Below are positions 1 to 64,000 of a stretch of DNA of 64,000 nucleotides, piece after piece (position 1 is the stretch's first letter; each line of letters opens with the position of its first letter). The notes below the pieces were generated by a model that saw nothing but the letters and a program-made list of their open reading frames with translations, did not search any database and was not told the origin of the DNA. Both the position numbers and the translations under genes were made by a program. The stretch covers positions 58,711-122,710 of the forward strand of contig JAFSNB010000016.1 in assembly GCA_017447625.1 (NCBI GenBank), given 5' to 3'. This DNA is from Bacteroidaceae bacterium. GTDB lineage: Bacteria; Bacteroidota; Bacteroidia; Bacteroidales; Bacteroidaceae.

Positions 1-1115
1 AGTTTCACGGTGCAGCCTATATCGCCTGCAACGAGCTCCTCGACCTTGATGCGGGTGGCACCGGCGCAGCAGAAGAGCTGAGCCATGCGCTCCTTGGAAC
101 CGCGGTCGGCGTTGGTGAGGTCGTCGCCCTCGTGTACCTTACCGCTCATCACCTTGAAGTAGCAAACCTGACCGATATGCGGCTCAACGGCGGTCTTGAA
201 GAAATAGAGGCTTGTGGGACCGTTGCTGTCGGGTTTGACCTCTTCTCCACGTGTGTTGTGAACCTTTGGCATCTCGTCCACGAAGGGAACGACGTTGCCA
301 AGGAACTCCATGAGACGGCGAACACCCATGTCTTTCGTAGCGCATACGCAGAACACGGGGAACATACCGCGAGCGGCCAGACCCTTGCGGATGCCTTCAC
401 GCATCTCATCTTCGGTCAGTTCCTCGCTCTCGAAGAACTTCTCCATGAGAGTCTCGTCGTGCTCGGCAGCTGCCTCAACGAGAGCCTTGTGCAACTCGGT
501 GGCCTTGTCAAGCTCTTCGGCTGGGATATCCTCGATGATGGGAGCACCGCCTTCGGGCTTCCATGAGTACTTCTTCATCAGGAGCACGTCAATCAGGGCG
601 TTGAAGTCCGGACCGGTCTTGATGGGGTACTGGATGGGAATTACCTTTGAGCCGTAGATAGAAGTCAGCTGTTCCAGAATCTGGTCGTAGTCGCAGTTCT
701 CGGCATCGAGCTGGTTTACGAGGAAGATGACGGGTTTGCCCAGCTTCTCGGTGTAGCGGAAGTGGTTCTGTGTGCCAACCTCCACGCCATACTGCCCATT
801 GATAAGCAGGATAGTGGTGTCGGTAACGCCCATAGCTGTCATAGCAGCACCGGCGAAGTCGTCACTACCCGGGCAGTCGATGATGTTCAGCTTCTTGTTG
901 TTCCACTCGCAGTGGAAGACAGTAGAGAACACGCTGTATCCGTATTCCTGTTCCACGGGGAAGTAGTCGCTCACGGTGTTCTTCATCGTGATGCGTCCAC
1001 GGCGACTGATTATGCCGCTCTCGAAGAGCAGCGCTTCGGTGAGGGTCGTCTTGCCCGCACCGTCATTACCAAGGAGGGCAATGTTCTTGATTTCTTGCGT
1101 CTGGTAGGTTCTCAT
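1..1115 (-). CDS. Elongation factor G paralog (EF-G2-like), 3' part missing
   Basis: Reading from the ATG at 1115, the protein opens with MRTYQTQEIKNIALLGNDGAGKTT, a translational GTPase G domain with a P-loop in the first 25 residues. IIDCPGSDDF (G3) and VNQLDAE (G4-like) follow. The rest matches the EF-G paralog of Bacteroidetes rather than canonical FusA: the P-loop reads GNDGAGKTT instead of GHxDxGKTT, and G4 is NQLD rather than NKxD. It runs off the left edge after about 371 codons of a protein usually near 700 residues. EF-G acts in ribosome translocation. From memory, a Bacteroides EF-G2 is reported to work in starvation with little GTPase activity; whether this one behaves so is inference. 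It is divergent from hemW. Confidence 0.88.
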   Translation of the reverse strand, partial: MRTYQTQEIKNIALLGNDGAGKTTLTEALLFESGIISRRGRITMKNTVSDYFPVEQEYGYSVFSTVFHCEWNNKKLNIIDCPGSDDFAGAAMTAMGVTDTTILLINGQYGVEVGTQNHFRYTEKLGKPVIFLVNQLDAENCDYDQILEQLTSIYGSKVIPIQYPIKTGPDFNALIDVLLMKKYSWKPEGGAPIIEDIPAEELDKATELHKALVEAAAEHDETLMEKFFESEELTEDEMREGIRKGLAARGMFPVFCVCATKDMGVRRLMEFLGNVVPFVDEMPKVHNTRGEEVKPDSNGPTSLYFFKTAVEPHIGQVCYFKVMSGKVHEGDDLTNADRGSKERMAQLFCCAGATRIKVEELVAGDIGCTVK

Positions 1116-1330
1116 TTTGTTGGTTTGTTATTGATTTAAATTGATTAATTGTCTCTGTTTTGCGTGCCAAAAGCCACTTTTGAGTCTAAAAAGCACACTT
1201 TCGGGGTGCAATTTAGTGATTATTTGTGAAACAGCGTGCATTTATGCACAAGTTTTTTGCATGAGGGGGCATATTTGGCGTTTTTTGACTACCTTTGCGC
1301 TGCCAAAAGCATAAATCTGCCCCAATTTTC
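1116..1330. promoter_or_regulatory. Divergent intergenic region with hemW -7 box
   Basis: This gap lies between the divergent EF-G paralog and hemW. A Bacteroidetes-type -7 box TACCTTTG sits at 1290-1297 on the plus strand, giving hemW a leader of about 27 nt. I see no TTG at the usual 19-21 nt upstream. No clear -7 box was found for the EF-G paralog. Confidence 0.5.
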
Positions 1331-2551
1331 ATGGCTGGAATATACGTTCATATACCATTTTGTCGTTCGCGATGCATTTATTGCGATTTCTTTTCCACAA
1401 CAGACGAGGAAAAGCGTGATGCATACGTCTCTGCTTTGTGCAATGAAATCCGTTTCACAGCACAGACCTATCCTCACACGCGCGCGCACACAATATATAT
1501 AGGTGGAGGAACGCCGTCGCAACTCAGTCCCACGCAACTCGCCCGCATCCTCTCAACAATAGAGGAACATTTCCCTCCGTTTCCCGACACCGAGATTACC
1601 ATTGAAATGAATCCCGACGATATCGAGGAAGATGTAAAATGTAGAATGGAAGATGTAAAATGTTCAATGTTCAATGTTCAATGGTCAATGGCCAACCGCC
1701 TTTCCCTCGGTATTCAGACATTCGATGATCAGATTCTGCGTTTCCTTAGGCGTCGTAACGACTCGGCAACTGCCGTTAAAGCCGTTCGCTCCCTGCAGGA
1801 TGCAGGCATAAAGAACATCAGCATTGACCTGATTTACGGTCTTCCCGGACAGACAATGGAGGTGTGGCAGCGCGATCTCGATATAGCTTTCTCGCTTGGA
1901 ATCCAACACCTGTCGGCTTACGCCCTTTCGTTTGAGGAGGGCACTCCTTTGTGGCAGATGCGAGAACAGGGTAGGGTTGCCGAGGCAGATGAAGCCCTCT
2001 CTGTTGCTATGTATGAGGCACTTTGTGACAGGGCAGAGGCAGCAGGTTTCCGTCACTACGAGATTTCCAACTTCGCTCTTCCCGGCTTCGAATCCCGTCA
2101 CAACTCCTCTTATTGGAGCGGCAAACCCTATTTCGGCTTCGGCCCTGGTGCACATAGCTATGACGGCGACCGCACCCGCTGGTCCAACCGTCCCGACCTG
2201 GGCGAATACATAAAATTCTGGGGGAAATCACCCTCCGCAGGCGTCCTCCACCCCACGGGGGGAGATAGAGAGGGGCCTCAATGTTCAATGTTCAATGTTC
2301 AATGTTCAATAAATCTCACCCTTTCCGAACTTTACAACGAGTTCGTTATGTGTGGCCTCCGCACGTGCGAAGGGGTTGACCTCAATGAACTTGAAGCCCG
2401 CTTCGGACAGTCGCGTCTCGAGTACATCCTTCGTATGGCCGCCCCCCACATCGCAGACGGACGGCTCCTTCAGTCCGAAGGTCGTCTGCGTCTTACCCGT
2501 CAGGCCCTTATGGTGTCCGACGATGTTATGAGCGACTTGATGGTGATTTAG
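1331..2551 (+). CDS. hemW: HemW-like radical SAM heme chaperone
   Basis: The 406-residue protein begins MAGIYVHIPFC, with the radical SAM cluster at C11-x3-C15-x2-C18 followed by DF, as in HemW (formerly called coproporphyrinogen oxidase-like). YIGGGTPS, NRLSLGIQTF, YGLPGQT and HYEISNFA are family motifs. HemW binds heme and delivers it to respiratory proteins. The ATG at 1331 was chosen because the family starts just before IYVHIPFC; the frame is open further upstream. There are two oddities: residues encoded at 1631-1690 and 2246-2310 are repeat-derived insertions in frame (DVKCSMFNVQW and HPTGGDREGPQCSMFNVQ). The first replaces the helix before NRLSLG; the second enlarges the linker before the C-terminal domain. 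The stop overlaps the convergent GH27 stop. Confidence 0.93.
   Translation: MAGIYVHIPFCRSRCIYCDFFSTTDEEKRDAYVSALCNEIRFTAQTYPHTRAHTIYIGGGTPSQLSPTQLARILSTIEEHFPPFPDTEITIEMNPDDIEEDVKCRMEDVKCSMFNVQWSMANRLSLGIQTFDDQILRFLRRRNDSATAVKAVRSLQDAGIKNISIDLIYGLPGQTMEVWQRDLDIAFSLGIQHLSAYALSFEEGTPLWQMREQGRVAEADEALSVAMYEALCDRAEAAGFRHYEISNFALPGFESRHNSSYWSGKPYFGFGPGAHSYDGDRTRWSNRPDLGEYIKFWGKSPSAGVLHPTGGDREGPQCSMFNVQCSINLTLSELYNEFVMCGLRTCEGVDLNELEARFGQSRLEYILRMAAPHIADGRLLQSEGRLRLTRQALMVSDDVMSDLMVI
1631..1690 (+). repeat. In-frame heptamer array inside hemW (copy 1)
   Basis: The array repeats GATGTAAAATGT/AGAATGGA words, then TTCAATG units with a final GTCAATG. It keeps the hemW frame and adds roughly ten residues between the conserved NPDD and NRLSLG motifs. 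Confidence 0.85.
2246..2310 (+). repeat. 31-nt GC-rich element plus heptamer array inside hemW (copy 2)
   Basis: A 31-nt element with a CCCCACGGGG core and an AGAGGGGC end occupies 2246-2276. Four TTCAATG units follow at 2278-2310. The whole is translated in frame as PTGGDREGPQCSMFNVQCS. Confidence 0.85.
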
Positions 2552-5100
2552 TGCACGAGCGTCTTTTTGCCGTTGACGATGTAAACTCGGGCCTCTCCCC
2601 CGGCCCCTCCCCTGTTAGGAAGGGGAGAACCTTGAACCTTGAACCGTGAACCATTAACCATTCTTCCGCTCAAGTCATACACCGCGCCAGCTGACGAATT
2701 ATGCATTATGCATTCTGCATTATGAATTGCCTCAACTTTAGTCGTTTCCGCTTTGCTGCCCAAACGGAAGAGGCGTACTCCGTGACTCGGGACGGTGGTG
2801 GTCAGTGTGCCTGTGGTTCTGAACAGATTGAATCCGTTGGCCCAGATGTCGTGTACGGGAACTGCCTCGTCTGCTCCGTAGCCCAGCAGCGTCAGGTCGA
2901 AGGTGTAAGGCTCGTTCTTTAAGACATAGAAGAGGAACTCCATCGTCGTTCCTGATGATGACGTGTTGTCTGTGTCGCAGCTGGAGTCGTAACCGCAGAG
3001 GGCGCGGAAGGTCTTCCACGAGTGGCCAGCTGGCAGGTCGTAGATCAGAGTGCATTGGGCGTTCAGTCCGAGACCTTTGCTATATGTTCTTCCTTCTACG
3101 CGAAGCGTGCCGTTCTCCACATTCTTGTTTTTATGCAGCGAGCCCCACTCTGATGTGTACGATGATTCTTGCAGCGTAGTAAGCGATGTCTCGTTGCCTT
3201 CTTCGTCGATAAGCACGGGATTAATCAGGTCGGCTCGGTCGTAGCTGAAGCCGTCGCCCCAGTTGCTTACCACAATCTTCAGTTGTTCGGCGCCGGTGAC
3301 GTCACATTCCATAGTCTTCGACTTCGTTCCCGTACGGCTTATCAGTCCGGAGCGCGCGGCGGAGTTGTCCTGCTCGTCTGTAAGCGGGTTCTGTGCGAAC
3401 ACCATGAAACGGAGAGTCGTGGTGGAGTTCGTCTGTCCGATGCCAGAGTCGTCGGCGGCTCCCATAGCCTTGAATCTTACTACATCCATATCCTCGGGAA
3501 TCTGGAAGAAGATGGCTGCGTTGGCATCGGCTGAGAAACCGCGGTCGTATGTGACACCCATCACCTTCATCTTACCGCCGTTATCCACATTCTTGTTCTC
3601 ATATACGCGGTTGAAGTATGATTTGGTGTAATCGCGAGTCTTGTATTCGCCTGTCAGGGGGACCTCGGTACCGTCACGCAGAATGAGTGTGGGGTTGATC
3701 CAGTCGCCGTGGTCGTAGTAGTTGTTGTCGCCGCCGTCGTCAACCACCAGCACCAGTGTCTTCTCGCCTTCGGGCCACGGGATATCCACATCCACCGCGT
3801 GCCCGTCGGTAGTGTAAGCCACTACCTCGCTCTTGTACAGCGCTTTCTGTCCCACAACCCAGCGGGTGTTGTCGCGCTGGAACAGAGCCAGATAACGAGT
3901 GTCACCGATATGCGAAGTCCACGCCACGCGTCCCAGATCCTCATCGTTATACACCTGATGTGCGTCCTCGCCGTACTTGTGCATCTGGTGGTATTCCTCG
4001 TTGTTCAGCAGCGAGAGGGTGAAGTCGTCGTTCTTGGTCATTTCACCGCCGAAGAACAGGGGCGAGTGGCAGATGCCCCACAGCGTCATCATCGTCAGCT
4101 GCTCGTTCTGCGACAGACGAGTCCAGCGGCCTGCGTCCGCTCCCGTATAGCCCTGGTCGGCGATAGTCATCGAGATCTGGCCCAGCGGCAACATATCGCA
4201 GTCGGCGTAGTTGCCCGGCCGGGTCACCGTCTCCCATTCGTGTGCCTCGTTGAACACGGCATCCACCGCGCTCCAGTTGTCCCACAAGTCATCCATCATG
4301 CGCCACATATTGGCGTTCCCGAGACACTCCTCAGCGTACTGATACTGAGTCTTGCCCGGACTCAACGACAGCACTATCGGGCGGCCCGTCTGGTCTATGG
4401 CCTTGCGAATCATGTGAATCTCGTCGGTGTAGAACGGGCGGCTCAAGTCGTCAATCTTCAGGAAATCCACGCCCCACTCGGCATAGAGGTCCATTATGCT
4501 GTTGTAGTAGAGCTGTCCGGCTGCGTTGTTCTTCACCAGAAGGTTGTCCTTCAGCCACGTGCAGGGCGACGAGGTGCCGTTATACACCTGACTCCAGGCC
4601 GTCGATTCGCTGCCTTTCAGCTTGTAATTGCTTCCGACCACGCTCTTCGGGACGCCTCGCATGATATGTATTCCGAACTTCAAACCCATATCGTGAATCT
4701 TCTTGGCCAGCGCCTTGAAGCCCTCGTTCTTGCCGTCAACCATACACGAGGGGAATCGGGTGGGAGAGGGTAGGTAACGACCGTACTCATCCAGTACATA
4801 GTCCTGCGTGCCGTTCTGGTTGTAGTTTCCTCCTCCCAGCGACGGGTGGTTGCAGTACCAGCGTATATCGATTACCACATACTCCCAGCCGTATTTCACC
4901 AGGTCGTTATCCACCAAGTACTGCGCGTTTTGCAGCACTTCCTTCTCGGTGACGCTTGAATAATAACAGTCCCAAGAGTTCCAGCCCATAGGCGGAGTCA
5001 TAGCCCAAGTGCGGAAGGTTGCGATGTCTTGTGTTTCCTGTGCCTGGGTAAATACGCTTGCGAGTGCAAACGCAAGAACGGTGAGTGTGAATCGTCTCAT
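2548..5100 (-). CDS. Exported GH27 alpha-galactosidase-like enzyme with two NPCBM-like domains
   Basis: This 850-residue protein has a signal peptide (LTVLAFALASVFTQAQ). A GH27-type TIM barrel follows, recognised by MTPPMGWNSWDCYY, YVVIDIRWY, GLKFGIHIMRG and FLKIDDLSRP (likely nucleophile Asp in the last). RMMDDLWDNW probably carries the acid/base. After the catalytic part come two related beta-sandwich modules, each with NK(N)V(D/E)NG...YxxGxxxxA. They look like NPCBM carbohydrate-binding domains, at about residues 470-590 and 610-720. The C-terminus, AVYDLSGRMVNGS...VYIVNGKKTLVH, resembles a short type IX secretion tail. The likely role is removing terminal alpha-galactose from plant or host glycans outside the cytoplasm; the exact substrate is not visible. 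Two repeat arrays sit in frame in the tail. Confidence 0.85.
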   Translation of the reverse strand: MRRFTLTVLAFALASVFTQAQETQDIATFRTWAMTPPMGWNSWDCYYSSVTEKEVLQNAQYLVDNDLVKYGWEYVVIDIRWYCNHPSLGGGNYNQNGTQDYVLDEYGRYLPSPTRFPSCMVDGKNEGFKALAKKIHDMGLKFGIHIMRGVPKSVVGSNYKLKGSESTAWSQVYNGTSSPCTWLKDNLLVKNNAAGQLYYNSIMDLYAEWGVDFLKIDDLSRPFYTDEIHMIRKAIDQTGRPIVLSLSPGKTQYQYAEECLGNANMWRMMDDLWDNWSAVDAVFNEAHEWETVTRPGNYADCDMLPLGQISMTIADQGYTGADAGRWTRLSQNEQLTMMTLWGICHSPLFFGGEMTKNDDFTLSLLNNEEYHQMHKYGEDAHQVYNDEDLGRVAWTSHIGDTRYLALFQRDNTRWVVGQKALYKSEVVAYTTDGHAVDVDIPWPEGEKTLVLVVDDGGDNNYYDHGDWINPTLILRDGTEVPLTGEYKTRDYTKSYFNRVYENKNVDNGGKMKVMGVTYDRGFSADANAAIFFQIPEDMDVVRFKAMGAADDSGIGQTNSTTTLRFMVFAQNPLTDEQDNSAARSGLISRTGTKSKTMECDVTGAEQLKIVVSNWGDGFSYDRADLINPVLIDEEGNETSLTTLQESSYTSEWGSLHKNKNVENGTLRVEGRTYSKGLGLNAQCTLIYDLPAGHSWKTFRALCGYDSSCDTDNTSSSGTTMEFLFYVLKNEPYTFDLTLLGYGADEAVPVHDIWANGFNLFRTTGTLTTTVPSHGVRLFRLGSKAETTKVEAIHNAECIMHNSSAGAVYDLSGRMVNGSRFKVQGSPLPNRGGAGGEARVYIVNGKKTLVH
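2592..2728 (-). repeat. Two repeat arrays in the GH27 C-terminal tail
   Basis: 2592-2662 carries a GC-rich inverted repeat (CCCCTCC...GGAGGGG type) and units CTTGAAC/CGTGAAC. 2697-2728 carries ATNCATA-type units next to a GCGCCAGC cap. Both are translated, the second as IHNAECIMHN. The same peptide type recurs in the GH30 gene at 58667. Confidence 0.8.
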
Positions 5101-5140
5101 TTTTGTGGTAGCGTTTTATGTGTTTTGGATTAATCTGCGA

Positions 5141-5170
5141 CAAAGATAGTTAATTAATGTGTAGCTTCAA
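5141..5170 (-). promoter_or_regulatory. Promoter of the GH27 gene
   Basis: On the minus strand the -7 box TATCTTTG is at 5148-5141. A TTG lies at 5170-5168, 19 nt upstream, matching the Bacteroidetes sigma-ABfr promoter. It is divergent from the nrdD promoter. Confidence 0.7.
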
Positions 5171-5241
5171 ATTTTTATGGCGAAAAATTTTCGGGCCAAC
5201 AAAAAATATGCATTTTATTATCGAATTTTAAGTGAAAAAAG

Positions 5242-5272
5242 TTGCTCGTAATAGAAAAATGTAATACCTTTG
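5242..5272 (+). promoter_or_regulatory. Promoter of nrdDG, with a leader of about 115 nt
   Basis: TTG at 5242-5244, a 20-nt spacer and TACCTTTG at 5265-5272. The resulting mRNA leader runs to the ATG at 5393. It contains a near-palindrome around TTCGCGAAGCGCATCGCAA, which could be a hairpin; no known riboswitch was recognised. Confidence 0.72.
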
Positions 5273-5392
5273 CGCTCGATTTGGTTATCCAAAACGGACA
5301 ACTTTTTCGCGAAGCGCATCGCAAAAGTTTTCCAAAAAGTATAACTTCAGACACATAACGAGCTATCAATCAAAAAAGAAAACAACATAAAA

Positions 5393-7489
5393 ATGGAAAT
5401 CAAAAACTTCACCATTACAAAGCGTGACGGCAGCAAGGAGAACTTCTCTTTGGACAAGATTATGAATGCCATCGTCAAGGCATTCGAGAGTGTGAACGAG
5501 CCCTCTGATTTGGCTACAATCTCTAAGATTATCAGTCTGTTAGATATTAAGGACGATATCACCGTCGAGGATATCCAAAACCAGGTCGAGGAGGCTCTGA
5601 TGCGTGAAGGACACTATAAGGTGGCTAAGTCATTCATACTCTATCGCCAGGAACATTCCGAGGACCGCGAGACTCTTGCCAAACTGCAGTTCCTTTCCGA
5701 TTATTGCGAATCAGTCAATCCGGCAACTGGTTCAAAATATGACGCCAACGCAAACGTGGAGCACAAGAATATTGCAACTTTGATTGGCGAGTTGCCCAAA
5801 TCCAATTTCATCCGTCTCAACCGCCGTCTGCTCACCGACCGCATCAAGAAGATGTACGGCAAGGCATTGGCCACCGAGTACATCGATATGCTCACACACC
5901 ATTTTATATATAAGAACGACGAGACCAGTCTGGCCAACTACTGCGCCTCCATCACCATGTATCCGTGGCTCATCGGAGGCACGCTGGACATCGGCGGCAA
6001 CTCAACGGCTCCCACCAACCTGAAGTCCTTCTGCGGCGGTTTCGTGAATATGGTGTTCATGGTCAGTTCTATGCTCAGCGGTGCCTGCGCCACACCCGAG
6101 TTCCTCATGTACATGAACTACTTCATCGGTCTCGAGTTCGGCAAGGACTACTGGCAGCGTGCCGACGAGCAGGTGGATCTCAGTCTGAAGAAGCGCACCA
6201 TAGACAAAGTCATCACCGACTACTTCGAGCAGATTGTCTATACCCTGAACCAGCCCACCGGCGCCCGCAACTACCAGGCTGTGTTCTGGAACGTGGCCTA
6301 CTACGATCGCTACTATTTCGAGAGCATCTTCGGCAACTTCTTCTTCCCCGACGGCTCACAGCCCGACTGGGAAGGTCTGTCCTGGCTGCAGAAGCGCTTC
6401 ATGAAATGGTTCAATAAGGAGCGCACCAAGACCCTGCTCACCTTCCCCGTGGAGACAATGGCTCTGCTGGTCGATGAGAACGGCGAGTGCAAGGACAAGG
6501 AATGGGGCGAGTTCACCGCCGAGATGTATTCCGAGGGACACTCCTTCTTCACCTACATGAGCAACAACGCCGACTCCCTCTCCAGCTGCTGCCGTCTGCG
6601 CAACGAGATCACGGACAACGGCTTCAGCTACACCCTTGGTGCAGGTGGCGTTTCCACCGGTTCCAAGAGCGTGCTCACCATCAACCTCAACCGCTGCATC
6701 CAGTATGCCGTGAACCACAAACAGGACTACAAGGAATACCTCGCTCACATCATCGACCTCTGTCACAAGGTGCAGCTCGCATACAACGAGAACCTCAAGG
6801 AGCTGCAGGCCCATGGTATGCTGCCCCTCTTCGATGCCGGTTACATCAACATCGGTCGCCAGTATCTGACCATCGGTATCAACGGCCTCGTGGAGGCAGC
6901 CGAGTTCATGGGTCTGAAGATTACTCCCAACGACGATTACCTGCATTTCGTCCAGGGTATCCTCGGCCTCATAGAGCAGTACAACCGCAAGTATCGCACC
7001 AAGGATGTGATGTTCAACTGCGAGATGATCCCCGCCGAGAACGTAGGGGTGAAGCACGCCAAGTGGGATCGTGAGGACGGTTATTTCGTGCCGCGCGACT
7101 GCTACAACAGCTACTTCTATGTCGTTGAGGACGACTCCCTCTCCATCATCGATAAGTTCAAGCTCCACGGCGCACCCTATATCGAGCACCTCACCGGCGG
7201 CTCCGCCCTGCACATGAACCTCGAAGAGCATCTCAGCAAGCAGCAGTATATGCAGCTGCTGAAGGTTGCTGCCAAGGAGGGTTGCAACTACTTCACCTTC
7301 AACATCCCCAACACCGTATGCAACGACTGCGGCCACATCGACAAGCGCTACCTGCACGAATGTCCGAAGTGCCACTCCAAGAACGTTGACTACATGACCC
7401 GCATCATCGGTTATCTCAAGCGCATCAGCAACTTCTCACAAGCACGTCAGGAAGAGGCCGCCCGCCGTTTCTATGCTACCGCAAAGTAA
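5393..7489 (+). CDS. nrdD: Anaerobic ribonucleoside-triphosphate reductase
   Basis: This is the 698-residue class III reductase that makes deoxyribonucleotides without oxygen. Residues 1-95 form an ATP-cone regulatory domain (TKRDGSKENFSLDKI). The barrel follows. Near the end comes a zinc site CNDCGH...CPKCH, and then RIIGYL with the radical-bearing glycine at about G673. The length is normal for the family. nrdG starts 14 nt after the stop, so the two are one operon under the promoter at 5242. It needs NrdG and S-adenosylmethionine to form the glycyl radical, which fits a strict or near-strict anaerobe. Confidence 0.97.
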   Translation: MEIKNFTITKRDGSKENFSLDKIMNAIVKAFESVNEPSDLATISKIISLLDIKDDITVEDIQNQVEEALMREGHYKVAKSFILYRQEHSEDRETLAKLQFLSDYCESVNPATGSKYDANANVEHKNIATLIGELPKSNFIRLNRRLLTDRIKKMYGKALATEYIDMLTHHFIYKNDETSLANYCASITMYPWLIGGTLDIGGNSTAPTNLKSFCGGFVNMVFMVSSMLSGACATPEFLMYMNYFIGLEFGKDYWQRADEQVDLSLKKRTIDKVITDYFEQIVYTLNQPTGARNYQAVFWNVAYYDRYYFESIFGNFFFPDGSQPDWEGLSWLQKRFMKWFNKERTKTLLTFPVETMALLVDENGECKDKEWGEFTAEMYSEGHSFFTYMSNNADSLSSCCRLRNEITDNGFSYTLGAGGVSTGSKSVLTINLNRCIQYAVNHKQDYKEYLAHIIDLCHKVQLAYNENLKELQAHGMLPLFDAGYINIGRQYLTIGINGLVEAAEFMGLKITPNDDYLHFVQGILGLIEQYNRKYRTKDVMFNCEMIPAENVGVKHAKWDREDGYFVPRDCYNSYFYVVEDDSLSIIDKFKLHGAPYIEHLTGGSALHMNLEEHLSKQQYMQLLKVAAKEGCNYFTFNIPNTVCNDCGHIDKRYLHECPKCHSKNVDYMTRIIGYLKRISNFSQARQEEAARRFYATAK

Positions 7490-7503
7490 AGGGTCAATGT
7501 TCA

Positions 7504-8001
7504 ATGGCTTTGAAGTACGTAAACACAGGAATTGTTTTTCAGGAGATCCCCGATGAGGTGACCCTTGCGGTCAACATATCGGGGTGTCCCTGTCGCTGCC
7601 CGGGCTGCCACAGCAAATACCTGTGGGAAGATGTCGGCATACCCTTGGATGCAGATGCCATTGATGCTTTCGTAGAGAAATACGGGAACGACATCACCTG
7701 CATCGCATTCATGGGGGGCGATGGCGACCCCGTCGGTGTGAATATGCTTGCGCAGTATATCCACGAGAACCATCCGTTGTACCACGTCGCGTGGTATAGC
7801 GGACGGCTCCGCATCCCAGCAAAGATCTGCAAGACCGACTTCGACTACATCAAGATCGGCCCTTACATCAAGCACCTCGGCCCGCTGAACAGCCCCACCA
7901 CCAACCAGCGCATCTACCGCCAATCCTACGACGGCACCTTCGAGGACATCACCTCCCGCTTCTGGACCCGCCACCACCCCTCATCTGCCATCGCATCTTA
8001 A
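7504..8001 (+). CDS. nrdG: Anaerobic ribonucleotide reductase activating protein
   Basis: A 165-residue small radical SAM enzyme. The cluster motif is C28-x3-C32-x2-C35 in SGCPCRCPGCHSKYLW, followed by the GGDGDP element around residue 75. It generates the glycyl radical on NrdD. The C-terminal tail (TSRFWTRHHPSSAIAS) is longer and less conserved than usual. The start codon lies inside a short GTCAATGTTCAATGG repeat word between nrdD and nrdG, so the repeat supplies the ATG. Confidence 0.95.
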   Translation: MALKYVNTGIVFQEIPDEVTLAVNISGCPCRCPGCHSKYLWEDVGIPLDADAIDAFVEKYGNDITCIAFMGGDGDPVGVNMLAQYIHENHPLYHVAWYSGRLRIPAKICKTDFDYIKIGPYIKHLGPLNSPTTNQRIYRQSYDGTFEDITSRFWTRHHPSSAIAS

Positions 8002-8013
8002 CCCTTTACGCGC

Positions 8014-8063
8014 ATAAATACACAAAGAGGTTGACCACGCGGTCAACCTCTTTGTGTATTTAT
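8014..8063 (+). terminator. Strong terminator after nrdDG
   Basis: A perfect 23-bp stem (8014-8036 with 8041-8063) and a 4-nt ACGC loop. It contains GAGGTTGACC and its complement. AT-rich sequence follows on both sides, so it may stop transcription in either direction. Confidence 0.85.
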
Positions 8064-8178
8064 TATATTGTAGGCTAACTCGCTGATTATATGAATGATA
8101 ATCTAAAAAAGTGAGGTTAGTGATGTTTTTTCTAGAAAAACAAATGTGACCATTTATCACAAAAAAATCGGAATTCTT

Positions 8179-8210
8179 TTGGACGCGATGAAATTCTTTT
8201 GCTAACTTTG
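8179..8210 (+). promoter_or_regulatory. Promoter of alanine dehydrogenase
   Basis: TTG at 8179-8181, a 21-nt spacer and TAACTTTG at 8203-8210, 39 nt before the ATG at 8250. Confidence 0.72.
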
Positions 8211-8249
8211 AGGCCGAAAAGGAATGTGTAACCTAAAAAAACTAATGTT

Positions 8250-9347
8250 ATGAAAGTAGGAATTCCAAAAGAGATCAAGAATAATGAGAATAGGGTTGGA
8301 ATGACACCCGCAGGCGTTGCTGCACTGACTCGTCGCGGCCATGAGGTGTGTGTTCAGCACACGGCTGGCGAAGGCAGCGGCTTCTCGGATGACGAATATG
8401 TAAAGGCCGGAGCCCGTATCCTGCCCGCAATCGAGGATGTCTATCGCGAGTGCGACATGATAGTGAAGGTGAAGGAACCCATAGAACCCGAGTATGCGCT
8501 GGTGCGCAAGGGGCAGTTGCTCTTCACCTATTTCCATTTCGCGTGCGAGCGTGAACTGACAGATGCAATGCTCAAGAGCGGAGCCGTATGTCTGGCTTAC
8601 GAGACGGTGCAGTTGCCCAACGGCGCGCTGCCTCTGCTGCAGCCCATGAGCGAGGTGGCAGGACGGATGGCGGTGCTCAACGGCGCTTACTACCTGCAGA
8701 AGACCAAGGGCGGCAAGGGCAAGCTCATCAGCGGCGTTCCGGGTGTGAGTCCGGCAAAGGTGCTGGTGCTCGGCGGAGGTGTCGTGGGCGAAGCGGCCGC
8801 ACGTATGGCTGCCGGAATGGGTGCAGATGTGACCATTGCCGACATCTCGCTTCCCCGTCTGCGTCAGCTTGACATAGAGACTCCCGCCAATGTGCATACG
8901 CTCTATTCCTCGGAACACAATATCCGTGCGCTGCTGCCGACCGTAGATATCATTGTTGGCAGCGTGCTGGTGCCGGGCGACAAGACGCCGCATCTGATTA
9001 CGCGCGAGATGCTGAAGCTGATGGAACCCGGAACGGTGCTCGTGGATGTGGCTATAGACCAGGGCGGCTGCTTTGAGAGCTCGCGTCCCACAACACACAG
9101 CGAACCGGTATATACGGAGGAGGGCATAGTCCACTACTGTGTGGCCAATATTCCTGGAGCTGTACCTAACACCTCCACGCTGGCACTCACCAACGCCACT
9201 CTGCGCTATGCGCTGGCTCTGGCTGACAAGGGCTGGCAGCAGGCTTGCAAGGACGATTCCGCATTGGCCAAAGGTCTGAACATTGTCGAGGGCCGCGTGG
9301 TCTTCAAGGCTGTTGCCGACGTGTTCGGTTTGCCTTACGAACCTTAA
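8250..9347 (+). CDS. ald: Alanine dehydrogenase
   Basis: The 365-residue protein starts [20 protein letters not shown], typical of Ald and the transhydrogenase alpha N-terminus. MIVKVKEP holds the substrate-binding lysine and LFTYFHFA the catalytic histidine. [17 protein letters not shown] followed by VTIADI is the NAD-binding Rossmann fold. It interconverts L-alanine and pyruvate plus ammonia with NAD in the cytoplasm. It has the length of Ald rather than of transhydrogenase (no membrane part). It has its own promoter and stands alone. Confidence 0.95.
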
Positions 9348-9362
9348 ATTAATAAAAACAAT

Positions 9363-9393
9363 TTGGTTATTTCGAGAAATAGTCGTTCCTTTG
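9363..9393 (+). promoter_or_regulatory. Promoter giving a nearly leaderless mRNA
   Basis: TTG at 9363-9365, a 20-nt spacer and TTCCTTTG at 9386-9393. Only 7 nt separate the -7 box from the ATG at 9401, so transcription would begin at or next to the start codon. Confidence 0.6.
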
Positions 9394-9400
9394 CGGGGAA

Positions 9401-10102
9401 ATGAAGTACTCAGACCTATTCTTAGACTTTGACGACACGCTCTACGACACGCATGGTAATGCGGATATCGCGTTACATGAACTCTTTAACGAGCTTGGTT
9501 TAAACCGCTGGTTCCCAGACCCGGATGTGTTCTATCACGAGTATTGGTTGAAGAACATAGACTTGTGGTCTCGCTATGCCCGTGAGGAGATCACCCGCGA
9601 TTATCTCATCGTGGAGCGTTTCCGCTATCCTCTCAGTTTTGGGCAGGGTCTGGAGCCGACAGAGGCCTACTGCCGCGAGGCCGGCGACCGTTTTCTGGAG
9701 TTGTGCAGCAACAAACCGGGACTGCTTGACGGAGCGCAGGAGCTGATGGACTATCTCATGGAGCGCGGTTACAGGATGCACATGTGCAGCAACGGTTTCC
9801 ACGAGGTGCAATACAAGAAGCTGCGGGCGTGCGGACTATACGACTATTTCGACACCGTGATTCTCAGCGAGGACGCCGGATTCAACAAACCGTCGCCGCA
9901 ATTCTTCGAGTATGCGTTCAGCAAGTCGGGAGCCAAGCGTGACACCACGCTCATGATCGGCGACAACTTCCAGACCGATATCCTCGGGGCAAAGCAGGCC
10001 GGGCTGGACACGGCTTTCTATAACCGTTTCCCGGAATATCCGGCACCCGAGCCGGTGACTTACGAGGTCTCCTCGTTACGCGAACTAATGGAAATTCTAT
10101 AA
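9401..10102 (+). CDS. YjjG-like HAD family phosphatase
   Basis: A 233-residue HAD hydrolase of the YjjG (nucleotide 5'-monophosphatase) type. LFLDFDDTLYDT near the N-terminus holds the catalytic Asp pair; MCSNGF is motif II; the Lys in NKPSPQFFEYA is motif III; and MIGDNFQTDILGAKQAG is motif IV. The cap is helical, as in YjjG. A likely role is removal of non-canonical pyrimidine nucleotides, by analogy only. Ten bases separate it from the next gene, so they are probably co-transcribed. Confidence 0.85.
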   Translation: MKYSDLFLDFDDTLYDTHGNADIALHELFNELGLNRWFPDPDVFYHEYWLKNIDLWSRYAREEITRDYLIVERFRYPLSFGQGLEPTEAYCREAGDRFLELCSNKPGLLDGAQELMDYLMERGYRMHMCSNGFHEVQYKKLRACGLYDYFDTVILSEDAGFNKPSPQFFEYAFSKSGAKRDTTLMIGDNFQTDILGAKQAGLDTAFYNRFPEYPAPEPVTYEVSSLRELMEIL

Positions 10103-10112
10103 GACAGATAAT

Positions 10113-11555
10113 ATGAAGAAAAGGACTTTACAATCACTCTTGGTATTAGTACTGGCTGTAGCTGCACTTGCGGGCGCATTCCTGTTGTTTAACAGCAGGA
10201 AGAGCGACGCCTATATGCAGGTGGTGCCGAAAGACGCGAGGGTGGTGGGCCGGATGGACCTGAAGGCTCTGATGAAAAGCGTGGAGCTGGATGCCGAAGA
10301 GGTGTCCTCGGCGTTGCAACTACGTTCGGCTGACGAAGTGGCTCATCTGGGTATCGACCTGACGCGCCCGTTTGTGGGCTTCCTCGCCCGTGGCGACTAT
10401 ATGGGCTTTGCGGCCTGCGTGAGCAACGACGCCGAGCTGACAGAGACCTGCCGCAAGTGGCAGGCCAAGGGCGTGTGCGGAGAGGTGAAGACTCAGCGCG
10501 GATATTCCTGGGCCGTAGTGGCAGACCAGTGGCTGTTGGCCTTCAACACCAAGAAAGCCCTGTTGATGGGTCCGGCAGTGGGAGAGAGCCAGACGCAGCT
10601 GATGGGCGATATGTTCCGCTATCTCGAACAAAAAGAGGAGGAGAGCGGAGTTGAAATGCCTATCTTCAAGGCTTTGCAGGATATGGACGCGCCGATGGCA
10701 ATGGCTGCGAACTCACGTGCGATGTCTTCCTTTGGCGGCGACGCCCTGCGCGGGAAGCTCGGAGTACGTGAGGCAAACGACCTGATAATGAAACTCGGCC
10801 TGAATATCTCACCCAAGAGTATGGAACTGGAAGCGGAGATGGAAGCCGGCACGGAGAAAGTGGAGAAAGCCATTGAGACGCTGTCTGAAGGCTTCGGCAA
10901 GATTGGCGGAGCGTTGGCTGCCCAGACCAGTCGCGGCTCTATAGCCTGGGCCTGCGCCAATATTGACGGCGAGAAGGTGCTGGGTCTGATGCGCTCCGGC
11001 GAGACCCTGCGCACGTTACTGCTGATGATGAATCTCGCCGTGGATGTTGATATGATTATTAAGGCTGTACACGGCGACGTGGCCATAGAACTGAACAGTC
11101 AGGAGGACTACCGGCTGGGCCAGATTCCTGCTATGCGGCTCACGGCAGAACTGGAGAATACGGATTTCCTGAAGAACGCAGACTATTGGGTTGAGTCGGC
11201 CCGCGAACGCGGCGGAGTGCAGCTCGTGGCTGACAGCCCGAACGACTTCTGTTTCTCGTATGCCGGCACAGAGGCGTGGTTCGGCACAAAGGACAACCTC
11301 CTGTATGTAACCAACGACAGATCCATGATAACCCCGACCGGCAAGGGCTGGATTGAGGCGAACAGCAAGGAGATCAAAGGCAAACGCCTATACGTCACCC
11401 TGGATGTGCAAGGTGCAAAACGCAGTCTCGCCTCCTTCATGGATATCGTCGGGGATATGCCGCTGGAGCGTCTGACCTTAGAGGCCGACGACATCGACGA
11501 GTGGAAACTGACAATAACAGGAGACGTGAAGAAGTTATTGACCATTGAACATTGA
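10113..11555 (+). CDS. Membrane-anchored protein of unknown function (DUF4836-like)
   Basis: A 480-residue protein with one N-terminal hydrophobic segment (about residues 7-27: LVLVLAVAALAGAFLLF) that could be a signal anchor, then a soluble exported part beginning YMQVVPKDARVVGRMDLKALM. This opening resembles Bacteroidetes DUF4836/DUF3352-type proteins, in which a short VxPxDAxVVxxxDxKxL motif follows the anchor. I cannot assign a function. The last residues LLTIEH and the TGA stop are supplied by a reversed repeat word. Confidence 0.7.
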   Translation: MKKRTLQSLLVLVLAVAALAGAFLLFNSRKSDAYMQVVPKDARVVGRMDLKALMKSVELDAEEVSSALQLRSADEVAHLGIDLTRPFVGFLARGDYMGFAACVSNDAELTETCRKWQAKGVCGEVKTQRGYSWAVVADQWLLAFNTKKALLMGPAVGESQTQLMGDMFRYLEQKEEESGVEMPIFKALQDMDAPMAMAANSRAMSSFGGDALRGKLGVREANDLIMKLGLNISPKSMELEAEMEAGTEKVEKAIETLSEGFGKIGGALAAQTSRGSIAWACANIDGEKVLGLMRSGETLRTLLLMMNLAVDVDMIIKAVHGDVAIELNSQEDYRLGQIPAMRLTAELENTDFLKNADYWVESARERGGVQLVADSPNDFCFSYAGTEAWFGTKDNLLYVTNDRSMITPTGKGWIEANSKEIKGKRLYVTLDVQGAKRSLASFMDIVGDMPLERLTLEADDIDEWKLTITGDVKKLLTIEH

Positions 11556-11580
11556 CCATTGAACATTGGCTGCGCGCAGC
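11538..11580 (-). repeat. Heptamer array with GC cap
   Basis: CCATTGA/ACATTGA units, i.e. NTCAATG read on the minus strand, followed by GGCTGCGCGCAGC. The stop codon of the preceding gene lies in the array. Confidence 0.8.
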
Positions 11581-11613
11581 TAACAATTAACGAACACGGA
11601 TTACACGGATTTA

Positions 11614-11776
11614 TTCTTCAACATTAATTGCCATTAATTAACCCGTTAATTTATCATTAATGAATAATTATATGGACAAATTTATGATAATTATATGTGA
11701 AAAATAAAAGGCTTAGCGCCAGCCATAAATCCTAAAATATAAAATCTTTAAATCATTAAATATATTGATGAATTTA
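11614..11776 (+). repeat. Direct repeat copy A, upstream of the ABC ATPase
   Basis: About 160 bp, closely similar to 12539-12701. Shared blocks include CATTAATGAATAATTATATG, GCGCCAGCCATAAATCC and TCATTAAATATATTGATGAA. The start codon of the ATPase lies in the last block. ACGGATTACACGGATT words precede it. Confidence 0.88.
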
Positions 11777-12427
11777 AAATTAAATAGCCTTCGTCTGAAT
11801 AATGTAATGCCACGTGTGTTCAGCGACCGCGAGAAAGACTTGCAGTCGGACATCTGGTTACACGACGTGGAGTTCCAGCGCGGCAAATACTATCTGGTGG
11901 AAGCAGCGAGCGGAACGGGCAAGTCGTCGCTCTGCGCCTACCTGATTGGCTATCGCCACGACTACAAGGGCACCATCTCGTTCGACGGGCGCGACATAAG
12001 AACCCTCTCCACAGCCGAGTGGGTGGAGCTGCGGCAGCGGTCGCTGAGCCTGCTCTTTCAGGAGCTGCGCCTCTTTCCCGAGCTGACGGCCTGGGAGAAT
12101 ATCGAGGTGAAGAACAGCCTGACGCGGTTCAAAGACGAAAAGACCATTAGCCGCTGGTTCGAAGCCTTCGGCATAGCGGACAAGAAAGAGATCAAATGCG
12201 GTCGAATGAGTTTCGGGCAGCAGCAGCGTGTGGCTATGATTCGCGCTCTGGTGCAGCCGTTCAGTTTCCTGCTGGTCGATGAACCTATAAGCCACCTCGA
12301 CGAGGCAAACGCCCATACGATGGCTGAGATTATGCAGGAGGAGGCTCGTGCTCAGGGTGCCGGAATTATCGTAACGAGCATCGGCAAGCACATGGAAATG
12401 AACTACGATGTGACTTTTACTATGTAA
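11768..12427 (+). CDS. ABC transporter ATP-binding protein, unusual signature and H-loop
   Basis: A 219-residue LolD/FtsE-class ATPase. Walker A is ASGTGKSS, the Q-loop is LLFQELRLFPELTAWEN, and Walker B is FLLVDEPISHLDE. Two positions differ from the norm. The signature reads MSFGQQQR rather than LSGGQQQR, and the H-loop region reads VTSIGKH, with Ser where the switch histidine usually is. It pairs with the permease that follows. The start was taken as the ATG at 11768; a TTG lies just before it. It is flanked on both sides by the same 160-bp repeat, so the gene and its leader form a repeat-bounded cassette. The substrate is unknown. Confidence 0.85.
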   Translation: MNLKLNSLRLNNVMPRVFSDREKDLQSDIWLHDVEFQRGKYYLVEAASGTGKSSLCAYLIGYRHDYKGTISFDGRDIRTLSTAEWVELRQRSLSLLFQELRLFPELTAWENIEVKNSLTRFKDEKTISRWFEAFGIADKKEIKCGRMSFGQQQRVAMIRALVQPFSFLLVDEPISHLDEANAHTMAEIMQEEARAQGAGIIVTSIGKHMEMNYDVTFTM

Positions 12428-12429
12428 GT

Positions 12430-12500
12430 CATTGAACATTGACCATTTTTCGCCTTCGCTCAACAGTACGTGAACATTGACCATTGGCTGCGCGCTGCTA
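12430..12500 (-). repeat. Heptamer arrays with SEGEK-type spacer and GC cap
   Basis: Reversed NTCAATG units, then TTTTCGCCTTCGCTCAACA, then more units and GGCTGCGCGCTGC. The spacer block also occurs inside mnmE at 17490-17520. Confidence 0.78.
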
Positions 12501-12538
12501 TCATAAAAAACAACGGATTGCACGGATTAAACGGATTA

Positions 12539-12701
12539 TCCTTCAACACTAATTGCCATTAATTGGCACGTTAATTTATCATTAATGAATAATTATATGG
12601 ACAAATTTATGATAATTACATGTTAAAAATCCAAAGCATCGCGCCAGCCATAAATCCTAAAATATAAAATCTTTAAATCATTAAATATATTGATGAATTA
12701 T
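12539..12701 (+). repeat. Direct repeat copy B, upstream of the permease
   Basis: The second copy of 11614-11776, roughly nine tenths identical by eye. It supplies the start context TTGATGAATTATGAA of the permease. Confidence 0.88.
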
Positions 12702-13892
12702 GAATTAATTAAGTTGTTGCGGCAACATATCAATATCAGCCAATTCGTGGGGTTCTTCGCCGCGAATCTGGTCGGAATGCTGATAGTGCTCACCAGCATA
12801 CAGTTTTACAAGGATGTCGTTCCCGTGTTCACCGAAGACGACGGACTGATAAGCAATACCTATCTGATTCTCTCCAAGCGAATCACGGCCGTCTCGTCTC
12901 TCCTGGGCGAGGCCAGTTCGTTCTCGCAGGAGGAGATTGACGATATCGCCAGTCAGCGTTTTACAAAACGTGTCGGACGATTCACCGCCTCGCAGTATAA
13001 GGTCTATGCCTCGCTTGGAGTGGGTAGTCTGGGCTTCGGCACAGATATGTTCTTCGAGAGCGTGCCCTCGGATTTTGTGGATACAGATCCTGCCCACTGG
13101 CATTACGATTCCTCGGGACACGAGGTGCCTATTGTCCTGCCGCGCTCTTATCTGGCCATCTATAATTTCGGTTTCGCGCAGAGCCAGTCGCTGCCGCGCC
13201 TCACCGAAGGCGTGGTTGGAATGATACCGTTGGACATCCGACTGCGCGGCAACGGTCGTGAGGAGCGGCTGCGCGGTAAAGTAATCGGATTCTCGTCACG
13301 CCTGAACACCATACTTGTGCCGGAGGATTTCATGACATGGAGCAACGCCCAGTTGGCTCCGGGAGCCGATACCGCTCCGACACGTCTGATTGTGGAAGTC
13401 ACTAATCCCACGGACGATGCCATTGCACGCTTCATCGACGACCGCGGCTATGAAATGGAGAACGACCAGTTGGAGGCCGGACGCCTCACTTATTTCCTGA
13501 AGATTGTTACGGGAGTAGTGCTGGCCGTGGGACTGCTTATCAGCATCCTCTCGTTCTATATCCTGATGCTGAGCGTCTATCTCCTGTTGCAGAAGAACAC
13601 CACAAAACTGGAGAATCTGCTGCTTATCGGTTATTCGCCGGCCCGGGTGAGTCTCCCTTACCAACTGCTGACGATATCCGTGAATTTTCTCGTGCTCGTG
13701 ATTGCCATCGGCTTGCTGCTCTGGATTCGGTCGCAGTATATGAACCTGCTCTGGTCTATGTTCCCGCAGATTGAGGAGGCGTCAATAGTACCGGCAATCT
13801 TGTGTGGCCTCGCCATCTTCGTCGTTGTCTCCATCTTCAACATCATAGCCATTCGTCGCCGCGTCAATCTGATTTGGCAGCACAAGGAGTAA
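12693..13892 (+). CDS. FtsX/MacB-type ABC transporter permease
   Basis: A 399-residue membrane protein. One membrane segment lies near residues 19-38 (FVGFFAANLVGMLIVLTSI). A large extracytoplasmic domain of about 210 residues follows, then three C-terminal segments (VVLAVGLLISILSFYIL; LLTISVNFLVLVIAIGLLL; ILCGLAIFVVVSIFNIIAI). This 1+3 topology is that of FtsX, LolC and MacB permeases. It should form the transporter with the ATPase before it; no membrane fusion protein or outer membrane channel is adjacent. The start is the ATG at 12693 inside repeat copy B. Confidence 0.8.
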   Translation: MNYELIKLLRQHINISQFVGFFAANLVGMLIVLTSIQFYKDVVPVFTEDDGLISNTYLILSKRITAVSSLLGEASSFSQEEIDDIASQRFTKRVGRFTASQYKVYASLGVGSLGFGTDMFFESVPSDFVDTDPAHWHYDSSGHEVPIVLPRSYLAIYNFGFAQSQSLPRLTEGVVGMIPLDIRLRGNGREERLRGKVIGFSSRLNTILVPEDFMTWSNAQLAPGADTAPTRLIVEVTNPTDDAIARFIDDRGYEMENDQLEAGRLTYFLKIVTGVVLAVGLLISILSFYILMLSVYLLLQKNTTKLENLLLIGYSPARVSLPYQLLTISVNFLVLVIAIGLLLWIRSQYMNLLWSMFPQIEEASIVPAILCGLAIFVVVSIFNIIAIRRRVNLIWQHKE

Positions 13893-13931
13893 TTCTTAAT
13901 TCATAATTCATAATTAGGCTGCACGCCAGCA
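13893..13931 (+). repeat. ATNCATA-type heptamer array with GC cap
   Basis: TTCATAATTCATAATT units end in GGCTGCACGCCAGC, filling the gap between the permease and the kinase-RapZ gene. Confidence 0.75.
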
Positions 13932-13936
13932 AGTCT

Positions 13937-15436
13937 ATGCAACAGCTAATTGAACTCTATACTGCTCTTACGGGAGCAGCACCCAAAGAGACGGACCCGA
14001 TTAACGGCTCCGGCTCAAACCGCCAGTATGTTCGTTTGACGGACAAGGACGGACACTCGCTCATTGGAGTCATCGGCACGTCCGTGGAGGAGAACGACGC
14101 CTTCGTCTATCTCGCCGGACATTTCCACGCTAAAGGCATACGTGTGCCGGAAGTCTATGCCGTGAGCCCCGACCGCCTGCGCTATATCCAGGAGGATTTC
14201 GGCACGCGCTCGCTCTTCGACGCCATAGCAGCGGGGCGGGAGAGTGGTGGCGATTATGACGAGGAGGAGCAGGAGCTGCTGGTGCGAACTATATCTGCCC
14301 TCCCTGAGATTCAGGTCGTAGGGGCCGAGGGGCTTGACTTCTCACACTGTTATCCGCAGCCGGAGATGGATGCCACGAATGTCGCCTTTGACCTGAATTA
14401 CTTCAAATACTGTTTTCTGAAACCCACAGGTGTGGATTTCCACGAGGTGCGTCTTGAAGAAGCCTTCCGCGAATTCTCCGCTCAGCTGTTGGACGTTCCG
14501 GTTTCCACGTTCCTCTATCGCGACTTTCAGGCACGTAATGTAATGCTACTGCGCGACGGCACCCCTGCGTTCATCGATTTCCAGGGAGGGCGAAAAGGCC
14601 CGCTGGAATATGACGTGGCCAGTTTTGTATGGCAGGCATCTGCCCGCTATTCCGATGCGTTGCGTCAGAAACTCGTTGACGCATATATCGCTGCGCTGAA
14701 GAAATATATGCCAGTTGACGAGAATGTTTTCAGAACCCGTCTGCGTCTCTTTGTTCTTTTCCGTATCCTTCAGGTTCTCGGCGCTTACGGCTACAGAGGC
14801 TATTTCGAACGCAAGCAACATTTCATAGACAGTATTCCGCCTGCCATCGGCAACCTGCGCGCCTCGCTCTCAGAACCCTCCCTCCAAATCCCCGCCTATA
14901 TGTGCTCAGTTCTGGAGAAAATTGTAGAGCAAGTCTCTGCCCAAACTGAGGTCTCAGATTCGCTCCCCAAGGAGATTGCGTCGCGCCAGCCAGAAAATCG
15001 TGAAATCGTAAATCGTGAAATCGTAAAATCTTTGCGTGTTCGCATCTTCTCTTTCTCGTTCAAGCGCGGGATTCCGGAGGACGAGAGCGGCAACGGCGGA
15101 GGATATGTCTTCGACTGTCGAAGCACTCACAACCCCGGCCGTTACGAGGCATACAAGCAGTTGACGGGTTTGGATGAGCCGGTAATACGTTTCCTTGAGG
15201 AAGACGGGGAGATACTCACCTTCCTGCAGAGCGTCTATCGGCTGGCAGATCATCATGTGGAGCGTTATCTCGAGCGCGGCTTCACCGACCTGATGTTCGC
15301 TTTCGGATGCACGGGCGGTCAGCATCGCAGCGTCTATTCGGCTCAGCATCTTGCCGAACATCTGCACAAGAAATACGGCGTTCACATCACTCTGGTGCAT
15401 CGAGAGCAGAACATAAGACAAGAGATTAGAGATTAA
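13937..15436 (+). CDS. Kinase (APH-like) fused to a RapZ C-terminal-like domain
   Basis: A 499-residue fusion. Residues 1 to about 330 are a choline/aminoglycoside kinase-like fold of the AmgK type: SGSNRQYVRL, FLYRDFQARNVML (catalytic loop) and FIDFQGGRKGPLEYDVASF. Residues from about 370 match the RapZ C-terminal half: FKRGIPEDESGNGGGYVFDCR, NPGRYEAYKQLTGLD and FAFGCTGGQHRSV. AmgK phosphorylates amino-sugars in peptidoglycan recycling, and RapZ senses glucosamine-6-phosphate, so an amino-sugar role is plausible but inferred. The linker (QPENREIVNREIVKS) and the last residues (QEIRD) are encoded by repeat arrays. Confidence 0.85.
   Translation: MQQLIELYTALTGAAPKETDPINGSGSNRQYVRLTDKDGHSLIGVIGTSVEENDAFVYLAGHFHAKGIRVPEVYAVSPDRLRYIQEDFGTRSLFDAIAAGRESGGDYDEEEQELLVRTISALPEIQVVGAEGLDFSHCYPQPEMDATNVAFDLNYFKYCFLKPTGVDFHEVRLEEAFREFSAQLLDVPVSTFLYRDFQARNVMLLRDGTPAFIDFQGGRKGPLEYDVASFVWQASARYSDALRQKLVDAYIAALKKYMPVDENVFRTRLRLFVLFRILQVLGAYGYRGYFERKQHFIDSIPPAIGNLRASLSEPSLQIPAYMCSVLEKIVEQVSAQTEVSDSLPKEIASRQPENREIVNREIVKSLRVRIFSFSFKRGIPEDESGNGGGYVFDCRSTHNPGRYEAYKQLTGLDEPVIRFLEEDGEILTFLQSVYRLADHHVERYLERGFTDLMFAFGCTGGQHRSVYSAQHLAEHLHKKYGVHITLVHREQNIRQEIRD
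14990..15031 (+). repeat. In-frame AATCGTGA/AATCGTA array in the fusion linker
   Basis: CGCGCCAGCC cap, then alternating 8- and 7-nt units AATCGTGA and AATCGTA. Translated in frame between the kinase and RapZ-like domains. Confidence 0.8.
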
Positions 15437-15452
15437 AGATTAGAGATTGGAG
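15421..15452 (+). repeat. AGATTAG heptamer array at a gene junction
   Basis: Units AGATTAG/AGATTAA/AGATTGG. The array holds the TAA stop of the kinase-RapZ gene and ends just before the symporter ATG at 15453. Confidence 0.78.
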
Positions 15453-16916
15453 ATGGGGGCGGTATTTTTAGCTCTTAGTATTTACATCTCGTTGCTGTTC
15501 CTGTTTGCGTGGATGGCAAAGTCTAAGGGCGACAACAACGCGTTCTTCCGCGCAGGCAGACGGTCGCCCTGGCTGCTTGTCGCTTTCGGGATGGTAGGAG
15601 CGAGCATCAGCGGCGTCAGTCTGGTAAGCGTCCCGGGGTGGGTTAGTCAGAACGCTATGACGTACGTACAGATGTGCATGGGTTTCTTTGCCGGATATCT
15701 GGTCATTGCTTTTGTCCTACTGCCGCTCTATTACCGCTTGCAACTCACCAGTATCTACGGTTATTTGGCTCAGCGTTTCGGCAGACGCAGTCACGTCACG
15801 GGCGCCTGCTTCTTCCTGCTGAGCAAGCTAACGGGCGCGGCCGCTCGACTGTATCTGGCCTGCATCGTTCTTCACGAGATGGCAATTGGCCCGCTCGGAC
15901 TCCCGTTTTGGTTTACTGTCTTGGCGGTGCTTGCGGCCATCTATCTCTACACCCGTCGCGGAGGCATTGAGAATATCGTGCGCACGGATGCCCTGCAGAC
16001 TTTCTGTATGCTTGCGGCCACAATCTGTGTGATTTGGGCTGTGGCCGACAGAATGAATCTTTCTCTATCCAGCATCGTTAGCACTATATCTGAAAGTCCG
16101 ATGGGTCAGATGTTCTGCTGGGATGCTACAAGCACTCAGTTCTTCTTCCGTCAGTTCATCAACGGAGCCTTCATTACAATTGTTATGAGCGGTCTGGATC
16201 AGGACATGATGCAAAAGAACCTCACTTGTTCTTCGCTGCGCGATGCCCAAAAGGACATGTGCCTCTACGGAGCCTGTTTCCTGCCGGTGAATCTGCTCTT
16301 CCTCTCACTTGGAGTCCTGCTATACACTTTTGCCGCACAAGAAGGAATCGCGATACCTGCTGAAGGCGACCGTCTGTTGCCTATGCTTGTCGGAAGCGGA
16401 GCTCTCGGAACCCTGGTCGTCTTCCCCTTTACCATTGGCATCGCAGCCGCCGCCCTCTCGAGTGCCGACAGTGCCATGACTTCTCTGACCACAAGTATCT
16501 GCGTAGATCTGTTGCAAGTAGAACATGAGGGCTTCGATCCCGAGCAGGCGTTGAGGATACGCCACCGAGTTCACGCATCCGTGGCTATAGCCTTTGCACT
16601 CTGCATCGCAGTTTTTCATCTTGCAGGCAGCGGCACAATCATCGATACCATCTACCGTATGGCGGGTTACACCTACGGCCCGTTGCTTGGGCTCTTCTGC
16701 TTCGGCCTCTTCACCCATCGTGCGGTCAATGACAAAGCCGTTCCCTACATTGCCGTCCTCTCGCCGATAATTTGTGCCCTTTTGGATTATCTCTCCCCGC
16801 TGCTTTGGGGCTACCACTTCAGTTATGAACTGCTGATGTTGAACGCCGCCTTGACTTTCATCGGCCTCATCCTAATCTCTCACAACCCTTACAAATCGAA
16901 CAATCACACCCTCTGA
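15453..16916 (+). CDS. Sodium:solute symporter (SSS family)
   Basis: A 487-residue polytopic inner membrane protein with about 12-13 hydrophobic segments. FFRAGRRSPWLLVAFGMVGASISGVSLVSVPG is the characteristic SSS first-helix region; SAADSAMTS-like ALSSADSAMTSLTTS marks the later sodium-binding helix. Substrate specificity cannot be read. The ATG at 15453 was chosen over a TTG at 15447. It directly follows the kinase-RapZ gene (16 nt), so uptake of a sugar or sialic-acid-type solute for that pathway is possible but speculative. Confidence 0.88.
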   Translation: MGAVFLALSIYISLLFLFAWMAKSKGDNNAFFRAGRRSPWLLVAFGMVGASISGVSLVSVPGWVSQNAMTYVQMCMGFFAGYLVIAFVLLPLYYRLQLTSIYGYLAQRFGRRSHVTGACFFLLSKLTGAAARLYLACIVLHEMAIGPLGLPFWFTVLAVLAAIYLYTRRGGIENIVRTDALQTFCMLAATICVIWAVADRMNLSLSSIVSTISESPMGQMFCWDATSTQFFFRQFINGAFITIVMSGLDQDMMQKNLTCSSLRDAQKDMCLYGACFLPVNLLFLSLGVLLYTFAAQEGIAIPAEGDRLLPMLVGSGALGTLVVFPFTIGIAAAALSSADSAMTSLTTSICVDLLQVEHEGFDPEQALRIRHRVHASVAIAFALCIAVFHLAGSGTIIDTIYRMAGYTYGPLLGLFCFGLFTHRAVNDKAVPYIAVLSPIICALLDYLSPLLWGYHFSYELLMLNAALTFIGLILISHNPYKSNNHTL

Positions 16917-16983
16917 GAATCGTTTGTATTCCCGCATAATTGACCGCATCTGAATTTAAATGATTCTTAGAGGGTGTTTTTTC
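16906..16983 (+). terminator. Terminator overlapping the symporter stop
   Basis: A 16-bp stem with one G-U pair: ACACCCTCTGAGAATC at 16906-16921 pairs with GATTCTTAGAGGGTGT at 16962-16977, and a run of T follows. The loop is about 40 nt. Confidence 0.75.
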
Positions 16984-17168
16984 GCTGTAATACTTTAATT
17001 TTCAGTTTGTTATCTTTGATTTTCTTGTATGGATAATAAAACTTGATTAGCAAATGTGTTAATCTGCTGACCTATAGGTAATTACATTTAATCTTGATTA
17101 ATTCTTACTTACTTGTTAAAATACCCTAATAAAACGATATAATAACCTGTGTATCATTTAGTTATAAT

Positions 17169-18560
17169 CTACTTTCCCACGCAAAAATGCTTGAAGATAT
17201 TGCCTAATACTTCGTTGGGAGTGATTTGGCCGCCGGTGATTTCGGCGAGCGTGTCAAGGGCTTGGCGGAGGTCTTCACTAAGAAGGTCGCCGCTGAGTTG
17301 CATTTGCAGACCATCGATGACACGCTGAATGCACGCGTGAGAACGGATGAGAGCATCGTAATGTCGGGCATTGGTGACAATGACATCGTTGTCGGTGAGG
17401 GTGGGGATGTCGGCTGCTTTGTAGATGGCTGCTTCAAGTGCTTCGATGCCCAGAGCATGTTTGGCGGAGATTCTCAGGACATTGACCATTGAACATTTTT
17501 CGCCTTCGCTCAACAATTCGTGACCATTGATAAGGTCGATTTTGTTGCGGACGATGAGGAGGGATTTGTCTGCGCAACGGTTTTGCATATCCTGAACTTC
17601 GGTGGCAGAGGGTTCGGCATCGATGAGCCAAAGGACGATGCGAGCCTTATCAATGGCTGCATAAGTGCGCTCAATGCCTATCTGTTCTACGGTGTCTTGC
17701 GTCTGGCGGATACCTGCTGTATCGATAAAGCGGAAGGTGACGCCCTGAATATCGATGGTGTCTTCGATTGTGTCGCGGGTAGTGCCGTGAATGTCGGAGA
17801 CGATGGCACGGTCGTCCTTCAGTAGGGCGTTCAGCAGGGTTGATTTCCCTACGTTGGTCTTACCAACGATAGCCACAGGAATGCCTTGCTTCAGGGCTTG
17901 TCCTGTCTCGAAAGAGTGGGCCAGTTTTGTGATGTGAGAGTCAATTTCTTTGGTAAGCTCAAAGAGTTTGCTGCGGTCTGCGAACTCCAGGTCTTCGTGG
18001 TCGGAGAAATCCAATTCCAGCTCTAATAGAGAGGTGAGATGTAGCAGTTTATCGCGCAGTTGACTCAGTTCTGAGGAGAACTGTCCACGCAGTTGGCTCA
18101 TTGCAATCTTATGAGTTGCGCGGTTGGATGAGGCAATCAGATCCGCTACAGCCTCGGCCTGCGAGAGATCCATCTTTCCGTTCAGAAAAGCACGTTGTGT
18201 GAATTCCCCAGGATTAGCCTGTCGTGCTCCTTTGGCTATAAGAAGTTCGAGGATTCTGGCTGTGACGTAACGGCTGCCATGACATGAAATCTCAGCTGAA
18301 TCCTCGCCGGTATAACTGTGTGGAGCCCTGAATACGGATATTAAGACTTCATCTATTATGTCGTCTTTAGATGATATATTGTCTGAAATATTCCCGTAAT
18401 GAACAGAGCGTACGGGCAGACTCGGAATCAAAGAGGGGGAGAAGGTACGGCTGCTGAAGACATGCGAAAGAATCTCAAGGGAGCGTTCCCCTGAGATTCT
18501 GATTATGGCAATTGCTCCACCGACCGGAGTTGCCAGCGCGCAGATTGTGTCATTAGTCAT
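17169..18560 (-). CDS. mnmE: tRNA modification GTPase MnmE
   Basis: 463 residues. It starts MTNDTICALATPVGGAIAIIRISG, the folate-binding N-terminal domain. The helical part carries the inserted G domain: GKTNVGKSTLLNALL (G1), GTTRDT (G2), DTAGIR (G3) and NKIDL (G4). It ends FKHFCVGK, the invariant C(V/I/L)GK tail. With MnmG it makes the 5-carboxymethylaminomethyl group on U34 of tRNAs. The frame is open far upstream, but the family start fixes the ATG at 18560. Right after NKIDL the protein carries LINGHELLSEGEKCSMVNVL, encoded by a repeat element, before the G5 SAKHALG. This is a run of extra residues next to the nucleotide pocket. Confidence 0.95.
   Translation of the reverse strand: MTNDTICALATPVGGAIAIIRISGERSLEILSHVFSSRTFSPSLIPSLPVRSVHYGNISDNISSKDDIIDEVLISVFRAPHSYTGEDSAEISCHGSRYVTARILELLIAKGARQANPGEFTQRAFLNGKMDLSQAEAVADLIASSNRATHKIAMSQLRGQFSSELSQLRDKLLHLTSLLELELDFSDHEDLEFADRSKLFELTKEIDSHITKLAHSFETGQALKQGIPVAIVGKTNVGKSTLLNALLKDDRAIVSDIHGTTRDTIEDTIDIQGVTFRFIDTAGIRQTQDTVEQIGIERTYAAIDKARIVLWLIDAEPSATEVQDMQNRCADKSLLIVRNKIDLINGHELLSEGEKCSMVNVLRISAKHALGIEALEAAIYKAADIPTLTDNDVIVTNARHYDALIRSHACIQRVIDGLQMQLSGDLLSEDLRQALDTLAEITGGQITPNEVLGNIFKHFCVGK
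17479..17530 (-). repeat. In-frame repeat inside the MnmE G domain
   Basis: Two NTCAATG arrays (in the coding sense) around the TTGAGCGAAGGCGAAAA spacer, the same arrangement as at 12430-12490. It lies between G4 NKID and G5 SAK. Confidence 0.82.
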
Positions 18561-18565
18561 ATTGG

Positions 18566-18934
18566 CTACTTCATGAATACGAAATAGACTGCTGCAATGA
18601 GGCATGCGAAGGCTGCGATGTGGTTCCAATGAAGGCTCTCGTTCTGGAACATCAGGTTGGCGATGATGGCGAAGACCGTCAGAGAGACACATTCCTGAAT
18701 AACCTTTAGCTGAACCAGATTGAACGGGCCGCCGTTGCCGGCAAAGCCGATGCGGTTGGCAGGCACCTGGCAGCAGTATTCGAAGAATGCGATGCACCAC
18801 GAGAAAGCTATAACGCCAATCAGGGGCCAGTTGCTGGACGTGCCAGTCTGCTGCAGTTTCAGATGCCCGTACCAGGCAAATGTCATGAAGATATTGCTCA
18901 GGATGAGGAGCAGGATAGAGTATAAGCCGTTCAT
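18566..18934 (-). CDS. DUF486 family small membrane protein (DMT superfamily)
   Basis: 122 residues with four hydrophobic segments, beginning MNGLYSILLLILSNIFMTFAWYGHL. The conserved EYCCQVPANRIG and FNLVQLKVIQE motifs define the DUF486/DMTB family, found beside unrelated genes in many bacteria. It probably dimerises like other four-helix DMT proteins; the transported substrate is unknown. It sits 5 nt upstream of mnmE and 10 nt after the phosphorylase, so it is in the same run of genes. Confidence 0.85.
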   Translation of the reverse strand: MNGLYSILLLILSNIFMTFAWYGHLKLQQTGTSSNWPLIGVIAFSWCIAFFEYCCQVPANRIGFAGNGGPFNLVQLKVIQECVSLTVFAIIANLMFQNESLHWNHIAAFACLIAAVYFVFMK

Positions 18935-18944
18935 GATTTATGCG

Positions 18945-19817
18945 TCAGATGCGTTCTATAACGAGGCGGATAAGACCGTCGATTGTTCCCTTGTAACCCG
19001 TGTTAGCCTCACCAGCGAGACGGTTGGCGATAACCATGCAGCAGGTCATTGCGCGGTGGCCCAACAGACGGGCAAGGCCGGCGAGAGCGCTCGACTCCAT
19101 CTCGAAGTTTGTTATCTTCCAGCCCTGATATTCAAACGATTCTACCTTCTGATTTTGCTCGGGATCCGCCAGCGGAATACGCAGTTCACGACCTTGAGGA
19201 CCGAAGAATCCGCCGCAGGCGATGGTGACGCCACGAACCATTTCCGTGCCGCTTATGCGCTCGATGAGTTCGGGGTTGGCATCGATGACGTAAGGTGCGC
19301 AGAGCAGGGGATTCCAATGCATGTGTTTCTTGAAGGCTTCCTCAAAAGCCAGGTCGCAGACTTCGTTGCGTCCAGCATAGAAATTCAGCAGGCCGTCGAA
19401 GCCGATGCTCTTGTATGAGGCGATGTAGGTGCCGACGGGGGTGTTGGGCTGCAAACCGCCGCAGGTGCCGATTCGCACCAGTTCGAGCGAGCGCAGTTGC
19501 TCTTTCTCCGTGCGTGTCTCGAAGTCGATGTTTGCGAGCGCGTCAATCTCATTCATCACAATGTCGATGTTGTCGCAGCCGATACCGTGTGAAATGACGC
19601 TAATGCGCTTGCCCTTATATGAGCCTGTAATGGTGTGAAACTCACGGCTCTGGATGTCACACTCGAGATTGTCAAAGTGTTGGGCAACGGTCTGAACGCG
19701 GCCAGGGTCGCCGACGAGGATTATCTTGTCGGCCAGTTGTTCCGGACGAATGTGCAGATGAAATACGCTGCCGTCTTCGTTAATAATCAGTTCTGAAGGT
19801 GCAAAGTATTTGCTCAT
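18945..19817 (-). CDS. Nucleoside phosphorylase (uridine phosphorylase-like)
   Basis: 290 residues of the PNP/UDP family: ILVGDPGRVQTVAQHFD (phosphate site), VISHGIGCDNIDIVMNEI, RIGTCGGLQPNTPVGTYI, and NFEMESSALAGLA holding the ribose-contacting Met/Glu pair. It splits a nucleoside with phosphate to give the base and (deoxy)ribose-1-phosphate. The N-terminal stretch and the FEYQGW segment resemble the longer uridine phosphorylase-like group of Bacteroidetes, but base preference is not certain. It is cytoplasmic and probably co-transcribed with its neighbours. Confidence 0.88.
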   Translation of the reverse strand: MSKYFAPSELIINEDGSVFHLHIRPEQLADKIILVGDPGRVQTVAQHFDNLECDIQSREFHTITGSYKGKRISVISHGIGCDNIDIVMNEIDALANIDFETRTEKEQLRSLELVRIGTCGGLQPNTPVGTYIASYKSIGFDGLLNFYAGRNEVCDLAFEEAFKKHMHWNPLLCAPYVIDANPELIERISGTEMVRGVTIACGGFFGPQGRELRIPLADPEQNQKVESFEYQGWKITNFEMESSALAGLARLLGHRAMTCCMVIANRLAGEANTGYKGTIDGLIRLVIERI

Positions 19818-19827
19818 AGTTATTCGG

Positions 19828-21117
19828 TTATTTGGTTTTAGTAATTTCTAAGTTACGTATTTCTTTGGCAAGAGAGCGAACCTGCTCCAGATTGCGGGCA
19901 TAAGAGCTTTCCAGTTTGGTAATGGATTGTGCGAACTGCTGCCGTTGTGATTCGTTGGTCGCATCGGCATATTTGTCGCGAAGTCGTTGCAGAATGCCTG
20001 CGTCGATCTTAGTATTCTTGTCAAGATTGAGCCATTGTCTCATCTTCGTGCGTGCCTCGTCGGATTTGAAGTCGTTCAGATGCGTGTAGGTGCGGTTGTC
20101 ATCGATGGGGAAGTAGAAGTCCGGCATCGGTGCTTTCTTGACGGTCTTGCCAGTACGCAGGTCTGTGAGCCTCTGCTGGGCGGCAGTTACGGCGGACTGG
20201 TCAGTCCATGTATCTTTAATCCTGTTGATTCGAGCCGCATTGCGAAGTACTTGAGGGTCAGTGCCTTCCTTGTAGTTGTTGCGCCTTGTGTTAGGGATAA
20301 AGGTGTATATGCACACCTTGCCCTTAGGCTGACGGCGGTCGGTCACGAACCACCCCAACTGCGCCTGCTCGTCGATGGCCAGCAGGTAGTCGTTCGCTGG
20401 TGAGTTGAACGGGAAGCCTAGATTCTCGGGGCTTAGGAAACTGTTCTCGTTGCTGTCGTCGGCACGCGTTATGAAGATGTCGTATCCTCCGATGCTTTCC
20501 GGCCCTTTGGCTGCATAGTAGAGCGTAACGCCGTCGGAGAGCAGGAAGGGATAGTTCTGCGCAATGTCGTTGGCAGGCAAACCCGCTACCGGAGTCGGTT
20601 CCGCCCATTCGTTACCGATCTTGTCCGACACCGAGAGCCGAGGTGACATTCCGCTTTTTGCGGGAACGGCCACGAAGCGCTTGTTTGCGAGGTCGTTCTC
20701 ATAGAACGTTGCGTCCTGAGTGTCATTCTTGCGATATGTGGAGGCGTAAGTGTCTATACGCCCGCTTCCCTGACTAAGGCGAATGGTCTTGAGAGCCTGC
20801 TCCTTTGGGCATACCACGCTGTCAATGATCACGATGTGTTCGGTAGAGTGAATCCTCGTGAGCCCGCTCTGTGCTATTGATAGCATGGAGTCGGCCTCGG
20901 CTGTTGGCTGTTTCTTGTGAGTCAGCGTCTCTTTTTCTTTTGAAAGCAGTTCCTCCGCAGCCGCAAAGTCGTATTCTTCCAAGGCCGCACGCGCCTTGTC
21001 CATAACGGTTAGGGCTGTCGTCTTGGCTTTGGGAGTGGCTGCCCGCTTCTTCTTCTGAGCATTAGCTGCAGGGAAGAGGAGGGCAGTCAGGAGGATTATG
21101 ATGAGATATCTCTTCAT
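19828..21117 (-). CDS. Exported PD40-repeat protein of unknown function
   Basis: 429 residues with a signal peptide (MKRYLIIILLTALLFPAANAQ). A short helical TPR-like segment (ARAALEEYDFAAAEELLSKEKETL) is followed by a WD40-like propeller part: NYPFLLSDGVTLYYAAKGPESIGGYDIFITR is a typical PD40 blade, and NDYLLAIDEQAQLGWFVTDR is a second. The C-terminal 100 residues are charged and helical, probably a coiled coil. It resembles the first half of PorE-type envelope proteins but has no OmpA domain. Function unknown; a cell-envelope scaffold is an inference. Confidence 0.7.
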   Translation of the reverse strand: MKRYLIIILLTALLFPAANAQKKKRAATPKAKTTALTVMDKARAALEEYDFAAAEELLSKEKETLTHKKQPTAEADSMLSIAQSGLTRIHSTEHIVIIDSVVCPKEQALKTIRLSQGSGRIDTYASTYRKNDTQDATFYENDLANKRFVAVPAKSGMSPRLSVSDKIGNEWAEPTPVAGLPANDIAQNYPFLLSDGVTLYYAAKGPESIGGYDIFITRADDSNENSFLSPENLGFPFNSPANDYLLAIDEQAQLGWFVTDRRQPKGKVCIYTFIPNTRRNNYKEGTDPQVLRNAARINRIKDTWTDQSAVTAAQQRLTDLRTGKTVKKAPMPDFYFPIDDNRTYTHLNDFKSDEARTKMRQWLNLDKNTKIDAGILQRLRDKYADATNESQRQQFAQSITKLESSYARNLEQVRSLAKEIRNLEITKTK

Positions 21118-21136
21118 GCTTTCGCAGATGTGAGCT

Positions 21137-23500
21137 TTACTTATTCAGATACTCGTGCATGGATTGAGCGGCACGGCGTCCGTCGCCCATGGCCAGGATT
21201 ACCGTTGCTCCGCCGCGCACGATGTCGCCGCCGGCAAAGATAGTCGGGATATTGGTCTGCATACCCTCGCTTACCACGATGGTGTTCTTGCGACCCAGTT
21301 CGAGACCGCTGATGCTGGTCGGAACGATGGGGTTGGGCGAAACGCCGACAGCCACGATTGCCTGGTCTATCTCAATAGTTTCGGTAGCTCCGGGGATGGG
21401 CTGAGGAGAACGGCGACCGCTGGCATCGGGTTCGCCCAGTTCCATCTTCTGCAGAACGACGGCACGCACGTTGCCCTTGTCGTCTGCCAGATACTCTATG
21501 GGGTTGTGCAGGGTGAGGAACTCAATGCCCTCTTCCTTGGCATGCTTCACCTCTTCGAGACGAGCGGGCATCTCGGCCTCGCTGCGGCGGTAGGCGATGA
21601 AGACGCGGTCGGCGCCGAGACGCTTGGCCGTGCGGCAGGAGTCCATCGCGGTGTTACCGCCACCCACAACCATCACGCTCTTGGCGCGGTGTATGGGCGT
21701 GTCGGTCTCGGGATTGGAGGCATCCATCAGGTTCACGCGCGTGAGGTATTCATTGCTGGACATAATGCCCTTCAGGTTCTCGCCCGGGATATTCATGAAG
21801 TTAGGTAGACCGGCGCCGGAGCCAACGAAGATACCTGCGAAGCCCTGAGCCTCAAGCTCTTCTACAGCTATGGTCTTTCCGATGATGCAGTCCTTGACGA
21901 ATTTCACGCCCATCTTCTCCAGATTCTGGATTTCCACATCAACGATGGCGTTCGGCAGACGGAACTCGGGGATTCCGTATTTCAGCACGCCGCCAATCTC
22001 ATGCAGAGCCTCGAATACAGTCACGTCATAGCCCAGCTTGGCCATATCACCTGCGAAGGAGAGGCCTGAAGGACCGGAACCAATCACGGCAATCTTCTTG
22101 CCGTTGGCGGGTGCGCACTCGGGGATAGTTATGTTGCCGCTCTCGCGCTCGTAGTCGGCGGCGAAACGCTCCAGATAACCGATGGCCACAGCGGGCTCGT
22201 TCATCTTCAGATGTATGCATCGGCTCTCGCATTGTTTCTCCTGCGGGCAAACACGACCGCAAACGGCGGGCAGGGCAGAAGTCATCTTCAGCACTTTGGC
22301 TGCGCCGAGGAAGTTGCCGCGCTCTATGTTCTTGATGAACGAGGGAATCTGAATTCCAACCGGGCAGCCCTCCATGCAAGTGGGTTTGGCGCAGTCGAGA
22401 CAGCGCTGGGCCTCGGTGAGAGCCTGCTCTTTGGTCAGACCCTGATTGACCTCCTCGGTGCGTGTGGTGGCGCGATATACGGGGTCGAGCTCGTTCATAA
22501 CGACGCGGGGGATAGCGGTGTGCTCCTTGGCTTTCATGCTCTTGCGCAGCTCTTCGCGCCATGGGGCGGTGCGGTCAGTGAGAGAGTCGGCCTCGGCCCC
22601 CCATTCAGCCCCCGAGGGGGCTTCTATTGTTTTGTTGGCAGATGTCACAGCATCCGTAGCCCCCTCGGGGGCTGAATGGGGGGCCGTGGCTGACTTCTCC
22701 ATTGCCTCCATCTCCTCCTGCTTAAACGCTGTCATTCGGGAGAGCATCTCGTCGAAATCCACCTGGTGGCCGTCGAACTCAGGACCATCGACGCAAACGA
22801 AACGTGTCTTGCCGCCGACGGTGATGCGGCAGGCACCGCACATACCCGTTCCGTCAACCATGATTGTGTTCAGGGACACGTCTGTAGGAATCTCGTATTT
22901 CTTGGTGAGGAGGCAGCAGAACTTCATCATTATGGCGGGGCCGATGGCGAACACCTTATCCACCTTCTCGCGCTGGATAACCTGCTCGATGCCTACGGTC
23001 ACCACGCCCTTTTGTCCGTAGGAACCGTCGTCGGTCATGATGATAACCTCGTCGGAATGTTTGCGCACCTCGTCCTCGAGGATGATGAGGTCTTTGCTAC
23101 GACCGGCCAGTACGCTAACGACGCGGTTGCCGGCCTCCTTCAGAGCCTTGATGATGGGGAGCATCGGAGCCACGCCCACGCCGCCTCCGGCGCAAACCAC
23201 AGTTCCGAACTTCTCTATATGAGTAGCCTTTCCGAGCGGGCCTACAACGTCTGTTATCTCGTCGCCCACGTTCAGAGCACACAGCTTGGTGCTGCTCACA
23301 CCAACGGTCTGCACGACCAGCGTGATAGTGCCGGCCTTGGTGTCGGAGTCGGCGATGGTGAGAGGCATACGTTCACCCTTCTCGCCCACGCGAACTATTA
23401 CGAAGTGACCGGCCTTGCGTGCCTTGGCGATGAGGGGAGCCTCTACCACCAACTTGAATACCTTTTCAGAGAACTGTTCCTTTGCAACAATCTTGTTCAT
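21137..23500 (-). CDS. NfnAB-type fusion: ferredoxin-NADP reductase-like subunit plus glutamate synthase small-subunit-like protein
   Basis: 787 residues. Residues 1 to about 265 are a PyrK/NfnA-like FAD and [2Fe-2S] module: MNKIVAKEQFSEKVFKLVVEAPLIAK, VCAGGGVGVAPMLP and the cluster Cys in TGMCGACRITVGGKTRFVC. From about 370 the protein is NfnB/GltD-like: CLDCAKPTCMEGCPVGIQIP, VCGRVCPQEKQCESRC, then FAD (VIGSGPSGLSFAGDMA) and NADP (VVGGGNTAMDSCRTAKRLGA) sites. Separate NfnAB carries out electron bifurcation between NADH, ferredoxin and NADPH; here both are one chain. The ATG at 23500 is preferred over an upstream in-frame ATG. The linker is encoded by a perfect 28-nt inverted repeat. Confidence 0.9.
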   Translation of the reverse strand: MNKIVAKEQFSEKVFKLVVEAPLIAKARKAGHFVIVRVGEKGERMPLTIADSDTKAGTITLVVQTVGVSSTKLCALNVGDEITDVVGPLGKATHIEKFGTVVCAGGGVGVAPMLPIIKALKEAGNRVVSVLAGRSKDLIILEDEVRKHSDEVIIMTDDGSYGQKGVVTVGIEQVIQREKVDKVFAIGPAIMMKFCCLLTKKYEIPTDVSLNTIMVDGTGMCGACRITVGGKTRFVCVDGPEFDGHQVDFDEMLSRMTAFKQEEMEAMEKSATAPHSAPEGATDAVTSANKTIEAPSGAEWGAEADSLTDRTAPWREELRKSMKAKEHTAIPRVVMNELDPVYRATTRTEEVNQGLTKEQALTEAQRCLDCAKPTCMEGCPVGIQIPSFIKNIERGNFLGAAKVLKMTSALPAVCGRVCPQEKQCESRCIHLKMNEPAVAIGYLERFAADYERESGNITIPECAPANGKKIAVIGSGPSGLSFAGDMAKLGYDVTVFEALHEIGGVLKYGIPEFRLPNAIVDVEIQNLEKMGVKFVKDCIIGKTIAVEELEAQGFAGIFVGSGAGLPNFMNIPGENLKGIMSSNEYLTRVNLMDASNPETDTPIHRAKSVMVVGGGNTAMDSCRTAKRLGADRVFIAYRRSEAEMPARLEEVKHAKEEGIEFLTLHNPIEYLADDKGNVRAVVLQKMELGEPDASGRRSPQPIPGATETIEIDQAIVAVGVSPNPIVPTSISGLELGRKNTIVVSEGMQTNIPTIFAGGDIVRGGATVILAMGDGRRAAQSMHEYLNK
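22594..22686 (-). repeat. Perfect inverted repeat inside the NfnAB linker
   Basis: Arms 22594-22621 and 22659-22686 are exact reverse complements, 28 nt each, with a 37-nt spacer. Each arm contains the palindrome GCCCCCTCGGGGGC. The 93 nt equal 31 codons and stay open, giving PHSAPEGATD...EAPSGAEWG. Confidence 0.93.
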
Positions 23501-23549
23501 TTTCTTGTGTTGTTTTGTTGTGTTGTATTGTGTATTTGACAAGGAGGAT

Positions 23550-24872
23550 TTAGTCTATGATCTCGAAACCAGTGTAGGGCTGCAGAGCCTTGGGGATGCG
23601 GATACCGACCTCGGTCTGGTTGTTTTCCAGCAGGGCAGCCACTATGCGCGGCAGAGCCAGAGCGGAGCCGTTCAGAGTGTGGCAGAGCTCGGGCTTCTTG
23701 GAGCCGTCGGGACGGTAACGGCAACGGAGGCGGTTGGCCTGATAGGTGTCGAAATTGGAGACGGAGCTGACTTCGAGCCAACGTCCCTGAGCCTCGCTAT
23801 AGACCTCGAAGTCGTAGCAGATGGCAGAGGTGAAGCTTTGGTCGCCGCCGCAGAGACGCAGTATGCGGTAGGGGAGTTCAAGCTTCTGCAGCAGACCCTC
23901 CACGTGTGCGAGCATCTCCTTGTGGCTCTCCTTGGAGTGTTCCGGGGTGTCGATGCGCACGATTTCCACCTTTGAGAACTCGTGCAGACGGTTCAGTCCG
24001 CGCACGTCCTTACCGTAGCTGCCAGCCTCGCGGCGGAAACACTGAGTGTAGGCGCAGTTCTTTATGGGCAGGTCACGCTCGTCGAGGATTACGTCGCGGT
24101 AGATATTCGTCACGGGCACCTCGGCGGTCGGGATCATATAGTAGTCGTCCACCTCAGCGTGGTACATCTGACCTTCCTTGTCGGGCAACTGGCCAGTGCC
24201 GTAGCCTGAGGCTGTATTCACCATTGTCGGCGGCATAATCTCGGTGTAGCCGGCCTTGCGTGCCTCATCTAAGAAGAAGTTGATGAGAGCACGCTGCAAC
24301 TGTGCTCCCTTGCCGATATATACGGGGAAGCCGGCGCCCGTAATCTTCACGCCGAGGTCGAAGTCTATGAGGTTGTACTTGCGGGCCAGATCCCAGTGGG
24401 GCAGGGGGGCGACGTCAGTTGAGAGTTGAGGGTTGACGGTCCAGTTGCCAACGGTGTCTGTGCCGTCGCACTCCTTGAGATTACTCTTCACCACCAAGTT
24501 ATCCTCGGCCGTGCGGCCTTCGGGAACCTCGTCGTATGGGATATTGGGAATCTGGCAGAGCATGTCGTTCACCTGCTTCTGAGCCTCGTCCATAGCGGTC
24601 TCGAGAGCCTTGGCCTGCTCCTTGATGGCGGCCACAGCGCTCTTGGCCTGTTCAGCCTCTTCGCGCTTGCCCTGCTTCATCAGGGCTCCAATCTCGGCTG
24701 CTTTCTTCTTGCTTTCAGAGAGCAGCTGATCCAACTGGGCCTGAGCCTCGCGGCGGCGTTTGTCCGTGGCCTGCACGGCAGCAATGGCCTCGGCAGCGCC
24801 CTCAAAATGTTTCTTCTCCAGTCCTCGGATGACCCTCTCGGTCTCCTCGTTGATGAGTTTTAGTGTAAGCAT
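23550..24872 (-). CDS. serS: Seryl-tRNA synthetase
   Basis: 440 residues. The N-terminal arm (about 30-110) is the long antiparallel coiled coil, rich in KKxAEIGALMKQGK. Class II motif 2 is FRREAGSYGKDVRGLNRLHEFSKVE, and motif 3 lies in NGSALALPRIVAALLENNQ. It charges tRNA-Ser in the cytoplasm. It is slightly longer than the usual 420-430 residues; the stretch NPQLSTDVAPLPHW just after the coiled coil contains residues encoded by a three-unit GTCAACT-type array. A -7-like TATCTTTG lies on the minus strand at 24917-24910, without a clear -33 element. serS leads the run serS to mnmE. Confidence 0.95.
   Translation of the reverse strand: MLTLKLINEETERVIRGLEKKHFEGAAEAIAAVQATDKRRREAQAQLDQLLSESKKKAAEIGALMKQGKREEAEQAKSAVAAIKEQAKALETAMDEAQKQVNDMLCQIPNIPYDEVPEGRTAEDNLVVKSNLKECDGTDTVGNWTVNPQLSTDVAPLPHWDLARKYNLIDFDLGVKITGAGFPVYIGKGAQLQRALINFFLDEARKAGYTEIMPPTMVNTASGYGTGQLPDKEGQMYHAEVDDYYMIPTAEVPVTNIYRDVILDERDLPIKNCAYTQCFRREAGSYGKDVRGLNRLHEFSKVEIVRIDTPEHSKESHKEMLAHVEGLLQKLELPYRILRLCGGDQSFTSAICYDFEVYSEAQGRWLEVSSVSNFDTYQANRLRCRYRPDGSKKPELCHTLNGSALALPRIVAALLENNQTEVGIRIPKALQPYTGFEIID
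24417..24437 (-). repeat. Short in-frame GTCAACT array in serS
   Basis: Three 7-nt units GTTGAGA/GTTGAGG/GTTGACG on the plus strand, the same word as at 36090-36115 read on the other strand. Confidence 0.6.
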
Positions 24873-24986
24873 TATAGTGTGTTCTTATAGATTTCTTTAA
24901 AACGCGCGACAAAGATAATGAAAATTGGTGGCATTTGCAGCCTCTTTCTCTCTTTATTTTACTGATTTTTTTGAATTATTGATATT

Positions 24987-25649
24987 TCAGAAGGGAAACC
25001 ACACAAACGCCGCCGCATCCCACACTGCGTGACTGATAATTATCGATGGCAGACGATTGGGCCAGAGCCAGTATAAACCGCCCCAAGCGATGCCGCAAAC
25101 CAGGGCTGCCATGATGAGCATGAAGTTGCCCGAAGGCAGATGCACCAGCGTATAAATGGCGGTGGTGACGATGAAGGCGAGGGTGGGAGAGTAGCGTGCT
25201 GAGAGTGAGCGTTGTATGAATCCGCGCCAGAATATCTCTTCGGCTGGGCCAATCACGCATAGAAGAAGCAGCGAGAGAGTCAGCGGCGACATCCCGTTCT
25301 TCATCCCGTAGATCAGGTTCACTTGCGGGCGGGCAAAGTCGAACATCCATTGCGAAACCTTGTCGCCGACGAAGAATGCAACCCACAGCCCTACAGCTAT
25401 CGCAAGCCCCAGAAAGAGTTTGCTCATGTGGTTAATAGGGTCAATGGGGCTATTGGGGTCAATGGGATTTATGGTTTTGCTTGGTATCCCCAGACAATCC
25501 TTGCCGCCAAAGGTCAGCGCCAGAGTGGTGAGCACACACGCCGAAGCGGTCATGCACCACCAGAAAGGCAGGTACGGAGCCGTCCACGGTGAGAACATCA
25601 GGAACCACAGCACGGCTGCAACAGCCATGGAAGTTGCATTTTTTTTCAT
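24987..25649 (-). CDS. CPBP family intramembrane protease
   Basis: About 220 residues with six or more hydrophobic segments. The three CPBP (Abi) motifs are present: EEIFWRGFIQ (motif 1, EExxxRG), YTLVHLPSG (motif 2) and ISHAVWDAA (motif 3, HxxxD). These glutamate/histidine proteases resemble Rce1 and act in the inner membrane; the target is unknown. An open extension to 25673 (MAANGQWS) is repeat-encoded, and the ATG at 25649 was preferred. The segment NPIDPNSPIDPINH before the third helix is encoded by 9-nt repeats at 25436-25475. Confidence 0.82.
   Translation of the reverse strand: MKKNATSMAVAAVLWFLMFSPWTAPYLPFWWCMTASACVLTTLALTFGGKDCLGIPSKTINPIDPNSPIDPINHMSKLFLGLAIAVGLWVAFFVGDKVSQWMFDFARPQVNLIYGMKNGMSPLTLSLLLLCVIGPAEEIFWRGFIQRSLSARYSPTLAFIVTTAIYTLVHLPSGNFMLIMAALVCGIAWGGLYWLWPNRLPSIIISHAVWDAAAFVWFPF
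25436..25475 (-). repeat. In-frame 9-nt repeats in the CPBP protease
   Basis: Units GGGTCAATG, GGGCTATTG and GGGTCAATG on the plus strand; in the coding sense they give the peptide repeat PIDPNSPIDPI. Confidence 0.75.
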
Positions 25650-25823
25650 TGACCATTGACCATTAGCGGCCATTTTTTCTATCGATTTATCATTTAATCG
25701 TTTAATTGAATAAACGACGGGCCGCTATTAACTGTTTAACTTTTTAACCATTTAATTTTTTAACCCTCTATTTTTTCTCTTAGTCTCTCTCTCTTCTTTT
25801 TTCTCTTCTTCTCTTTTCTCTCC
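25649..25823. repeat. AT-rich repeat spacer between menA and the CPBP gene
   Basis: Two CATTGAC units at 25649-25663 with AGCGGCC, then TTTAATCG/TTTAACC-type words and a long pyrimidine tract of TCTCTT units at 25770-25822. No gene seen. Confidence 0.6.
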
Positions 25824-26699
25824 TTAAATCACCAGCCCTATCGCCAGTGTCAGACTGAAAGCCAGTTGCAGTTTGGCGGTTGCTTCGTCCAGACTGGCAA
25901 TGGCCTCGATGCCTTCGGTGTGGCAGGAGTGTATCGTGTTGATGTTCTTCGCAGCAATAGGAATCGTGACGAAGGACACCAGTGCCCACGGACTCACTAA
26001 ACCGAAGCCCACGGTGGCGGCTAACCACAGATAGGGCAGCACCAGCTCGAACACGTACATCCCGATGGCGAAGCTGCGGCCCGTGAACATTGCAAACGTG
26101 TGAATCTTGGCGCGTGTGTCGGTCTCTATGTCGCGGGTGTTGTTACTATGCAGGATAGCCACTGTGATACTGCCCACGGGCACAGCCAGCCACAACACTT
26201 CCGGCACGATGACGCCGTGACAGATATACGTTACGCCCAACATCGGCAGCACGGCATAGCAGGCCATGATAACCAGATCGCCCAGAGCCATATATTTTAG
26301 AGGCGGGTAGAGCAGCGAGAGAGCTATTCCAATAAGGCCGATCCACAGCAGAGGCAGTCCGGTGAGGCATACCATCATAATTCCCATCGCAACGGCCAGT
26401 ACCTGCAGAGTGACAGAAAAACGGAGCACCTCACGCGGCGTGAACTGACCGTCAACAAGAATCCGCACGCCATAAGTGTCGGCGGCATCCACTCCCTTGC
26501 GGAAGTCGAAATAGTCGCTCCACACGTTCCCGGCCGCGTGAACCAGTATTATATTAATTAATGAAAGGAGGCCCATCCACCAACGGTCCATAATCCCGTT
26601 GTGGAAAAGCCAGGCTATTGTCACCAACACAGGCATCGACGAGGCCGGAAACGACCACGGGCGAGTGGCTATCACCCAGTCTTTCAGCGAATGTTTCAT
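25824..26699 (-). CDS. menA: 1,4-dihydroxy-2-naphthoate prenyltransferase (UbiA family)
   Basis: 291 residues, nine predicted membrane helices. It opens LKDWVIATRPWSFPASSMPVLV, typical of MenA. The two Asp-rich motifs are NVWSDYFDFRKGVD and NNTRDIETD, which bind Mg-diphosphate of the prenyl donor. The reaction joins a polyprenyl chain to 1,4-dihydroxy-2-naphthoate in menaquinone synthesis at the inner membrane. The start is the ATG at 26699; a TTG precedes it. It lies upstream of the CPBP gene, but 170 nt of repeats separate them. Confidence 0.92.
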   Translation of the reverse strand: MKHSLKDWVIATRPWSFPASSMPVLVTIAWLFHNGIMDRWWMGLLSLINIILVHAAGNVWSDYFDFRKGVDAADTYGVRILVDGQFTPREVLRFSVTLQVLAVAMGIMMVCLTGLPLLWIGLIGIALSLLYPPLKYMALGDLVIMACYAVLPMLGVTYICHGVIVPEVLWLAVPVGSITVAILHSNNTRDIETDTRAKIHTFAMFTGRSFAIGMYVFELVLPYLWLAATVGFGLVSPWALVSFVTIPIAAKNINTIHSCHTEGIEAIASLDEATAKLQLAFSLTLAIGLVI

Positions 26700-26767
26700 C
26701 AAATCTTTTATGTTTTCTCTTTTCTTTTCTTCTCTATTCTTTCCCCCCTTTAGGGGGGTAAACAGAA

Positions 26768-26795
26768 ACCCCTCACGCCACGGGGCATGAGGGGT
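26768..26795 (-). terminator. Terminator after rplU-rpmA
   Basis: Stem ACCCCTCACGCC with GGCATGAGGGGT (one mismatch) around an ACGG loop; on the minus strand a T-rich stretch follows. It separates rpmA from menA. Confidence 0.7.
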
Positions 26796-26834
26796 CTGAT
26801 GAGATTCTGTTGTGTTTTGGTTTATGCGTATCCC

Positions 26835-27098
26835 TTATGCCTCAGCTATGGGCTCCACTGAAACCGTTGAACGGTCCAGACGACCCCTCTTGAAGCTTAC
26901 AATGCCGTCAACGAGAGCGTACAGCGTGTGGTCGCTGCCCATGCCCACGTTCTTACCGGGATAATGCTGAGTGCCGCGCTGGCGAACGATGATGTTGCCG
27001 GCTACACACTTCTGACCACCAAAAATCTTCACTCCGAGTCGCTGTGCTGCGGACTCACGGCCGTTCTTAGAACTACCAACACCTTTTTTATGTGCCAT
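26835..27098 (-). CDS. rpmA: Ribosomal protein L27
   Basis: 87 residues starting [29 protein letters not shown], the standard L27 N-terminus that reaches the peptidyl transferase centre. It continues [31 protein letters not shown]. The usual length. It follows rplU by 21 nt in the conserved order. Confidence 0.98.
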
Positions 27099-27119
27099 TT
27101 CGTTTCTTGTTTTTAGTGG

Positions 27120-27437
27120 TTAAGCAATTACTTCCTTGATAGTCAACTCCGTGAACTGCTGGCGATGGCCATTCAGCTTACGGTAGCCCTTGCGGCGCTT
27201 CTTGTGGAACACAAGCACCTTGTCGCCCTTAACGAGCGGGCTTACTACTTCGCAAACCACCTTTGCGCCGTCCACCAGGGGGAGGCCTACGGTGACTGCA
27301 CCGTCGTTGTCAACTAACAACACTCTCTCAAATTCAACAGTCTGCTGAGCCTCGGCACCCTGAATGTGTTGCACAAACAGCTTCTTGCCTGCCTCTGCCT
27401 TGAACTGCTGACCGTTAATCTCTACGATTGCGTACAT
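27120..27437 (-). CDS. rplU: Ribosomal protein L21
   Basis: 105 residues, [25 protein letters not shown] at the start and [28 protein letters not shown] at the end, both diagnostic of L21. It binds 23S rRNA in the large subunit. First gene of rplU-rpmA, with a promoter at 27530-27560. Confidence 0.98.
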
Positions 27438-27529
27438 GTTTGATTATATGTATTTTAACGGGTTTTACCGAGAGGCGGACAGCCGTCGTGGTGCCACTTT
27501 ACCAAGCCCCTTCGGTCTCAAATCGGCCG

Positions 27530-27560
27530 CAAAAGTACTACTTTTCTTCGAAACAGCCAA
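27530..27560 (-). promoter_or_regulatory. Promoter of rplU-rpmA
   Basis: On the minus strand, TTG at 27560-27558, a 20-nt spacer, and TACTTTTG at 27537-27530. The leader is about 90 nt. Confidence 0.72.
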
Positions 27561-27623
27561 AAGATTAGAACAAAAATTCTACTATTTTTTTACTCTTTTC
27601 TCTTGTTCTCTTTTAATTAGTAA

Positions 27624-27749
27624 TTTTACCTTTGCAACATAAAAAAGAGAATACATGCAAAAATAGACCCATTAGACCCGTTCTACACTCCTGAGGTGGT
27701 GGAATACTTGCGAGAAAAAGAGAATCGATTTGTAAGGCAGGAAAGCTGT
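27624..27749 (+). pseudogene. Possible broken short gene with intact promoter
   Basis: A plus-strand -7 box TACCTTTG is followed by ATGCAAAAATAG, a three-codon frame. One extra A would join that ATG to an open frame reading DPLDPFYTPEVVEYLREKENRF. The frame then runs into the convergent ligase gene. It could be a decayed gene, a gene with a sequencing error in the A-run, or chance. I do not recognise the peptide. Confidence 0.35.
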
Positions 27750-29411
27750 TTATACCGGGTAGTCCATGTATTTGTAGCGCTTGATGCTCTTCTTCGGAGT
27801 CTTCTCAAACTCTTCGGGCATCAGACGAATGGCATGGATGCGGGCGTAGGAGGGTATTACCTGGTTGAGGTCCTGACGGTTCTTCTCCATCTGCGCGTCT
27901 AACATAGCGGGAGTCAAGCCTCCGTGTTTCACATCCTCCGGGTCGGCATAGACGAGACCGTAGAGATTGTCGCCTTTCTGGATGACCACACATTCGGTGA
28001 CGTAGGGCAGGGAAGAGAGCTTGTCCTCGATTTCCTCGGGGTAGATGTTCTGTCCGTTGGCGCCGAGCAGCATGTTCTTGGAGCGGCCCTTGATGAAGAT
28101 GTTGCCCTCGGCGTCCATTACGGCCAAGTCGCCGGTGTGGTACCAGCCGTTGCGAAGGGTCTCGGCGGTGGCTTCCGGGTTCTTGTAGTAGCCGAGCATC
28201 ACGTGCATTCCTCGGGCGAGAACTTCGCCGGGGATATTCTGCGGGTCGGGGCTGTCTATCTTGATTTCCATGCGATCCACGACCTTGCCGCAAGAGCCTT
28301 TGGCAAAGCGCTCCCAGTCCTCGTAGGCGAGCAGCGGCGCACACTCTGTGGTTCCGTAGCCTACGGTGTAGTTGAAGCCGATGTCTTTCAGCACAGCCTC
28401 TATCTCCTGACTGAATGAGGCGCCGCCCACGATAATCTCGTAGAAGTTGCCTCCGAATGCATCCTGCAGTTTGTGGCAAATCTCTGCCTTCACGCGGTCG
28501 CGAAGCAACGGGGTGTGGAGGGCGAGCCACAGGGCCGGAGTCTGCATCTTGGGCAATACGGCCTTGCGCACGATTTTCTCGATGATGAGCGGCACGGCGA
28601 TGACCAGACGCGGACGTACCTCGGCGAAGGTGCTGAGCAGGATAGACGGGGTGGGGGTCTTGGCCAGGAAGTTTACATGTACGCCGATGAGGAATTCAAA
28701 GATGAACTCGAATGCCATGCCGTACATGTGTGCCATCGGGAGCATTGAAATCACTTTGTCGCCGGGTTTCATGAATGCGCCCAGTCGCTCTACGGCGAAT
28801 TTAGAGTTGCTCCACAGAGCGCGGTAAGGAATCATCACGCCCTTGGAGTTGGATGTCGTGCCGGAGGTGTAGTTCAGCACAGCCAGTTCCTCGGGGCTGT
28901 CCTTATAATAATCAAGATGCTGCGGGCGGAAGTTCTTGGGATATTTCTCTCCGAAGAGTTTGTTGAGGTTCTCGCGGGCATAGCGTACCTGCTCGGTGCG
29001 CCCGACATAGAGGCGGTACTCGTCGTTGGAGTTGCCGATAATGCCTTCCAGATGGGGCATCTTGTCCGGTTCGAGCTTTGGCCACACGAGGTCGCCCACG
29101 AAGAGCAGCTTGGCCTCGGAGTGGTTCACAATGTCGTGAATCTGTTCGGGCAGGAACTCGTGCAGGATGGGTACTGCAACGGCGCCGTAGGTGAGTGTGG
29201 CGAAGAACACTATACCCCAGCGGGCTGAGTTGCGTCCGCAGATGGCCACTTTGTCACCGGGCTTCAGACCGGAAGCCTCGAAGGTGATGTGCAGCTTTTC
29301 GATGATTCGGGCTACATCCTTGTACTGAAAGGTCTGAACTCCGTAGTCGGTCAACGCGGGTGAATCCCAATATTTCTGTATGCTCTCTTGGAGCCAAGCG
29401 TTAAAACTCAT
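27750..29411 (-). CDS. Long-chain fatty acid-CoA ligase-like AMP-binding protein (copy 1)
   Basis: 553 residues of the ANL superfamily. LNYTSGTTSNSKGVMIPYRA is the nucleotide loop, GYGTTECAP the A5 region, GWYHTGDLAVMDAEGN A7, and KGRSKNMLLGANGQNIYPEEIE the hinge and following strand. It probably activates a fatty acid with ATP and CoA at the membrane. The family start MSFNAWLQESIQKY sets the ATG at 29411; the upstream open frame is the end of the neighbour's repeat spacer. The protein is a close paralog of the next gene along the window, with near-identical C-terminal DNA. Confidence 0.88.
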   Translation of the reverse strand: MSFNAWLQESIQKYWDSPALTDYGVQTFQYKDVARIIEKLHITFEASGLKPGDKVAICGRNSARWGIVFFATLTYGAVAVPILHEFLPEQIHDIVNHSEAKLLFVGDLVWPKLEPDKMPHLEGIIGNSNDEYRLYVGRTEQVRYARENLNKLFGEKYPKNFRPQHLDYYKDSPEELAVLNYTSGTTSNSKGVMIPYRALWSNSKFAVERLGAFMKPGDKVISMLPMAHMYGMAFEFIFEFLIGVHVNFLAKTPTPSILLSTFAEVRPRLVIAVPLIIEKIVRKAVLPKMQTPALWLALHTPLLRDRVKAEICHKLQDAFGGNFYEIIVGGASFSQEIEAVLKDIGFNYTVGYGTTECAPLLAYEDWERFAKGSCGKVVDRMEIKIDSPDPQNIPGEVLARGMHVMLGYYKNPEATAETLRNGWYHTGDLAVMDAEGNIFIKGRSKNMLLGANGQNIYPEEIEDKLSSLPYVTECVVIQKGDNLYGLVYADPEDVKHGGLTPAMLDAQMEKNRQDLNQVIPSYARIHAIRLMPEEFEKTPKKSIKRYKYMDYPV

Positions 29412-29416
29412 TAGAT

Positions 29417-29474
29417 GGAAAAGTAAAATATAAAAATTAAAAAGTAAAAAATCCCAATGTTCAATGTTCAATGG
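29417..29474 (-). repeat. AAAAAGT array plus NTCAATG array between the two ligases
   Basis: AAAATTAAAAAGT-type units followed by TTCAATGTTCAATGG. It fills the whole gap between the paralogs. Confidence 0.78.
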
Positions 29475-29475
29475 C

Positions 29476-31155
29476 TTACACCGGGTAGTCCATGTATTTG
29501 TAGCGTTTGATGCTCTTCTTCGGAGTCTTCTCAAACTCTTCGGGCATCAGACGTATGGCATGGAGACGGGCGTAGGAGGGGACAATCAGATTGAGGTCCT
29601 GACGGTTCTTCTCCATCTGCTCTTCTAACTGCTTCTGTGTGAGATGGCCCTTGCGCACGTCATCCGGGTCGGCATATACGAGACCGTAGAGCTTCTCGTC
29701 CTTCTGGATAACGACACACTCGCTGACGTAGGGTAGGGAAGAGAGCTTGTCCTCGATTTCCTCTGGGTAGATGTTCTGTCCGTTGGCGCCGAGCAGCATG
29801 TTCTTGGAGCGGCCCTTGATGAAGATGTTGCCTTCGTGGTCGATCACTCCGAGGTCTCCGGTGTGGTACCATCCGCCGCGCATAGCCTCTTCGGTGGCTT
29901 CCTCGTTCTTGTAGTAACCGAGCATAATGTTCATCCCTCGAGCAAGGATCTCGCCAGGGATGTTATACGGGTCGGGGCTGTCGATCTTCACTTCCATGCG
30001 CGGAGCAACCTTGCCGCATGAGCCCTGGACGAAGCGTGTCCAGTCCTCGTAGGCGAGAATCGGGGCGCACTCCGTGAGGCCGTAACCGATGGTGTAGTTG
30101 AAACCGATGCCTTTCAGGAAGGTCTCGATGTCGTAATTTATGGCAGCGCCGCCCACGATAATCTCGTAGAAGTTGTCGCCGAAAGCGGTCTGCATCCTGC
30201 GGCGGATATCGGCTTTGATGCGGTCGCGCAGGAATGGGGTCATCAGCGCCAGACGTATGGCGGGAGCCTGAATCTTCGGGAATATGGCTTTGCGTACGAT
30301 CTTCTCTATGATGAGCGGTACGGCGATAATGATGTGCGGCTTGATGTCGGCGAACGCCTTCAGCAGAATCTGAGGCGACGGGGTCTTGGTCAGGAAATAG
30401 ACGTGAGCGCCGCAGACCATCTCATAAAGGAACTCGAATGCCATGCCGTACATGTGGGCCATCGGGAGCATGGAGAGAACGCGTGCTCCGGTTTTCACGT
30501 GCTTGCCCATAACCTGGAAGGCGAACTCGCAGTTGCTCCATATCGCACGGTAAGGAATCATTACACCTTTGGAGTTCGAGGTCGTCCCGGAAGTGTAGTT
30601 CAGGATGGCCATCTCGTCGGGCTTGTCCTCATAGTAGGATATGTGCTGGCGACGGAAATTCATGGGGAATTTCTCACCGAAGAGACGGTTGAGGTTCTCG
30701 CGCGCGTACCTTACTTTATCTGTACGTCCGACGTGCAGTTTGTACTCTTCGTCGGAGTTGCCGAATATACCTTCGAGCAGGGGCATCTTGTCTGGGTCGA
30801 GCTTCGGCCACACGAGGTCGCCCACGAAGAGGAGCTTGGCCTCGGAGTGGTTCACGATATCGTGAATCTGCTCGGGGTGGAACTCATGCAGGATAGGTAC
30901 GGCAACGGCGCCGTAGGTCAGCGTGGCGAGGAAGGCGATACCCCATCGGGCGGAGTTCTTTCCGCAGATGGCAACCTTGTCTCCATGCTGCACGCCCGAG
31001 GCCTCAAAGATGATGTGAAGTTTTTCTATAATACGAGCGACGTCCTTATACTGGAACGTGTTGGTTCCATAGTCGGAGAGGGCATCGTTGTTCCAAAACT
31101 CTTGAATGCTGTGGCAAAGACTGGCATTGAAAGAGGGGCTATACATTGAATCCAT
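29476..31155 (-). CDS. Long-chain fatty acid-CoA ligase-like AMP-binding protein (copy 2)
   Basis: 559 residues with the same motifs as the neighbouring copy: YTSGTTSNSKGVMIPYRA, GYGLTECAP, GWYHTGDLGVIDHEGN and GRSKNMLLGANGQNIYPEEIE. The two proteins align end to end without gaps of note, so they arose by tandem duplication. The ATG at 31155 (MDSMYSPSF) was chosen because the promoter -7 box lies at 31190-31183, which rules out the alternative start at 31185. Substrate preference of either copy cannot be read. Copy 2 is promoter-proximal. Confidence 0.88.
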   Translation of the reverse strand: MDSMYSPSFNASLCHSIQEFWNNDALSDYGTNTFQYKDVARIIEKLHIIFEASGVQHGDKVAICGKNSARWGIAFLATLTYGAVAVPILHEFHPEQIHDIVNHSEAKLLFVGDLVWPKLDPDKMPLLEGIFGNSDEEYKLHVGRTDKVRYARENLNRLFGEKFPMNFRRQHISYYEDKPDEMAILNYTSGTTSNSKGVMIPYRAIWSNCEFAFQVMGKHVKTGARVLSMLPMAHMYGMAFEFLYEMVCGAHVYFLTKTPSPQILLKAFADIKPHIIIAVPLIIEKIVRKAIFPKIQAPAIRLALMTPFLRDRIKADIRRRMQTAFGDNFYEIIVGGAAINYDIETFLKGIGFNYTIGYGLTECAPILAYEDWTRFVQGSCGKVAPRMEVKIDSPDPYNIPGEILARGMNIMLGYYKNEEATEEAMRGGWYHTGDLGVIDHEGNIFIKGRSKNMLLGANGQNIYPEEIEDKLSSLPYVSECVVIQKDEKLYGLVYADPDDVRKGHLTQKQLEEQMEKNRQDLNLIVPSYARLHAIRLMPEEFEKTPKKSIKRYKYMDYPV

Positions 31156-31182
31156 GTTTTGCACAATTTGTATTTGCGTGTG

Positions 31183-31213
31183 CAAAGGTACGCCGATTTC
31201 TGCACACGGGCAA
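31183..31213 (-). promoter_or_regulatory. Promoter of the ligase pair
   Basis: Minus strand: TTG at 31213-31211, 20-nt spacer, TACCTTTG at 31190-31183, with a leader of about 20 nt to the ATG at 31155. Confidence 0.75.
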
Positions 31214-31287
31214 ATTATTTGTGCATCTTTTTGGTATAAAGTGTACCGAAATGTCGGTTTTTGCCTACTTTTTATACTCCTTTAACA

Positions 31288-31950
31288 TTAGCGCGGTCCG
31301 AAAATGGCTGTTCCGACGCGTATTAATGTGGACCCTTCGCTCACGGCAATTTTCCAATCGTCGCTCATCCCATACGAACATTCGCAGAAAGAATCGGTGT
31401 CGGCGAAGAACATTTCCTTGGCCTTCAAGAAAAAGTCGTGAGCCCGGCGAAACTCTCCTCTGATCTGCTCCTCGTCGTCAGTATTGGTGGCCATGCACAT
31501 TATGCCCGACAGACGCACGTGGGGCATCTGACGCCACTCTCCTTCGCTCAGAAACTCCATGCATTCGTCGGGAGTGAATCCGAATTTCGTCTCCTCCTGC
31601 GCTACATGCAGTTGCAGCAGACAGGGGATGACGCGTCCGCATTTTGCGGCCTGTTTCTCGACCTCGCGCAGCAGGTGCGGAGTGTCTATGGCGTGGATCA
31701 GGCTCACGAACGGAGCGATGTATTTCACTTTGTTCGTCTGCAGGTGTCCGATGAAGTGCCACTCGATGTCCTCGGGCATGATTTGCTGCTTCTCTCTCAG
31801 CTCCTGAACATGGCTCTCCCCGAAGATGCGGCAACCGGCATCGTAAGCTCCGCGAACTGCTTCTGTAGGATGAAATTTCGAGACAGCCACAAGCCTTGTG
31901 CCCTCCGGCAGTTGGCTTGTGATTGACCGTATTTTCAATTCATAATCCAT
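31288..31950 (-). CDS. YggS/PLPBP family pyridoxal phosphate homeostasis protein
   Basis: 220 residues. LVAVSKFHP holds the PLP lysine (K25); FGESHVQELREK, WHFIGHLQTNKVKYI and the C-terminal SEGSTLIRVGTAIFG are family motifs. It carries PLP and influences amino acid and B6 balance, without a known catalytic reaction. The start codon region ATGGATTATGAATTGAAAAT is continuous with the ATNCATA repeat array upstream, so the repeat may supply the first residues. Stretch FLSEGEWRQMPHV resembles the repeat-encoded SEGEK peptide of MnmE, but this is weak. Confidence 0.9.
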   Translation of the reverse strand: MDYELKIRSITSQLPEGTRLVAVSKFHPTEAVRGAYDAGCRIFGESHVQELREKQQIMPEDIEWHFIGHLQTNKVKYIAPFVSLIHAIDTPHLLREVEKQAAKCGRVIPCLLQLHVAQEETKFGFTPDECMEFLSEGEWRQMPHVRLSGIMCMATNTDDEEQIRGEFRRAHDFFLKAKEMFFADTDSFCECSYGMSDDWKIAVSEGSTLIRVGTAIFGPR

Positions 31951-32085
31951 AATTTAATCAATTCATAATGCATAATTCATAATGCATAATTCACAATGCA
32001 TAATTCACAATGCATAATTAGCTGGCGCGATGATTCGGATTTTTAATCCGTATAATCCGTGTAATCCGTTGTTTTAGAAATAATT
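31933..32085 (-). repeat. Composite array: ATNCATA heptamers, GC cap, AATCCGTNT units
   Basis: Ten or so 7-nt units (ATTCATA, ATGCATA, ATTCACA) run from 31940 to 32020. AGCTGGCGCGATGA follows, then three 9-nt units AATCCGTAT/AATCCGTGT/AATCCGTTG. It is the longest word array of the window and joins three parts seen separately elsewhere. Confidence 0.85.
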
Positions 32086-32107
32086 CGTTGCGTCTATTGA
32101 TAGCAGC

Positions 32108-32554
32108 TTACTTTTCAGCCTTCGCGTAGCGGAAGACATCCATGATGGCAGTTTCGGTGATGCTCACGATTACCCAGTCGCCCAGAGTGCCCTTCATCGC
32201 GTTGTCCAGATTCTTCAGAGCATCGCGGAAGTCGGTAGCCTGAACCATCACATTCTGGTTAGTGCGCTTCTCGGCGCCGGTCTTCTCGTCGAGAGTGATA
32301 TAAGCCACCTTGGCCTTGAACCACCGGTCGGCACTCGCGTCGTTGCTCTCGAAGAGCTCAGCCAGACGTGCACGCTTGATGTCTGTCACCACATACTCGC
32401 CCGAGAGGTAAGGCGTGATTTCCTCGATGAATCGCTTCTCTGCCTCGGTGAAGCTGAGAGCGTCCACGAGATAGCTTTCCGTTACTTTCTTCAACAGGCC
32501 CGTCTCCATAGTCTTGTCGTAGCGAACCTTACATTCAAACCATTCGTTGTTCAT
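32108..32554 (-). CDS. DUF4494 family protein
   Basis: 148 residues, cytoplasmic by composition. MNNEWFECKVRYDKTMETGLLKKVTESYLVDALSFTEAEKR and the WFKAKVAYITLDEKTGAEKRTNQNVMVQA segment match the Bacteroidetes-only DUF4494 family. Function unknown. It has its own promoter and is divergent from the CotH gene. Confidence 0.82.
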   Translation of the reverse strand: MNNEWFECKVRYDKTMETGLLKKVTESYLVDALSFTEAEKRFIEEITPYLSGEYVVTDIKRARLAELFESNDASADRWFKAKVAYITLDEKTGAEKRTNQNVMVQATDFRDALKNLDNAMKGTLGDWVIVSITETAIMDVFRYAKAEK

Positions 32555-32611
32555 AATAAATATATGTGTTTATTTGTTAAATCATTTTGATGTTATTGTG
32601 AAAAAGCTCGG

Positions 32612-32642
32612 CAAAGGTACACAATGAGGGGCGTTTATGCAA
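32612..32642 (-). promoter_or_regulatory. Promoter of the DUF4494 gene
   Basis: Minus strand TTG at 32642-32640, 20-nt spacer, TACCTTTG at 32619-32612. Confidence 0.72.
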
Positions 32643-32659
32643 CTTTTTTGCCCTTTTAT

Positions 32660-32689
32660 TTGGGATAAGCGAAAAAAGAGCTAACTTTG
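32660..32689 (+). promoter_or_regulatory. Promoter of the CotH gene
   Basis: TTG at 32660-32662, 19-nt spacer, TAACTTTG at 32682-32689. It lies back to back with the DUF4494 promoter. Confidence 0.72.
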
Positions 32690-32716
32690 CCGCCACAATA
32701 CGTACGCAAATACAGC

Positions 32717-34861
32717 ATGCAAATGAAACGCTTATTTACATATTGTCTCCTGACAATCTGCGCATTGACAATCAGCGCGCAGGAAATCCTGGTTGATGAC
32801 TCTGAGCACACTCGTCTGACGAATCTGCCTCACGTCTATATCAACACCTACGACGGTAAAATGCCTACAAGCAAGAATACGGAGTTGTGGGCAGAGTTGT
32901 ATTATGTAGATGAGGAGAACATCGTCACCTACTACGACAGTCTGGAAATTCGCTGTCGCGGAAACTCCACTTACAGCAACGCAGGCGGCAAATACGCCTA
33001 CCGCATCAAGTTCGCCTCCAAGCAGAAACTCCTGGGCAAAGGCTATGCCAGGGCAAAGAAGTGGTCCTTGCTGGCTAACCAGTTTGACAAGACTCTGATC
33101 CGGAATGCCCTGACCGCTCTGATTGGAGAGAGGGCCGGCCTGAAGTTCAATCCGGCTGCCAAGTTCGTGGATCTCACGGTCAACGACTCCTATCGCGGCA
33201 ACTATCAGATTTCCGATCAGATAGATGTGCGTCCGCATCGTGTGAATATCACAGAGCAGGACGAGGTGCTGACGTCCGAGAGCAACATCACCGGCGGCTA
33301 TCTCTTGGAGGTAGATGGTTTCAAGGACTTTTCCACCTACGGCAGCTGGTATTATGATGAAGCGCTGGGCGACTGGGTTATTATGGGAGCCGACGGATTC
33401 TACACCTCCAAGAAGAACGTGCCCGTTCGCATCCATTATCCCGATGAGGATGATATTGACGATACGCAGAGCACATATATCTCCAACCACGTTCAGGAGT
33501 TCGAGAACCGCCTCTTCTCATCTGATTTCAAGAGCGCTGTTGACGGCTACCGCCCGATGGTGGATTCCACGTCTCTGGCCAACTGGTATATCTGCACCGA
33601 GATATCCGCAAATGTCGATGGCTTCTTTTCCACATATTTCTATAAGGAGCAGGACGACCCGCATCTGTACTGGGGACCGCTTTGGGACTATGACATAGCC
33701 TATAACAACGACAACCGCACAGACCGCGGCGGAACCAGCGACACCAGCCGTCAGCTTATGGCAGAGAACGGCTACGGCTCCAGCAACGGCTGCCGCTACT
33801 GGTTGCAGCAGATGTGGAAGGACCCCTGGTTTGCCCGTCTCATCAACCGCCGGTACAAAGAGCTGATTGCCGACAGCATCGAGAGCTATATATATGAGAA
33901 GATAGACAGCCTGCAAACTCTGCTCGAAGAGTCACAGGAGTTCAACTACCGCGTATGGGGTCTGCAGAAACAGTATTGCCGCGAGCGAATCCTCTATTCC
34001 ACCTATAATGCTGATGTGCAGGCTATCAAGACCTTCCTGGGTATTCATCTGCCTTATCTGACACGTACCTTTGCCAAATACGACACCGGCGAGCCTGATC
34101 CCGAACCGCAGCCGGAACCCGTAGTCCCGGCCTTCACTCCGAGCAGCAATATGTTCTACGGCTTTGCGAATGTAGGCTCACTCACATTACTCGATGCCGA
34201 TGCCATAAGCGACAAGGTGCAATGTTGGGAGGAGACCGAGGGGCGCGAGAGCCAGCAATGGAGCATCACCCAACTCTCCAACGGTACTTACTTCATCGTA
34301 AACCGCATAAGCAACTGGGCTCTTAACGACCCGACCGAGGGCGAAGTAGGCGAGACCGTGAATGTAGGCACGCAGCTCAACGTGGCTGCTCCTGACAGCA
34401 CAAGCGCCCGTCAGCAATGGAATCTCTCAGCGGCTGGCGAGGGACAGTATAATCTCATCAACATCTATTCCAAACATACAGCTAACCTCAGCGGAGGCGG
34501 AAAGAGCAACGGAACGAGTGTGCTCAGTTACACCACAGACAGTAAGAACGAAACCTCAAACAACCGCAAATGGACCATCGAAGTGCTTGACTCCATACCG
34601 CAGATACCCGATGCTGTAGAGACTCTCCGTCGTTTCGATTACGCCTTGGCATACAACCCCTTCACCCATCGTCTCCATTTCGGTTGCGACAACCCCGCAG
34701 ACCTCGATTTCCCGGCAAAGGTGTATGCAGCCGATGGGCGTTGTGTCATCTCGTTTCGCGCAGGTAACGGCGCTGACCTGACCACGATGCCACGCGGAAT
34801 GTACGTAGTTTCCTGGGTTGTAGGAGGAAAAAGGCAGAGCGTAAAGTTCTTCAGGGAGTAG
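32717..34861 (+). CDS. Exported CotH kinase-like protein with a lectin-like domain
   Basis: About 714 residues. Signal peptide LFTYCLLTICALTISAQ. Residues 30-450 form a CotH domain: LEIRCRGNSTYSN, KKWSLLANQFDKTLIRNAL, YRGNYQISDQI, and GPLWDYDIAYNND with the acidic metal-binding residues. CotH proteins phosphorylate secreted proteins in spores; Bacteroidetes members are mostly exported and uncharacterised. A Pro-Glu linker (EPDPEPQPEPV) leads to a ricin-type beta-trefoil-like part (QCWEETEGRESQQWSITQLSNGTYFIVN). The end, KVYAADGRCVISFRAG...MYVVSWVVGGKRQSVKFFRE, is a type IX secretion-like tail. The ATG at 32723 is an alternative start. Confidence 0.82.
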   Translation: MQMKRLFTYCLLTICALTISAQEILVDDSEHTRLTNLPHVYINTYDGKMPTSKNTELWAELYYVDEENIVTYYDSLEIRCRGNSTYSNAGGKYAYRIKFASKQKLLGKGYARAKKWSLLANQFDKTLIRNALTALIGERAGLKFNPAAKFVDLTVNDSYRGNYQISDQIDVRPHRVNITEQDEVLTSESNITGGYLLEVDGFKDFSTYGSWYYDEALGDWVIMGADGFYTSKKNVPVRIHYPDEDDIDDTQSTYISNHVQEFENRLFSSDFKSAVDGYRPMVDSTSLANWYICTEISANVDGFFSTYFYKEQDDPHLYWGPLWDYDIAYNNDNRTDRGGTSDTSRQLMAENGYGSSNGCRYWLQQMWKDPWFARLINRRYKELIADSIESYIYEKIDSLQTLLEESQEFNYRVWGLQKQYCRERILYSTYNADVQAIKTFLGIHLPYLTRTFAKYDTGEPDPEPQPEPVVPAFTPSSNMFYGFANVGSLTLLDADAISDKVQCWEETEGRESQQWSITQLSNGTYFIVNRISNWALNDPTEGEVGETVNVGTQLNVAAPDSTSARQQWNLSAAGEGQYNLINIYSKHTANLSGGGKSNGTSVLSYTTDSKNETSNNRKWTIEVLDSIPQIPDAVETLRRFDYALAYNPFTHRLHFGCDNPADLDFPAKVYAADGRCVISFRAGNGADLTTMPRGMYVVSWVVGGKRQSVKFFRE

Positions 34862-34867
34862 ACCCGA

Positions 34868-34900
34868 AAAAATTAAAAAGTAAAAATTAAAAAGTAAAAG
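34868..34900 (+). repeat. AAAAAGT heptamer array before the RND adaptor
   Basis: Alternating AAAAATT and AAAAAGT units end exactly at the GTG start of the next gene. Confidence 0.75.
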
Positions 34901-36051
34901 TGAGAAATAAAAGGGAAAAATTGCTGAGCGTTGCTCAAAGCCACCGTTGTGGCGCTTTTCTCTTTCTTCTGTTTCTCCTCCTATGTACGTCTTGTGGCGA
35001 GGAGAAACGCGAGAAACATGAGCCCCAACATTATCAGACCACGGTGGTGAGCCGTAAGGATATGGAGCTGGAGCGCCAATTCAGCGCCAGACTCACGGGT
35101 CGGCAGATTGTCGAAGTACGTCCGCAGGTGTCCGGCTGCATAACCAGTATCCTGACAGACGAGGGCGAGGCCGTACGCAAGGGACAGACCCTCTTCATTA
35201 TAGACCAGGTGCCTTTTCGCGCCGCACTCGAAGTGGCTGTAGCTGCCCGTAAGACAGCCGAGGCCCGACTGGCCACCGCGAAGATGAACTATGAGAATGA
35301 GGCGCGCCTGCTGAAGGAAAATGTCGTGAGCAGCTTCTCTGTGGAGAACATGCAGAACGCCATGTTCGAGGCTGAGGCTGCCGTGGCTCAGGCCAAAGCC
35401 CAGGAGATAAACGCGCGAAACAACCTGTCATATACCGAGGTGAAGAGTCCTGTCAGCGGCGTCGCATCTATGATTCCGTGGCATGTAGGCTCTCTTGTCA
35501 GCAGCAGCATAAGCGAGCCGTTGGTAACTGTGGCGGACGACTCGGAAATTTATGTCTATTTCAGCATCAGCGAGAATCAGGCTCTCGACCTCATTGCCCA
35601 GTACGGCTCCATAGAGGACTTCATTCGTAAGGCGCCGCCCGTGGGACTCCGTTTGAACAACGGGCAGGACTACGACCAACAGGGACATGTCAGCGCCGTC
35701 AGCGGAACCGTAGATGCTCAGACGGGAGCCGTGACCCTGCGTGCCACCTTTCCCAACAGCCGCCGTCTGCTCCACCACGGAGGCAGCGCCACAGTCATTG
35801 TCCCGCTCCATCGCAAGCAGAGCATCGTTATTCCGCAGGAAGCCACTTACGAACTTCAGAACCGTATGTTCGTCTATCGAGTCATAGACGGCAAGACAAA
35901 GGCCACACCGATCGTTGTCTTCCCCCTGAACAACGGGAGTGAATATATTGTGGAACAGGGCCTGAACGAAGGCGACACCATAATTGCCGAAGGTGCAGGA
36001 CTGCTCAGAGAGGGAATTGAAGTAAAGGAAAAAGTAAAAAGTAAAAATTAA
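34900..36051 (+). CDS. RND efflux periplasmic adaptor lipoprotein
   Basis: 383 residues from a GTG start. The first 35 residues form a lipoprotein signal with lipobox LLCTSC. The membrane fusion protein fold follows: VEVRPQVSGCITSILTDEGEAVRKGQTLFIID (first lipoyl half), a coiled-coil hairpin at about residues 105-170, and YTEVKSPVSGVAS (second half). It bridges the RND pump to an outer membrane channel. The GTG was chosen because no in-frame ATG precedes the lipobox. The last residues VKEKVKSKN are encoded by an AAAAAGT array. The pump gene follows after 74 nt. Confidence 0.9.
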   Translation: MRNKREKLLSVAQSHRCGAFLFLLFLLLCTSCGEEKREKHEPQHYQTTVVSRKDMELERQFSARLTGRQIVEVRPQVSGCITSILTDEGEAVRKGQTLFIIDQVPFRAALEVAVAARKTAEARLATAKMNYENEARLLKENVVSSFSVENMQNAMFEAEAAVAQAKAQEINARNNLSYTEVKSPVSGVASMIPWHVGSLVSSSISEPLVTVADDSEIYVYFSISENQALDLIAQYGSIEDFIRKAPPVGLRLNNGQDYDQQGHVSAVSGTVDAQTGAVTLRATFPNSRRLLHHGGSATVIVPLHRKQSIVIPQEATYELQNRMFVYRVIDGKTKATPIVVFPLNNGSEYIVEQGLNEGDTIIAEGAGLLREGIEVKEKVKSKN

Positions 36052-36122
36052 AAATCAAATAGTTGAGGTGAAAGTCCTGCCCCCAAAACTGTCAACTGTC
36101 AACTATCAATTGTCAATTAATA
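36020..36122 (+). repeat. AAAAAGT and GTCAACT arrays between adaptor and pump
   Basis: AAAAAGT-type units at 36027-36060 run through the adaptor stop codon. GTCAACT/ATCAATT units at 36090-36118 end just before the pump ATG at 36126. Confidence 0.75.
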
Positions 36123-36125
36123 AAG

Positions 36126-39100
36126 ATGAAGGTCAAGACATTCATTGATAGGCCGATACTCTCCGGAGTGATTGCGGTACTAATGGTGCTTATCGGCATC
36201 ATCGGCCTCTCGCGTCTCGCCCTGGAGCAGTTCCCGGAGATTGCCCCGCCTACTGTCCGCGTCATGGCCAGTTATACAGGAGCCAACGCCGAGACGGTTC
36301 AGAAGAGTGTCATCGTTCCGCTCGAGGAGGCCATCAACGGCGTCGAAGGAATGATGTATATGACCTCGTCTGCTTCGAACAACGGAACGGCATCCATAGG
36401 CATCTTCTTCCGCCAGGGAACAGATCCGGACATGGCTATGGTGAATGTCCAGAACCGCGCCGCCACAGTCCAGGGCCGTCTGCCAAGCGACGTGGTGAAA
36501 AGCGGCATAACGGTGCGTAAGCGCCAGACTTCCAACATCAAACAGCTCAGCGTCTATAGTCCTGACAGCACCTTCGACCGCTCTTTCCTTGCCAACTACA
36601 CAAAGATTCACATCGAGCCGCGTCTGAGCCGTATCCCGGGCGTCGGAGAGGTGAATGTGATGGGCGCCGACTACTCTATGCGCATCTGGCTCGACCCGCT
36701 GAAGATGGCACGCTACGGTCTTGTCCCCGCCGATGTCACCCGTGTGCTCGACGAGCAGAACATCGAGGTGGCAACCGGAGCCCTTGGTGCCGAGAGCCAG
36801 AACACTTTCCAGTATGTGTTGAAATACCGGGGCCGCTATGAGGAAGAGAAGGACTACGAGAATCTGGTCATTCGCTCCTTGCCCGACGGCGACGTGCTGC
36901 GCATTGGCGACATCGCTCGCGTGGAACTCGGCTCTCAGAACTATAATATCATCGGCGAGACCAATGGCAGTCCGGGTATAAACATAAGCATCAATCAGGT
37001 GGCCGGCTCGAATGCCAATGAGATAATAAAAGAGATTGACGCTGAGGTTGAGGAGATACGTCATTCGCTGCCGCCTGGCATTGTTATTGAGGACATCGAA
37101 TCGAAGAAAGACTTCCTCGACGCTTCCATATTCAGCGTGGTGGAAACCCTTCTCGAAGCCCTCCTGCTGGTGATTCTCGTCGTGTGGCTCTTCCTCGGTA
37201 GTTGGCGTGCTACGGTTATTCCCGCCATCGCCATCGTAGTCTCACTCGTGGCCACCCTGGCTGTAATCTACGCCATCGGTTTCTCCCTGAACATGCTCAC
37301 CCTCTTTGCCCTCGTCCTCGTCATCGGAACGGTTGTAGATGATGCTATTGTTGTTGTCGAGGCGGTTCAGGCCAAAATCGAAACGATAGACCAGACAGAT
37401 CCAAGCAGCCAGATGTCCAACGGCAAATCGCAGATTGTAGAGCAGGCTATGCATAGCATCACATCCGCCCTTATCACAACCACTCTTGTCTTCATGGCGG
37501 TGTTTGTTCCGGTCTGCTTCATCGGGGGCGTCACAGGTACATTCTATACGCAGTTCGGTCTTACCATGGCCATCGCCGTTGGCATATCGCTCTTCAACGC
37601 TCTTACCCTCTCGCCGGCTCTCTGCGCCATATTCATGCGCAATGCCAAGACTACTCGCTTCCACACCCGTTTCAACGCGGGCTTCAATGCCGTGCTCAGC
37701 CATTACCAGCGGGCCGTAACAGCCTTTATCCCGCGCCGTTGGTTTGCCGCTATCCTTGTTGTCGCCGCGCTGGTATCCCTGTTCTGGATGATGCGAACCA
37801 CGAAGAGCGGCCTCGTGCCAAACGAAGACATGGGCACAATATTTATTAATGTACAGGCCTCGCCCGGAAGCAGCCTGCAGCAGACTTATCACATACTGAA
37901 AGAGGTCGAGGAACGAATCAAAGACCTCCCGCAGCTGCGCATCTACTCGCTCATCGCGGGCAATAGCAATAACTTCGAACAGTCGTCGTCCAACGGTAAC
38001 TTCACCCTGAAACTGAAGAAGTGGGGCGAGCGCAAGAATCCCGAAGACCACGTTCAGAGCGTGGTAGATGAGATCTACCGCCGCACGGCCGACATCGCCA
38101 ACGCCAAGATTCAGGTGAACACGCAGAATATGTTGCCGGGATTCGGGCGCATCAACGGCTTTGAACTGCATGTGCAGGACAAGCACGGCGGCACAATGCA
38201 GGACCTGCTCAGTTACACAAACAAACTCATCGATGCCCTCAGCGAACGCCCGGAGATAGGCCGTGCCTACACGAACTTCTCCATGAAATACCCGCAGTAC
38301 CGCGTTGAGGTCGATGCCGCTTTATGCAAGCGTCGTGGCGTTTCGCCCGGCGATGTCCTCGCCGCTCTCAGCGGTTATGTAGGCGGCACTTATGCCAGCA
38401 ATCTCGTACGATTCACGAAACTCTATCGTGTCATGGTTCAGGCCTCGCCGGAGTACCGTCTCGATACCGAGTCGCTCAATAACGTCTTCGTGCGCAACTC
38501 ACAGGGCGACATGTCTCCCATAGGCCAGTATCTCACCCTCACGCGAATCTACGGCAGCGAGACGCTCTCGCGTTTCAACCTCTTCCCGTCTATTCAGGTG
38601 GGAGGAACGGCAGCCGAGGGCTACAGCTCCGGACAGGCCATCAACGCCATCCGCGAGGTCGCTGCCGAAGTTCTTCCCGAAGGCTATGGCTACGAGTTTG
38701 GCGGCATAACCCGCGAGGAGGCTTCGACGCAGAACACCGCCGCTCTGGTTTTCGTTATCGTCATCATTTTCGTCTATCTCATCCTTTGCGCCCTCTACGA
38801 AAGCCTCCTTATACCGCTTGCCGTTATCCTCAGCGTTCCCTTCGGTCTCGCCGGTTCTTTCCTTTTCGCAAGAATGTGGGGTTTGGAGAATAACATATAC
38901 ATGCAGACAGGTCTCATTATGCTCATCGGACTTCTCTCAAAGACTGCAATCCTTCTTACCGAGTACGCCTCAGAGCGTCACCGCCAGGGAATGTCCATCA
39001 TCGATGCCGCTCTGGATGCCGCCTCAGTCCGTCTCCGACCTATTCTTATGACATCACTCACTATGATCTTCGGCCTCCTGCCTCTTGCCCTTGCCACAGG

Positions 39101-39257
39101 TGTCGGCGCAAACGGCAACCACTCCCTTGGCGTTGGCACAATCGGCGGAATGCTCATCGGCACCATAGCCCTCCTGTTCATTGTTCCCGTCCTCTTCGTC
39201 ATCTTCCAAACCATCGAGGACAGAATAAAGCAAAAAGAGAAAAAAATACGGTTTTAA
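36126..39257 (+). CDS. RND multidrug efflux pump (AcrB/MexB type)
   Basis: 1043 residues, the usual length of an HAE1 pump. It opens MKVKTFIDRPILSGVIAVLMVLIGIIGL and has twelve membrane helices in two sets, each followed by a large periplasmic loop. VIGTVVDDAIVVVEAVQ in helix 4 carries the proton-relay Asp pair. It exports amphiphilic compounds by proton exchange through the adaptor to an outer membrane channel. No TolC-like gene lies downstream in this window, so the channel must be encoded elsewhere. A repeat word precedes it. Confidence 0.95.
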   Translation: MKVKTFIDRPILSGVIAVLMVLIGIIGLSRLALEQFPEIAPPTVRVMASYTGANAETVQKSVIVPLEEAINGVEGMMYMTSSASNNGTASIGIFFRQGTDPDMAMVNVQNRAATVQGRLPSDVVKSGITVRKRQTSNIKQLSVYSPDSTFDRSFLANYTKIHIEPRLSRIPGVGEVNVMGADYSMRIWLDPLKMARYGLVPADVTRVLDEQNIEVATGALGAESQNTFQYVLKYRGRYEEEKDYENLVIRSLPDGDVLRIGDIARVELGSQNYNIIGETNGSPGINISINQVAGSNANEIIKEIDAEVEEIRHSLPPGIVIEDIESKKDFLDASIFSVVETLLEALLLVILVVWLFLGSWRATVIPAIAIVVSLVATLAVIYAIGFSLNMLTLFALVLVIGTVVDDAIVVVEAVQAKIETIDQTDPSSQMSNGKSQIVEQAMHSITSALITTTLVFMAVFVPVCFIGGVTGTFYTQFGLTMAIAVGISLFNALTLSPALCAIFMRNAKTTRFHTRFNAGFNAVLSHYQRAVTAFIPRRWFAAILVVAALVSLFWMMRTTKSGLVPNEDMGTIFINVQASPGSSLQQTYHILKEVEERIKDLPQLRIYSLIAGNSNNFEQSSSNGNFTLKLKKWGERKNPEDHVQSVVDEIYRRTADIANAKIQVNTQNMLPGFGRINGFELHVQDKHGGTMQDLLSYTNKLIDALSERPEIGRAYTNFSMKYPQYRVEVDAALCKRRGVSPGDVLAALSGYVGGTYASNLVRFTKLYRVMVQASPEYRLDTESLNNVFVRNSQGDMSPIGQYLTLTRIYGSETLSRFNLFPSIQVGGTAAEGYSSGQAINAIREVAAEVLPEGYGYEFGGITREEASTQNTAALVFVIVIIFVYLILCALYESLLIPLAVILSVPFGLAGSFLFARMWGLENNIYMQTGLIMLIGLLSKTAILLTEYASERHRQGMSIIDAALDAASVRLRPILMTSLTMIFGLLPLALATGVGANGNHSLGVGTIGGMLIGTIALLFIVPVLFVIFQTIEDRIKQKEKKIRF

Positions 39258-39290
39258 TCAGCAATATTTTTGGTGTGTTGCTGATTTTTT
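39255..39290 (+). terminator. Terminator after the RND pump, overlapping the kbl promoter
   Basis: AATCAGCAA (39255-39263, including the pump stop) pairs with TTGCTGATT (39277-39285), followed by seven T. Confidence 0.75.
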
Positions 39291-39299
39291 TATTCCTTT
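39269..39299 (+). promoter_or_regulatory. Promoter of kbl, inside the preceding terminator
   Basis: TTG at 39269-39271 sits in the terminator loop; after a 20-nt spacer comes TTCCTTTG at 39292-39299. The leader to the ATG at 39353 is about 50 nt. Confidence 0.6.
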
Positions 39300-39352
39300 G
39301 CACACGAATTCAATGACACGAAAGTTAATTAACTAACTAACCTATAAGAATT

Positions 39353-40537
39353 ATGTACGGTAAAATGCAAGAACATCTTCAGCAGACGCTGAAGGAAATC
39401 CGTGAGGCCGGTCTCTATAAGGAGGAGCGCCTGATTGAGAGTCCACAGGCCGCCGCTATTCAGGTGGCTGGTAAGGAAGTGCTGAATTTCTGCGCCAACA
39501 ACTATCTCGGTTTGAGCAACCACCCGCGTCTCATCGAGGGTGCAAAGCGCATGATGGACGAGCGCGGCTACGGTATGTCGAGCGTGCGTTTCATCTGCGG
39601 CACTCAGGACATCCACAAACAGTTGGAGGATGCCATCAGCCGTTTCTTCAAGACCGAGGACACTATTCTCTATGCAGCTTGCTTCGATGCCAACGGCGGT
39701 GTGTTCGAACCGCTGCTGACGGAAGAGGATGCCATAATCTCCGACGCTCTGAACCACGCGAGCATCATCGACGGCGTGCGTCTGTGCAAGGCCAAGCGCT
39801 ACCGCTATGCCAACGCTGACATGGAGGATTTGGAGAAGCAGTTGCAGGCCGCTCAGGAACAGCGTTTCCGCATCATCGTGACGGACGGCGTCTTCTCTAT
39901 GGATGGCAACGTGGCTCCGATGGATAAGATCTGCGATCTGGCTGAGAAGTACGACGCTCTGGTTATGGTCGATGAGAGCCACAGCGCAGGCGTAGTGGGT
40001 AAGACGGGCCGCGGCGTGAGCGAGTTCTTCAACACCTACGGGCGTGTGGATATCTACACCGGCACTTTGGGCAAGGCATTCGGCGGCGCCATGGGCGGTT
40101 TCACCACCGGAAGAAAGGAGATCATAGACCTGCTGCGTCAGCGTTCACGCCCGTATCTCTTCTCCAACTCGCTGGCTCCCGGTATCGTTGGTGCTGCTAT
40201 GGAGGTGTTCAAGATGCTGGAAGAGAGCGATGAACTGCACGACCGTCTGGTTGAGAACGTGACTTATTTCCGCGATAAGATGATGGCCAGCGGCTTTGAC
40301 ATCAAGCCCACGCAGAGTGCCATCTGTGCCGTGATGCTCTACGACGCTCCGCTCTCGCAGCGTTTCGCTGCCCGACTGCAGGAGGAGGGCATTTACGTCA
40401 CTGGTTTCTATTATCCCGTGGTTCCGAAGGGGCAGGCCCGCATCCGCGTGCAAATCTCTGCCGGACACGACCGCGCCCAGTTAGACAAGTGCATTGCCGC
40501 ATTCATCAAGGTCGGCAAGGAACTGGGAGTGCTGTGA
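39353..40537 (+). CDS. kbl: Glycine C-acetyltransferase (2-amino-3-ketobutyrate CoA ligase)
   Basis: 394 residues, an alpha-oxoamine synthase close to E. coli Kbl throughout: [57 protein letters not shown] and [20 protein letters not shown]. The PLP lysine is in [10 protein letters not shown]. It converts 2-amino-3-ketobutyrate and CoA to glycine and acetyl-CoA in threonine breakdown. No threonine dehydrogenase gene is adjacent. The TGA stop begins a reversed repeat word. Confidence 0.92.
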
Positions 40538-40565
40538 CCATTGAACATTGACCATTGACTGCGTG
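40535..40565 (-). repeat. Heptamer array at the kbl stop
   Basis: TGACCAT/TGAACAT units, then CTGCGTGGCC. The first TGA is the kbl stop codon. Confidence 0.75.
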
Positions 40566-40571
40566 GCCATT

Positions 40572-41186
40572 ATGAGAGTACTACTTATAAATGGAAGCCC
40601 GCGCGAGAAGGGCAACACCTTCACCGCGCTGAGTGAGGTGGCCAAAACCCTGAACGAAGAAGGGATTGAGACCACGATAATCAGCATTGGCAAGGGGGCT
40701 GTGCAGGGTTGCATAGCTTGCGGTTGGTGTGGTCGCACTGGCCGTTGCACTTACCACGACGACCTCTATTATCAGGTGATGCGAGCTATAAAGGACGGCA
40801 TCGACGGACTTGTTATCGGATCGCCCGTTTATTACGGAGGACCTAACGGCTCGCTGTGTGCTCTCTTAGACCGCGTCTTCTATTCCTTGGGTAAGGACCT
40901 TGAATATAAACCCGGGGCCAGCGTAGTCGTCTGCCGACGCGGTGGAGCCACCTCTACCTTCGACCGTTTGAACAAGTACTTCACCATGATGAATATGCCG
41001 CTCGTAAGCTCTCAGTATTGGAACATGGCTTATGGGCAGACTCCAGGTCAGGCCAAGCAGGACGAGGAGGGGATGCAGACGATGCGCACCCTTGGCCGCA
41101 ACATGGCTTGGCTGCTGCGCAAACTGAACATACACGAGGAAGGGCATCCAAAGCCCGAACCCCGTGTATGGACAAATTTCATTTAA
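40572..41186 (+). CDS. NADPH-dependent FMN reductase-like flavoprotein
   Basis: 204 residues of the flavodoxin-like fold: VLLINGSPREKGNTFTAL is the FMN phosphate loop, and GLVIGSPVYYGGPNGSLCALLDRVFY the second flavin loop. The CIACGWCGRTGRC stretch resembles the cluster motif of archaeal-type iron-sulfur flavoproteins, though the spacing is not exactly theirs. It is probably a cytoplasmic electron carrier or quinone/azo reductase; the substrate is unknown. The ATG at 40572 follows the repeat array. Confidence 0.82.
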   Translation: MRVLLINGSPREKGNTFTALSEVAKTLNEEGIETTIISIGKGAVQGCIACGWCGRTGRCTYHDDLYYQVMRAIKDGIDGLVIGSPVYYGGPNGSLCALLDRVFYSLGKDLEYKPGASVVVCRRGGATSTFDRLNKYFTMMNMPLVSSQYWNMAYGQTPGQAKQDEEGMQTMRTLGRNMAWLLRKLNIHEEGHPKPEPRVWTNFI

Positions 41187-41195
41187 ATAATAAAA

Positions 41196-41216
41196 CCCCG
41201 CCTTCCAAGGGCGGGG
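41196..41216 (-). terminator. Terminator of glyA, possibly bidirectional
   Basis: CCCCGCC-TTCCAAG-GGCGGGG. On the minus strand it is followed by TTTTATTAT, so it ends glyA; on the plus strand the T-run is missing. Confidence 0.75.
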
Positions 41217-41224
41217 TGATTCGT

Positions 41225-42505
41225 TTAATAAGCGAAGAGGGGATAGCCCTTCATTATCTCGTTGACTTCGGAGCGGACGGCTGCGATGACGCTCTCATCT
41301 TCGGGAGCGTCGAGCACGCGCTCAATGAGTTCGGCGATTTTCTGCATGAGGTCTTCCTTGGCGCCGCGTGTGGTTATGGCGGGAGTGCCGAGACGGATGC
41401 CGGAGGTCTGGAAGGCGGAGCGTGAGTCGAACGGCACCATGTTCTTGTTCACGGTGATGTCGGCTGCCACGAGTGCTTTCTCTGCCACCTTGCCGGTGAG
41501 GTCGGGATACTTGGAGCGGAGATCAACGAGCATGGAGTGGTTGTCTGTGCCGCCGCTGACGATGTTGAAGCCGCGGTCTATGAGGGCCTGAGCCAGTACG
41601 GCTGCGTTCTTCTTCACCTGAGCAGCCCACTCCTTGAAGGCGGGTGTGAGAGCCTCGCCGAAGGCTACGGCTTTGGCTGCGATGACATGCTCCAGCGGTC
41701 CGCCTTGGATTCCGGGGAAGACGGCGCTGTTGAGCAACGCACTCATCTTCTTTATCTCTCCCTTCGGAGTGGTCTTGCCCCATGGGTTGTCGAAGTCCTT
41801 GCCCATGAGGATGATGCCTCCGCGCGGTCCGCGCAGGGTCTTATGGGTTGTTGAGGTGACGATATGCGCGTATTTGAGCGGGTTGTCCAGGAGTCCGGCA
41901 GCGATGAGTCCGGCGGGGTGAGCCATGTCAATCATCAGTATGGCGCCGACCTTGTCTGCAATCTCACGCATGCGCTTGTAATCCCACTCGCGGCTGTAGG
42001 CAGAGCCGCCGCCGACGATGAGTTTCGGCTGATGTTCAAGTGCGAGCTTCTCCATCTCGTCATAATCTACGCGGCCGGTCTCGCGGTTCAGATTGTAACC
42101 TACGGGGCGGTAGATGATTCCGGAGGTGTTCACGAGAGAGCCATGTGAGAGGTGGCCTCCGTGGTCAAGATTGAGTCCCATGAAGGTGTCGCCCGGATTC
42201 AGGCAGGCGAGGAACACGGCTGCGTTGGCCTGTGCGCCGCTATGTGGCTGCACGTTGGCATACTCGGCTCCGAAGAGCTCGCACACGCGGTCTATAGCCA
42301 GCTGTTCCACCTCGTCAACCACCTGACAACCGCCGTAGTAGCGCTTGCCGGGATAGCCTTCGGCGTACTTGTTAGTGAGAACGGAGCCCATGGCTTCCAT
42401 CACCTGCGGGCTTACAAAGTTCTCTGATGCGATGAGTTCGATGCCGCGCTCCTGACGTGCGCGCTCCTTCTGAATGAGGTCGAAGATAATTGTGTCTCTT
42501 TGCAT
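41225..42505 (-). CDS. glyA: Serine hydroxymethyltransferase
   Basis: 426 residues starting [58 protein letters not shown] (PLP lysine in HKT) and the C-terminal [13 protein letters not shown] are diagnostic. It interconverts serine and glycine with tetrahydrofolate. The length is normal and no repeat insertion is seen in it. It may be co-transcribed with pyrBI upstream, though a repeat-filled gap of about 190 nt separates them. Confidence 0.97.
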
Positions 42506-42691
42506 TTGGTTGTAAGGACCCCCTCCTCACTCCCCCTAAGTGGGGATGGTGAAATGAGGACAAGGGGCGTTTCTTTATTGGTTAATAATTATTTTAATAT
42601 CGTTATACCGTTATTACGTTATATCGTTATACCGTTATGCCGCCGGCCGCACAGGTCTCTCCCCCCCACGGGGGGAGTTGGAAAGGGGCTT
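42506..42691. repeat. Repeat-filled gap between pyrI and glyA
   Basis: 42513-42560 is a GC-rich inverted repeat (CCCCTCCTCA with TGAGGACAAGGGG). 42595-42640 is an array of 8-nt CGTTATNN units ending in a GCCGGCCGC cap. 42659-42689 is one full 31-nt GC-rich element. Confidence 0.82.
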
Positions 42692-43144
42692 TTAGCAAAG
42701 CGTGACGTCTCTCTGGCGGACGGTTGTGCCGCAGTAGTGGCAAGTGAGGTGGTCTGTGCCGGGAACGGCGTGGAAGAGGGTGCGCATGGGCTCGTTGTTG
42801 CAGATGCATTTGGGGTTGGGGCAGCAGATGATGCCGCTCAGGGTAGGGGGCATACACACGTCTTTCTTCTCCACAACCTCGTAGCCGCGGATTATGGCAA
42901 GCGACACGTTGGGCGTGATTACGGAGAGTTGGTTGAGCTCTTCGTCGGTGAAGAAGCGGTTGGCCACTTTGATGATACCTTTCAGGCCGATGCGTTCGCT
43001 CTCGAGATTCAAGCCGATGGTGATTGCATCGTGGTCGTTCTGGTCCAGATGGAGCAGATTGATGACCTGAAATACCTTATCGCACGGGATGTGATCTATA
43101 ACGGTGCCGTTTTCAAGTGCGGCTACAAGAAGTTGACGTTTCAT
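42692..43144 (-). CDS. pyrI: Aspartate carbamoyltransferase regulatory chain
   Basis: About 150 residues. LLVAALENGTVIDHIPCDKVFQVINLLHL is the nucleotide-binding domain and SGIICCPNPKCICNNEPM...LTCHYCG the zinc domain with the four cysteines that bind PyrB. It mediates CTP/ATP control of pyrimidine synthesis. The open frame extends to 43171 as MFNGQCSMS, but this is encoded by an NTCAATG array; the ATG at 43144 (MKRQLL) fits the family better, with an ATG at 43150 as a further option. It follows pyrB. Confidence 0.93.
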   Translation of the reverse strand: MKRQLLVAALENGTVIDHIPCDKVFQVINLLHLDQNDHDAITIGLNLESERIGLKGIIKVANRFFTDEELNQLSVITPNVSLAIIRGYEVVEKKDVCMPPTLSGIICCPNPKCICNNEPMRTLFHAVPGTDHLTCHYCGTTVRQRDVTLC

Positions 43145-43184
43145 AGACATTGAACATTGACCATTGAACATTGACCATTAGATA
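43145..43184 (-). repeat. NTCAATG array between pyrB and pyrI
   Basis: In the coding sense TTCAATG and GTCAATG units span the pyrB stop region and the pyrI start region, offering three in-frame ATG codons. Confidence 0.82.
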
Positions 43185-44122
43185 ATTGTGGTGTCGTTTT
43201 GCACTTGTTCGAGAGTGATGCCGAGGGCGTCGCAGATGAGGGCCTGACGTGCGAAGAGTCCGTTGCGTGCTTGCTGGAAGTAGTAAGCGTGCGGGTCGTC
43301 GTCGATGCTGTATTCAATCTCGTTTACGCGGGGTAGGGGGTGCAGGATCTTCATGTTCTCACGAGCTTTGGCCAGCATGGGGAGTTTCAGAAGATAGCGG
43401 TCTTTGACACGCTCGTATTCCATGAGGTCGGTGAAGCGTTCGCGCTGCACACGTGTCATATATAAGATGTCGGCCTCAGAGATTATGTCGGCATCGAATT
43501 TCTTGTGCTCTACATACTGTATGTTATGCTCCTTGCAATAAGCCTTATATGAGTCAGGCATAGCCAGCTCGTCGGGCGCAATGAAATGGAACGTGGGGTT
43601 GAAGTGCCGCATGGCCATGAGCAGAGAGTGGACTGTGCGCCCGTATTTCAGATCGCCCACGAGGAAAATGTTGAGATTGTCCAGTGTTCCCTGCGTCTGA
43701 TATATGGTGTAGAGGTCCAACATTGTCTGCGAGGGGTGCTGGTTAGCTCCGTCTCCGGCGTTGATGATAGGCACGGGCGCAATTTCAGAGGCGTAGCGGG
43801 CGGCTCCTTCGAGATAGTGGCGCATGACGATGATGTCTGCGTAGTTGGAGACCATCATTATGGTGTCCTTCAGAGTCTCGCCCTTAGTGCCACTGGTCAC
43901 TTTGGGGTCGGCGAAGCCGATGACGCGCGCTCCGAGGCGGTTGGCGGCAGTCTCAAAACTGAGTCGGGTGCGGGTTGAAGGCTCGAAGAACAGGGTTGCT
44001 ACGACCTTTCCCTGCAGCAGCAGACGGTTGGGGTGCTGCTCAAACTGCTGTCCCATGCGAATGAGGTACATAATCTTCTCTCGCGAGTGGTCAGCGATGG
44101 TGACTAAGCTTCTGTTTTCCAT
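43178..44122 (-). CDS. pyrB: Aspartate carbamoyltransferase catalytic chain
   Basis: 314 residues starting [41 protein letters not shown] binds carbamoyl phosphate; [12 protein letters not shown] and HPLPRVNEI are further family motifs. It forms carbamoyl aspartate, an early step in pyrimidine synthesis. The ATG at 44122 is preferred to the upstream open frame because the promoter -7 box lies at 44150-44143. It is first in pyrBI. Confidence 0.97.
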
Positions 44123-44142
44123 TTTCTTTGATTTTGGCGCGT

Positions 44143-44173
44143 CAAAGATAGGGCAAAATACTCTTTTACGCAA
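44143..44173 (-). promoter_or_regulatory. Promoter of pyrBI
   Basis: Minus strand TTG at 44173-44171, a 20-nt spacer and TATCTTTG at 44150-44143. The leader is about 20 nt, too short for a pyrimidine attenuator. Confidence 0.72.
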
Positions 44174-44255
44174 GTAAATCGGCCTAAGAAAGTGAAGAAA
44201 GAGAAAAAATAATCATTTTTCTTCTTCTGACAGCTCTTATTAATTAATTATTGTG

Positions 44256-44263
44256 TACTTTTG
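44256..44263 (+). promoter_or_regulatory. -7 box for the PBP1A gene
   Basis: TACTTTTG, 28 nt before the ATG. No TTG at the expected -33 position was seen. Confidence 0.45.
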
Positions 44264-44291
44264 CCACCCCTTACGTTCTTATTGACGATAT

Positions 44292-46643
44292 ATGAGAAAG
44301 AAAGTAATAATAGCACTTTGGATAATTCTGGTGCTGATATTGGGTTCGGCGGCTCTCGCCTTCTGGGCTATTGCCGAGGGCGTCATAGGCTATATGCCCG
44401 ATTTGGAGCAGCTGGAGAACCCGGTAAACAAATATGCGTCGCAGGTAATTTCTGCCGACGGACATCTGCTTGGCACCTGGAGCTACCAGCGCGCCAACCG
44501 CATCTTCGTGCGCTACGGCGACATAGCTCCATCGACCATTGAGGCGCTGGTGGCGACCGAGGACGAGCGTTTCTACCAACACAGCGGCATAGACTTCAAG
44601 GCCCTGATGCGTGCCGTAGTGAAGCGCGGCATACTGCATCAGAAGAGCGCCGGCGGCGGTTCTACCATAACCCAGCAGCTGGCCAAACAGCTCTATTCCG
44701 TTCAGGCGCACAGCGTGGGCGAGCGTCTGTTGCAGAAGCCGATAGAGTGGGTGATAGCCGTGAAGCTGGAACGCTTCTATACGAAGGAGGAGATACTGTC
44801 TATGTATCTCAACTACTTCGATTTCCTGCATAACGCCGTGGGCATAAAGACGGCGGCCAAGACCTATTTCAACAAAGAGCCGAAGGATCTGACCACAACC
44901 GAAAGCGCTATGCTGATTGGCTTGTGCAAGAACCCCTCGTACTTCAATCCCGTGCGCCAGCCGGAGCGCGCCCTGCTGCGCCGTAACGTGGTGCTGGGGC
45001 AGATGGTCAAATGCGGCTATCTCTCTGAGACAGAGGCTGACAGCCTGCAGCAGCTGCCTCTGACCCTGAACTTCCACCGTGTCGATCACAAGCAGGGCGA
45101 AGGCACCTATCTCCGCGAATACCTGCGCACAGTTATGATGGCCAAGAAGCCTCGCCGCAGCGACTATGCCTCGTGGCAGGGACAGAAGTACTACGAGGAC
45201 AGTCTGGCCTGGGAGAACGACCCGCTCTACGGTTGGTGTAATAAAAACCAGAAGAAGGACGGCTCCTACTATAACATCTACACCGACGGCCTGAAGATTT
45301 ACACCACGATAGACAGCCGTATGCAACGCTATGCCGAACAGGCCATGGAGGAACACGTGTCTGGCTACCTGCAGCCGCTGTTTACCGCCGAGCGCAAGGG
45401 TAAGGCCAACGCCCCCTACAGCGCGGGCGTTTCGATGGACAAGTACCGCAAGAACCTCTACCGCGCCATGCGTCAGACCGAGCGTTACATCATGATGAAG
45501 GATGCCGGCTACTCCGAGCAAGAGATAGAGAAAGCGTTTGCCACACCTGTGGAAATGACGGTCTATTCACCTTCGGGAGATGTCGATACGGTGATGACGC
45601 CGATGGACTCTATCAAATACTACAAGGGTTTCCTGCGCTCCGGTTTTGTTTGCATGGACACTCGTACGGGAGCAGTCAAGGCCTACGTGGGCGGTTTGAA
45701 CTACACCTATTTCCAGTACGATATGGCAGGAGCGGGCCGCCGTCAGGTCGGTTCTACCGTGAAGCCTTATCTCTATTCGCTGGCTATGGAGAGCGGATGG
45801 TCGCCCTGTGACCTGGCTCCGAACGTTCAGCAGACATACGAGACACCGTCGGGTCCCTGGACTCCGCGCAACGGCAGCCGCGCACGCTATGGTGAAATGG
45901 TGACTCTGAAGTGGGGTCTTGCACAGTCGAACAACTGGATATCAGCCTATCTCATGAACCAGCTGTCGCCCGCGTCGCTGGTGAGACTTATCCATGAGTT
46001 CGGCATACTGAACCGAGACATTCACCCGTCTCTCTCGCTCTGTCTTGGCACCTGCGACATCTCTGTCATGGAGATGGTTTCTGCCTACACGGCCTTTGCT
46101 AACCGCGGCATCCGCACGGCGCCGCTCTTCGTAACACGAATCGAGGACAGCGAGGGAAATGTCGTGGCAGACGAGTCGCTGTTCCTGCCTCGCATGAACG
46201 AGGTTATAAGCGAGACGAGCGCCTGCAAGATGGTGAATATGATGCGTGGCGTGATGGACGGCGGCACGGGCTCACGTATGCGTTTCCGCTATAACATCAA
46301 GGCTCCGATGGGAGGCAAGACCGGTACTACCAACGACAACTCCGACGGATGGTTTGTGGGTTATACGCCTTCGCTCTCGTTCGGTGCGTGGGTCGGCGGC
46401 GAAGAACGCGAGATTCATTTCAACTCCATGGCCTACGGTCAGGGTGCTTCGGCCGCCCTGCCCATCTGTGCCAAGTTCTTGCAGCGTGTGTTTGGCGACA
46501 GCAGCCTGGGTTATAACTCCTCAGAGGAGTTCACCGTGCCAGAGGGCTTCGACCCCTGCGCCACAACAATCTACGGCGATACGCCCGAGGGCGAAGATTC
46601 AGCCGAGCCCACACACGTCGGCATAGACAGGCTGGAGGAATAA
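44292..46643 (+). CDS. Bifunctional penicillin-binding protein 1A
   Basis: 783 residues. N-terminal membrane anchor (VIIALWIILVLILGSAALAFWAI). The glycosyltransferase part (about 60-240) has ATEDERFYQHSGIDF and GGGSTITQQLAKQLYS. The transpeptidase part has the serine nucleophile in GSTVKPYLY, the SxN motif in AQSNNW, and KTGTTN. It polymerises and cross-links peptidoglycan in the periplasm. Family length and order are normal. The C-terminal tail after SEEFTVPEGFDPCAT is short and acidic. Confidence 0.94.
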   Translation: MRKKVIIALWIILVLILGSAALAFWAIAEGVIGYMPDLEQLENPVNKYASQVISADGHLLGTWSYQRANRIFVRYGDIAPSTIEALVATEDERFYQHSGIDFKALMRAVVKRGILHQKSAGGGSTITQQLAKQLYSVQAHSVGERLLQKPIEWVIAVKLERFYTKEEILSMYLNYFDFLHNAVGIKTAAKTYFNKEPKDLTTTESAMLIGLCKNPSYFNPVRQPERALLRRNVVLGQMVKCGYLSETEADSLQQLPLTLNFHRVDHKQGEGTYLREYLRTVMMAKKPRRSDYASWQGQKYYEDSLAWENDPLYGWCNKNQKKDGSYYNIYTDGLKIYTTIDSRMQRYAEQAMEEHVSGYLQPLFTAERKGKANAPYSAGVSMDKYRKNLYRAMRQTERYIMMKDAGYSEQEIEKAFATPVEMTVYSPSGDVDTVMTPMDSIKYYKGFLRSGFVCMDTRTGAVKAYVGGLNYTYFQYDMAGAGRRQVGSTVKPYLYSLAMESGWSPCDLAPNVQQTYETPSGPWTPRNGSRARYGEMVTLKWGLAQSNNWISAYLMNQLSPASLVRLIHEFGILNRDIHPSLSLCLGTCDISVMEMVSAYTAFANRGIRTAPLFVTRIEDSEGNVVADESLFLPRMNEVISETSACKMVNMMRGVMDGGTGSRMRFRYNIKAPMGGKTGTTNDNSDGWFVGYTPSLSFGAWVGGEEREIHFNSMAYGQGASAALPICAKFLQRVFGDSSLGYNSSEEFTVPEGFDPCATTIYGDTPEGEDSAEPTHVGIDRLEE

Positions 46644-46648
46644 CGTCA

Positions 46649-46802
46649 TTTGACGATTTAACGATTTACGATTTAACGATTTGGCGGCCTCTGCGTTATT
46701 ACGATATACCGTTATACCGTTATTACGCCGGGTCGCGCAGCCAAATTATGACGTACTGATGAGCGAAGTCGAATAATTATGCATTCTGAATTATGAATTA
46801 AA
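46649..46802 (+). repeat. Composite repeat gap between PBP1A and dnaB
   Basis: Words ATTTAACG/ATTTACG at 46651-46682, a GGCGGCC cap, CGTTATNN units at 46695-46725, GTCGCGCAGCC, a GATGAGCGAAGTCGAA block (similar to the spacer at 12450 and 17500), and ATNCATA units at 46775-46800. Five repeat types stand in one gap. Confidence 0.82.
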
Positions 46803-46808
46803 AAGACT

Positions 46809-48374
46809 ATGGCATACGAGAATAGACGCCAGCAGAGGCGCACGGCAGCAGTTGCCCCGAGAGAAGACACCTTCGGCAGGCAGCAGCCCCAGAATATAGA
46901 AATAGAGCGTGCGGTTATCGGTGCGCTCCTCATTGAGCAGGATGCTTACGCGAGGGTGGGAGAGACCCTGCGCCCCGAGAGCTTCTATGACAACCGGCAT
47001 CAGATAATCTTTGATGCCATTCGCAGTCTGAACGCTCAGCAGCGCCCCGTGGATCTGCTTACACTCACGGATTATCTCGACAGTCAGTCGCGTCTGGAGG
47101 ATGTCGGCGGCCCGGCTTATCTGGCTGAACTGACGGACAGCGTGACTTCGTCCGCACATATCGAATACCACGCCCGAATCATAGCGCAGAAAGCGCTGGC
47201 ACGCGAGCTGATAACCTTCGCAAGTCAGGTGAGCACAGATGCCTTTGACCCCACCAAGGACGTTGATGATCTGATGCAGGAGGCCGAGGGAAAACTCTTC
47301 GCCATCTCGCAGCAGAACATGAAAAAGGATTACACACAAATCAATCCTGTAATCAAAGAAGCATACGATCTGCTGCAGAAAGCCGCCGCACGAAGCGACG
47401 GACTCTCCGGTCTGGCCAGCGGCTTTGCCAAACTGGATAAAATCACCTCCGGTTGGCAGAATTCCGACCTCATCATCATAGCCGCCCGTCCGGCTATGGG
47501 TAAGACGGCTTTCGTGCTCTCTATGGCTAAGAAGATGGCTGTGGATATGCGGGTGCCGTTGGCGATGTTTTCGTTGGAAATGAGCAATGTGCAGTTGGTT
47601 AATCGCCTAATTGTCAATGTCTGCGAGATTTCGGGCGACAAGATAAAGAGCGGTCAGTTGGCCCCATATGAGTGGCAGCAGCTCGACAGTCGCATAACCC
47701 AGCTCCATGACGCGCCCTTCTATGTTGACGACACGGCGTCGCTTTCTATATTTGAGCTTCGCACCAAGGCACGTCGTCTTGTACGTGAACACGGCGTGAA
47801 GTGCATCATGATAGATTATCTGCAGCTGATGAACGCCAGTGGAATGTCGTTCGGATCTCGTCAGGAAGAGGTGTCAAACATCAGTCGTTCGCTCAAAGGC
47901 TTGGCGAAAGAACTCAACATCCCGATTATCGCGCTCTCGCAGCTGAACCGTGGTGTTGAGAATCGCGAGGGAGTCGATGGAAAACGTCCTCAGTTGAGCG
48001 ACCTGCGTGAGTCAGGTGCCATTGAGCAGGATGCAGACATGGTTTGTTTCATTCACCGTCCGGAGTACTATAAGATCTACACCGACGAGAAAGGGCGCGA
48101 CCTGCGCAACAAGGCTGAGTTCATCATTGCCAAACACCGTAACGGCGCCGTAGATACCGTGTTGCTCAACTTCCGTCATGAGTTCGCCCGTTTCCAGGAT
48201 GTCGAGGATTATGTGCCGGCTCCCGGCGAGACCATCACTTATGGTTCGAAGATAAGTGCGGACAGCGCTCCTGAGTCTGCTCCATTGCCGAGTCAGTTCG
48301 AGAGTGCCCCGCCCGTTCAGGACGAGAATACGCCTTTTGGCCCTACCTCGCCGCTGGAAAATGTGCCATTCTGA
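46809..48374 (+). CDS. dnaB: Replicative DNA helicase
   Basis: 521 residues. N-terminal domain: PQNIEIERAVIGALLIEQDAY. RecA-like motor: Walker A region AARPAMGKTAFVLSMA, IMIDYLQLM (Walker B), IIALSQLNRGVENR and RESGAIEQDADMVCFIHR. It unwinds DNA at the replication fork as a hexamer. No intein and no repeat insertion were seen. The C-terminal 40 residues are Pro-rich and probably disordered. The first residues (MAYENRRQQRR) follow a repeat array. Confidence 0.97.
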   Translation: MAYENRRQQRRTAAVAPREDTFGRQQPQNIEIERAVIGALLIEQDAYARVGETLRPESFYDNRHQIIFDAIRSLNAQQRPVDLLTLTDYLDSQSRLEDVGGPAYLAELTDSVTSSAHIEYHARIIAQKALARELITFASQVSTDAFDPTKDVDDLMQEAEGKLFAISQQNMKKDYTQINPVIKEAYDLLQKAAARSDGLSGLASGFAKLDKITSGWQNSDLIIIAARPAMGKTAFVLSMAKKMAVDMRVPLAMFSLEMSNVQLVNRLIVNVCEISGDKIKSGQLAPYEWQQLDSRITQLHDAPFYVDDTASLSIFELRTKARRLVREHGVKCIMIDYLQLMNASGMSFGSRQEEVSNISRSLKGLAKELNIPIIALSQLNRGVENREGVDGKRPQLSDLRESGAIEQDADMVCFIHRPEYYKIYTDEKGRDLRNKAEFIIAKHRNGAVDTVLLNFRHEFARFQDVEDYVPAPGETITYGSKISADSAPESAPLPSQFESAPPVQDENTPFGPTSPLENVPF

Positions 48375-48427
48375 ATGACTTAAACAAAAAATCTTCGCGC
48401 ATGTGCGTGTGTTTCATTACTTTTTCG

Positions 48428-48435
48428 TACCTTTG
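48428..48435 (+). promoter_or_regulatory. -7 box for pheT
   Basis: TACCTTTG, 33 nt before the ATG at 48469; no clear -33 TTG. Confidence 0.5.
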
Positions 48436-48468
48436 CGCGCAAAATTTAATATTATACATTTTTAAGTA

Positions 48469-51105
48469 ATGAATATCAGTTATAACTGGCTCAGAGAATA
48501 TGTTGATACGACTCTGACTGCTCAGGAGGTTGCAGACGCGCTGACATCTATCGGTTTGGAAGTTGACGGCGTCGAGGAAGTGCAGACAATCAAAGGCGGA
48601 CTCGAAGGACTCGTTGTGGGCGAGGTGCTCACATGCGAACCGCATCCCGACAGCGATCACATGCACGTGTGTTCGGTGAATATCAAGCCCCTCTCTGACT
48701 CCCCCCGTGGGGGGGAGGACCCTTTATCCTCTAAGGGGATTGAAAGCGGGAATGTTGCTCTCCCCCCCACGGGGGGAGATGGAGAGGGGCCTCTCCAGAT
48801 AGTCTGCGGCGCTCCGAATGTGGCAGCCGGACAGAAAGTGATTGTGGCCACGCTCGGCACGAAGCTCTACGACGGTGACAAGGAGTTTGTCATCAAACGC
48901 AGCAAACTGCGCGGTGTGGAGAGCAATGGAATGATATGTGCCGAGGATGAGATCGGCATCGGTAACGACCACTCCGGCATCATCGTCCTCCCCGCCGACA
49001 CTCAGGTAGGACAGAAGGCAGCCGACTATTATGACATCCACAGCGACTACCTTATTGAAGTTGACATCACTGCAAACCGTGCCGACGCTTGCTCGCACTA
49101 CGGTGTGGCTCGCGACCTCTACGCTTATCTCGTTCAGAACGGTATAAAGACCTCTATCCACCGTCCTTCAGACGAGACTTTCAGCGTTGATAATCACGAC
49201 CTGGAGATTCCCGTTATGGTTGAGAACGCCGAGGCTTGTCCGCGTTATGCAGCCGTTACGGTAACGGGCTGTGAGGTTAAGGAAAGTCCGCAGTGGCTGA
49301 AGGACCGTCTGACCACCATCGGTCTGCGTCCTATCAACAACATCGTGGACATTACCAATTATATCATGATGGCTTACGGACAGCCGCTTCATTGCTTCGA
49401 TGCCGACATGATTACAGGCAAACAGGTGATTGTGAAGACTCAGCCCGAAGGCACTCCGTTTATCACCCTCGACGGCGAGGAACACAAGCTCTCCGACCGC
49501 GACCTGACCATCTGCAACGCCGAGGAGCCTATGTGTATCGCCGGTGTGTTCGGCGGCAAGGGCAGCGGCACATACGAAACCACTACGAACGTGCTCTTGG
49601 AGAGCGCCTACTTCAATCCCACTTGGATTCGCAAGAGCGCACGCCGCCACGGTCTGCAGACCGACGCCTCGTTCCGTTTCGAACGTGGCATTGACCCCGC
49701 AGGACAGATATACGCTCTGAAGCAGGCCGCTATACTCTGCAAGGAACTGGCAGGCGGCAAGGTGAGCATGGAGATCGTTGACGTCAAAGGAGAATGTTCA
49801 ATGGTCAATGCTCAATGGTCAATGTTCAATGGCGAGCCAGTCTTCCCCGTAACGCTGAAATACGATTATGTCGATAACCTCATTGGCAAGCATATTCCGG
49901 CAGAGACGGTGAAGAGCATCGTAACCTCCTTGGAAATGAAGATTGAGGAGGAGACAGCCGACGGCCTGAAGCTCCTGGTGCCCGCTTACCGCGTCGATGT
50001 GCAGCGTCCCTGCGATGTTGTCGAGGATATCCTGCGCATCTACGGTTACAACAATGTGGAGATTCCCACTTCTATCAACAGCAGCCTCTCCGTTAAGGGC
50101 GAGATAGACAAGAGTCATAAGCTACAGAATATTGTGGCTGAGCAACTTGTGGGTGCTGGGTTCAACGAAATCTTGAACAACTCGTTGCAGCGTGCAGCCT
50201 ATTATGACGGTCTGGATTCATATAAGTCTGAGAACCTCGTTCGTCTGCTCAATCCGCTCTCACAGGATCTGAACGCTCTGCGTCAGACACTCCTCTTCGG
50301 CGGTCTTGAGACCATAGCACGCAACGTCAACCACCGTCGTCCGAACCTCGCCATGTTCGAGTTCGGCAACTGCTATTATTTCCACGCAGAGCGCAAGAGC
50401 GATGTCATCGTTCCAGGTGTCAGCAGCAGCCGCGACCCCGAAGTTATCAAACACGTGCTGGATGCCTATAATGAAGATTACCACCTCGGTCTGTGGCTTA
50501 CGGGCAAGATGATTGAGGCCAACTGGGCACACGCCGACGAGCAGAACAGCTTCTATGTGCTGAAAGCTCATGTGCTGAACATCCTGAAGCGTCTTGGCGT
50601 TCCGTTCGGTATGCTCGTGTTCAGCGACGGCAAGTCCGACATCTTCTCACGCAGCATCGTCATCTCCGACCGCAACGGCAAGGTGATTGCTCAGATGGGA
50701 ATCGTCAGCAAGCGTCTGCTTGTTGGGTTCGAGATCACCTCGGATGTCTATTTCGCAGATATCGCATGGCAGCAGGTGATGCGTCTCATCCGCAAGCAGA
50801 AGGTCTCCTTCACCGAAATTCCGCGCTTCCCCGCCGTGAGCCGCGACCTCGCCCTGTTGGTAGATAAGAGCGTCCGTTTCGAACAGATAGAGGCCATCGC
50901 TTACCAGACAGAGCGCAAGTTGCTGCGTGAAGTAACCCTCTTCGATGTCTATGAAGGCAAGAACCTTCCTGAGGGCAAGAAGAGCTACGCCGTGAACTTT
51001 ATCCTGCAGGACGAGACGAAGACCCTCAACGACAGGGCCATCGATGCCATTATGCAGCGTCTCATCCAGAACCTCACAAAACAACTCGGCGCTGAACTCC
51101 GCTAA
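48469..51105 (+). CDS. pheT: Phenylalanyl-tRNA synthetase beta subunit
   Basis: 878 residues, longer than the usual 800-820. N-terminus MNISYNWLREYVDTTLTAQEVADALTSIGLEVDGVEE; EMR/OB-type tRNA-binding domain around LQIVCGAPNVAAGQKV; B3/B4 with RKSARRHGLQTDASFRFERGID; C-terminal anticodon-binding FDVYEGKNLPEGKKSYAVNFI. It forms the alpha2-beta2 enzyme with PheS, whose gene is not in the window. There are two in-frame insertions. About 36 residues (SDSPRGGEDPLS...LPPTGGDGEG) lie in the OB-domain loop, encoded by 48687-48790. About 12 residues (ECSMVNAQWSMFNGE) at 49797-49834 lie between B4 and B5. Confidence 0.96.
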   Translation: MNISYNWLREYVDTTLTAQEVADALTSIGLEVDGVEEVQTIKGGLEGLVVGEVLTCEPHPDSDHMHVCSVNIKPLSDSPRGGEDPLSSKGIESGNVALPPTGGDGEGPLQIVCGAPNVAAGQKVIVATLGTKLYDGDKEFVIKRSKLRGVESNGMICAEDEIGIGNDHSGIIVLPADTQVGQKAADYYDIHSDYLIEVDITANRADACSHYGVARDLYAYLVQNGIKTSIHRPSDETFSVDNHDLEIPVMVENAEACPRYAAVTVTGCEVKESPQWLKDRLTTIGLRPINNIVDITNYIMMAYGQPLHCFDADMITGKQVIVKTQPEGTPFITLDGEEHKLSDRDLTICNAEEPMCIAGVFGGKGSGTYETTTNVLLESAYFNPTWIRKSARRHGLQTDASFRFERGIDPAGQIYALKQAAILCKELAGGKVSMEIVDVKGECSMVNAQWSMFNGEPVFPVTLKYDYVDNLIGKHIPAETVKSIVTSLEMKIEEETADGLKLLVPAYRVDVQRPCDVVEDILRIYGYNNVEIPTSINSSLSVKGEIDKSHKLQNIVAEQLVGAGFNEILNNSLQRAAYYDGLDSYKSENLVRLLNPLSQDLNALRQTLLFGGLETIARNVNHRRPNLAMFEFGNCYYFHAERKSDVIVPGVSSSRDPEVIKHVLDAYNEDYHLGLWLTGKMIEANWAHADEQNSFYVLKAHVLNILKRLGVPFGMLVFSDGKSDIFSRSIVISDRNGKVIAQMGIVSKRLLVGFEITSDVYFADIAWQQVMRLIRKQKVSFTEIPRFPAVSRDLALLVDKSVRFEQIEAIAYQTERKLLREVTLFDVYEGKNLPEGKKSYAVNFILQDETKTLNDRAIDAIMQRLIQNLTKQLGAELR
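48687..48790 (+). repeat. Inverted pair of 31-nt elements inside pheT
   Basis: Arms 48687-48717 and 48760-48790 are reverse complements apart from a few mismatches, with a 42-nt spacer. Each arm has the CCCCCCCACGGGGGG core. Read in frame in the tRNA-binding domain. Confidence 0.92.
49797..49834 (+). repeat. NTCAATG array inside pheT
   Basis: Five heptamers TTCAATG, GTCAATG, CTCAATG, GTCAATG and TTCAATG, translated as CSMVNAQWSMFNG. Confidence 0.9.
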
Positions 51106-51106
51106 A

Positions 51107-51270
51107 GACCCACCCCCGGCCCCTCCCGTAATGGAGGGGAGGCCTGCGGGGTGAAAGATAAAAGGAAAATAACAAATTAAAAAAATAATTTAAAAGAATG
51201 ACCCTAATAGCCCTCTGACTATGCGCTAGCAGCTCCCCTCCCTTCAAGGGAGGGGTTTGGGGGTGGGTCC
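51107..51270. repeat. MITE-like element with terminal inverted repeats
   Basis: GACCCACCCCCGGCCCCTCC at 51107-51126 faces a near-reverse complement ending GGGGGTGGGTC at 51269. Each end also folds on itself (CCTCC-GGAGG and CTCCC-GGGAG hairpins). The AT-rich centre encodes nothing. It fills the gap between pheT and the YebC gene. Confidence 0.72.
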
Positions 51271-51277
51271 TCAATCT

Positions 51278-52006
51278 ATGGGAAGAGCATTTGAATATCG
51301 CAAGGCTGCCAAACTGAAGCGTTGGGGCCACATGGCAAAGACATTCACAAAACTGGGCAAGCAGATTGCCATCGCCGTGAAGGCTGGCGGTCCCGATCCC
51401 GACATGAACCCCACTCTGCGTGGTATCATCGCCACCTGCAAGCGTGAGAATATGCCGAAGGACAACATCGAGCGTGCCATCAAGAACGCAATGGGCAAGG
51501 ACCAGAGCGACTACAAGAGCATGACCTACGAAGGCTACGGCCCCCACGGCGTTGCCATCTTCGTTGACACCCTCACCGACAACCCAACCCGCACCGTGGC
51601 TGACGTGCGCAGCGTCTTCAACAAGTTCGGCGGCAACCTCGGCACCATGGGCAGTCTGGCTTTCCTATTCGACCATAAGGCCGTATTCACCTTCAAGAAG
51701 AAGGACGGTATCGACATGGACGAACTTATCCTGGATCTCATCGACTACGGAGTGGAGGATGAGTTCGACGAGGACGAGGAAGAAGGCACACTCACCATCT
51801 ACGGCGACCCGAAGAGCTACGGAGCTATCCAGAAACATCTGGAGGAGCAGGGCTTCGAGGATGTCGGCGGTGAGTTCACCTATATCCCCAATGACCTCAA
51901 GGATGTGACGCCTGAACAGCGCGAGAGCATCGAGAAGATGATTGAGCGTCTGGAGGAATTCGATGACGTACAGACCGTCTATACGAACATGAAGCCCGAG
52001 GAATAA
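51278..52006 (+). CDS. YebC/PmpR family DNA-binding regulator
   Basis: 242 residues. MGRAFEYRKAAKLKRWGHMAKTFTKLGKQIAIAVKAGG and the LRGIIATCKRENMPKDNIERAIKNA helix bundle are conserved, followed by YEGYGPHGVAIFVDTLTDN and a very acidic loop (EDEFDEDEEEG). YebC proteins act as transcription regulators, and more recently as factors helping translation through proline stretches. The ATG at 51278 is the family start. Confidence 0.93.
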   Translation: MGRAFEYRKAAKLKRWGHMAKTFTKLGKQIAIAVKAGGPDPDMNPTLRGIIATCKRENMPKDNIERAIKNAMGKDQSDYKSMTYEGYGPHGVAIFVDTLTDNPTRTVADVRSVFNKFGGNLGTMGSLAFLFDHKAVFTFKKKDGIDMDELILDLIDYGVEDEFDEDEEEGTLTIYGDPKSYGAIQKHLEEQGFEDVGGEFTYIPNDLKDVTPEQRESIEKMIERLEEFDDVQTVYTNMKPEE

Positions 52007-52029
52007 TCCCCGGCCCTCCCGCCTCTAAA

Positions 52030-52086
52030 GGGGCTGTGACATAAATACCAAATAGATTTGATAGCTTGTGCCACAGCCTCTTTTTT
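52030..52086 (+). terminator. Terminator after the YebC gene
   Basis: GGGGCTGTG at 52030-52038 pairs with CACAGCCTC at 52072-52080 (one G-U pair), followed by TTTTTTG. Confidence 0.78.
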
Positions 52087-52109
52087 GTTTTTTATTTAAT
52101 TAAAGCCTT

Positions 52110-55100
52110 ATGAACCGCATACTAACCACATTCTGCCTTTGTTTCGTAATCACCGTTGTATCCCTTGCCCAGGGCTATAAGGACGTCACCGGACAGTATA
52201 TCAAGAACCCGAATCTGGAGTCAGAGGAGGGGTGGACCTATTCGCGCGTCAACACTAGTGGCGAGACGCTGACCTGGTCCGCCGTGTCCAAGAGCTACTC
52301 CGGTTCGTTCGTCAGCGAGATATATGCAGGCGACGAGCAGAAGTACAAGACTTACGAGGTGTGGCAGAAAATCACATTGCCCCGCGGCACGTACCACCTC
52401 TTCGGACGCGCTTTCCATCGCGATGCGAGCAAAGTGATTATGTATGCGCGCCAGGCTGGAGTGCGCGATTCAGTCAAGGTGGCATCTGTGGCCCGACAGT
52501 TTGAGACCAACCCCAACAGTCTGGATGAGGCTTCCAAGTCGTTCAATGCGAACATGTATCTGAACGACCTGGCTTTCACCGTAGAACAGGAGCAGGCAGA
52601 GGTGACAATAGGCTACGAAGGTGCTTTTACGGGCGGAGGCCAGTGGTTTGCTTTAGGACGTTTCACCCTTTATCAGGTTCAGGATGAGGTGAGTGCAGTC
52701 TATCCTGTGGATGTGACTCCCTCGCTCACACGTTCCTATTATGATTATACAGGTCTTACGGGCTGTTACCGCAAGGCCGACTGCTATATTCATGAGAAAT
52801 ATTCTCAGTCAAACTTCGGCACTGGCGCACTTGTAACCCAGACTTTCAAGGGGCTGGAGAAAGGCTTTTATCAGGTTGTCATTCAGGCACATCTCTGTCA
52901 GGCAAACGGCGTGGGTTCGATGCCTTCGAAGCAGCCGTTCGTCATCGCAGGCAAGGTTCGCGAATACTTTGATGCCGAGTCGAGAAACTCTGTCGCCAAT
53001 GTAGTGGAATATACCCTTTCTGACGTTGAGGTGACAACCGGATCGATGCGCGTTGGTATTTATAACCAGGCCGTTGGCGCCAACTGGGTTCTCTTCAATG
53101 TCAAGAGCGTGAAATATCTGGGCTCGGAGCTCGCTTCGTCAAAAGTGACCCTTAGCCGCAGCGAGCAGTTCACCCTTGGCAGCGTTCTTCGGGCTGACGT
53201 GGAGACAGATATCCCCCTGCGAGCCGGACAGTTGAACAGCATCTCCCTGCCGTTCACGCTGACTGCCGCCCAGACGGCTTCCACATTCACCCACGTCTAT
53301 ACTCTCGCAGGCGTTGAGGCCGGAGCGGGCGGAGCTCTTACGGGAACCCTTATTCCAGCCGACAGCATCGAGTGTGGCCGCGCCTATTTCGTCGAGGTCG
53401 GCGAGGACAAGCTCTTCTCTGCCACCGACGTGTTCCTGCAGACCGCAGCTCCCGTGGAGCTGAATACCATCTGGGGAGAGACGTCCGTTGGCGGTCGCTA
53501 CGGTCTGACAAACTTACACGACACCTACACTTTGGGCGACGACGGAAAGCTCCATTATGTGGCAGACCAGACCGATGTTCCGGGATTCATAGCCACCGTG
53601 ACCCTTCCCGCCTCAATGAACGCCTCGCATCAGCCGATAACCCTGGCACCCGTGGATTTCGCAAATGCCCGTTTCACAGCCAACCTTGAGAACATTCAGG
53701 CCCGACATTTCATCAACGACAACACATACACCGCTTCCTCGGCCTCAGTCGTGGATTCTTACAATGTGTCGCCTCCCGACCGTCGCGACCAGCCCTGTGG
53801 CGTGAATATCCCCGTGCCTTCGACCTCGGCCGACAGCATCACCCTGACCATAACCGCCCTCGGCGAAGGGTCTCTCCCCCCCACGGGGGGAGTCGGAGAG
53901 GGGCTTTCAATGCCCACCTCCCAACTCGTCACAGTCTATAACCTCTATCCTCAGCAGGATTACACCTATACTGTTGAGGCTGCCGGTGAGGTCATCAGTC
54001 GTGGACAGTTCACCACTACGGGTCGTCTGCGCATGATCAAGGCCGACTCGGGCAGCAACATCCGTGACCTCGGAGGCTGGCGTACGGCCGATGGCAGCCG
54101 TCTGCGCTACGGACTTATCTATCGTGGTGGCGAGCTCAACGGCGGCCACGCCATGAACGAGGCCGATTTGGACGAACTGCGCCGACTCGGTTTCGCCGCA
54201 GAGCTGGATCTGCGCGAGGATGTGGATATCAATGACTTCGCGGTAAACGGCGTACCTCTCAGCAACGGTTCCGCTCTCGGCGCGGACGTGCCATATATCT
54301 ATGAGAATCAGCACCGCTTCGGCGACGATGCCTTGCGCATCGACACCGCCTGCTGGCGCACCGCGTTCCAGTTCGTAGTCGAGAACCTGCGTGCCGGTCG
54401 CAGCGTGTTCTTCCATTGCATCTGGGGAGCCGACCGCACGGGTTGCATGGCTTTCCTCCTTGAAGGTCTGCTCGGTCTGCCCGTTGACCAACTCTATAAG
54501 GATTATGAGCTGACCACATTCTCCATTGCCGGAACCCGTCAGAAGAGCGGCATAGACAGCAAGCTGGATTATATCAACACGATGACAGGCAGCACGTTGC
54601 AGCAGCGTTTCTTCAATTATCTTCTGAATGTCGTCGGCGTTCCGGGCGATGACCTCCTCTATCTCATCGAACGCATGGTTGACGGCGAAAGCAGCATAAC
54701 CAAATCCGACCTGGCTCTGATGGTTTCATCCTCAGCCACTGTGCTGCAGGATATCTCTTCGCTTACCGCCATTTGCGCCAGCGGATCCCGCATTGCCGAC
54801 GGCGCACACGCCACTCTGACAGACGAGCTCGGCAAGTCCGTGGATGTAGATATGCGTGTCGAGGGCCTCGCCCTGCGCTTCGCACACAGTCCGCTCAAGC
54901 CCGCCACCTCTTACACCTTTACGGTTCCCGTTGGTTCTGTACTGAATGCAGCAGGGCAGGGGAACGCCAAGGCCCTGACCCTGTCGTTCCGCACTCCGGT
55001 TGTGTTCGACGGCGAATACTATCTCTATCTGCCCACTCTCGACCGCTTCCTCGGACGCGGCTCTAACTATGGCACACGAGCCATCTCTGAGAGATACGGC

Positions 55101-56204
55101 GTTCCCGCAGCCGTAACCACCGACGTTATGGGTGTAACCAACATTCAGTATCTTGACAGCCGCCAATATCTTGGTTCAGACGGATACACAGACAAGGATG
55201 CTGGCTTCAACACCATCAACTGGAAGCTGGAGCAGGCCGACGCCGAACATCCTGACTGGATGGCCCTGCACTCGGACAACGGCTCCTATTTATATTTATA
55301 TGAAGACGCACGCGCACGCGTAGAGGCTGCCACCCTGGCTGAAGCCACCCCGGTAGAATTTGTGGGTATCGATAGACAGAAGGCCATAGTTCAGCAGCAG
55401 CAGCAGGAGAATATCCTTCAGGCTGCACAGGCTGCCGGCATCGAGGCCGCTGATGTGAATGAACTCAACGAGATTCTTGCCGAAGGTTACGTCGAGGTCA
55501 AGAACATGGCTACAATAAAAGGTGCAAAATCCGGCAGCACCACATACTGGGTTCTGACTGAACCTACAGACCTGCAGAACGGCACTTATAATGGCTACAA
55601 CGTGGGCTCTTACGGCGGTGAACTTTACAAGAAACACGGCTTTGTCAGTCAGACCGTCACCGTGAAGCAGCCCGGCCTCTACAAGCTGACACTCACGGCG
55701 TTATACCGCCAAGGCACCGATACCCGATGCTACGAACTCGCCCAGCAGGGATATGTCCTTAGCAACGCCTACGTCACCGTGAACGACGTCTATTACGCTC
55801 AGGTGCCCGACTGGTATTCCGACTGTGCCGGCACAACCAACCCCAACAACACCGATCAGGCTCGCGCACTTATGACAGCCGGTAAATACTCTATGAGCGT
55901 CTATGCTTATATCGGCGAGGACCTGAAGGCCACAATCGCAGTAAACTGCCCGGGCTATGTATCCCCCGGCTGGTGTCTCTTCAACAACTTCGCCATGACC
56001 CTGTACCGCAGCAAAGAGGACGCCATTGAAGAAATTAAAAATGAAAAATTAAAAAGTAAAAATGAGGCAGTCTATGACCTGATCGGCAGAAGGGTTAATG
56101 GTTCAAGGGTTCAAGAGTTCAAGAGTTCAAGGGGTTCAATGTTCAATGAAAAACTCCCGAAGGGAGTTTACATCAAGGACGGCAAAAAAGTACTAATTAA
56201 ATAA
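52110..56204 (+). CDS. Very large exported protein with a tyrosine phosphatase domain
   Basis: 1364 residues with a signal peptide (ILTTFCLCFVITVVSLAQ). Residues 25-340 form two galactose-binding-like beta-sandwich modules (LPRGTYHLFGRAFHRD; LEKGFYQVVIQAHLC). About residues 630-880 are a Y_phosphatase3-type domain: NIRDLGGWRTADGSRLRYGLIYRGGEL and HCIWGADRTGC with catalytic C770 and R776. Ig-like and lectin-like regions follow, and a third beta-sandwich near 1160-1310. The tail is AVYDLIGRRVNGS...LPKGVYIKDGKKVLIK. It is probably secreted or surface-bound and removes phosphate from phosphotyrosine or phosphoinositide; the partner is unknown. Three repeat pieces are in frame. It lies 12 nt before the GH30 gene, so the two are likely co-expressed. 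Confidence 0.78.
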   Translation: MNRILTTFCLCFVITVVSLAQGYKDVTGQYIKNPNLESEEGWTYSRVNTSGETLTWSAVSKSYSGSFVSEIYAGDEQKYKTYEVWQKITLPRGTYHLFGRAFHRDASKVIMYARQAGVRDSVKVASVARQFETNPNSLDEASKSFNANMYLNDLAFTVEQEQAEVTIGYEGAFTGGGQWFALGRFTLYQVQDEVSAVYPVDVTPSLTRSYYDYTGLTGCYRKADCYIHEKYSQSNFGTGALVTQTFKGLEKGFYQVVIQAHLCQANGVGSMPSKQPFVIAGKVREYFDAESRNSVANVVEYTLSDVEVTTGSMRVGIYNQAVGANWVLFNVKSVKYLGSELASSKVTLSRSEQFTLGSVLRADVETDIPLRAGQLNSISLPFTLTAAQTASTFTHVYTLAGVEAGAGGALTGTLIPADSIECGRAYFVEVGEDKLFSATDVFLQTAAPVELNTIWGETSVGGRYGLTNLHDTYTLGDDGKLHYVADQTDVPGFIATVTLPASMNASHQPITLAPVDFANARFTANLENIQARHFINDNTYTASSASVVDSYNVSPPDRRDQPCGVNIPVPSTSADSITLTITALGEGSLPPTGGVGEGLSMPTSQLVTVYNLYPQQDYTYTVEAAGEVISRGQFTTTGRLRMIKADSGSNIRDLGGWRTADGSRLRYGLIYRGGELNGGHAMNEADLDELRRLGFAAELDLREDVDINDFAVNGVPLSNGSALGADVPYIYENQHRFGDDALRIDTACWRTAFQFVVENLRAGRSVFFHCIWGADRTGCMAFLLEGLLGLPVDQLYKDYELTTFSIAGTRQKSGIDSKLDYINTMTGSTLQQRFFNYLLNVVGVPGDDLLYLIERMVDGESSITKSDLALMVSSSATVLQDISSLTAICASGSRIADGAHATLTDELGKSVDVDMRVEGLALRFAHSPLKPATSYTFTVPVGSVLNAAGQGNAKALTLSFRTPVVFDGEYYLYLPTLDRFLGRGSNYGTRAISERYGVPAAVTTDVMGVTNIQYLDSRQYLGSDGYTDKDAGFNTINWKLEQADAEHPDWMALHSDNGSYLYLYEDARARVEAATLAEATPVEFVGIDRQKAIVQQQQQENILQAAQAAGIEAADVNELNEILAEGYVEVKNMATIKGAKSGSTTYWVLTEPTDLQNGTYNGYNVGSYGGELYKKHGFVSQTVTVKQPGLYKLTLTALYRQGTDTRCYELAQQGYVLSNAYVTVNDVYYAQVPDWYSDCAGTTNPNNTDQARALMTAGKYSMSVYAYIGEDLKATIAVNCPGYVSPGWCLFNNFAMTLYRSKEDAIEEIKNEKLKSKNEAVYDLIGRRVNGSRVQEFKSSRGSMFNEKLPKGVYIKDGKKVLIK
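53874..53904 (+). repeat. Single 31-nt GC-rich element in frame in the phosphatase gene
   Basis: Same 31-nt element as at 42659 and 48760, translated as LPPTGGVGEGL between the N-terminal modules and the phosphatase domain. Confidence 0.9.
56031..56150 (+). repeat. Repeat arrays in the tail of the phosphatase protein
   Basis: AAAAAGT-type units at 56031-56065 lie just before the YDLIGRR motif. 8-nt TTCAAGNG units and TTCAATG units at 56095-56147 lie between GRRVNGS and LPKGVYI. Confidence 0.85.
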
Positions 56205-56216
56205 GACTCAAGTATC

Positions 56217-58874
56217 ATGATTCGTTCATTGGGAAAAATATCTGTGGGCATCCTGCTGATGGCCCTCTCCATAAACTATACTGTGGCTCAGCCAACTGTG
56301 AGAATCGATGCCACAAATACACATCAGCATATCACCGGTTTCGGCGGATTCGTCTGTTCGCCGTCGTTCCAGTATAACCACATGTCCACCGCCGAGATTA
56401 AGAAAGTGTGGGGCAAGACGAGCACCCTGGGCTGCAACATCATGCGCCTCTATATCCCCATTGGGCGGAATGCCTGGAGTCAGTCGCTGGCAACAGCCCA
56501 ACTGGCCAAACAGATGGGGCTTATAGTGTTTGCCTCTCCTTGGGGACAACCCGCCGAGTGGAAGACCAACGGCACCAGCAACGCCAAGAACGAGGACGGC
56601 ACCACAGGCAGTCTGAAACGCGAGAACTGGGCAGACTATGCACAGTATCTTGAGGATTATGTTCAGTACCTGCGCCAGAACGGTGTGGAACTCGATGCCA
56701 TCAGCATTCAGAACGAACCGGACTGGCCTGCCACCTATGCAGGCTGTCTCTGGTCGGCCGATGAGATAGCAGAGTTTGTGAAACTCTACGGTTCTGGCAT
56801 CAGCTGCAAGGTTATGGCGCCGGAGACGCTCTCCGTGAGCGACAACTATGCCAACGCCCTGAACAAGACGGACGTGCTTGCCGGTTTCGACATCTACGGA
56901 GGTCACCAGTACGGCGGCATTCAGTCGGCCTACAAGAATCTGGCCAAGAAAGGCAAGGAGATTTGGATGACTGAATATCTTATCAACTGGAACGAGGTAG
57001 AGAACAACACCCGCAACTTCGATTTCTCCAAGGATTTCTTCAATTTCTTTCGTGCCATAAATGTCTGTATGCTGGGCGATTTCAATGCCTGGATTCATTA
57101 TGCAGCCAAGCGCTATTATGGCTTCCTCGGCGACGGACAGCGAGGTGCAGGCTCATCAGGCTCAGTGACTAAACGCGGCTATATCATGGCTCATTTTGCC
57201 CGGTACGCCACAGGCAAGACACGTATAGACATCGACTTCGGAGCAACTCCGCTCGAGGGCTCGGCCTATATCTCAGAGTCGGGCGACACCGTTGTGGCTG
57301 TGGTTGCCAACGAGAGCGACGAGGCCACTGAGGTGACGTTGGATTTACCCTTCTATACAGAACTGGGAGAACAGCGCATCACTGGCAAGAACCAGAATTT
57401 CAAACTCACAACCCTAACGCAGGATGCTGAGACGTGCCGCCCTGTGGTCACTATACCCGCCCAGAGCGTCGGCTCCGTGCTCTTTGTGAAGAGCCGTGAC
57501 CGCCAGCCCTCTGACATGAAGGGCAGCAGCACACGTTTCGACCGCCTCGACGATATGCTGGCTACGAAGTCAGGCTTCGGCACCACATTTAAGATGAGCG
57601 GCAAGACTAAGACCTTCGATGTGTCGAATCCTCTGATATCTTCACGCACAACCCTGAGCAGCGGCTATGTCGCCCTTGATGACCGCTACACCCAGCTCGT
57701 TATGCAGATTAAGAAAGTCACCTCCACAGGCAACCTCAACGCCGGAGCCACCACTCTCACATACGTCAACGCCAAGGGAGCTTTGTCCACACATGACTAC
57801 GGACGCGTTGATATGAGCCGTGCGGAGAACTTCAACCTCGTCTTTGACCTCTCTCCGCAGACTCTCGAAGACGGCTGCATTGGCCTGATTTCGATGACTT
57901 GCGACAACAGTTATTCGCACCTGACCATAACATTCGGAGACGTATATCTGACTGCCGGCACACTCTCGCCCTATGCCGCAACCCTCAGCGGCGCCTACGT
58001 GGAGGACGACAGTTATGTGCAGGAATTCACCACTGATGCCCGTTGCACAAGCATCAATATGACGGCTGTGACTCAGCTGCCAGCCGCCTTGCCGTGGCTT
58101 GACGGAAGTAACCGCGTAGCCTTCTTGCCTGCGGGCAGCGAAATCCAGGGTACGAATATAGTTACTGATGGCCTGTGCGCTCAGCTCGCTCTCACCGCCG
58201 ACGGCGGCGACTTCCGTCCGAAGCAGACATTCACCGCCGCATCGGCATCGCTTACCACAACCGTAGAGGGCTTCCGCCTGTTGATGATTCCGTTTGCTGC
58301 CCAAAAGCCTGAAGGTGTCCACATCTATGGCCTCACCAGTGACTTGGATATTTGCCCCATCATGGAGGAACCAGGAGATCCTATACCTGCCCACACACCC
58401 GTGCTGGTGAGTGGCAACGGCACCGTGACCTTCACAGGCGGGGGTGAAATATCATTCACGAAATCTTCAGTCGCAGCCGTCATGCGTGGCACATACACAG
58501 CTGTTCCGCTTTGTGTCGGTGACTATGTCCTTGCTGAGCAAGACGGACAATGGGGTTTCCGCCGCGTCGAGACCGCCACGACCCTGCAGCCCTTCGATGT
58601 CTATGTCACTCTGGATTCACAGGACTCCTTCGTACCGTTGAACCTCAGCGGCACAAGCGGAGTTGAATCAATTCATAATGCACAATTCATAATGCATAAT
58701 GGGGCTGGCGCGTTGTTTGACCTCAGCGGACGACGTATTAGCAGTTCAAGAGGTTTAAGAAGTTTAAGCAGTTTAAGTGGTTCAGGTTCAACTACAAGCT
58801 CTGTGTCCTCTGTGCCCTCTGTGCTCCCGAAGGGAGTTTACATCAAGGACGGCAAAAAAGTTTTGGTTCCATAA
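56217..58874 (+). CDS. Exported GH30 glycosidase (xylanase/glucuronoxylanase-like)
   Basis: 885 residues, signal peptide ILLMALSINYTVAQ. The catalytic domain (about 25-430) opens VRIDATNTHQHITGFGGFVCSPSFQ. The acid/base is E167 in SIQNEPDWPATYAGC and the nucleophile E253 in IWMTEYLINWN. The barrel is followed by the small GH30 beta-domain (VVAVVANESDEATEVTLDLPF). The remaining 450 residues hold beta-rich modules without a clear family. Tail: ALFDLSGRRISSS...LPKGVYIKDGKKVLVP. It probably cuts beta-1,4-xylan or a related glycan outside the cell. Several repeat arrays lie in frame near the C-terminus. Confidence 0.87.
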   Translation: MIRSLGKISVGILLMALSINYTVAQPTVRIDATNTHQHITGFGGFVCSPSFQYNHMSTAEIKKVWGKTSTLGCNIMRLYIPIGRNAWSQSLATAQLAKQMGLIVFASPWGQPAEWKTNGTSNAKNEDGTTGSLKRENWADYAQYLEDYVQYLRQNGVELDAISIQNEPDWPATYAGCLWSADEIAEFVKLYGSGISCKVMAPETLSVSDNYANALNKTDVLAGFDIYGGHQYGGIQSAYKNLAKKGKEIWMTEYLINWNEVENNTRNFDFSKDFFNFFRAINVCMLGDFNAWIHYAAKRYYGFLGDGQRGAGSSGSVTKRGYIMAHFARYATGKTRIDIDFGATPLEGSAYISESGDTVVAVVANESDEATEVTLDLPFYTELGEQRITGKNQNFKLTTLTQDAETCRPVVTIPAQSVGSVLFVKSRDRQPSDMKGSSTRFDRLDDMLATKSGFGTTFKMSGKTKTFDVSNPLISSRTTLSSGYVALDDRYTQLVMQIKKVTSTGNLNAGATTLTYVNAKGALSTHDYGRVDMSRAENFNLVFDLSPQTLEDGCIGLISMTCDNSYSHLTITFGDVYLTAGTLSPYAATLSGAYVEDDSYVQEFTTDARCTSINMTAVTQLPAALPWLDGSNRVAFLPAGSEIQGTNIVTDGLCAQLALTADGGDFRPKQTFTAASASLTTTVEGFRLLMIPFAAQKPEGVHIYGLTSDLDICPIMEEPGDPIPAHTPVLVSGNGTVTFTGGGEISFTKSSVAAVMRGTYTAVPLCVGDYVLAEQDGQWGFRRVETATTLQPFDVYVTLDSQDSFVPLNLSGTSGVESIHNAQFIMHNGAGALFDLSGRRISSSRGLRSLSSLSGSGSTTSSVSSVPSVLPKGVYIKDGKKVLVP
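58667..58830 (+). repeat. Repeat arrays in the tail of the GH30 protein
   Basis: ATNCATA units and GGGGCTGGCGCG cap at 58667-58712 (IHNAQFIMHNGAGA). 9-nt GTTTAAGNN units at 58743-58785 and 9-nt CTCTGTGNC units at 58799-58827 follow, giving RSLSSLSG and SSVSSVPSV. Confidence 0.87.
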
Positions 58875-59187
58875 CAAGCCTCAAGCAAATAGCGAAGCTC
58901 CATATTCTTAATAGTTAAGCATTGCCAATAAGGCGGGTATGTCGAGTGGTTGCTTGTTGTTCTTCATACATATATAAAAAAAGTTCCACCCAGGTACGCT
59001 ACATTCCCTGAAGAGAAGAGAAGCGGTGGTGGACTCTGTCGGGTGCAAAGATAAGCATTTATTTTGAATTAAGCAATTTTTTACCCTCTTTTCTGCCTGT
59101 TTTTATGTAAAAACGGTTAAATCTGCACCTCTTTTTAAAGTTTTTTGCAAAATGATAAGGTGATTTGAGAAAAATTGTGTAAATTTG
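58875..59187. other. Gap between the GH30 gene and the RiPP leader
   Basis: AT-rich, no gene seen. An AAAACGGTTAAATC stretch and several T-runs occur. The Bacteroidetes-type -7 box TAAATTTG is at 59180-59187; no TTG at the matching -33 position. Confidence 0.5.
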
Positions 59188-59732
59188 CCGCGACTAAGCC
59201 AGTCCAAGGCTGCGACTAAGCGAGAGAATACCTAAGTTTACTTGAACTATTCCGAGCGAAAGCAGTCTCGCCCGAAAGGGCACGCTGTCGGAGGCCAGCA
59301 ATGGCTGATGACTATGAGGGCAGGGCGGGTCAAAACAAACATTGATGTAATCCTGAGGCTGAGAACACCGTTTGTAAGGACAGCTGAAGGGAAAGGACGT
59401 TTTCTGAACGTTACCTGTCTGTGATGTCAAATCTCGCAAATTTGAATCTTTCTACAGCGGTAATGCAACGAAGCGTTCGCGTGGGTGTATTATATCCCGG
59501 CCGTTCCGTAGCTATCATTGTATCTTGATGGTTAATGTCTGCGCCGAACTATATAATGACTCGGCGTGGGCTGGCTTGCGTTGCTTATCCTTAGAAAGAG
59601 GCAATGCGAGAGCCTGACATCAGGGATAGGCGCGGAGGAACAAACTCCCACGTCTTTTTTATTTCCAGACCTGAAACAGAATATTAACGCTGAATTTGGG
59701 AGTTCATAGGCATCTTTAAGTTCTATACAATT
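59188..59732 (+). ncRNA. Long structured leader before the CXXX-repeat precursor, candidate regulatory RNA
   Basis: About 545 nt without a credible gene. GCGACTAAGC is directly repeated at 59190 and 59212. GCGCCGA (59541-59547) pairs with TCGGCGT (59561-59567). A 12-bp hairpin with a 2-nt bulge spans 59573-59614. CCCACG (59647-59652) is followed by TCTTTTTT. Two copies of CGTGGG (59480-59485 and 59565-59570) could pair with CCCACG; the second overlaps the GCGCCGA hairpin, so the structures exclude each other. This arrangement suits an attenuator or an independently terminated small RNA. It did not match tmRNA, RNase P RNA or a tRNA that I know. Confidence 0.5.
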
Positions 59733-59969
59733 ATGCAGAAGAACAAGAAGAACGAGGAACTCCAGTCACGTCGTGAGTTCTTTAAGAGAGCAGCTAAGGG
59801 CGCTCTGCCCATCATTGCTGGTGCCATTTTGGCTTCTAACCCTGCAATCTCCGAGGCTGCAAATGCCATGTCTTGTGCCGGTTGTAACAACCGTTGCATG
59901 AACTCGTGTTTCAACACCTGCTACAACAGCTGTCGAGGTAAGTGCTCTGGTGCAAGTAACAGGAACTAA
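59733..59969 (+). CDS. CXXX-repeat RiPP precursor peptide with a Tat-like leader
   Basis: 78 residues. Residues 12-18 are SRREFFK, a twin-arginine-like motif. It is followed by a basic stretch and a hydrophobic segment (GALPIIAGAILA, 23-34), with AANA at 42-45, a possible signal peptidase site. The remaining core holds cysteines at 48, 51, 55, 59, 63, 67 and 71. Six of them are in exact C-x3-C register (NNR, MNS, FNT, YNS, RGK between them), with Asn recurring before the third spacer residue. It ends SGASNRN. The Cys register, with the two maturase genes downstream, identifies it as the target of the CXXX-repeat radical SAM system. The product is presumably a peptide with thioether or other Cys-based cross-links; the chemistry is inference. 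Confidence 0.9.
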   Translation: MQKNKKNEELQSRREFFKRAAKGALPIIAGAILASNPAISEAANAMSCAGCNNRCMNSCFNTCYNSCRGKCSGASNRN

Positions 59970-59976
59970 ACTTGTT

Positions 59977-60017
59977 AAAGGGAGTCGTGCTTACTAAGTT
60001 TGTGTACGACTCCCTTT
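59977..60017 (+). terminator. Intercistronic hairpin between precursor and maturase
   Basis: A perfect 12-bp stem, AAAGGGAGTCGT (59977-59988) with ACGACTCCCTTT (60006-60017), then CTGTCCTTTTTATT. It probably stops most transcripts, so that precursor is made in excess of the enzymes. Confidence 0.82.
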
Positions 60018-60045
60018 CTGTCCTTTTTATTAAGACGTTCAATTT

Positions 60046-61257
60046 ATGGATAATATAAAAGATTCTGCCAAAGGCTGGAGAGAAGAAGAATCAAAAAATG
60101 TAACCTTCATAGTTACAAAAGATTGCCAGCTCATTTGTAAATACTGTTATCTCGTGGGCAAAAACACTCATGAGAGGATGCCTTTTGAAACAGCCAAGCA
60201 ATCAATAGACTATCTGCTTGATACGCCTGAATTCAGTAGTGAACCCGCTGTCGTTTTTGAATTTATTGGAGGAGAGCCCTTCCTTGAAATAGACCTTATC
60301 GACAAAATCTGCGATTATATAAAAACTCAGTTGTTCGTCAAAAATCATCATTGGTTTAATGCTTATAGATTTAGTTTTTCAACAAATGGAATTAACTATC
60401 ATACCAAGAAAGTTCAAGATTTTATAAAGAAAAATTACAGCCATATAAGCATAGGAATAACTATTGACGGTACTCAAAAAAAGCATGACTTGAACAGAAT
60501 CTATAAGAATGGAAAAGGGTCGTATGATGATGTGCTAAAGAACATTCCTTTGTGGTTGGAACAATTTCCTGGGGCAGGTACTAAAGTAACAATTAGTAGC
60601 GCAGATATACCATATGTATGTGAAAGCGTATTGCACCTATATTCTCTTGGAATAGAAGAAGTAAATATCAACTGTGTTTACGAGAATGTTTGGAAAGAAG
60701 GCGATGATATCCTATTTGAGAATCAACTTATGAAACTTGCTGATGAGATAATCGACAACAACCTCTATAAGAAATATTCTTGTTCGTTCTTCTCAACTAA
60801 AATTGGTAAACCAGTAAATGTATTGCTAGAGAATCACAATTTTTGTGGCGCAGGAAAAATGCTTTCTATAGATGCCGCAGGAAATTTCTATCCTTGTACG
60901 CGCTTTGCACAATACTCTTTGCGTGATAAAAAAGCCATAATCATAGGAGACATGCACAAAGGAATTGACAAGAACAAATTACGTCCTTTTCTTACATTGG
61001 ATCGATTTACCCAATGTCCTCGTGAATGTTTGGAATGTGAAGTTGCTGGTGGTTGTGGCTGGTGTTCTGGTGAGAATTACGATGCTGCAGTAAGTGCTAC
61101 TATTTTCCAGCGTTCGATGGCAAATTGTTTGATGCATAAAGCACGTGTAAGGGCAAACAATTACTATTGGAATAAACTCTATCGTAAATTAGAGATAGAG
61201 GGAATAAGCGAGAATGAAATTGCTTCTCAGTGTATTCATCATAATAAAATTTGTTAA
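60046..61257 (+). CDS. Radical SAM/SPASM peptide maturase, CXXX-repeat target type
   Basis: 403 residues. The radical SAM cluster is C27-x3-C31-x2-C34 (KDCQLICKYCYLVG). FEFIGGEPFLEID is the SAM-binding GGE region, and ISIGITIDGTQKKHDLNR a later barrel strand. The C-terminal SPASM part has C267, C284, C324, C328, C331, C337, C340 and C361, enough for two auxiliary [4Fe-4S] clusters. Such enzymes install radical-based cross-links in ribosomal peptides. The gene lies right after the precursor and its hairpin. Its DNA is visibly AT-rich (AAA, ATA and TTT codons dominate), unlike the glycosidase genes before it, which suggests transfer. The exact bond made is not known. Confidence 0.92.
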   Translation: MDNIKDSAKGWREEESKNVTFIVTKDCQLICKYCYLVGKNTHERMPFETAKQSIDYLLDTPEFSSEPAVVFEFIGGEPFLEIDLIDKICDYIKTQLFVKNHHWFNAYRFSFSTNGINYHTKKVQDFIKKNYSHISIGITIDGTQKKHDLNRIYKNGKGSYDDVLKNIPLWLEQFPGAGTKVTISSADIPYVCESVLHLYSLGIEEVNINCVYENVWKEGDDILFENQLMKLADEIIDNNLYKKYSCSFFSTKIGKPVNVLLENHNFCGAGKMLSIDAAGNFYPCTRFAQYSLRDKKAIIIGDMHKGIDKNKLRPFLTLDRFTQCPRECLECEVAGGCGWCSGENYDAAVSATIFQRSMANCLMHKARVRANNYYWNKLYRKLEIEGISENEIASQCIHHNKIC

Positions 61258-61262
61258 GATCT

Positions 61263-62267
61263 ATGCTACAATATCTAATCGTACAACTTTGTGACACAAG
61301 TACATCGTACTGTCACTATGAGAATCCAAGCAGAACACCTCGGTTAATTAGTTTAGAAGACTTAAACGCAGGCATTCTCTTCGCAATGAAGGAGAATCTT
61401 ATGATTCAATTCGTTTATCCAGACGAAGAGTTACCTTTATCCTATAAAAAAGCGGTAGATTCAATAGATCATAACACGATTGTCTCTTCATTATGTGAAG
61501 ACCAGAACCTTGTTGCAGAAGCGGATATTGTAATATTTCATGAATGGACGGGGTTAGACTACTTTGCATTCAATATGGAGCAAGCATACGTCCTCAGAAC
61601 ATCTAAAGATGATTTTTTTGACAGATATGCGCAACTAAAATGGGTATTTCCACGCGTAAAAAGATTCAATATCGTATTTACGGATATTGAGAGTTTTTCG
61701 GAAGATGATTACAAACATTATAAAAAAATACTTAATCATTTATCTGAAAATATAGAAAAGCTACTTATTGAAGGTCTGCCAATTCAGTTCAATTTACTCA
61801 CTGACCGACTGACTCTTTCCACAATGAACAATTGTAATGCAGGCTGGAAAACAATTACTTTGGCTCCAAATGGACGGTTTTATCCTTGCCCAGCATTCTA
61901 TTTTGATGATGATTCTCTGATTGGTGATGTTCATAAAGGTTTAGAAATAAAGAATCCTCAGCTTTATAGTTTCGACTACGCACCAATTTGTAGACATTGT
62001 GATGCTTATCAATGCAAACGATGTGTTTGGCTTAACAAGAAACTTACATTAGAGATAAACACCCCATCACATGAGCAATGTGTGATAAGTCATCTTGAAA
62101 GAAATGCTTCAAGAAAAATACTCAAGAATTCAAATTTAAAAAAAGAGATGAAAGATCTTTCTGAAATACCAGAAATTGATTATCTCGATCCTTTTGATGT
62201 AAGAGAGCAATGGGATTTTGAATTATTACAGCAAGAGTTAATAAAATTCCATAAAGAAAATTACTAG
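61263..62267 (+). CDS. CXXX repeat peptide maturase partner (SPASM-like, no radical SAM cluster)
   Basis: 334 residues from the ATG at 61263; a TTG start at 61251 would overlap the previous gene. N-terminus MLQYLIVQLCDTSTSYCHYENPS, then ILFAMKENLMIQFVYPDEELP, which I recognise as the CXXX-repeat maturase partner family. There is no CxxxCxxC. The C-terminal third has a SPASM-like cysteine set: CNAGWKTITLAPNGRFYPCPAF, then CRHCDAYQCKRC and CVISHL. It probably forms a complex with the radical SAM enzyme, binding clusters or the leader peptide, rather than acting on SAM itself. It is AT-rich like its neighbour. Confidence 0.87.
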   Translation: MLQYLIVQLCDTSTSYCHYENPSRTPRLISLEDLNAGILFAMKENLMIQFVYPDEELPLSYKKAVDSIDHNTIVSSLCEDQNLVAEADIVIFHEWTGLDYFAFNMEQAYVLRTSKDDFFDRYAQLKWVFPRVKRFNIVFTDIESFSEDDYKHYKKILNHLSENIEKLLIEGLPIQFNLLTDRLTLSTMNNCNAGWKTITLAPNGRFYPCPAFYFDDDSLIGDVHKGLEIKNPQLYSFDYAPICRHCDAYQCKRCVWLNKKLTLEINTPSHEQCVISHLERNASRKILKNSNLKKEMKDLSEIPEIDYLDPFDVREQWDFELLQQELIKFHKENY

Positions 62268-62270
62268 AAA

Positions 62271-64000
62271 ATGAGCAAAATCTACAAAGTATTATGGGGC
62301 TTAAGTGTTTTTACTATGCCCATCTATGCTCAGACAACAGCAGAACTTGACAGTGTGCCAGAACTTGATGAAGTGCTGGTTACTGGCTATCGCACGATTT
62401 CACGTGAGCGGGCTGCAGGCAGTTATGATATTGTAACGAGCAAGGAGATTGAGGAACGCCACACGCTGTCGACTTCTTCCATTTTCGACGGTATTGTAGC
62501 TGGTATGCAAGGACAATCGGACGGGAGAGGCGGAACTAAATTCACTATCCGTGGTACAGGTACAATGTATGCAGATGAACTTCCGCTGATTGTTGTAGAT
62601 GGCTTTCCGATTATCGATGTGCCAGACTGGCAGTATTCTCGTAGTGCAGCACTGGCGGCTTTGGAAAAGATAAACTCAAACGACATTGAGAGTGTGACCG
62701 TCTTAAAGGATGCGGCGGCGGCTTCTATCTGGGGAGCTCGGGCTTCAAACGGTGTGGTTGTCATCAAAACGAAAGGCGGAACAAGCAACGGTCAGAAACT
62801 GGAGGTCAGAGCAAGTACACAACTTTCTTTCTCAGGCAAGCGAGACGTTGATCAGCTGACAAACCTTGCCACTTCTGCAAATACGGTTAACTATCTGCGT
62901 ATTCTTTCTGAACGCGGTTGGGATACATCCATGTATTATGGCGACCAATACAGTTTGAAGGAACCGGTTTCTTGGGCAGAGCTTTATCTCTACAAAGGTC
63001 AGTACGGCATGATGTCTCCCGAAGAAGTGGATGCAGCGTTAAGTCGTTTGGCCTCGCTTGACAACCGCAAGCAGATAAAGAAATATATGCTGCAATCGCC
63101 TGTTACGTCCCAGACGAACGCTTCAGTAGGCTATAACAATGGTGGCTACCAGTCGAACTTGTCCTTACAATATCAGTATGACTATGGGGATTTCATTGGC
63201 AAGAGTAACAACCAGTTTATGATCAACTGGAACAACAAGTATCGCTTCAATAAACATTTGGCCGTCAATGTTGGTTTGCATCTGCAAAGCGCAAAAGCAA
63301 AGAGTTCCGTTATCAACGAGAACGATCTCACAAAGATTTCTCCATACGAAATGCTTCTTGATGATAATGGGAACTACGTGCCACAGGTAGGCATTGTCAA
63401 TCCTGATGTCCTAGCGAACTATTTTGACGTGTCACAATTGGCTTATAACAACCTTGACTATAATATTCTTCAAGAGGCTCGCAATACCAATAATGTAAAG
63501 AAGAATTTGGGCTATCGTGCGCAAGTCGGTTTGCAATGGGATATAGTTGATGGCTTGACATTCAATTCAAGATTCCAATATGAGGGCAACAAGTTCAATA
63601 CGAAAACAACCTATGGCGAAGAATCATTCTTCACACGTTGGAATGTTGACTATCTGACCCCGACCGATTGGGACGGGACTATTCTTGGTCCATCTGCATT
63701 GCCAAAAGGAGATATTAGTTACAAGCAAGAAGGGAAGTATGAAAGTTGGGTGTTCCGCAATGACTTTACATACAACCACACCTTTGCTGATAAGCATGAG
63801 TTGACGGCTATTCTTGGAAACGAGGTGTCGAAATACAAGCGCCATCTTTGGAATTTGCCATACACGTATGCAGGTACAACACCTGTTTTCGGATATTATG
63901 GTTCGCTGGCAGGATATGAAGACATCATTGAAGGTCTGCCTGAGAACGGCAAACAATATCTTTCAGAAACTTGGGAGAACAATCGCTTTGTGTCGTTCTA
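62271..64000 (+). CDS. SusC/RagA family TonB-dependent outer membrane receptor, 3' end missing
   Basis: At least 576 codons; the window ends inside it. Signal peptide YKVLWGLSVFTMPIYAQ. The plug starts almost at once: LDEVLVTGYRTISRERAAGSYDIVTSKEIE, QSDGRGGTKFTIRGTGTMYADELPLIVVDGFPI and NDIESVTVLKDAAAASIWGARASNGVVVIKTK. Strands of the beta-barrel follow (SQTNASVGYNNGGYQSNLSLQYQYDYG). The carboxypeptidase-like domain common at the front of SusC proteins is absent. It starts 3 nt after the maturase partner, so it belongs to the RiPP operon. It may import or export the modified peptide or a metal complex of it; a SusD partner could lie beyond the edge. Confidence 0.9.
   Translation, partial: MSKIYKVLWGLSVFTMPIYAQTTAELDSVPELDEVLVTGYRTISRERAAGSYDIVTSKEIEERHTLSTSSIFDGIVAGMQGQSDGRGGTKFTIRGTGTMYADELPLIVVDGFPIIDVPDWQYSRSAALAALEKINSNDIESVTVLKDAAAASIWGARASNGVVVIKTKGGTSNGQKLEVRASTQLSFSGKRDVDQLTNLATSANTVNYLRILSERGWDTSMYYGDQYSLKEPVSWAELYLYKGQYGMMSPEEVDAALSRLASLDNRKQIKKYMLQSPVTSQTNASVGYNNGGYQSNLSLQYQYDYGDFIGKSNNQFMINWNNKYRFNKHLAVNVGLHLQSAKAKSSVINENDLTKISPYEMLLDDNGNYVPQVGIVNPDVLANYFDVSQLAYNNLDYNILQEARNTNNVKKNLGYRAQVGLQWDIVDGLTFNSRFQYEGNKFNTKTTYGEESFFTRWNVDYLTPTDWDGTILGPSALPKGDISYKQEGKYESWVFRNDFTYNHTFADKHELTAILGNEVSKYKRHLWNLPYTYAGTTPVFGYYGSLAGYEDIIEGLPENGKQYLSETWENNRFVSF

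Follow-up and report, generated by a model that had tools for sequence, protein, structure and literature searches.

The 64,000-nucleotide window carries, at positions 59733..62267, a CXXX-repeat radical SAM system belonging to a gene family already catalogued in NCBIfam (TIGR04114-TIGR04119). From gene content and sequence, we consider it fairly probable that this system makes a CXXX-repeat RiPP whose cross-links, probably thioethers, are formed in the cytoplasm before a dedicated Tat translocase exports it. All three ORFs (precursor, maturase and partner) lie on the + strand where the original prediction had placed them, with their frames intact. That prediction named the right enzyme families; its description of the core as complete and its Asn/aromatic pattern did not hold, and the export side went unmentioned. 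TIGR04115 scores above its cut-off in 30 of 200 relatives (own genome counted), so the system is not rare among them; phylum-wide, TIGR04119 exceeds its cut-off in 5 of 296 genomes (own genome counted).

The 403-residue product of the gene at 60046..61257 (+) is a radical SAM/SPASM peptide maturase (TIGR04115: 583.9 bits, cut-off 350, E value 1.5e-175, far beyond chance). Its radical SAM CX3CX2C motif (C27/C31/C34) and its seven SPASM-type cysteines (C267, C284, C328, C331, C337, C340 and C361) are invariant in 32/32 aligned sequences. The gene at 61263..62267 (+) encodes the partner, a SPASM protein that lacks a SAM cluster (TIGR04119: 239.1 bits, cut-off 150, E value 3e-71, likewise far beyond chance). 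A profile search, which had been suggested as a check when the two families were named, places both enzymes above curated cut-offs. The listed ORF of the partner opens at TTG 61251, relatives open at the equivalent of ATG 61263 (MLQYL...), and we prefer the latter as the putative start. The Pfam SPASM model is recovered in the partner just above its cut-off (22.4 bits, cut-off 21.5), and its SPASM-type cysteines (C191, C209, C243, C246, C251, C254 and C273) are invariant in 48/48 sequences. A CX3CX2C motif is absent from the partner sequence, in agreement with the SPASM-like protein, lacking the SAM cluster and ending at 62267, that had been described. In hhalign, the partner aligned to the maturase profile through residues 134-273 alone, which matched the C-terminal half of the enzyme (E value 0.00025, probability 43 %). 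As a degenerate barrel in the partner's N-terminal part is thus unproven, we did not retain the view that the whole protein is a pseudo radical SAM enzyme.

The precursor gene (59733..59969, +) encodes 78 residues and matches TIGR04117 below the cut-off of 50 bits (33.3 bits, E value 3.9e-8); its architecture, a leader followed by C-x3 repeats, fits that family. It has seven cysteines (residues 48, 51, 55, 59, 63, 67 and 71), spaced by one C-x2-C step and then five C-x3-C steps, so the six cysteines in C-x3 register expected of a 78-residue precursor are present within a total of seven. Residues 1-45 (59733..59867, +) form a putative leader, which contains the Tat-type motif SRREFFKRAAKGALPI and ends in ANA, resembling a signal-peptidase site. 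The twin-arginine motif lies ahead of a hydrophobic stretch (SRREFFKRAAKGALPIIAGAILA), which is the arrangement that marks a Tat substrate by sequence. Cleavage after the ANA end would leave a predicted mature core of 33 residues (MSCAGCNNRCMNSCFNTCYNSCRGKCSGASNRN; 59868..59966, +), with a computed monoisotopic mass of 3555.33 Da when unmodified and reduced. Residues 46-78 contain neither Asp nor Glu.

Leaders of this type recur among the relatives. In 82 loci, 131 of 144 C-x3 ORFs, chosen by their Cys pattern alone, carry xRRxF, and at least one RR precursor is present in 79/82 loci; in the remaining three (L078, L092 and L096), the radical SAM gene lies 600 bases or fewer from a contig end. 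Across 152 distinct leaders, selected for RR and for F at +3, we found F at +4 in 98 %, L at +12 in 89 % and P at +13 in 95 %. Of 2817 Cys-Cys steps in precursors, 2431 have their two cysteines four residues apart, and the second x of C-x-x-x-C is Gly in 36 %, Ser in 14 %, Thr in 10 % and Asn in 10 % of steps (2435 steps, 152 distinct precursors). Asn and aromatic residues are not features of the family, contrary to the 'Cys, Asn and aromatic pattern' noted earlier.

The final base of the window is the final base of its contig, and the gene set is truncated on the right. In near relatives that offer 3 kb or more of downstream sequence, the partner and a TIGR04116-like gene are each present in 70/70 loci, as counted with profiles made here from these same loci, and TIGR04116 exceeds its own cut-off in relatives. 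The window, whose contig stops inside SusC, contains no TIGR04116 gene, and the sole TIGR04116 match in this assembly lies on contig C35 as part of another cluster; the core within the window is thus not 'complete', as had been claimed. In L035, the locus that is the window's nearest relative, the TIGR04116-like gene comes after SusC-SusD and is followed by TatA and TatC, and the window operon presumably continues in the same way. Gene fusions are found in further loci: TIGR04115 and TIGR04119 share a single ORF in L174 (both above cut-off), and TIGR04119 and TIGR04116 do so in L171 and L172 (all above cut-off). The co-occurrence in 70/70 loci together with these fusions suggests that the maturase, the partner and the TIGR04116 protein act as a complex. 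Of five distant genomes, however, G328 and G239 lack TIGR04116 at 99 % completeness, and this inconstancy slightly lowers our confidence in the favoured reading. The L035 TIGR04116-like protein returned weak Pfam matches only (HTH_38, 18.1 bits, cut-off 27; DUF5663, 13.1 bits, cut-off 23.7), and a TIGR04116 alignment compared with solved structures gave no convincing match (best E value 0.15).

Three bases past the stop of the partner gene begins a SusC/RagA TonB-dependent outer-membrane receptor (62271..63998, +), of which the contig holds the 5' part only (217.2 bits against a whole-protein cut-off of 368; SusC signature TIGR04057, 57 bits, cut-off 46.2). L035 has the same partner-SusC junction, followed by SusD; among the 82 loci compared, a SusC relative follows the partner gene in these two alone. 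In this assembly, the L035 SusC query matches only the window's own contig, and the L035 SusD has no match anywhere. A TonB-type receptor also adjoins the cluster in L174.

Many of the related clusters encode Tat proteins, an export side on which the original prediction was silent. TatA is present in 53/70 clusters and TatC in 52/70, where chance placement would give about 0.2-0.3 loci (kinship ignored); neither is nearby in 17/70 clusters, which must use another Tat system or another route. The TatC tree has a clade of 52 sequences (support 100/99), 51 of them linked and one unlinked. Of the 59 linked TatCs, eight are outside it: six make up a second, separate clade, and those of L092 and L132 lie elsewhere. 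L035 has TatA-TatC within its cluster, and its TatC shares 51-80 % identity with the 52 rows of the linked clade (51 % with the sole unlinked member) and at most 44 % with the other 37. The tie of the window to a cluster-encoded Tat system runs through L035 alone: the window has no Tat gene before its contig stops in SusC, and a TatC search of the assembly, which is 73 % complete, was negative. The maturase tree places the window and L035, as a pair, among six Tat-less loci, and the Tat label switches eight times across the tree, so its distribution does not reflect one event. At Tat-linked loci, 73 precursors lack a lipobox and 21 have one, against 4 and 15, respectively, at Tat-less loci (Fisher p 4.8e-6, kinship ignored).

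TatC exceeds its cut-off in 176/200 relatives, among them 148 of the 170 without the system; we therefore discarded the presence of Tat across genomes as uninformative. Two or more TatC matches are found in 9/30 genomes with the system vs 9/170 without it (p 0.0002, kinship ignored). The precursors of the distant clusters L170, L173 and L174 lack RR and adjoin an ABC exporter, accompanied in L174 by an S8 peptidase, and TatC is encoded elsewhere in the genome in all three cases. Those of L170 and L173 retain a K-T-L-P-G stretch; the L170 precursor matched no NCBIfam model and was assigned by Cys pattern and place. In the open PMC literature, we found no description of a Tat translocase linked to CXXX-repeat clusters.

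Compared with the NCBIfam CXXX system, the window has a maturase and a partner above cut-offs and a precursor matching TIGR04117 below cut-off, and it differs in ending before any TIGR04116 gene and in having SusC after the partner. The best other NCBIfam matches of the maturase are the PapB ranthipeptide, CcpM, quinohemoprotein and SCIFF thioether maturases. PapB (NF047865) is the second-best model at 203.6 bits, below its cut-off of 340. The nearest solved structure by sequence is PDB 5wgg (E value 4e-20), titled 'Radical SAM domain protein' in the database, which we take to be the SCIFF maturase CteB; maturase residues 17-368 align to its residues 97-442. The window enzyme nevertheless scores 105 bits, far below the SCIFF cut-off of 425, and lacks most of the ~80 residues that precede the radical SAM domain of 5wgg. 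Thioether cross-links in the peptide are plausible on homology alone, to the maturase models of PapB and SCIFF. According to the available text of PMC9413430, PapB links Cys to Asp in CX3D motifs of PapA. The core in the window has no CX3D or CX3E, being devoid of Asp and Glu, which excludes Cys-Asp links of the PapB type for this peptide, and the system further differs from PapB in its separate SAM-cluster-free SPASM partner and its Tat-type leader.

Two groups of RiPPs invite comparison on the export side. Bufferins and other MNIO-modified RiPPs are, in the available text of PMC12452194, likewise Cys-rich with a signal peptide on the precursor, but they use another enzyme class and Sec rather than Tat. 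The bufferin authors pointed out the difficulty that export could precede modification, and suggested that the recognition sequence includes the signal peptide; the whole words 'Tat' and 'twin-arginine' do not occur in their paper (PMC12452194). GG-leader RiPPs come from the same bacterial order, Bacteroidales, and radical SAM enzymes are common among them, but they have GG motifs and peptidase-containing ABC exporters (PCAT) in place of an RR leader and a Tat route (PMC10352776). That paper nowhere has 'CXXX', 'Tat' or 'twin-arginine' as whole words.

We propose that the precursor leader doubles as a twin-arginine signal peptide. TIGR04115, the TIGR04119 partner and, where present, TIGR04116 would cross-link the Cys repeats in the cytoplasm, most likely as Cys thioethers, the partner's own auxiliary Fe-S clusters most likely serving as an electron relay or in substrate binding. 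The finished, compact peptide would then cross the inner membrane via Tat, with TatA and TatC encoded by the cluster in most near relatives, and a signal peptidase would free the ~33-residue core, which in sister clusters carries a lipobox instead. In the window lineage, outer-membrane passage of the peptide may fall to the SusC/SusD pair of the same cluster. More tentatively, and with somewhat less than even confidence, the system may represent a RiPP class with a Tat-signal leader whose own Tat translocase gates export to the cross-linked, compact peptide, SusC/SusD then providing outer-membrane passage, out or in.

An unlikely alternative is a metal- or Fe-S-binding peptide in which radical SAM chemistry modifies few residues (for example by epimerisation or oxidation) and most cysteines stay free and are metal-loaded in the cytoplasm, Tat being used since the peptide is folded. 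Tat classically serves cofactor-loaded proteins, Cys at every fourth residue would suit a metal ladder, and re-uptake of a metallophore would fit with SusC/SusD in the window lineage or the TonB-type receptor by L174. On the other side, named thioether maturases are among the closest other enzyme models, the usual metal motif is C-x2-C rather than C-x3-C, and a SusC relative after the partner gene is confined to the window and L035 among the compared loci.

The conserved leader might instead serve in an ordinary CXXX system, with RR used for recognition by the maturase only, the Tat genes being neighbours without an export role and export following Sec or another path. Conservation beyond the Tat consensus (L-P at +12/+13) does probably indicate a recognition role as well, the K-T-L-P-G stretch persists in the RR-less L170 and L173 precursors and 17/70 clusters lack Tat genes; however, this account would hardly explain linkage in 52-53 of 70 clusters, a separate TatC clade and the ABC exporters beside RR-less precursors, and we regard it as rather improbable. 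It seems very improbable that the cluster in the window is degenerate or an orphan and yields no product, its third gene and Tat genes being absent. The window's lack of TIGR04116 (with the C35 copy alone in the assembly), the failure to find TatC in the assembly and the unmatched L035 SusD would agree with it, yet the contig ends inside SusC in an assembly of 73 % completeness, the frames are intact and, in L035, the missing genes follow SusC-SusD.

If the Tat reading is true, it bears on export timing. As the Tat machine transports folded cargo, a Tat-using RiPP would have a built-in answer to how export waits for modification. That question comes from the Sec-signal RiPPs, in the available text of PMC12452194. 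The clusters would also offer a natural Tat system bound to one substrate class. In PapB, one auxiliary cluster binds the substrate thiol and turnover requires intermolecular electron transfer (available text of PMC10470005); the radical SAM pair described here might thus, if our reading holds, include a stand-alone SPASM protein that provides PapB-like intermolecular electron transfer.

Finally, a stem-loop of 14 bp lies between the precursor and maturase genes (59977..60017, +; MFE -24 kcal/mol, z -4.7). An Rfam search of 58800-62400 returned nothing above thresholds, and, since z is at or below -3 in only 14/65 loci, we do not regard the hairpin as characteristic of the family. The L035 locus has a stem-loop of different sequence and similar fold (z -7.1), and the element in the window is possibly an attenuator or a processing site.

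Three consecutive intact genes occupy positions 59733–62267 of the window, as the original prediction had proposed: a 78-aa CXXX-repeat precursor (ORF from 59733), a 403-aa radical SAM/SPASM maturase and a SPASM partner, which, by comparison with relatives, most likely starts at ATG 61263, 5 bases past the maturase stop, and ends at 62267. The family names given originally proved correct in the profile search, with the maturase matching TIGR04115 (583.9 bits, cut-off 350) and the partner matching TIGR04119 (239.1 bits, cut-off 150); the precursor matched its family, TIGR04117, at 33.3 bits (E value 3.9e-8), not reaching the cut-off of 50. On these scores, the cluster is an example of the CXXX-repeat system. 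The original finding is real and rightly named, but the system was already catalogued; Haft and Basu are said to have surveyed radical SAM target peptides in 2011. Its value lies in the relatives, a radical SAM RiPP family with twin-arginine (Tat-type) leaders, most of the near ones encoding their own Tat translocase alongside.

We compared 82 loci, comprising the window, a second cluster of the same genome and the best-scoring 80 of 280 confirmed relatives, a non-random sample from which the profiles used to detect cluster genes in these same loci were also made. At least 3 kb beyond the maturase was available in 70 of the 82, the window not among them, and on the maturase strand these loci contained the partner (70/70), a gene like TIGR04116, the small third component of the system (70/70), TatA (53/70) and TatC (52/70); randomly placed Tat genes would be expected about 0.2–0.3 times in 70 stretches of 8 kb, ignoring kinship. 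Across all 82 loci, TatC was present in 55, at a median of 1478 bases past the maturase (range 1351 to 7604) and within 2000 bases in 47. The window's core had been described as complete, which was wrong given the constant presence of the TIGR04116-like gene in near relatives: a SusC/RagA-type fourth gene begins 3 bases past the partner stop and is cut by the contig end, the final base of the window being base 122710 of the 122710-base contig. A search of the remaining contigs in the source assembly (73 % complete) did not recover the missing genes.

The nearest relative, L035 from a Phocaeicola MAG (82 % identity), encodes in order the precursor, maturase, partner, SusC, SusD, a 355-aa protein with a DnaJ-like part, a TIGR04116-like protein, a lipoprotein-like protein of 86 aa, TatA and TatC. 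In the maturase tree, the window and L035 form a long-stemmed pair (stem 1.16, support 100/100), placed together with six loci that lack Tat genes, and a SusC relative past the partner was not found in any other of the 82 loci. Given this kinship and the common SusC position, the genes that the window lacks may follow directly past the contig end, arranged as in L035. Both the 355-aa protein (L035 11735–12802), which has a CxxCxGxG part resembling the DnaJ zinc finger below the Pfam cut-off and a relative in locus L103, and the 86-aa protein (13090–13350), with CxxC repeats, look exported and perhaps handle thiols or metals.

The second cluster of the source genome (contig C35, 8539–11250) encodes a maturase 72 % identical to that of the window, a TIGR04116 gene scoring over cut-off and a precursor with both the RR motif and a lipobox-like site; Tat genes were not found near it.

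Phylogenetic analysis of 89 TatC sequences (59 cluster-linked, 30 unlinked) places the cluster copy in a lineage of its own, with 51 of the 59 linked sequences in one clade of 52 (support 100/99). The sole unlinked member comes from genome G061, in which the contig begins 147 bases from the maturase match. Six other linked sequences form a second clade, while those of loci L092 and L132 were placed elsewhere. The TatC of L035, cut by a contig end and excluded from the tree, showed 51–80 % BLAST identity to the linked clade (52 rows) vs at most 44 % to the remaining 37 rows. Both TatC and maturase of L113, titled Clostridium sp., group with Bacteroidales sequences; this is probably a misbinned contig.

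Precursor ORFs were selected solely by C-x3-C-x3-C-x3-C on the maturase strand, and 131 of the 144 recovered (82 loci) carry xRRxF. Among the 13 others, three, all in L036, have RR followed by different residues, one is truncated by the locus end and several resemble fragments or chance ORFs. The wider set, with duplicates counted, gave 162/179 ORFs from 107 loci. In 152 distinct RR precursors, selected for RR and F, the leader is conserved at F +4 (98 %), K +5 (92 %), A +7 (80 %), A +8 (83 %), L +12 (89 %) and P +13 (95 %). A Tat signal requires less than this, suggesting that the stretch probably also serves maturase recognition. An [AVST]xA motif lies within 14 residues ahead of the first Cys in 77 of the 103 distinct RR precursors without a lipobox-like site, and the window precursor has ANA directly ahead of MSCAGC. 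Loci can encode up to five RR precursors, and extra CXXX precursor genes occur past the partner (L014 3609–3983, L015 80–469, L090 10113–10706 and similar cases); a 317-aa precursor at L020 2627–3580 and L041 5480–6433 has more than 100 non-repeat residues between its lipobox-like site and Cys repeats.

A scan of 296 genomes of the phylum gave, besides the source genome, four with TIGR04119 over cut-off; these and genome G157 supplied five distant clusters (L170–L174). L170, L173 and L174 have precursors lacking RR and encode an ABC exporter on the same strand. A K-T-L-P-G stretch is retained in the precursors of the first two; L174 additionally encodes an S8 peptidase and, 3′ of the TIGR04116 gene, a TonB-type receptor. 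L171 and L172 have precursors with RR and a lipobox-like site, and their clusters gave no match to Tat profiles and no ABC exporter on inspection by eye. Each of the five genomes encodes one TatC elsewhere, so RR-less precursors occur where Tat use is possible. In the main 82-locus set, a lipobox-like site was absent from 73/94 precursors of Tat-linked loci and present in 15/19 of Tat-less loci. Together with the exporters beside RR-less precursors, these counts, which come from that set alone and are uncorrected for kinship, suggest that export route and leader type tend to change together.

Gene fusions, namely TIGR04115 with TIGR04119 in one 721-aa ORF (L174) and TIGR04119 with TIGR04116 in one 510-aa ORF each (L171 and L172), point to a complex of three proteins (maturase, partner and TIGR04116), as does the occurrence of the trio in 70/70 near relatives. 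TIGR04116 was, however, not found in genomes G328 and G239, which counts against a constant third member. The partner has seven invariant Cys with SPASM-like spacing and lacks the SAM-cluster motif. For the ranthipeptide maturase PapB, one report (PMC10470005) describes an auxiliary cluster that binds the substrate thiol and a need for intermolecular transfer to return the electron. By analogy, the partner may take on this electron-transfer role; a role in substrate binding is equally possible.

After TIGR04115, the maturase ranked against the PapB (203.6 bits), CcpM, quinohemoprotein, nif11-like and then SCIFF maturase models, all under cut-off, and its nearest structure was 5wgg. PapA, the PapB peptide, has Cys-Asp links, whereas the window core contains no Asp or Glu, which excludes such links in this peptide. 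Across 2435 C-x-x-x-C steps, x1 is mostly Ser, Thr or Lys, x2 is Gly in 36 % and x3 is Ser, Gly or Thr in 71 %.

Searches of the open PMC literature gave no mention of ‘TIGR04115’, and twin-arginine together with radical SAM and SPASM was not found there; subscription papers or preprints might differ. ‘CXXX’, ‘Tat’ and ‘twin-arginine’ are absent as whole words from a Bacteroidales RiPP survey (PMC10352776).

Elsewhere in the window, 52110–56204 and 56217–58874 each encode a large protein; a Y_phosphatase3 domain was recognised in one of them, and the other is GH30-like. Both terminate in a PKGVYIKDGKKVL tail, which we take to resemble type IX secretion sorting tails.
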